A DNA stretch of 22,543 nucleotides, taken from the IMG/VR virus record IMGVR_UViG_3300023198_000970, positions 1 through 22,543 of that record, one strand, 5' to 3'. The stretch comes from a virus. The position numbers were made by a program, and so were the translations under genes. Every line of letters starts with the position of its first letter. Positions within the stretch are counted from its first letter, which is position 1. Positions 1 to 22,543 of this stretch are shown in pieces. The notes under the pieces are model-generated. The model saw only the letters and a list, made by a program, of their open reading frames with translations. It searched no databases and had not been told where the DNA came from.

Positions 1-186
1 AAGTCCTAACTCTATGCCGCCGGTGGACGGGACAACGATTTTCTCAAAAAAACTCTCCCCTTCCGCTTCAATAGTGTAGTCGCTGGTTGTTTGAAGTCCT
101 AACTCTATGCCGCCGGTGGACGGGACAACGATTTTCTCAAAAAAACTCGTTCCCTCGGCTTCAACAGTGTACTCACTAGTTGTTTG
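1..186 (-). repeat. Tandem 93-bp repeats in the fibre gene
   Basis: Copies start at 1 and 94, and a diverged copy boundary falls at 187, giving a period of exactly 93 bp (31 codons). Positions 1-55 and 94-148 are identical base for base, while the remaining 38 bp of each unit differ at several sites. The array probably continues beyond the window. Confidence 0.9.
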
Positions 187-360
187 AAGACCGAGAGCCA
201 TTTGATTACAGTAGATGTTACCGGAAAACACAGCCGAGTAATCGCTAGTTATTTCTGTTCCTATACCTATGTGACCGGCGGAGTCTACAGCTACACTTTG
301 GTTCGCTCTCGCGCTAGTGAGTATATCACCCGAGTTAGTGTTCAAATTAGTGTGAGTCAT
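1..360 (-). CDS. Tail fibre protein, N-terminal part (cut by window edge)
   Basis: The frame opens at the ATG at 360 and stays open for 120 codons to the window edge, so the C-terminus is missing. A GAGGAG ribosome site sits seven bases upstream and overlaps the stop of the preceding gene. After about 28 residues the protein becomes repetitive: an IGIGTEITSDYSAVFSGNI segment is followed by 31-residue units containing GLQTTSxYT, VEAEG, FFEKIVVPSTGGIEL. The IGIGT...Y...V.SGN pattern is familiar from trimeric beta-structured phage fibres, which often end in a self-cleaving S74-type chaperone, but that end is not visible here. Its place as the last tail gene, after two small tail-tip proteins, fits a receptor-binding fibre. 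The fibre role is inferred from repeat style and position. Confidence 0.72.
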   Translation of the reverse strand, partial: MTHTNLNTNSGDILTSARANQSVAVDSAGHIGIGTEITSDYSAVFSGNIYCNQMALGLQTTSEYTVEAEGTSFFEKIVVPSTGGIELGLQTTSDYTIEAEGESFFEKIVVPSTGGIELGL

Positions 361-371
361 ACGTCCACTCC

Positions 372-767
372 TCAAATTGTTAAAAAATTAAGAACTCCAT
401 TATACAAATCTGACCGGCCGGTCACTAGTACAGAAAACGGCCGGGCCAAATTAGAAATTCTCACTTTATCTGTAAAGTCTAGTCCCACCAGATCGCTTGA
501 GCTGTTGATTAATAAGTCTAACTCTGTCCTCTTTGACCACCAGTCGTTGAATATTTGCTTCTGTTCCTCCAATATAAAATTGAGCGGTAAACTATATCGT
601 GTAGCTGTACCGAGTATCAAATACGAGCTCAAAGCCCCGTTTTGGGAATTCTGTTGCCGCATAATATTGGTGTCAGCTTCCCAATAGTTCCAGTCGGGGT
701 GCATTTCGATGGGGGAATCCGACCCGGCAGCGGTCTTAACGTAGAATGTTTTTCGCTCATTTATCAT
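372..767 (-). CDS. Small tail-tip protein, paralogue B
   Basis: A 131-residue protein of no family I can name. It shares landmarks with the gene immediately upstream: HPDWN at residues 23-27, then 49 residues on the motif NDWW at 74-77, followed by a beta-rich C-terminal third ending in a short hydrophobic strand. The matching spacing makes a tandem duplication likely. It starts with an ATGA overlap on the previous gene, so its translation should be coupled to it. Lying between the putative tail hub and the fibre gene, it probably forms part of the distal tail or the fibre attachment ring. No enzymatic motif, signal peptide or membrane segment is visible. Confidence 0.6.
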   Translation of the reverse strand: MINERKTFYVKTAAGSDSPIEMHPDWNYWEADTNIMRQQNSQNGALSSYLILGTATRYSLPLNFILEEQKQIFNDWWSKRTELDLLINSSSDLVGLDFTDKVRISNLARPFSVLVTGRSDLYNGVLNFLTI

Positions 768-1183
768 AATACTCTCAAAGATAATGTCCCCATGACCTCG
801 TTCTGATATGGCTTAGTAAAGCTCGTAAAGGGCTCTTGGGGGCCCACAATTCTATATCGCTTAATGACACCCAGCCTTGCCGCACCGTCCAAACGCCCAA
901 GCACGGGGTGGTTTAACGTAAACTCACCCTCTAATTCTGAAATCATTCGCAAAGTTGTTTGAAACGCCCACCAGTCGTTCAATATGACCGCGTCAGCGAT
1001 GGGGACGTTGTTCAATGTGAATATATAAATGAAGCTTGATATCTTAGACCATACGAACTCGTTCTCTTCCCCTGTCAACACTTGCGCTCTGGACTGTATC
1101 AATCGATCGCCTTTGTTGACGTTCCAGTCGGGGTAAAGTGCCACTCGATTGTTTTCTTCTTCGTCAAATAATTCAAAAGCCAT
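764..1183 (-). CDS. Small tail-tip protein, paralogue A
   Basis: A 139-residue protein with YPDWN at residues 17-21 and NDWW at 69-72, the same landmarks and nearly the same spacing (50 residues) as the next gene downstream. Its start codon shares one base with the stop of the hub gene (TAATG), and its own stop overlaps the next start (ATGA). These junctions suggest the hub and both small proteins are made in fixed proportion. Function is inferred from position only: a tail-tip or baseplate-like component. I cannot assign it to a named family, and no catalytic residues stand out. Confidence 0.6.
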   Translation of the reverse strand: MAFELFDEEENNRVALYPDWNVNKGDRLIQSRAQVLTGEENEFVWSKISSFIYIFTLNNVPIADAVILNDWWAFQTTLRMISELEGEFTLNHPVLGRLDGAARLGVIKRYRIVGPQEPFTSFTKPYQNEVMGTLSLRVL

Positions 1184-3144
1184 TATCTATTCACGACCTC
1201 GTCTGCTTGTATCGCTATCACCCCGTCCAAATATTTTGGGGTGACTTTGATGATTTGAAAGAGAGACTCGGAGCCGATCAAAGTCGGATGTTGAACCCGG
1301 ATTATATCATTCTGCTCAAGCCCAAAAAAACGCGCGGGGAGCTCTGTTTTAATGATCGCCCCTGTCAGTGTCCCATTTCGTACTAGATTGTCTTTGTACA
1401 AATCAGCGGTGCCACCCTCGACAATATAAGGGGAGCCCTTGGTAAGCTCGTTGGTTATTCCCGCGGCGTCTGTTGACTCGCACGAACTCGTATTGTTCTT
1501 GTCCGCCACGACATTATTCACGAAGACACGACGCGGGTAGTCATAATTATAATCAACCTTTATTCGTCTATATTTTTTCGTTTGAACGCTTGTAGTGCCT
1601 AAAGCGTTGTATGATATTTCGAAAGATCCCTCATTAAAGTCTGACGTTGTTAGAACCGCGTCGATCAAATCACTACTCACCAGTGTCTCGCTATTTTGAT
1701 AAGAACGAACTTTCAAGAACCCCGAATCCCCTACCCACAACCCCGATCCAGTTATCTCTCCGAAATCGTCCATAATATCGCTAACAGTTTGTCTTTCTCC
1801 AAAAAAGCATTGAAAATGATAGCTCGCGGCGTCACTCGCGGCTTGATTAAATTGATCCGCGTCATAAATTATGGATGATTGACTAAATATGTCGGTCAAT
1901 ATTTCGATCGGGTTCTCAGAGACCGCTATGTCGGAGCTTGACACCGGGTAAGCGGCGATAGAGTAATTCTTATACTGATCTGATCGGAATTGAACGCTCA
2001 AACTCAAACTATGCTGAATAGTTATCTGATTCGAGATGTCGTTCAAACAATCAACTTCAATGAACATATACGATCTAAATCTGTTATCCAACAGGGAACT
2101 CGATATTGTTCCCACTAACCCTACGCAACTCACGAGTGTGTTCGCTCCCGCTGTTAACGTTTCAGTCACCACGCTGCTTGATTCTCCCGAGTCGACTTTG
2201 AAGGAGACATCGAAATCACCGCTGTACGACCCAATATTCTCTATCGTGACGGATTGCTCCGCGTAGTACACCTTTTGCCAGCTCAAGTTGGTGGTCAAAT
2301 CATAACTCGCGATTGCTCGGGATGGAGAAGAGCTATAATAATCAGCGTAAGAAGTGATTGACTTCTTCGACGCAAATGTTATCTCCCCACCGCTGGTAGG
2401 CTGGGATTGGGGTAGTAAGCGACCGAAAGCAAAAAGTTTCTTTCCTACGGCGATTTTATCATGCACCTGAAACGGCTCGCCGCCCTCCACTGTCCCATTG
2501 TCTGACCACACATGGGTCATCAATGTAGATTCTGATAATTCGTCGTCAATAGCGACATTCGTATTTGTATTGTACCAAACAGAATTCACATGGTTTAAGC
2601 TTGAAACATTCCTAGGAGCCAGTAGCACGCTTATGTTGCAGTCGACCGGAGTCATATAAAAAGGCTTATTGTGTTTACCGTAATAAACCGGGTAGCCGAA
2701 GTCAGTATCGATGATGTCGGGATGAGCGTTTGAGTAACTGTCAACGATAGACTCTACCGGAAATTTTGGGTCAGCGTCTAGAAATCTGTCAAAGATCCGC
2801 AGCTGTATAATGTTGGGGTTGTTCCCGTCAATAGTGAAATCCCGCACTTTCCCGGCGTGAGGTGTGAATGAGTCGGAATTGACAAGCACAGTTAGGAACG
2901 TGTCAGCGTTCACAATATTGGAAATGTTATCTTTAATGAATTCTAAGCTCGATTGTAAAGTGATATTGTAAGTAGATGGCGCGCCGAATCCCCCAAGCTT
3001 ATCCGATTCCCACGATAGCGGGGATAGGTCTACAATACTGTCGAGTCCGAACAATATTGTCTCACTCAAGTCCGCGAATCGTAAGCGAAATTGTAAGCTC
3101 GCTTGAACGCGGCTCGCGCCTTCAACACTTGGTAAACTACGCAT
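1183..3144 (-). CDS. Putative tail hub / tail-tip protein
   Basis: A 653-residue, beta-rich protein read immediately after the tape measure, the usual place for distal-tail and hub (Tal or gp27-like) proteins in siphoviruses. The N-terminal 150 residues, with alternating hydrophobic strands, and the C-terminal 200 residues, with the stretch DIIRVQHPTLIG near the end, resemble the architecture of tail hub proteins that carry a central insert. The middle third is rich in Ser, Thr and Asn, like an exposed domain. It begins eight bases inside the end of the tape measure gene. No lysozyme or peptidase motif is visible, so I do not call it a tail-associated lysin. The hub role is an inference from gene order and general fold impression. 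Confidence 0.6.
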   Translation of the reverse strand: MRSLPSVEGASRVQASLQFRLRFADLSETILFGLDSIVDLSPLSWESDKLGGFGAPSTYNITLQSSLEFIKDNISNIVNADTFLTVLVNSDSFTPHAGKVRDFTIDGNNPNIIQLRIFDRFLDADPKFPVESIVDSYSNAHPDIIDTDFGYPVYYGKHNKPFYMTPVDCNISVLLAPRNVSSLNHVNSVWYNTNTNVAIDDELSESTLMTHVWSDNGTVEGGEPFQVHDKIAVGKKLFAFGRLLPQSQPTSGGEITFASKKSITSYADYYSSSPSRAIASYDLTTNLSWQKVYYAEQSVTIENIGSYSGDFDVSFKVDSGESSSVVTETLTAGANTLVSCVGLVGTISSSLLDNRFRSYMFIEVDCLNDISNQITIQHSLSLSVQFRSDQYKNYSIAAYPVSSSDIAVSENPIEILTDIFSQSSIIYDADQFNQAASDAASYHFQCFFGERQTVSDIMDDFGEITGSGLWVGDSGFLKVRSYQNSETLVSSDLIDAVLTTSDFNEGSFEISYNALGTTSVQTKKYRRIKVDYNYDYPRRVFVNNVVADKNNTSSCESTDAAGITNELTKGSPYIVEGGTADLYKDNLVRNGTLTGAIIKTELPARFFGLEQNDIIRVQHPTLIGSESLFQIIKVTPKYLDGVIAIQADEVVNR

Positions 3145-6100
3145 TACTTAACCTCAATCTGCCTGTAAGCGATAATGTCTCAATCAATTGTCGGATTTCC
3201 TCCACTTGCTCGGTCGGCCGAATCGCCTTCACGTTGAACGTTATATTTACGGGAGCGGCTGCCGCTCCAGCAGACGAAACAGTCTCCCCGACGTGCGCTT
3301 TTATCAGGCCGCTACCCTCTTCCATTCCGGGGAGCCGCAATAATTGTGACTTGGTTAGTGTGTCGGTGCCAGATTGGAAACCGAACATCCCTCCAATACC
3401 GCCGCCGCCAAAAGGATTAAAACTTCGAATAACCCCCGCCAAACGATTTAACGGATCAACCAGTATTCGAATACCCTCGGTCAAAGGCGTGAAAGCCCGT
3501 CTTAATTGCTCCAGCGGCGTCGCTAAGGCCCGAAGAGGTTCCATCATTTGCGCGACCACGCCTCTTAATTGATCTAATGCCCCTGATAAACTCTGAATGG
3601 GTTCCAGCACTTGCGTAACGCTCCCTATCAGTAATACAACGGCCTCTTTTAATTCCGCTAAAGATGACGCTAAAATTTGAACACTGCCGGCTAACGCGGA
3701 TAAGGAGCCCAACACCGCGGTTAAAACTTCGATCAGCCCTCGCAATATCTGCTCCAAACTACTTACGACCATTTTTAAGCTGTCTGTTACTATAGTTAAT
3801 GTTTGTATCTTTTCTAACAAATCGTCAATCGACATCAACATGGGCTCAAGCAAGACCAGAGCGTGATCCACGAGGAGCACTAGCGTGTTTAAAAGTGGCA
3901 CGAACCGTTCCACAATCGGTGTCAATCTTCGTAGCACGTTTCCAACACTCTTAAGAAGCGGAGCTATCGCTTCGATAACTGGGGCGAGCACTTCTTGTAT
4001 GATCGCGCTAAGTCCTTCCAGTCCTGCCGCAAATTTTTCGTTGCTCAATAACAATTCTGTGACAGCCCCAGCGATAGCTCCGCCGACACCACCGGATTGA
4101 AAGCCTGATATGGCCCCACCAACTCCGGTTATTCTACCGCCGATCGCCGATCCAATTTGAGACGCTGCACCGCCGACCCCGATCTCTCTGTCTTCTTCCG
4201 CTCTACCGGCCGGCAATGTGGCGGTCACTGGAGCGGGTGGACGTACAGGGATGCTTGGCATTGCTACAGCTGGTATCGCGTCCGGTATTGTCTCTAAAGT
4301 GTCCGCTATATTCTCTAATGTAGCGTCGAGATCTTTACTCGCTTCGTCCACGTCTTTAGCGTCTCTGCCAAAATTCTGCAGGTCTGTTCCCGCAGTGATG
4401 AAGGCGTTCCCTGTCGTGATCGCGTCCACAGACAAAGTGTTGCCCACTAATGTATAACTCAGATCTTTGCTGGCTTCATCGGCACCTACGATCGATCCAG
4501 CGAAATCGGCCACCGATGTGATTGCGCTACTAAAGCCGCTAGCCAAAGGACCGCGTATGTCCCGCGCTAATTCGACAACTTTATCTGACACACTACCGGT
4601 AGTTCCTCCTAGCGTGTCCAATGAGCGAATATTTTTCGAGATGACATCAGTCACGTTTACGCCGATTAGTTCCTTGAGCCCTTTAGCTAACGCTTGGACG
4701 GGCGTAACAACCCCCTGTATCTTTTCTTTTAAAGTGTCAAAGAACCCGGCGAATGGATCTATCCCCTTTTCTAGATCGTCTAATGTCTTTATTACAAGGT
4801 CAAGAGCCACGATTAACACATCGGTTATGAACTTGACTACCTCGGCGAACGCGTCAATCCAAGGTTCCATGTTGTTCTTAATAAAATCTACGATCACACC
4901 GCCGAACTTCAAAATCTCTGTGATAATTGTTCCGAGAACCTTTGTGACAATTGTTGCGATAATGTTAATGACTTTCCCGATGATCGTCTGCAGATTCTTA
5001 AACGCTTCCACAACATTTTTGTTGGACGTAACTATTTTGACAAATTCTTTGATGAAATCCGAGATAGCCCGCGCTAGCGGTTTTATACCATTGTCCCAGA
5101 CGCTGATCATAGTGTCTTCTAACGTGTCTAACAAATCTAGCATCGCCTCGGATTTTATAATGTAGCCTATCGCGATCAGCAAGGAGCCAAAACCACGGAC
5201 CAAAGGCGTGATTGCTTCTTTAACGTCATCAATTGCCGTCCGCATGCTCTCAAAGAACGTACGCATAGGAGCTTTATTGTCTTTAACAAAAGAGCTAAAA
5301 GCGGATACCATGCGGGTCGCGGTTTGCACAACGCCGCGTAAAAGCCCGTCCAGACTCGCAAAGATATTGATCTTAAGCCCTGACATAGCCGACCCGAACA
5401 TAATCGTATCACCTGTCAAATTATCAAGCCTTATCCTCGCCGCTTCTGACGCGGTGTTAGCTTGCTTTTGTTTATCAGCGAAGCCTCTTATGACATCTCC
5501 GCCTGCCTCAATTACTTTGAAGAACTTAGGAGCGGTCACTACACCTAAAATCGTGAATAAATCTTTTTGTGTGACTTGTCGCTCGTTGAGCAAGTCAACA
5601 ATGTCCGAAAATTTAGTAGTTGCGGGGTTTATCTGATCTAAAGAAATGCCGTAATTCATGAGAGCGACGTTGGCTTGTTTGGAGGGCTTGCTTAGTCTAG
5701 CTAGAGCAGTGTTTAACGCGGTACCAGCTTTGGAACCACGTACCCCGGCCTCTGCCATTGCGCCAAGGATAGAAGTTAAATCTTGGAAATTCATCCCCAT
5801 GGCCGACGCGGTACCCGCGGAATAGTCCATCGCGTAAGTCAGATCCGAAAAGTTTTGCGGCGAAGCACTGACAGTTTGTACCATCAAGTCGACCGCCTCT
5901 TTTGCGGCAAGACCCGACGTTTTGAAAATATTCATTTGAACCGCGGTCACGCGCGCGGAAGTAGCTAAGTCGGTTCCAGTGGCGGCTGCCAAATCCATCG
6001 CTTGCGCGGTAGTGGCCAAAACGCCAGCGGTGTCCATGCCAGCGCGCTTAAGCTCTTCCATCGCTCGCCCGGCCTCAATTGCCGTGAAAGTAGTGGTCTC

Positions 6101-6361
6101 GCCGATGCGCTGGGCCTCATCAGATAACTTCTTAAACTCCTCCGCGGTGGTTTTCGATATCGCCGCGACAGCGGACATTTGCGCTGAGAACCCCGAACCC
6201 TCTTCTATCACAGACTTGAAAGGTGCTGTAACCGCGCCCAATGCTTTCGACATGAGCTCAAAGCCTTGATTCATAGTCGTGACAGTAGAACCAAAGTTCC
6301 TCATGACGGGGGTCGCCGTGTCCCGCGCGGTTATTCTTGCTTCAATCTTAGCTCCAGCCAT
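3137..6361 (-). CDS. Tail tape measure protein (TP901 type)
   Basis: A 1074-residue protein, by far the longest tail gene. Residues 1 to about 340 carry the conserved tape-measure core: TARDTATPVMRNF at the start, then Ala/Thr/Gly-rich helices with SAVAAISKTTAEEF, GETTTFTAIEAGRAMEELKRAG and AEAGVRGSKAGTALNTAL. Hydrophobic helices follow at about 380-480. Residues 750-1000 are a long series of Leu/Ile/Val-rich repeats with recurring LxxLxxP spacing, likely an extended helical rod. At the usual rule of about 1.5 angstroms per residue, the tail would be near 160 nm long. The gene follows the chaperone pair and overlaps the hub gene by eight bases, the standard siphovirus order. Confidence 0.93.
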   Translation of the reverse strand: MAGAKIEARITARDTATPVMRNFGSTVTTMNQGFELMSKALGAVTAPFKSVIEEGSGFSAQMSAVAAISKTTAEEFKKLSDEAQRIGETTTFTAIEAGRAMEELKRAGMDTAGVLATTAQAMDLAAATGTDLATSARVTAVQMNIFKTSGLAAKEAVDLMVQTVSASPQNFSDLTYAMDYSAGTASAMGMNFQDLTSILGAMAEAGVRGSKAGTALNTALARLSKPSKQANVALMNYGISLDQINPATTKFSDIVDLLNERQVTQKDLFTILGVVTAPKFFKVIEAGGDVIRGFADKQKQANTASEAARIRLDNLTGDTIMFGSAMSGLKINIFASLDGLLRGVVQTATRMVSAFSSFVKDNKAPMRTFFESMRTAIDDVKEAITPLVRGFGSLLIAIGYIIKSEAMLDLLDTLEDTMISVWDNGIKPLARAISDFIKEFVKIVTSNKNVVEAFKNLQTIIGKVINIIATIVTKVLGTIITEILKFGGVIVDFIKNNMEPWIDAFAEVVKFITDVLIVALDLVIKTLDDLEKGIDPFAGFFDTLKEKIQGVVTPVQALAKGLKELIGVNVTDVISKNIRSLDTLGGTTGSVSDKVVELARDIRGPLASGFSSAITSVADFAGSIVGADEASKDLSYTLVGNTLSVDAITTGNAFITAGTDLQNFGRDAKDVDEASKDLDATLENIADTLETIPDAIPAVAMPSIPVRPPAPVTATLPAGRAEEDREIGVGGAASQIGSAIGGRITGVGGAISGFQSGGVGGAIAGAVTELLLSNEKFAAGLEGLSAIIQEVLAPVIEAIAPLLKSVGNVLRRLTPIVERFVPLLNTLVLLVDHALVLLEPMLMSIDDLLEKIQTLTIVTDSLKMVVSSLEQILRGLIEVLTAVLGSLSALAGSVQILASSLAELKEAVVLLIGSVTQVLEPIQSLSGALDQLRGVVAQMMEPLRALATPLEQLRRAFTPLTEGIRILVDPLNRLAGVIRSFNPFGGGGIGGMFGFQSGTDTLTKSQLLRLPGMEEGSGLIKAHVGETVSSAGAAAAPVNITFNVKAIRPTEQVEEIRQLIETLSLTGRLRLSNA

Positions 6362-6364
6362 GCC

Positions 6365-6613
6365 TCATCTTTGTTTAGAGTTTTCTTTTAAGATTCGAAA
6401 TTGATTTGCTATAACAGTAAACAATTTGACCAACCGCGCTGGCTGACTGTTGTAGCTTCCGCCGTTCGGCCAGCACCATTGGCACAATTCGCCATTCGAG
6501 CTGTTGTGGCAATTGAGATACATCTCAACCCAATCAGTCAATAAGATCCCATCCCACAAATTACAAGGATCACCGCCCCCCATTGTCATGTTACGCAATA
6601 TCCGCCCAATCAC
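6365..6613 (-). CDS. Tail assembly chaperone, -1 frameshift extension (T part)
   Basis: An 82-codon frame whose first codon, GTG at 6613, is exactly the codon reached if ribosomes slip back one base on the A_AAA_AAG site at the end of the preceding gene. It should therefore be made mainly as the C-terminal half of a fusion of roughly 213 residues, like lambda gpGT, rather than from its own start. The nearest purine-rich site is about 14 bases from the GTG, too far for good independent initiation. The product is unusual: C17, C35, C44 and C47, with a CQWC pair and an adjacent H36, could bind a metal. The tape measure gene starts three bases after its stop. The metal-site idea is an inference. 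Confidence 0.75.
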   Translation of the reverse strand: MIGRILRNMTMGGGDPCNLWDGILLTDWVEMYLNCHNSSNGELCQWCWPNGGSYNSQPARLVKLFTVIANQFRILKENSKQR

Positions 6614-7005
6614 TTTTTTACGTGATTCTCCTGCTTAGGTGACATAGTACTGATAGTAAACAAATGCGTGAGAATATTGACGCAATACAGCATAAACACA
6701 GTATGTTTTGTCAAATCGTCAACTACCGCCGCTCTCTCGCCCGTTTCGTCCTCAATGGTCATGCCTTCCAGGTTCTTACAATATTTGGGGACAATTTCAT
6801 CTGACACCTCTCTCAAAATAGGAGAGGAAAACTTTTCCATATAAAACGCGCTCCGTTGCTCCTCGCCCAATTCCTTGTTGTCTTGGGGGCTCATAGACGC
6901 CATAAACGCCATAACTCTTTGATAGTCCCCCTGATCCAGCGGGCGAACTTTAACTGTTACTCCTTTTTCGATTTCAAAAATCCTGGAACTCAGATTTACT
7001 TTCAT
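6610..7005 (-). CDS. Tail assembly chaperone (G part)
   Basis: A 131-residue soluble protein beginning with a beta-rich segment (MKVNLSSRIFEIEKGVTVKV) typical of tail assembly chaperones, followed by an acidic helical body. It lies between the tail tube and tape measure genes, the fixed place for these chaperones. A strong AAGGA site precedes the ATG at 7005. Its last codons form the slippery heptamer described separately, so most ribosomes stop at the TGA while a minority continue into the following frame. The short and long forms are expected to coat the tape measure during tail assembly and be absent from the mature virion. The family is inferred from position, size and frameshift. Confidence 0.8.
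   Translation of the reverse strand: MKVNLSSRIFEIEKGVTVKVRPLDQGDYQRVMAFMASMSPQDNKELGEEQRSAFYMEKFSSPILREVSDEIVPKYCKNLEGMTIEDETGERAAVVDDLTKHTVFMLYCVNILTHLFTISTMSPKQENHVKK
6613..6619 (-). promoter_or_regulatory. A_AAA_AAG programmed -1 frameshift site
   Basis: In the reading frame of the upstream chaperone gene the last codons are GTA AAA AAG TGA, which gives the canonical X_XXY_YYZ heptamer A_AAA_AAG directly before the stop. A GGAG element lies eight bases upstream of the heptamer, similar to the internal Shine-Dalgarno stimulator of the E. coli dnaX frameshift. A perfect 7-bp hairpin at 6513-6528 lies about 85 bases downstream, probably too far to act as the stimulator. Tail chaperone genes before tape measures very often use this mechanism. 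Confidence 0.85.
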
Positions 7006-7023
7006 AATATTCCTTTCAATTTA

Positions 7024-7974
7024 TCAATAATATTCTACTGTATTAACTAAAGTAACTTCAATAGCCGTGTTAGATCCTGTATCGAACATCGCCCCGGCCG
7101 TGAAAGGCATCTCAATTACTCCCGCGCCCGTAATAGTGGGCGTGGCGGACTTCATTCTCAAACGCGGGATATCAATCGTCAGCTGATTCGGTGCTTGATC
7201 TGTCTCAAAATTTAGCACCAATGGCACTTCGGTCTCATTGATATACGCGTCGTAATAAGAATGTTGTTGAAAAGTCAACGTACCCGTGATCTCAATCGTT
7301 TGTTGAGCTGTACGTTTGATCTTATGTGGACTATTAGACGTTTGTAAAATATGTCTAGCTGCCAAATTATTATTGACATTGATTGTCAAATTCTGAATGT
7401 CGATCAAGGGCACACTATTAAACGTTGAACTCGTTTGATCCCACTTGAATGGTTTCGCTGTCGGAAAAGTAGGGGACGAGGCTTCTTTCTTCGCGCTGCC
7501 AGCTCCGATGAAGCCAGCTGTCATCGTCATTAGTTGACCGTTCGCGATGTCGATCGACAAAGTGTTGCCGCACAAATCATAAAACAAGAACGCGCTTCCA
7601 ACGTCGCGATAAACTTCTGTTGTTAACAAATCAGTGGCCGCGAACTGATCAAAATCAGCAGTACGCGGTTTAAAAACATGTGTTTGTGTGTTCGTGTCGG
7701 ATGTTGTGCTAACTAACCCGATCACTGATTTGAGGAAATGCCCTAGTGACGCGGGGCTAGCTTCTTGTGTTACTTCCGCCTCAACAGTGAATATACCCTG
7801 ATGATAGGGTGACTCCGAGAAACGACCATACATGTTCGCTTCTGTTAATTGCTCTATGTTCGCTGTAAATGTTTCACCTGTGATCGCTACCGCCCGCAGG
7901 CTGCTCACTTGACTAGTCCCAAAACTATCTTGAAAGTTGACCATCAAATGGCTCTTCATTCCATATCCACTCAT
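7024..7974 (-). CDS. Major tail tube protein
   Basis: A 316-residue beta-rich protein upstream of the chaperone pair, the place of the tail tube subunit in siphoviruses. The N-terminus (MSGYGMKSHLMVNFQDSFGT) and the pattern of long alternating strands, with sections such as IEITGTLTFQQHSYYDAYIN and a C-terminal VEVTL-like strand, suit a tube protein that stacks in hexameric rings. No tail sheath gene lies next to it, which argues against a contractile tail. It starts with an ATGA overlap on the small upstream gene. I am fairly sure of the role from length, composition and order, though no single diagnostic motif settles it. Confidence 0.78.
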   Translation of the reverse strand: MSGYGMKSHLMVNFQDSFGTSQVSSLRAVAITGETFTANIEQLTEANMYGRFSESPYHQGIFTVEAEVTQEASPASLGHFLKSVIGLVSTTSDTNTQTHVFKPRTADFDQFAATDLLTTEVYRDVGSAFLFYDLCGNTLSIDIANGQLMTMTAGFIGAGSAKKEASSPTFPTAKPFKWDQTSSTFNSVPLIDIQNLTINVNNNLAARHILQTSNSPHKIKRTAQQTIEITGTLTFQQHSYYDAYINETEVPLVLNFETDQAPNQLTIDIPRLRMKSATPTITGAGVIEMPFTAGAMFDTGSNTAIEVTLVNTVEYY

Positions 7975-8171
7975 TGCTTGCCCTCCCGTTTAATCTGTTT
8001 GCTCTCACTAGTGATCTCTTTGGAGATCTCTTTGGGGATCTCTTTGACGACCCCACTAACTTTTAGGATTCGAAATTCCAGCTCACTAACCTCAATTTGC
8101 TGATTCGGGCTGGGCTCTCCGACAATCGGATTAAAACCAACGCCGGACCAAAGGCACTTAATCTTTTTCAC
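7971..8171 (-). CDS. Small charged protein of unknown function
   Basis: A 66-residue protein with a compact N-terminal half (GEPSPNQQIEVSELEFRILK) and a highly charged C-terminal tail made of short KEIxKEI units, encoded by near-repeats of GATCTCTTTGG at about 8012-8051 on the plus strand. Tiny genes in this position, between the tail terminator and the tail tube, are common in Mu-like phages (for example the DUF2635 type), but the resemblance is too weak to name it. It overlaps both neighbours by four bases, and this coupling supports that it is translated. A role in tail assembly is a guess. Confidence 0.6.
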   Translation of the reverse strand: MKKIKCLWSGVGFNPIVGEPSPNQQIEVSELEFRILKVSGVVKEIPKEISKEITSESKQIKREGKQ

Positions 8172-8605
8172 GCGAACACCTCCGCTATAATATTCATTAC
8201 ATTAGTAAACATATAATCTTCTTCGTCCAAATCGATGTCAAAAGGAGAAACATCAAACCCGATCAAATTATTGACAGTCCCCATCAGGCCGCGGTCACTA
8301 TTGATCACGGTGAACACGCGGTTTGTCAATTCATCCAAGGTTTGGATTCCTTTCATAGTGTCGTTAGGATCATATGTTATTTGGGTAAAAACAGGTATAC
8401 TGTATTGGGCCATCCACGGTTCATTTATGTTTGCTCTAAAGGGATCCAGAACATAAGACGGCATACTTACGTTCACCCAAAAACTGTTATCAGGATCCGT
8501 GTTCATCGCTTGATAGTAAGCTATCGTCGCCCCTGAGTTTTGCAGAGCGATGTCACTGTTCAACATTGTGTAAACAGCGTTTGTGATTGAGTTTGTATAT
8601 ATCAT
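8168..8605 (-). CDS. Putative tail terminator / tail completion protein
   Basis: A 145-residue protein without a motif I can name. Its size, the N-terminal helix (ITNAVYTMLNSDIALQ) followed by mixed strands, and its position between a gpG-like morphogenesis protein and the tail tube match the terminator proteins that cap a finished tail and bind the head. The acidic C-terminal section (DVSPFDIDLDEEDYMF) is distinctive. It overlaps its neighbours by ATGA junctions on both sides. The assignment rests on order and size; a minor connector protein is the main alternative. Confidence 0.58.
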   Translation of the reverse strand: MIYTNSITNAVYTMLNSDIALQNSGATIAYYQAMNTDPDNSFWVNVSMPSYVLDPFRANINEPWMAQYSIPVFTQITYDPNDTMKGIQTLDELTNRVFTVINSDRGLMGTVNNLIGFDVSPFDIDLDEEDYMFTNVMNIIAEVFA

Positions 8606-9066
8606 CCGATGGTCTTGTTCATAAATTTCGCTAAAACTGGTTGTATGATCTTCCCCAATTGTTTGTCGCTAGGGAAAATCTTCCTTTGTGGGAGCCTCTT
8701 TCTAGCGTTCCCGTTTTCATGACTCGCTGAGTAATTGACTCCTGACTTTAAGACGCCATCTCGATTGTTCGCTGTTCTTGACCAACGACCAAACAAAGCT
8801 CCAGTGTCCCTTAATATGCGAGGCCTACCTCCTCCCCCGCCTTTCCGCCGTCCGGCGATTGTTGAGTCGGCTAAGGGTTCCCAATGATACCGCGAGTTGT
8901 CGTGTAGTTTACCTTCATTTTGGAAATTACGTTTCACCCATTGTTCTAGTACAATAACCGCCGCCAAGAAAAAAACTCTTTTGTTCTTTAGCCGTCTAAT
9001 CGCTTGTGAGTTGACTTGTATCAATTGTCTTTGGCCCGTCACTTTAATATCAAATAATTTGGTCAT
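8602..9066 (-). CDS. Mu gpG-like phage virion morphogenesis protein
   Basis: A 154-residue protein that fits the virion morphogenesis family of Mu gpG. The family pattern is clear: WEPLADSTI at about residues 63-71, a basic Gly-rich loop (GRRKGGGGGRPR), ILRDTGALFGRW, VNYSASHENG, then a PQRKIFP segment near the C-terminus. Proteins of this family act at the head-tail junction or in tail completion. It sits between a connector-like gene and a terminator-like gene, consistent with that role. The overall charge is strongly basic. The start at 9066 has a GGGG purine stretch eight bases upstream. Confidence 0.85.
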   Translation of the reverse strand: MTKLFDIKVTGQRQLIQVNSQAIRRLKNKRVFFLAAVIVLEQWVKRNFQNEGKLHDNSRYHWEPLADSTIAGRRKGGGGGRPRILRDTGALFGRWSRTANNRDGVLKSGVNYSASHENGNARKRLPQRKIFPSDKQLGKIIQPVLAKFMNKTIG

Positions 9067-9068
9067 TA

Positions 9069-9527
9069 TTATACCCCGTTATCCTGATCCCACAAAAGAC
9101 TGATGTAGTCCGTATCGACCCTTTGGTCTTCTGGATCCCGCATGTCAAAAGTGCTCTTATAACTCTCAGTAGTGCTAAACGCGTCGAAATTGGTCTCCTT
9201 AGTGACGAATACCGCCGACCCATCATCCAAAATCATAGGCGCGTTACCGCAGCAAATGTCCGTGATTCTTTTCTCTAAATTATCGGACAATTCTCTTGAG
9301 TCATCAGGGTTACGAGTTCGCAACAATATACCCAAATACGCGAACCTGACGTTCAAATCCCTAGCGGTAGCGTTGTTAGAACTAAAAGGGGTAGTAAACT
9401 TCCCACCTAACTCCTCATTGACCCGCAAAGCTCCGTACGGCAACCACCCAGACTCGATCTGGGATTGTTTGATGTTCGCCAAGGAATATGTGAAAGTAAA
9501 GTCCTCATACGTAGCGTAAGTTGACAT
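9069..9527 (-). CDS. Head-tail connector protein (Mu gp36 / DUF1320-like)
   Basis: A 152-residue protein beginning STYATYEDFTFTYSLANIKQ and continuing with a helical core in which ATARDLNVRFAYLGILLRTR and LEKRITDICCGNAPMILDD resemble the DUF1320 family of Mu gp36, related to head-tail connector proteins that dock below the portal. Its position, immediately before the gpG-like gene, matches Mu. No clear Shine-Dalgarno site precedes the ATG at 9527, which lies two bases after the stop of the small membrane protein, so initiation may depend on coupling. Confidence 0.72.
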   Translation of the reverse strand: MSTYATYEDFTFTYSLANIKQSQIESGWLPYGALRVNEELGGKFTTPFSSNNATARDLNVRFAYLGILLRTRNPDDSRELSDNLEKRITDICCGNAPMILDDGSAVFVTKETNFDAFSTTESYKSTFDMRDPEDQRVDTDYISLLWDQDNGV

Positions 9528-9529
9528 AT

Positions 9530-9754
9530 TTAAACTTTTGGTTTAAGAGGTGAATATCGACTTATTAGTTTTAATAAAATTCCGATGTATCCATTGTTAA
9601 CTCGCTTCCACCATCTATCGGCTTTCTCGCAGCCCGAAGCGTTGACTGTCAGATCACAAACAACGTAAATACCGCCCAATAGCATCATGACCGAACCCGC
9701 TATGGGGTACTCAGTGACTACATACGATAGTAAACTGGTTAATAGTTCTTGCAT
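9530..9754 (-). CDS. Small membrane protein, putative holin
   Basis: A 74-residue protein with one clear membrane segment at about residues 18-38 (IAGSVMMLLGGIYVVCDLTV) and a basic C-terminal end. A strong AGGAG site six bases before the ATG at 9754 lies inside the end of the endolysin gene, and the two genes overlap by 16 bases. A small membrane protein directly after an endolysin is most simply a holin or holin partner. One membrane segment would make it a class III-like or pinholin-type protein. The function is inferred from context, with no family motif recognised. Confidence 0.6.
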   Translation of the reverse strand: MQELLTSLLSYVVTEYPIAGSVMMLLGGIYVVCDLTVNASGCEKADRWWKRVNNGYIGILLKLISRYSPLKPKV

Positions 9755-10188
9755 CTTGTCTCCTTTGTGTTTAACTTTTTCCGCGTGTATTCTAACGCTT
9801 CTTGATAACTAACATATTCTTTGCCGACCCTGCCCCACGACGCCCTATCGCCCCGGACATCTAAGTGGAAGCCTGGCGAATGCCAGTCTGGATAAATTCC
9901 AACCCCGACTTTCTCGATCAAACCTTTGACGTGCAAATAAGTCATAATCAAAGACTCTGATTCTAGAAACGGGATCCCGATCACATGAAAATCGGCGGCG
10001 TTACCCAAATAATGCTGGCTCTTTTTGCTATGTCCATTCCCGCCGAACCCGCAATGAATTTTGATACGACATCCGTGCGGCAACATGCCGCGCGTCTTGT
10101 CGAGCAGGAACAACAAATCTTTATTCATTTTCGCTGGATCACCCCATGCCTCACGCGGTGAGAAATGATCTAAAATATTCCATATCAT
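9739..10188 (-). CDS. Endolysin, peptidase M15 family
   Basis: A 149-residue enzyme expected to cut peptidoglycan cross-links at the end of infection. The zinc-peptidase signature is plain: SQHYLGNAADFHV at residues 57-69, giving likely zinc ligands H59 and D66, and GFHLDVRG at 106-113 giving the third ligand H108. The CGFGG and GIYPDW sections around them are typical of the M15A group. Length agrees with single-domain phage M15 lysins, and there is no separate cell-wall-binding domain or signal peptide, so release should need the holin. It overlaps the spanin-like gene upstream (ATGA) and the holin-like gene downstream, forming a lysis cassette inside the virion operon. Confidence 0.88.
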   Translation of the reverse strand: MIWNILDHFSPREAWGDPAKMNKDLLFLLDKTRGMLPHGCRIKIHCGFGGNGHSKKSQHYLGNAADFHVIGIPFLESESLIMTYLHVKGLIEKVGVGIYPDWHSPGFHLDVRGDRASWGRVGKEYVSYQEALEYTRKKLNTKETRCKNY

Positions 10189-10550
10189 CCTATCTTCCCC
10201 CTGCCCTCGGATCGCATGTCGTTCATTATATATATCAACTTGTCAAGTAAATTATTCATTTTAGTAACCGAATTATCGGAATTTTCCGCCATTTTCAACA
10301 GAAACCGGTTGTGTACAGCTTGAGCTTGTTGCTCGTCTCTGATTACTTCTAACTTTCCAATGATTGTAGTGCTTGTTTGTTCTTGTTCGATGTGACTCTT
10401 ACCACAGGACTCGTTGGCCCGTTTCACACTTGCCGAAACTTCTCTGATGTCCGCTTTAAACTCGATAAAATTTAAAAGTATGGCGCTCAGGATCGTCAAA
10501 AACGTAAGTAACCCGGAGAATCGATTCAACTTTGTAAGCGCGCTGACCAT
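10185..10550 (-). CDS. Membrane-anchored coiled-coil protein, spanin-like
   Basis: A 121-residue protein with an N-terminal membrane helix at about residues 11-31 (SGLLTFLTILSAILLNFIEF) and then a long polar helical region with heptad character, ending in a short basic tail. One anchor followed by an alpha-helical periplasmic domain is the layout of an inner-membrane spanin (Rz), which would help fuse the envelope membranes in a Gram-negative host. XhlA-like membrane proteins look similar and are the main alternative. No lipoprotein outer-spanin partner was seen inside or beside it. It is the first gene after the GC-rich hairpin and overlaps the endolysin by ATGA. Confidence 0.55.
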   Translation of the reverse strand: MVSALTKLNRFSGLLTFLTILSAILLNFIEFKADIREVSASVKRANESCGKSHIEQEQTSTTIIGKLEVIRDEQQAQAVHNRFLLKMAENSDNSVTKMNNLLDKLIYIMNDMRSEGRGKIG

Positions 10551-10571
10551 CTCGTCTATTTGTTTTTATAT

Positions 10572-10618
10572 GGCCGCGCGCTGAATCGTCGGTTTTTCTA
10601 ACTTTTCAGCGCGCGGCC
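10572..10618 (-). terminator. GC-rich hairpin after the glycosyltransferase gene
   Basis: A perfect 14-bp inverted repeat, GGCCGCGCGCTGAA and its complement, with a 19-base loop, lies between the stop of the 960-aa enzyme gene (10645) and the start of the lysis cassette (10550). On the minus strand the stem is followed by ATATAAAAAC rather than a U-run, so it may pause, process or stabilise RNA rather than terminate fully. A short T4 stretch follows on the plus side. Confidence 0.5.
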
Positions 10619-10644
10619 CGTTTTCATTATGCCTACTTTATGAG

Positions 10645-13527
10645 CTAAGCGTATTTCTCATTGCGTTCAATCGGCTCACTTTGCTGGCGTACCACCAGGC
10701 TCAATAAATCCGTTATGTCCTGTTTGCGCGTTACGGCCCCCACGAGGGCTTTCTGCTTTTCTAACTCGGGCATATCTTTGCTAACCGCAAGATTAAACGA
10801 AAACTTATAGGTGTTGCGATTCGTCAACAATTCAGCCGCTTCGGACATATAAGGAATTGATTCGAACACTAACCTGAGGTCGACGTTCTCTGTTATGAAC
10901 GCGCGCCAGATGTCAATGATTTCTTGCGCGCGTTTTCTCATGACATCTGTAAATTGATGCCCCTGCTCCCAGTCGAACCGGTTCATGTGCGCTAAATCCC
11001 GCAGCCATAGGTGTCTGCCGAGCAAGCGTCCCGGGTATTTCTCTCGATCTCGAACCATGAGGGGGAAATTTCTATGAAATCGCTCCCGCCTAATCTCTTC
11101 TGTATCGTAGCCGTTATGACAAATACATGACTGCTTTGCCGGCAGCATAAAAGAATGTCCAACACCTTCGTTCAATTCTGTTTCTGGATGCTCGTGCACA
11201 ACTCCATGAAACTTAACCGCTTTGTGATTTCGAAACAAACGGTACGGAAAGTCTGTTTTCAGCAAGCCCGCGGGATCGGCGGAGAAATGATGTTGCGCCA
11301 CCGCGTAAGCGTTAAATTGATTGTTTCTCAAGAACGGGACTAGCGTGTCTTGACCGCGCCAAATTTCATCATCATCAATCCACAAAATCCACTCGCGCGA
11401 AGCCCGCCCAATGGTAGAGTTCCTGGCCGCGTCAAACCCGGTGTCCAAGGGCGATTGTATCGGTATCAATTTTACGTTCGCTATCTTATCTAAAGAACAC
11501 GACACTTTGTCTACGTCGCCATCGACGCCAATCACGAACTCATCAACAAAAGGGGCGACACTCTCTACTGTTTCCCGTATCGTACCACTTGTGGCACGTG
11601 TAATCATGCAACAAGAAACTGTTTGCCGTGGCTTTTGGCACTTCATTTTTCGCTCGTAATCTATATGACCGACGGGGTCAGCATCTGAATCTCTCACCCA
11701 CCCCCACACATGCGAGCCTATTGCTAGACCCGTTTTAGTGCGCGCTCCTGAAATGTATTTGATATCTTTACCCTTTTTGTTTTTAATAATGTCATCAATG
11801 TCCCCGGGCTCAAAGTGATGCATGTGCTCAACAGGATGATTCTCGTCATTTCGTTGTGCTTCGATAGGGCCGGAAGGAGTAGAGAACATGACGCGCCCAC
11901 CTTGCTTGACGCAAGCCTCTAACTTTACGATGAATGGATGATAATCGTAAATATGCTCAAGAGTATCTAAGCACAGCACAGCGTCGAACTCATCTTTAAA
12001 TTTGTCCAAGGGCTCTGCTGCCGTGACGTACGTGACATTAGTTATTTGGTTCTTCTCGACGTGCTCATTAGCGATCTTTATTTGCTGAGAAGAGATGTCC
12101 ACGCCGACAAACTCTAGGTCTCGAAATTCTTTAGCGAACGCGCTTGTCATCTGACCCACGCAGCACCCGTAGTCCAGGACCTTGGATCCGGGAGGTAACG
12201 TGTTGAGGTGCGCTAGCACTGGTATCAGGCGATGCAAACATAGAATATTATCGTCGCCTAGCATATGCGTGTCACCTTTGTCTATATTGTACTTTGCGAT
12301 GTCATCATAAAACTTAGTCGTACCTACCAAAGAGACGTCGGAACAATTTTCCCACGCGGCTATCGGATAGTTTTCTTTCACTCCAAGTTTCGCGGCTGCC
12401 GCGAAATCTGAGTTATGACGAAGATGGTCAAATAGCCCCTTTTTGTCACTAGTTATCTTAGCAAAGTCCTTTTCGACCTCACTTTCTAGCATGTCAACCG
12501 ACTTCGACCAGGTGTACGACTCAGCTTTCTTGAGAGCTAAGTTGTGCAGAGTATTCCATTTTCCAGGGTTGTTCAACAAATAAATAATTTTGCTGGCCAT
12601 CTCGTCCATTTTCGCGAAATACACGCCGCCGTCCTTCAATGTCTCGGGCAAAGCCCCAACTTCTGTTGTCAGAAAGGGATTACCTGACACTTGAGATTCC
12701 ATGGCTGTGATGCAGCTAGTTTCCTCAAACTCCGTCGGATAAACATGCAACCAGCACTTCGACATAGTGTCAGCTAACTGCTGCTTAGACAAATGGCCAA
12801 TCATTTTAACGTTCTCTAATTGCTCGCATCTTCCGTACAAGTACTGATAATAGTCACGCATATCAGCAGTAGTGTTATCATATCCGCAGACTAGCAACCG
12901 GACGTTTTGATCTTTCAATTGCTCCATAACGCCGTCAGGCTTAACCAGATTCTCCAGTCCTCGCTCTGGCCGCGAACTGTAGATCATGGTTCGGTGCTTA
13001 ACCTTTTCCTCAACACTGGCGGGTTGAAACAACCTGGGATCGATAGCGTTTGGCAACACAGAGATGAAATTGTTGTCGATAGCATACACTTGCTTGACTT
13101 GCGCTTTGTGCCAATCTGATACCGCGAAAAACCGATCCACGTTCCACAGCATCCCGTTGATGAGGGGAATAAATCGCTTCAGCGCGAGGTCATGTGTCCA
13201 AAAATAATTCAGCTTAGAATTATAATTCTGCGCGAACACCCCTGGTGCTCGTTGGGCCAGCAAAACGTCATGTGGCACTTGCGTGGCGTGCATTTGAAAA
13301 TTCATTCCGAAGGGATGTTCCTTTGATCGCGGGCCTATCGGTAGCCACACGACACCGTCGATATTTTGTTCCTTGTCTGTATTCGAGAAACAAGCCACCT
13401 CGTGCCCTCTCGCTCGCAACTCAGTAGCCACATAATAGCCCGCTGATTCGGATCCGCCTAACGACTTGCCGGCCCGAATCGTATCACCATTCAGCGGCAT
13501 ACCGGGGATATAAATAAAATATTTCAT
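10645..13527 (-). CDS. Three-domain glycosyltransferase-methyltransferase-glycosyltransferase
   Basis: A 960-residue protein with three enzyme domains. Residues 1-355 are a GT-B fold glycosyltransferase of the GT4 type, with a GGSESAG loop at 24-30, VLPNAID at 157-163 and the acidic donor-site segment EFEETSCITAMES at 266-278. Residues 400-610 are a class I SAM-dependent methyltransferase: VLDYGCCVGQ at 450-459, GVDIS at 475-479 and LCLDTLEHI at 518-526. Residues 635-850 are a GT-A (GT2-like) glycosyltransferase with VDEFVIGVDG at 661-670 and the metal-binding WIDDDE at 716-721. The C-terminal 110 residues are helical. All key motifs look intact. Placed between capsid and lysis genes, it could build a methylated glycan on virion proteins or on a host surface molecule; the acceptor is unknown. 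Confidence 0.88.
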   Translation of the reverse strand: MKYFIYIPGMPLNGDTIRAGKSLGGSESAGYYVATELRARGHEVACFSNTDKEQNIDGVVWLPIGPRSKEHPFGMNFQMHATQVPHDVLLAQRAPGVFAQNYNSKLNYFWTHDLALKRFIPLINGMLWNVDRFFAVSDWHKAQVKQVYAIDNNFISVLPNAIDPRLFQPASVEEKVKHRTMIYSSRPERGLENLVKPDGVMEQLKDQNVRLLVCGYDNTTADMRDYYQYLYGRCEQLENVKMIGHLSKQQLADTMSKCWLHVYPTEFEETSCITAMESQVSGNPFLTTEVGALPETLKDGGVYFAKMDEMASKIIYLLNNPGKWNTLHNLALKKAESYTWSKSVDMLESEVEKDFAKITSDKKGLFDHLRHNSDFAAAAKLGVKENYPIAAWENCSDVSLVGTTKFYDDIAKYNIDKGDTHMLGDDNILCLHRLIPVLAHLNTLPPGSKVLDYGCCVGQMTSAFAKEFRDLEFVGVDISSQQIKIANEHVEKNQITNVTYVTAAEPLDKFKDEFDAVLCLDTLEHIYDYHPFIVKLEACVKQGGRVMFSTPSGPIEAQRNDENHPVEHMHHFEPGDIDDIIKNKKGKDIKYISGARTKTGLAIGSHVWGWVRDSDADPVGHIDYERKMKCQKPRQTVSCCMITRATSGTIRETVESVAPFVDEFVIGVDGDVDKVSCSLDKIANVKLIPIQSPLDTGFDAARNSTIGRASREWILWIDDDEIWRGQDTLVPFLRNNQFNAYAVAQHHFSADPAGLLKTDFPYRLFRNHKAVKFHGVVHEHPETELNEGVGHSFMLPAKQSCICHNGYDTEEIRRERFHRNFPLMVRDREKYPGRLLGRHLWLRDLAHMNRFDWEQGHQFTDVMRKRAQEIIDIWRAFITENVDLRLVFESIPYMSEAAELLTNRNTYKFSFNLAVSKDMPELEKQKALVGAVTRKQDITDLLSLVVRQQSEPIERNEKYA

Positions 13528-13561
13528 AATAGATTACCATTCATAATTGAAATTTACAAAT

Positions 13562-13843
13562 TTACATAAGGTCAAAAGTTTCAGAATATAAAGCTTGCAG
13601 CAAATTATCTTTCGTCGCTGACTCTTTAGCGTCGCTCTTATTCACTAGTAAATCACAAATCTCTTTCTTTGATAAATCAAAGTTATCAAAGAAATCATCT
13701 ACTAAACTGTTCAAATTCGCCAATCTTTTAACTAGCGCGGCTTTTTCCTCAATCAACTGCTCTCGTTCATCGTCACCAACAGTTCCCCCGCGGAGTCTGT
13801 CCCTCTTTTCTAAAGGATGCCCGGGTAACCCACTTAAAGACAT
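13562..13843 (-). CDS. 93-aa protein of unknown function
   Basis: A short protein with a Gly/Pro-containing N-terminus (LSGLPGHPLEKRDRLRGG), a charged helix likely to form a coiled coil at about residues 25-50, and an acidic C-terminal half. It follows the major capsid gene and has a good GAGGT site before the ATG at 13843. A small head-completion or joining protein is plausible from position, but no family is recognised. A weak hairpin lies between it and the capsid gene. Confidence 0.6.
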   Translation of the reverse strand: MSLSGLPGHPLEKRDRLRGGTVGDDEREQLIEEKAALVKRLANLNSLVDDFFDNFDLSKKEICDLLVNKSDAKESATKDNLLQALYSETFDLM

Positions 13844-13860
13844 TTTTTACCTCACAAATG

Positions 13861-13878
13861 GGGGAGTGGAACCTCCCC
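13861..13878 (-). other. Short hairpin between capsid and next gene
   Basis: GGGGAG and CTCCCC form a 6-bp stem with a 6-base loop just after the capsid stop codon. No U-run follows, so it is more likely a partial attenuator or RNA-processing structure that lowers downstream expression than a full terminator. Confidence 0.35.
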
Positions 13879-13889
13879 GTATTCAAAAA

Positions 13890-14852
13890 TTACTGACTAG
13901 AATTAACAGAGCTGATCGTGATACCAAACGATGTGGCTGTAACCTTTTCGTCTTGATAGTACCCCACCTCAAATTCATCAGTTTTAGTTTTACTGTCGAA
14001 AGGATGTCGCTCAACACTCATGTTAGCTAATCCTGGCTTCGTCCACCTGAAGGAGTAACCATACGACGGGGTCTCCAGGTTCGGTCGTGTTGGGGCGTAA
14101 TAAATAAACACATCATCGCCCCACAGCGACGTTAAACTGAGCCCTTGTCCTTCGTCCGCGGAGTTATATTGACCCGCTCCGACTAACACACGATCAACAC
14201 CGAACAACGCCGCCACTTGCGACTCGGTAGCGTCCATATCGCCCCCATCCACGCCCGTGCTTTTAGTCTTGTTGATGATTGTGTCATTTCGCTTAGCGTT
14301 CCGCCAAGCTTCTTCACCGAACAAAATGTTGTTCGCTTTATAACCCGTGGAGTCCCAAAAGTAGTCTAACGCGGTGTTCACATCCGCCCATGGATTTGAG
14401 TTAGTGTAATCCGCCCAAGCCGACCCCACTAAATAAATGGTGTTGACATTAGTCGCGTTAGTGACGATGCTCGACAGTCGCAACTCCCACTGCATCATAA
14501 GCTTGTCTTTTATATTCATGACCTTTGTCGCTTCTAAGTCGCGAATGAAAGCGGGGTCAGCGTTCTTTCTGTCTTCAACTGTGACCTCGCCCTTGAGCGC
14601 GTAATTGTTAGCAAAATAAAAGTCAGACCCAACCTGCAACTGAATTCTATTAGCTTGCGTCCCGGGGGAACGCTTGTCGTCCTCGATTCGAAACAAATCC
14701 GCTTGCGAATATGTTTTGATCAGATCACTCTGATTTCCCACGCCCACCATTGGGAAGATCAAATCAGCGATCATCCCCTGCGGTCTGTAGTTAATCGCAA
14801 CATTAGACAAATACTTGTCTACGTGCAATGATCGTCCTTGTGTATAGCTCAT
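13890..14852 (-). CDS. Major capsid protein
   Basis: A 320-residue protein after the protease/scaffold and cement genes, where the HK97-fold major capsid protein belongs. The start (SYTQGRSLHVDKYLSNVAI) and the sections FPMVGVGNQSD, KRSPGTQANRI, NNYALKGEVTVEDRKNADPA and VLVGAGQYNS resemble capsid proteins found with Mu-type portals and proteases. Length is right for a protein without a cleaved delta domain, since a separate nested scaffold exists. A GGGAGAG site eight bases upstream of the ATG predicts strong translation. This assignment is confident from order and pattern, although the fold itself cannot be read from sequence by eye. Confidence 0.87.
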   Translation of the reverse strand: MSYTQGRSLHVDKYLSNVAINYRPQGMIADLIFPMVGVGNQSDLIKTYSQADLFRIEDDKRSPGTQANRIQLQVGSDFYFANNYALKGEVTVEDRKNADPAFIRDLEATKVMNIKDKLMMQWELRLSSIVTNATNVNTIYLVGSAWADYTNSNPWADVNTALDYFWDSTGYKANNILFGEEAWRNAKRNDTIINKTKSTGVDGGDMDATESQVAALFGVDRVLVGAGQYNSADEGQGLSLTSLWGDDVFIYYAPTRPNLETPSYGYSFRWTKPGLANMSVERHPFDSKTKTDEFEVGYYQDEKVTATSFGITISSVNSSQ

Positions 14853-14874
14853 AATAATTACTCTCCCTATACGG

Positions 14875-15270
14875 TTATAATTTGACCGGTGTTATGAAAT
14901 TGAAAACAGCAACACCAACGCCCCCGCTAGACACTGACCGTGTGCCGTTGGTCCCTCCTCGAAATCGTGCGATAAAAGAGTCGCTAGTCACCGCGACTCT
15001 CATGTAACCCGAATTTGCAGTAACTAAAGGAGCATCAGGTGTATCAATCGGCGTTGCCGCTACAAACTTTAGCATACCCAAGTAACTGCAGGTAATATGT
15101 TCGCCTTGCTTGCCGACGGTTTGTATAATACCGATCGCTGACTTGGTTTCGCTAGCAAGCAGCCCATCTTCCGCGATCGCTTTATGTATGTGCCCCGTTC
15201 CGGCCTCCGCGTTGTCAAGATTCTCCCCTGCGATACGCGTCTCAGTAAATCTGGTGTTATCAGTAGCCAT
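14875..15270 (-). CDS. Capsid cement (decoration) protein
   Basis: A 131-residue beta-rich, Gly/Thr/Val-rich protein encoded between the protease/scaffold and the major capsid, the standard place of head decoration proteins (lambda gpD-like or DUF2190-like). Its central part (AIAEDGLLASETKSAIGIIQ and VGKQGEHITCSYLGMLKFV) fits such a small trimeric capsid-stabilising protein. A very strong GAGGAG site six bases before the ATG at 15270 predicts high expression, in keeping with a protein present in hundreds of copies. The name rests on position, size and expression signal. Confidence 0.72.
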   Translation of the reverse strand: MATDNTRFTETRIAGENLDNAEAGTGHIHKAIAEDGLLASETKSAIGIIQTVGKQGEHITCSYLGMLKFVAATPIDTPDAPLVTANSGYMRVAVTSDSFIARFRGGTNGTRSVSSGGVGVAVFNFITPVKL

Positions 15271-15271
15271 T

Positions 15272-15811
15272 TCAATCTCCTCTGCCGTGTTGAGCTGCTG
15301 CCCAATCGTTGTACTCTCTCGCTAATCCTGGATTAGCGGTGAACATAATATCAGACGCCGCCTTGAATGTCAAATTAGCGTTTGTGGATTGAACTTTCGC
15401 GGTCGCGATAACCACCCTCTCGTCTATCGTCTCTCCCGCCGCGTACCCGTCCAACTGTTCCGCTTCCGCGCCTTTCGGCATACGCTCTGAGAACTTCTCG
15501 ACTAGCTCCCCAATCACGCTTTGCGGGAGCATCAGTTCTTGACCCTCGGAAAAATTAGCGCCTTGTCCCTCGATCGCTTTCTCTAACTTCGAAAAAAGCG
15601 CGGGAGTCATGCACCCAGCCTTAACTTTCTCTTGGTACGGTGTCAAAAATTCTTTCTTCTTTTCCGCAAAAATCCGCGCCTTATCGTTCTCCGAAAAGCT
15701 CAAAATCTCCGCGCTAAGCCCCTTATTCGCTAGCTCGGCTTCTTGAAGTTGTTTCTCAAGAGCCAGCATCTTTCTTTGCGAACTCAGATCTATTGCTTTT
15801 TCTTCGCTCAT
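15272..15811 (-). CDS. Nested scaffold protein from internal start
   Basis: The codon for Met170 of the protease gene (ATG at 15811) begins MSEEKAIDLSSQRK, exactly where the protease domain ends. A GGAGAA stretch lies about 9-11 bases upstream, a usable though slightly distant ribosome site. Starting here gives a 179-residue, charged, helical protein in the same frame, matching the in-frame nested scaffolds of Mu (I/Z) and lambda (C/Nu3). The free scaffold would be needed in excess over the protease to organise the prohead. Confidence 0.65.
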   Translation of the reverse strand: MSEEKAIDLSSQRKMLALEKQLQEAELANKGLSAEILSFSENDKARIFAEKKKEFLTPYQEKVKAGCMTPALFSKLEKAIEGQGANFSEGQELMLPQSVIGELVEKFSERMPKGAEAEQLDGYAAGETIDERVVIATAKVQSTNANLTFKAASDIMFTANPGLAREYNDWAAAQHGRGD

Positions 15812-16318
15812 CTTATTTGATTCTCCGTTTAAAATTGTGGGCTCGGTGAACACCAGCTGACAACCAGCGGTGGCATCTTCCCCACTTTCACTTAAAAACA
15901 CCCGCAAATCATCCAGTGTCTTGACCGCGGGTATATCCGCGCCAAGCAAAGCAACCCCGCGGATGAACCAGCCGGGAGACTCCCGGAACTCTAACTCGGC
16001 GGAAACGCTAGTGTACAACCCGCGTTTTATCGCCTGGTAGATTATGTCGGGCATGCTCTTAAAGTCACTTATTATTTTGTCCGCTTTTATTCTCGCGTTG
16101 CCCAGGAATCCTAAAGCGGGGTCGCCATCGGTTTGCCCTTGCAATATTTGTTTAGAACTATGCCCCAATTTTAATTTAGGTTTCAACCCCTCTTCACTCA
16201 TTAATGTTTGCGTGTTCTTGACTATATCAGTCAAATCACCTTTTATGAATTTGAAGGTGCCTTGCATACCACGCCATGTACCAACCGCGAATATCTCAAC
16301 GTCTTTTAACTCACTCAT
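15272..16318 (-). CDS. Prohead protease with scaffold domain (Mu I-like)
   Basis: A 348-residue protein with two parts. Residues 1-150 look like the Mu I serine protease: GHSSKQ at 52-57 supplying the likely catalytic His53, ALGFLGNARI at 68-77, and LYTSVSAELEF at 101-111 with the probable nucleophile at S104 or S106. Residues 170-348 are charged and helical, with a coiled coil near 180-205, typical of a scaffold. The protease is expected to cleave scaffold and itself during head maturation. An internal start at residue 170 would give the scaffold alone, as with Mu Z. It overlaps the previous gene by four bases. Confidence 0.85.
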   Translation of the reverse strand: MSELKDVEIFAVGTWRGMQGTFKFIKGDLTDIVKNTQTLMSEEGLKPKLKLGHSSKQILQGQTDGDPALGFLGNARIKADKIISDFKSMPDIIYQAIKRGLYTSVSAELEFRESPGWFIRGVALLGADIPAVKTLDDLRVFLSESGEDATAGCQLVFTEPTILNGESNKMSEEKAIDLSSQRKMLALEKQLQEAELANKGLSAEILSFSENDKARIFAEKKKEFLTPYQEKVKAGCMTPALFSKLEKAIEGQGANFSEGQELMLPQSVIGELVEKFSERMPKGAEAEQLDGYAAGETIDERVVIATAKVQSTNANLTFKAASDIMFTANPGLAREYNDWAAAQHGRGD

Positions 16319-17148
16319 CTTTCCTGTCTGGTAAAAAATTGATTATCAACCAAAATCTGGGAAAAAACCACCCCCGCCGAAGTACCAACCGCGCTAGAAA
16401 CCACCCGCACATCAATATCGGACCCTGCTCTAAAGATCGCTGGTGCTTTGAAAGGGATCGGAACCGCGGACTCGTACATATACAATGTCGCTCGTAATTG
16501 AAACGGTCTTCTCACTCCTTCCACGACCGCGCTCACATATAACCCCATTTCAACCGATTTTCCCGCGGTCGCGGTCGGTATCCAATCGGGCACAATCAAC
16601 GTTTTGTTCGCCGGAACAGAATAGATTCCCATTTCAGATTGATTCTTTCCGGGCCGTATATGCCCCATCTTAGTAGGAGGAACACCGACCACGAACGTGC
16701 CATATCCCGTCCATATTTCCCCATCATTCTTTCCGTTCGCGCTCACTGTTGCTCCGGTGCCGTCGCCTGTCTGAGTGACTTCTTGTCTGTATGTTCTAAA
16801 AATGGGAATGGGTACAGGTACAGGTGTTAAACCATTCAACTCAATGTCTTGCGTGATCTCCAGTCGATCCACGCCTTGGGACGTTACTCTCAACTTCTGC
16901 GCTCCCGAGCCCGTCAGTGTGTCGTTTGAGCTAGTGCTCGCGACGAACATGGGTATCGCCGCGTCACCGTCGGGAATCCAGTCGTATAAGCCGTTATTCC
17001 CTGTCCACAGTGTCCCTTCAGCCGATCCGAAATTAACTAGGGCACCGAATTTGATGTCTCTCTTCACGTCTTCAAACTGATCCAATGAAATATTGAATGT
17101 GACCAAATCAGCAATGGGTACCCCAAATCTATCTTTGGTGAATGGCAT
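16315..17148 (-). CDS. Putative minor virion protein
   Basis: A 277-residue beta-rich protein between the portal-MuF gene and the protease. A central section, LWTGNNGLYDWIPDGDAAIP followed by STSSNDTLTGSGAQKLRV and GVDRLEITQDIELNGLTPV, resembles a domain I associate with minor structural proteins in several phage groups, where a W-containing loop is followed by a GTGAxxLxxxGLD-like strand. That recollection is not firm enough for a family name. No enzyme motif or membrane segment is visible. The start directly abuts the portal stop codon, and the gene overlaps the protease start by four bases, so it is part of the head module. Confidence 0.6.
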   Translation of the reverse strand: MPFTKDRFGVPIADLVTFNISLDQFEDVKRDIKFGALVNFGSAEGTLWTGNNGLYDWIPDGDAAIPMFVASTSSNDTLTGSGAQKLRVTSQGVDRLEITQDIELNGLTPVPVPIPIFRTYRQEVTQTGDGTGATVSANGKNDGEIWTGYGTFVVGVPPTKMGHIRPGKNQSEMGIYSVPANKTLIVPDWIPTATAGKSVEMGLYVSAVVEGVRRPFQLRATLYMYESAVPIPFKAPAIFRAGSDIDVRVVSSAVGTSAGVVFSQILVDNQFFTRQER

Positions 17149-19476
17149 TTAATTGAACCCCTTGGCCGGTCGCACCGACGCCAATGTTTTACTTGGTTTC
17201 CACCGGTCAAATACAGTGATGGGTATCATCACTGATCTGCAATTAAAATGATTGGGCGGGGTGATTGTGCTCCACACCGGATCATTTCTCTTAAATCTTC
17301 GTCCGTTGTACGCGTTGCAAAACTCAGTCGTTCTACTATCGAGAGTCGCGGCGTATTCCAATCCGGCGACAAAATCCCCCAATTGCGGCTCGGCGTAAAC
17401 GCTCAACTGCGCTTGGTTGAACGCGGTCGTGATATTAGTTCTAGCTATCGTCTCTAATCTCGCTCGATTAGACTTCTCAGTAACTTGACCGGCGGCGTTT
17501 GGTGTTCCTAAAGTAGTGGGAAGCACTTCTCGTAAATCATCGACGATTGCTTTGTAAGATTTCTCTTCCGTGATCCCGTCAATTAAAATCTGTTGCGCTT
17601 GCGCGACCAGGTCATTGCTCAAATCACCGGTGATCGTAAACGCTTTGCTTCGTATCCATTCGGCGACTGCTTCTAAATCTACCCCATCAATAAAATTTGC
17701 CACGTTCCAATGCTCATTAGCGCAAGCCATCGATTTTGTTAAAGACATCGCTAACGTGAGCTTGTCTCGTGTCGCCTTCGGTTGAGCCTTAATTGCGCTC
17801 ATCAAGGTTTCTTTGGCCTGAGCTCGTCCCAGCTCGTAATTAACTCTTAAGTTACTGTCTATCGTTTTAGATAACGCGGCCTTGCTCGCGTCAGATATGG
17901 CCGCTGCCAACCCAACACTAATCTTGTCATATTTAATCTTGTTTTTATCACTCGGTAAATTCTTAATTGTCACTTTGTAATAAGCGTCGATCTCTTTGAA
18001 CATTTGGCCGTAAGGAGCGGACATATCTTTCACGAAAGATTTCTCATTGTCATCGAACTCCGTTTTCAGCTCAACGAAATCTATTCTTGACTCGAAGCTT
18101 TGTGTCGCTCCCTCCACAAACTTCGCGACGGGGGAGGCAGCGTCTAGCTTCTCGTCCGTTTCATCAGCTTTTGGTTTTTCTTGCTCTTGCTCGTTTGGCT
18201 TTGGTTTTTCTTGCTCGTTTGGCTCTGGTTTTTTTTGCTCGTTTGGCTCGTCTTTGGTCTTTTCTCGTTTACCGTACAACAGCAATTCTCGTGTCCTCTC
18301 CTCGTCCTCGAAAGTATTGACAACAACCCCGCTTGAGGCGGCCTCACTCCAAGCTTTCGCGACATCGCGCCGTTGGTCGACTGTAAAGTTCTCAAACTTA
18401 AAGATAGGGAAATCTTTAACGCCAAAATTGTACCAAGCCAATTGCGAGAAAAACTGCTCGTTCATCACGTCAGCTAAATAATCACCTTGCTCCTTGACAA
18501 TCATCATGAAAGAGTTGAATTGCGTGTCACCCAGTGCCCGGGAACCAGTTGTGCCTCTTTCTGAGAATCCCAATAAGTCTGGAACCAACAACGCTTTAGC
18601 GATCTCTCTGTTTTGCACCGTTATAGCTTTCTCGAAAGCGTCGGTGTCCTGACCATCTTTCACGTCCAAGTTCCAACCTTGCGGAACCATGAACCCCGTT
18701 GCCTTTTGGACGTTCTGTAGCATCTTCTCCAATTTATTTCGCTGCAGCGGAGACAAAGCCGGGGCGTCCTTCTCAGGCGTCGCGACTAAGAACCCCCCCG
18801 CGATTCTCTCTAACCAAATTGACCAAAATTTATTAACTATATCCTTGACCCAGTATGGCCGATAGGCCGCTTTTAAATCGCTGTCACCCCAAACAGGGTC
18901 TAGATCTGGGTTATTGATATAAATAATAAACTTCTTCGGGTTCAATCGCTTGTCGCTGCCGCGTTGATCTTGTATTAAAGCTTTGACATTGTCGAAGTCA
19001 TCTAATTGAAACTGAAAGGTCTCATATGGGCGCGACTTTATCGATCGAATAAACCAGTAGTCACGTTTCTTGAACTGACCCACCTGCCAAATCTTCTCTG
19101 ACACACTATAACCTTGGGCTTTTCCTAGCATCACTGATTTTAGGCTCTTGATCCAAGTACCACGTAAAACAATGTCAAGATTATGATTAAAGAACTCAAT
19201 AATGTCGTCTTGCATGGGATCGTCTGACTGCTTAACAAAGTTATATTGTCGAGATATAATTATATTGACCACTAAATTATAGACCGCTTTGACTTGCGCG
19301 TCATTGAGCATCTTTCTGTAGATCCCAGTGCCCTTCTTACCGACTAGCACATCGGGATTGAATGACTCGAAGTTCCCCCCGAACGACAAGAACGCCGACT
19401 CTCCCCACGCGGTCTCATTTTTGCTCGGCGCGGGTTTGTCACCGTTGGTCTTAAATTTAGCGGTTTTCTCTAACAT
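17149..19476 (-). CDS. Portal protein fused to MuF head morphogenesis protein
   Basis: A 775-residue fusion of two proteins usually encoded separately. Residues 1-400 match the portal of the Mu gp29 (DUF935) type, with YRKMLNDAQVKAVYNLVVN at 53-71, WFIRSIKSRPYETFQF at 141-156, VPDLLGFSERGTTGSRALGD at 298-317 and a helical clip/wing region. Residues 405-443 are a repetitive Lys/Glu/Pro/Asn linker. Residues 450-775 carry the MuF domain: ARTNITTAFNQAQ at 678-690, ATLDSRTTEFCNAYNGRRF at 710-728 and PPNHFNCRS at 740-748. The portal forms the dodecameric DNA entry ring; MuF proteins are minor head components. It overlaps the terminase nuclease gene by seven bases. Confidence 0.9.
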   Translation of the reverse strand: MLEKTAKFKTNGDKPAPSKNETAWGESAFLSFGGNFESFNPDVLVGKKGTGIYRKMLNDAQVKAVYNLVVNIIISRQYNFVKQSDDPMQDDIIEFFNHNLDIVLRGTWIKSLKSVMLGKAQGYSVSEKIWQVGQFKKRDYWFIRSIKSRPYETFQFQLDDFDNVKALIQDQRGSDKRLNPKKFIIYINNPDLDPVWGDSDLKAAYRPYWVKDIVNKFWSIWLERIAGGFLVATPEKDAPALSPLQRNKLEKMLQNVQKATGFMVPQGWNLDVKDGQDTDAFEKAITVQNREIAKALLVPDLLGFSERGTTGSRALGDTQFNSFMMIVKEQGDYLADVMNEQFFSQLAWYNFGVKDFPIFKFENFTVDQRRDVAKAWSEAASSGVVVNTFEDEERTRELLLYGKREKTKDEPNEQKKPEPNEQEKPKPNEQEQEKPKADETDEKLDAASPVAKFVEGATQSFESRIDFVELKTEFDDNEKSFVKDMSAPYGQMFKEIDAYYKVTIKNLPSDKNKIKYDKISVGLAAAISDASKAALSKTIDSNLRVNYELGRAQAKETLMSAIKAQPKATRDKLTLAMSLTKSMACANEHWNVANFIDGVDLEAVAEWIRSKAFTITGDLSNDLVAQAQQILIDGITEEKSYKAIVDDLREVLPTTLGTPNAAGQVTEKSNRARLETIARTNITTAFNQAQLSVYAEPQLGDFVAGLEYAATLDSRTTEFCNAYNGRRFKRNDPVWSTITPPNHFNCRSVMIPITVFDRWKPSKTLASVRPAKGFN
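18148..18264 (-). repeat. Degenerate repeats coding the portal-MuF linker
   Basis: Units of about 24 bp based on TTGCTCGTTTGGCTTTGG (plus strand) recur about three to four times, encoding successive NEQ-(K/E)KP-(E/K)P peptides. The array stays in frame and is a likely site of length variation by slippage. Confidence 0.8.
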
Positions 19477-20249
19477 ATATCGCCCTCATATCCATTCGCG
19501 CTTTCAATCATCACCATCGATCCCTCCTCGTCATTACAGTCAAAGCCTTTAATCAACAATATTTCAATAGCGTCCATGGTCGGATCAATTTGATCGTCAT
19601 GTTTATGATTCATCAAAGCTGTAAACTTAGTGTGCTCCATGATGAAATCATTGACCCACTCTCGCGAGCGCGGAAGATGGACAAACCCGCTCGCGAGATA
19701 GGAGACCACTCCATGGGCCCTCGTTACTTTATCCACGTTTCGTTGGACAGCGCGAACAGGTACCGGTACTTGTGTGGTCTTACCATTTCTTAATGTTTGG
19801 ATCAACCCGGTACCACTTGATTTATCCTCAATGTAGAATCCACTTACGTGCACACCGGCGGTATTATGTTTAGTGAAGAAATCCACGGAGGCCGCGATCA
19901 ACGCGTCCGCTTCCCATTTTCCTCTTATTTGATCTAATAAATAAATTCCTTGGTCACCTTTTCCCCAACATTGTAGCACCGAGTAATCATTATATTCTTT
20001 TGTTTTTTGAGCTGTGTCAGCTGTTATGATCTTGCTGTAAAGATAAGGCTGGACATCATAGCGTCTCCACCATTTGTCTTTGAAGATGCCGCCGCCTTTG
20101 GGGCTGGGATTCTGAGTATATTGAGACGCGTAAACGTACGGGTTAGAAGCTTTGATTTGACCAAGCTCCTCCATCGTGTGTTTATAGGGCCAGAGCGCGC
20201 CGCTCGGTAGGTTATGTGTTATGGGTACAGCATGAGAATGTTTTACCAT
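19470..20249 (-). CDS. terL: Terminase large subunit, nuclease half
   Basis: A 259-residue protein equal to the C-terminal half of a large terminase. The start covers the hinge to the nuclease (GALWPYKHTMEELGQIKAS, then YASQYTQNPSPKGGGIFKDKW at 40-60). The RNase H-like nuclease keeps its acids: D78 in ITADTA, E141 in YIEDKSSG, and D218, D219 and D222 in HDDQID. WG at 95-96 and the NDYSVLQ stretch are typical of the family. It should cut concatemeric DNA during packaging. It lies in the same frame as the ATPase gene, separated by a TAA and a TGA 9 bases apart; the ATG at 20249 has a weak GGAA site. Intact catalytic residues argue that it is functional. Confidence 0.87.
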   Translation of the reverse strand: MVKHSHAVPITHNLPSGALWPYKHTMEELGQIKASNPYVYASQYTQNPSPKGGGIFKDKWWRRYDVQPYLYSKIITADTAQKTKEYNDYSVLQCWGKGDQGIYLLDQIRGKWEADALIAASVDFFTKHNTAGVHVSGFYIEDKSSGTGLIQTLRNGKTTQVPVPVRAVQRNVDKVTRAHGVVSYLASGFVHLPRSREWVNDFIMEHTKFTALMNHKHDDQIDPTMDAIEILLIKGFDCNDEEGSMVMIESANGYEGDIC

Positions 20250-20261
20250 AGATCATTCCAT

Positions 20262-20993
20262 TTAAGTAATTTCACCCGGCAGGCACAAATGATGCCATTT
20301 TTCATTCGACCCTCCGCCCAGCAGAAAGCCGCTCAAATCATTTTCAGCCAATCTTTGCATGATGATGATGACCGGGGTATCCCGATTATCGGTTCTACTT
20401 CTCAACGTGTCGTTGTACCACTCGTTGACGCCCTCAACTTTTAACTGCGAGTGAGCGTCGATGGGCTTGATAGGGTCATCGACGATTATCGCGCCTTGAA
20501 ACCCTTTCTTGGATTTCCCGGCCCGGAAGCCAGTTATCTGACCCCCGGCCGAGGTAGCGTACAACCCGCCGCCGCCTGCTATGTCCCATCTCTTTTTTCC
20601 GCTTGAGTCGTGCCTGATCTGTAAACCAAACAATTCTTTGAACTCATCTGAGAGAACAATGTCTCTGACTTTATTGCTGTTGAGCAGAGCAAGACTATCG
20701 GAATAAGAAGTATGAATGAACTTACACTCTTTATTGATAATGAAACCATACGCGATGAACCCAATCACCGCTATCTCCGTTTTACTATATGATGGTGGTA
20801 TGTTAATGATTAATCGTTTTATCTCGCCCTTTATCACCCTCATAAGCGTAGCGGCCATTAGCAAATGATGGTGGGAAGTGACAAATTGTATTCGCTCCCG
20901 AATCTTAAAGAAATATCTTACTGTGTTGAATAAGTGCTCACTCAAGTGATGTCTCAAAAAAACAGGGTTAATATTCTTTTTCAAATAGCGCAT
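20262..20993 (-). CDS. terL: Terminase large subunit, ATPase half
   Basis: A 243-residue protein equal to the N-terminal packaging motor domain. It shows a variant Walker A, NIPPSYSKTE at 64-73 with K71; HTSYSDSLALLNSNKVRDIV at 94-113; GGQITGFRAGK at 150-160; Walker B, GAIIVDDP at 167-174; and the coupling motif VIIIMQRLAENDLSG at 208-222. It ends at ...LCLPGEIT where a normal large terminase would continue into its nuclease domain, and the next gene supplies that domain. Together they total about 500 residues, the usual length. The start overlaps the upstream small-terminase candidate by 26 bases. Confidence 0.88.
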   Translation of the reverse strand: MRYLKKNINPVFLRHHLSEHLFNTVRYFFKIRERIQFVTSHHHLLMAATLMRVIKGEIKRLIINIPPSYSKTEIAVIGFIAYGFIINKECKFIHTSYSDSLALLNSNKVRDIVLSDEFKELFGLQIRHDSSGKKRWDIAGGGGLYATSAGGQITGFRAGKSKKGFQGAIIVDDPIKPIDAHSQLKVEGVNEWYNDTLRSRTDNRDTPVIIIMQRLAENDLSGFLLGGGSNEKWHHLCLPGEIT

Positions 20994-21531
20994 GGTATTC
21001 CAGCATTTCTTTTTTTGATAACGTTCTGGGGGTCATAGAACCATCTTTAGAGGTCAAATCTGTTTGTGATTTAACCGGGGCGTAAGAGCCCTCTATCTTG
21101 TTTAGCTCCGCGATTGCCGCCATAGCTGACTTGGGGTCTTTTATTTTCGGTATGACCCCTTTAGTGTCGATGAATTTGGCCCCGTCTCTGACGATTTTCG
21201 CTAACACTAACAATCGCTCTCGTAGACTTGCCATCGTCTGCCAGTGACTTTTCTCCCAATCGCCATATTTGCTCAGAGCCTCTTTAACACGAGGGTGATC
21301 CATAGCCGCTCTTAGCCGGTCCGTCGGTTTGTGCTCACCGGGCGTGTATAATCCCACTTTGTACAAAGCCGCGACTGGAGCGTCCTTAAATCCAGTTGTT
21401 AATAGCTCAATGAAACGTCCGATGGCTTTTTCGCATAAAACCTCCGGTTCTTGTTGGTTGGTAACCATAAATGTTGACCGTGTTTGTGGGGCCTTGGGCC
21501 TCGGTGTAAAGTATTTCGTTGTTTTTCTCAT
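20968..21531 (-). CDS. terS: Putative terminase small subunit
   Basis: A 187-residue mostly helical, basic protein directly upstream of the terminase ATPase, overlapping it by 26 bases. The stretch AMAAIAELNKIEGSYAPVKS near residues 138-157 resembles the conserved C-terminal part of many small terminases (A-x-ELN-K-x-x-G-x-x-AP), which bind the packaging site. The frame is open further upstream to 21762, but that extension is low-complexity sequence from the A-tracts and palindromes and is rejected. The ATG at 21531 lies only two bases from a possible -10 box; if that promoter is real the true start may be Met at 21468. Neither start has a good Shine-Dalgarno site. Confidence 0.66.
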   Translation of the reverse strand: MRKTTKYFTPRPKAPQTRSTFMVTNQQEPEVLCEKAIGRFIELLTTGFKDAPVAALYKVGLYTPGEHKPTDRLRAAMDHPRVKEALSKYGDWEKSHWQTMASLRERLLVLAKIVRDGAKFIDTKGVIPKIKDPKSAMAAIAELNKIEGSYAPVKSQTDLTSKDGSMTPRTLSKKEMLEYHALFEKEY

Positions 21532-21533
21532 AG

Positions 21534-21561
21534 AATATAATAACAAGCAATACCTTGTCAA
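21534..21561 (-). promoter_or_regulatory. Candidate late-operon promoter
   Basis: On the minus strand a perfect TTGACA (21561-21556) is followed after 16 bases by TATATT (21539-21534). The A-tract array begins directly behind the -35 box, as an UP element or curved DNA would. It faces the terminase genes. The -10 box ends two bases before the first ATG, so it would start a leaderless message or imply a later start codon. Confidence 0.5.
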
Positions 21562-21562
21562 G

Positions 21563-21605
21563 TAAAAAAATAAAAAAAAATAAAAAAAAATAAAAAAAAA
21601 TAAAA
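21563..21605. repeat. Phased A-tract array 1 (10-bp period)
   Basis: Three exact TAAAAAAAAA decamers at 21571-21600 are flanked by partial copies. A-tracts repeated at about one helical turn produce strong intrinsic DNA curvature. The array abuts the -35 box facing the terminase genes. Confidence 0.9.
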
Positions 21606-21656
21606 TGTACCATTTTGGTACATTTTGATAGCTACAATGTACCATTTTGGTACATT
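21602..21656. promoter_or_regulatory. Two TGTACC-N5-GGTACA palindromic sites
   Basis: Site 1 (21602-21626) has 11-bp arms, AAAATGTACCA and its complement, around TTT. Site 2 (21636-21656) has 9-bp arms of the same sequence around TTT. The centres are 32 bp apart, about three helical turns, so dimers bound at both would lie on the same face of the DNA. They sit just upstream of the terminase-facing promoter and look like operators. Pairs of terminase or initiator sites are alternatives. Confidence 0.7.
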
Positions 21657-21840
21657 TTGGCATGGCCACCAACTCTCGTAAATAGTTGGTGACATGGCCA
21701 TGGGTCACAACACCTTGTTTTCGTTGAGGATTGGGGACTTGTTCATAGCACCCTGTCACCAACTACCACCAACTTTTACGAGAGTTGGTGAATCGCAAGA
21801 CCTACATATCAGTAGTGCCCCCAGTTTTTTGTTCACCAAC

Positions 21841-21880
21841 TATACCCTTTATTTTATATAGTATATATAAAAAGGGTATA
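21841..21880. repeat. AT-rich imperfect palindrome
   Basis: TATACCCTTT...TATATA and TATATA...AAGGGTATA pair over most of 40 bp, with a three-base bulge on the left arm. It directly adjoins the CACCAACT copy at 21834. A low-melting palindrome inside a motif array could be a DNA unwinding element or an operator. Confidence 0.65.
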
Positions 21881-21974
21881 TAGTACAGTCTATAGGTACG
21901 TTAATGAATATATTATTTACCCCCTCCAGGGAATTCTTGGTGTCCGTTGGTGATCTCCAGCCTCTATTCCGTTA

Positions 21975-21993
21975 TTCACGCGGGTTTCACGCG
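21975..21993. repeat. Direct repeat TTCACGCG x2
   Basis: TTCACGCG occurs at 21975-21982 and 21986-21993, 11 bp apart (one helical turn), immediately before the last CACCAACT copy. This may be a separate pair of protein contacts. Confidence 0.5.
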
Positions 21994-22002
21994 TCACCAA
22001 CT

Positions 22003-22057
22003 ATATCGCGATTTTCGTGATATTTGCCAAATATCGTCAAAATCCACCTTTTTGACG
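22003..22057. repeat. Three adjoining inverted repeats
   Basis: Three stems follow one another: ATATCGCGA/TCGTGATAT (22003-22023, one mismatch, 3-base loop), GATATTTG/CAAATATC (22019-22035, perfect, one central base) and CGTCAAAA/TTTTGACG (22035-22057, perfect, 7-base loop). The first two share bases and are mutually exclusive. None is followed by a U-run, so they look like protein sites or folded RNA rather than terminators. Confidence 0.6.
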
Positions 22058-22182
22058 GTCGCTCAAAAAAGTCATTTACAGAATACCGGGGCGAGTTAAT
22101 TTACCTTTTATTTTTGCAAATGGATGCAGGGAAAGCGGTATTTCGACGCGTTAAAAACCCAAACACAAGGAACACATCCCGG

Positions 22183-22255
22183 TTAAAAATAAATTAAAAA
22201 TAAATTAAAAATAAATAAAAATAAATAAAAATAATTAAAAATAATTAAAAATAAA
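22183..22255. repeat. Phased A-tract array 2
   Basis: Seven A5 tracts occur in units of 10-11 bp: TTAAAAATAAA three times, TAAAAATAAA twice, then TAAAAATAAT twice and a final copy. Like the first array this predicts curved DNA, and it ends directly before the TTGACA box facing the plus-strand gene. Confidence 0.88.
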
Positions 22256-22257
22256 GC

Positions 22258-22287
22258 TTGACAAACTTTCAGCTCGTGTGAGATGCT
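22258..22287 (+). promoter_or_regulatory. Candidate promoter for the plus-strand regulator
   Basis: A perfect TTGACA at 22258-22263 abuts the second A-tract array. The matching -10 box is poor: GATGCT at 18-base spacing, with TATCATAAT further on at 22290. The mirrored arrangement with the late promoter is the best argument for it. Confidence 0.35.
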
Positions 22288-22361
22288 CTTATCATAATTC
22301 AGTTCACCCATGGTTACCACAGTGTGACCAGTCGTTTGAAACCTTAAAAAGAGTTAAAAAA

Positions 22362-22543
22362 ATGGAAAAAATTATTTTTCTTAGCGAAAGGCAAGTCCAG
22401 GATTTGACAGGAATGAAGATCCAGTCTCTTCGATCTAACCGTTGGTTGGGGAAAGGGATAAAATACTATAAAATGGGAAGCTCGGTTCTTTATAAGCAAA
22501 CAGATGTGTTGGAGTATATCGATTCCTGCTGCGTGATACCAGG
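22362..22543 (+). CDS. Helix-turn-helix DNA-binding protein (cut by window edge)
   Basis: The frame from ATG at 22362 is open for 60 codons to the window end. The product begins MEKIIFLSERQVQDLTGMK and continues with SLRSNRW, YYKMGSSVLYKQTDVLEYID. This is the pattern of small MerR/excisionase-like winged helix-turn-helix proteins: a first helix with LSERQVQDLTG, a recognition helix, then a wing with G-x-x-V-LYK-x-x-DVLEYI. Such proteins act as excisionases, AlpA-like activators, repressors or small packaging proteins. It is the only plus-strand gene and is read away from the late operon, so it may regulate from the intergenic motif array. An AAAGAG purine run precedes the start. Confidence 0.75.
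   Translation, partial: MEKIIFLSERQVQDLTGMKIQSLRSNRWLGKGIKYYKMGSSVLYKQTDVLEYIDSCCVIP

Follow-up and report, generated by a model that had tools for sequence, protein, structure and literature searches.

A three-domain glycosyltransferase-methyltransferase fusion linked to the capsid gene in a lineage of uncultured tailed phages

Described systems of virion and protein glycosylation

To our knowledge, virion glycosylation in phages is known from a few mycobacteriophages. Phage-encoded glycosyltransferases (GTs) are reported there to modify capsid and tail tube proteins, for example Che8 gp110 and Corndog gp38 (PMC12363180). The A064R protein of chlorovirus PBCV-1 (638 aa) combines two rhamnosyltransferases with a methyltransferase (MT; PMC9614988), while WsaE of Geobacillus stearothermophilus has the order MT-GT-GT and serves an S-layer glycan (PMC2943079). 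Transfer of sugars directly to polypeptides is described for GmaR, which places GlcNAc on flagellin (PMC9638930), and for glycocin enzymes of the SunS kind, which attach a sugar to Cys or Ser/Thr of bacteriocin peptides (PMC8620827, PMC6405829).

The viral record analysed here, referred to throughout as the window (22,543 nucleotides), encodes a 960-residue protein in which GT4, methyltransferase and GT2 domains are fused. In A064R, too, a single viral polypeptide unites a pair of GT domains with an MT domain, and that protein makes the methylated terminus of the glycan carried by its virus's major capsid protein; but its domain order is GT-GT-MT, and it acts on N-glycans of a eukaryotic virus. 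When PDB sequences were searched with the GT2 profile, no match up to E 0.01 was an A064R chain, of which only part has been solved. WsaE is likewise a soluble protein that combines two GT domains with a capping 2-O-methyltransferase; compared by description, it differs in its domain order, in being bacterial and in acting on lipid-linked rhamnan. SunS, ThuS and GmaR have neither GT4 nor MT domains. In the Che8 record, three separate GT genes are annotated towards the end of the genome, and no MT fusion is present; when gp108 and gp110 were compared with the GT2 and GT4 domains of the enzyme, hhalign probabilities were under 1% and homology was not found. In the metagenomic phage ctKR88 (MW202524), GT and MT genes also follow directly after the major capsid gene, but this is a podovirus-type phage in which the genes are separate, including a GT2-TPR-GT4 fusion, and the MT is unfused; the cluster occupies positions 1656-11978 of MW202524 (L226). 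The likeness to A064R, WsaE and mycobacteriophage virion glycosylation lies in function, not in demonstrated ancestry.

The fusion gene and its setting

The 22.5-kb window contained a Mu-like portal/Mu F-like fusion, a head protease, a major head protein and an M15-type endolysin, all on the same strand. The initial annotation had placed the enzyme gene between capsid and lysis genes, and this position was confirmed by the phrog_1005 head protein upstream and the endolysin downstream. The relevant features were as follows.

17149..19476, minus strand: portal (Mu-like) fused to Mu F-like head morphogenesis protein (PF06074 E 2e-48, PF04233 E 2e-16)
15272..16318, minus strand: head maturation protease (phrog_3894, phrog_976)
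14875..15270, minus strand: putative small head (decoration-type) protein, from its position before the capsid gene; conserved cluster DEC
13890..14852, minus strand: major capsid (head) protein (phrog_1005 E 4e-64), directly upstream of the enzyme in most relatives
13562..13843, minus strand: small 93-aa ORF between capsid gene and enzyme, no Pfam match
10645..13527, minus strand: GT4-methyltransferase-GT2 fusion, 960 aa, whole ORF including stop codon
12472..13527, minus strand: GT4 domain (GT-B, retaining type), residues 1-352, with GGSES loop, RPERG and EX7E (E269/E277)
11668..12471, minus strand: linker (~353-435) and class I SAM-dependent methyltransferase (~436-620), with DxGCxxG 452-458, D477, E524-H525 and H568
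10648..11667, minus strand: GT2 (GT-A) domain and C-terminal helical part, residues 621-960
10185..10550, minus strand: 121-aa ORF directly downstream of the enzyme and before the endolysin, no Pfam/PHROG match; probably lysis-associated, given that position
9739..10188, minus strand: peptidase M15-type endolysin (phrog_894 E 2e-9)
9069..9527, minus strand: putative neck/connector-type gene (t5) closing the slot, assigned by position, no Pfam match

In many relatives, small ORFs fill the same position between capsid gene and enzyme, and the t5 gene comes directly after the enzyme. Promoter-like matches in the window did not exceed those in shuffled sequence (11 vs 9.4); terminator-like matches did (12 vs 5.9), with positions that mark no clear operon boundary. 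The large terminase consisted of two ORFs on the minus strand (19470-20249 and 20262-20993); each half is close in length to a PHROGs family of its own (phrog_4758, phrog_5573), and a split terminase may thus be a regular feature of such phages. On the tail side, an ORF running off the window (1-375, minus strand) contained short repeats of about 33 residues (GLQTTS-YT-EAEG-SFFEKIVVPSTGGIEL).

The fusion ORF began with ATG, had zero internal stops and was unremarkable in base composition within the window. Three complete enzyme domains with intact motifs had been claimed for it from the outset, and Pfam, motif conservation and structure prediction all bore this out. Pfam matches were non-overlapping, each domain being above its curated cut-off, and followed the order GT4 (PF13439 at 24-164, PF00534 at 177-325, with PF13692 also above cut-off), SAM methyltransferase (PF13489 at 442-578, E 1e-16) and GT2 (PF00535 at 638-746, E 8e-7). 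Among 51 sequences, the GT4 EX7E motif was present with E (43) or D (8) at position 269 and E at position 277 (48). In motif I of the methyltransferase, C455 was invariant (51/51), while D452 (47/51, the rest E), G454 (49/51) and G458 (50/51) were nearly so; the second glycine of GxGxG was mostly A or C among relatives, and the acidic residue after beta-2, D477, occurred in 51/51. The GT2 module had the motifs DxDE (718-721; D718, D720 and E721 kept in 51/51), HEH (778-780), HxGY (804-807) and RxxRxxRN (813-820). An AlphaFold2 model of the whole enzyme, based on an alignment of 51 relatives, had a mean pLDDT of 91.1 and a pTM of 0.90. Since this confidence was high and pLDDT fell below 50 only in a short stretch (386-396), the model predicts a single ordered assembly of the three domains.

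Conservation of the fusion and its linkage to the capsid gene

Searches with a single sequence retrieved nothing useful from viral and genome contigs, and no full-length match to the fusion was present among the 50,697 phage records searched. A related phage (L003), reached through its capsid protein (41% identity), carried a full-length enzyme copy that was 39% identical. With a two-sequence profile, at least 100 relatives of the enzyme were retrieved from IMG/VR, most of them full-length, and 80 were kept. The non-redundant full-length copies (n = 53) had a median pairwise identity of 37%, and motifs at all three active sites were kept across them. Purifying selection acts on all three domains, because dN/dS was low in each where calculable (0.04-0.21 per domain, 12 pairs of close relatives) and the active sites were conserved. 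Dozens of other phage contigs carry a full-length orthologue at the same location, and the presence of the fusion in this slot is therefore beyond chance; the gene is not a one-off but is conserved across a whole phage lineage. The domain order had been described as unusual. This held for the phage records searched; it did not hold for the uncultured lineage, where the order is the norm, and enzymes with two GTs and an MT exist elsewhere (A064R, WsaE).

The major capsid gene lay at most 4 kb upstream of the enzyme in 62 of the 68 loci with enough sequence. The six exceptions were L074 and a near-identical group (L056, L057, L059, L060, L079); the latter contigs had T4-like replication genes, and the fusion was found there beside a radical SAM gene, without this capsid type. 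When the search was reversed and loci were retrieved by capsid similarity, the full fusion was present in 44/44 of those with at least 3.5 kb downstream of the capsid gene; the capsid query itself derived from loci that bear the enzyme, and comparison of contig names placed 21 of the retrieved loci on contigs already in the enzyme-search list and 23 on contigs outside it. A wider capsid search produced a tree with a clade of 74 non-redundant phages (support 0.99), 73 of which had the fusion. Capsid and enzyme distances were correlated (r = 0.78), a value reached by 0/2000 permutations. The fusion was absent from this position in phages with more distant capsids, including the isolates RDJL Phi 2, RcapMu and Lsp-JY19 (capsid approximately 28-31% identical). 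Some capsid relatives without the fusion (L215:11148-14944; also L219 and L220) had other sugar-type genes downstream of the capsid gene, such as a nucleotide-sugar epimerase (phrog_540) and a methyltransferase.

Four loci (L167, L169, L171, L186), which are three when made non-redundant by capsid, had the GT4-MT-GT2 gene in its usual slot but on the strand opposite to the head operon. Loss of the enzyme from these loci was thereby ruled out, and strict late co-transcription of the enzyme is not universal, because the gene is inverted in them. A programmed inversion switch gained no support, as the longest inverted repeats listed per locus did not bracket the gene borders.

Variation was also seen in gene content. 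An extra stand-alone GT4-like gene occurred in L004, L005, L007 and L009-L012; a GT4-MT protein without GT2 in L006 and L152; and two tandem GT4-GT2 fusions without MT after the capsid gene of L164 (2122-4203 and 5056-7125). A gene resembling sulfotransferases by eye, with no Pfam match, was found in L034, L042 and L046. Radical SAM genes were often located between the portal and protease genes, or beside the enzyme. This cassette variation fits the tailoring of a glycan, in which the roles of the added genes are putative. The radical SAM cluster comprised 37 genes in 26 loci, and pairs of these genes recurred in a fixed slot near the capsid genes (e.g., L003:7999-8691 and 8873-9625).

The acceptor and the role of the enzyme

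The GT2 module gave the clearest pointer to the acceptor. Its profile matched GmaR (E 1e-27), SunS (2e-24) and ThuS (3e-19) among PDB sequences, with TagF next at 1e-6, and profile alignments identified HE, HxGY and RN motifs common to the module and SunS/ThuS/GmaR. Modelled alone, the module was closest in fold to SunS (Z 21.5 over 277 residues, rmsd 4.6) and ThuS (20.4), the next match being 14.7, and the SunS/ThuS alignment spanned nearly the whole module; GmaR was not among the fold matches listed, though it headed the sequence search. The module scored 48 bits against the SunS family TIGR04195, where the cut-off is 350, and stands outside that family of peptide S-glycosyltransferases, which it would resemble in its mode of action. 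Some relatives in the SunS/GmaR group act on lipid-linked sugars, such as the GT2 enzymes WaaE/LgtF, and a protein acceptor is therefore not given by homology alone. The GT4 domain had structural matches to MshA, sucrose-phosphate synthase and other GT4 enzymes (Z 31-33), and this likeness gives no pointer to the acceptor.

Three acceptors had been considered in the initial annotation, i.e., a virion protein, newly made DNA and a cell-surface sugar. The first of these is now better supported as the likeliest, through the lineage-wide linkage to the capsid gene and the proximity of the GT2 module to protein glycosyltransferases. The enzyme is probably a trifunctional, soluble, late protein whose substrate is a virion protein of the phage itself; the major capsid protein, or another head protein encoded in the same block, is the most likely target of glycosylation. 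The major capsid protein is the leading candidate, being favoured because the enzyme gene is linked to its gene; the small head protein encoded at 14875..15270 is a possible acceptor. Which acceptor, sugars and linkage are involved, in what order the reactions run and how the phage benefits are matters of inference, the late timing and protein acceptor resting on position and homology. Late in infection, the soluble enzyme would encounter newly made head protein; the SunS/GmaR-like GT2 domain and its helical C-terminal part would bind the protein and put the first sugar on a Ser/Thr or Cys side chain, a second sugar would be added by the retaining GT4 domain, and the class I methyltransferase would O-methylate the product to form a cap. 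The suggestion that one protein could yield a methylated disaccharide is supported, as a product predicted from the domains. Sugar donors are probably supplied by the host, because an NTP_transferase-type sugar nucleotidyltransferase was present in 0/13 near-genome-length relatives. The phage may benefit through shielding of the particle or altered adhesion to surfaces.

The Ser/Thr-rich capsid C-terminus was tried as the acceptor site and rejected; it was common in the main clade and missing from the marine enzyme-bearing clade, and thus follows one clade rather than enzyme presence. The acceptor need not be this capsid protein, since lysis genes adjoin the enzyme in the window and the T4-like group lacks this capsid; decoration or fibre proteins are possible instead. 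A version of the virion-protein reading in which the target is a head fibre, tail tube or tail fibre has a minor but appreciable chance of being correct. In many relatives, large repetitive or fibre-like genes of surface type (clusters c11, c59, c64, c28, c29) separate the enzyme from the neck gene, and the T4-like group without this capsid gene likewise has c11 close to its enzyme gene, although this cluster may be united by shared repeats only. The mycobacteriophage tail tube is glycosylated too (PMC12363180). However, the slot contains no such surface-type genes in the window, nor in the many relatives that have the neck gene immediately after the enzyme.

Modification of the host cell surface (LPS or another glycan) during infection, which might block superinfection or prevent progeny from adsorbing to debris, is unlikely. 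The GT4 fold is shared with enzymes whose substrates are small molecules and lipid-linked sugars, many phage GTs are read in this way (PMC7029224), and lysis genes adjoin the enzyme in the window. Against this, no flippase or membrane GT gene was recognised within the window, nor did inspection of the enzyme sequence and model bring out any long hydrophobic stretch; the gene is linked to and co-diverges with the capsid gene, not with tail-fibre or lysogeny genes, and the GT2 module is nearest to protein and peptide transferases. A cell-surface sugar is a possible but less likely acceptor.

Decoration of modified bases in the phage genome is very improbable. DNA-glycosylating phage GTs do exist, according to work cited in PMC12619734; yet a thymidylate synthase/hydroxymethylase-type gene (PF00303) was found in only 3/13 near-genome-length relatives, against 13/13 for the fusion, in records that may be incomplete. 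The enzyme gene is moreover grouped with capsid genes, and its GT2 module resembles protein and peptide transferases, so that newly made DNA is not supported as an acceptor. For recent capture as host cargo without a phage role, nothing specific speaks beyond the occurrence of single domains of the GT4, MT and GT2 kinds in bacteria; it is refuted by the present data, the gene being old, syntenic in dozens of divergent phages, co-diverging with the capsid gene and low in dN/dS in all domains.

Implications for the lineage

Glycosylation of the phage's own virion protein, if correct, has a bearing on the lineage as a whole. Che8 has separate GT genes away from its capsid gene, whereas here one three-domain enzyme travels with the capsid gene. 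The family provides concrete candidates for protein glycosylation with capping by one polypeptide, and its natural domain variants (GT4-GT2, GT4-MT and added sulfotransferase-like genes) may help to show the job of each domain. Because the enzyme is nearly universal in the lineage and travels with the capsid gene, a decorated virion is suggested to be a basic trait of these phages; none of the searched phage records has the full enzyme, and such a trait would be missed in cultured phages. More tentatively, and with rather less than even confidence, this whole uncultured tailed-phage lineage may carry an obligate, methyl-capped capsid glycan, made in the cytoplasm directly on the protein by a single polypeptide that would start, extend and cap it, and inherited with the capsid gene in the head module.
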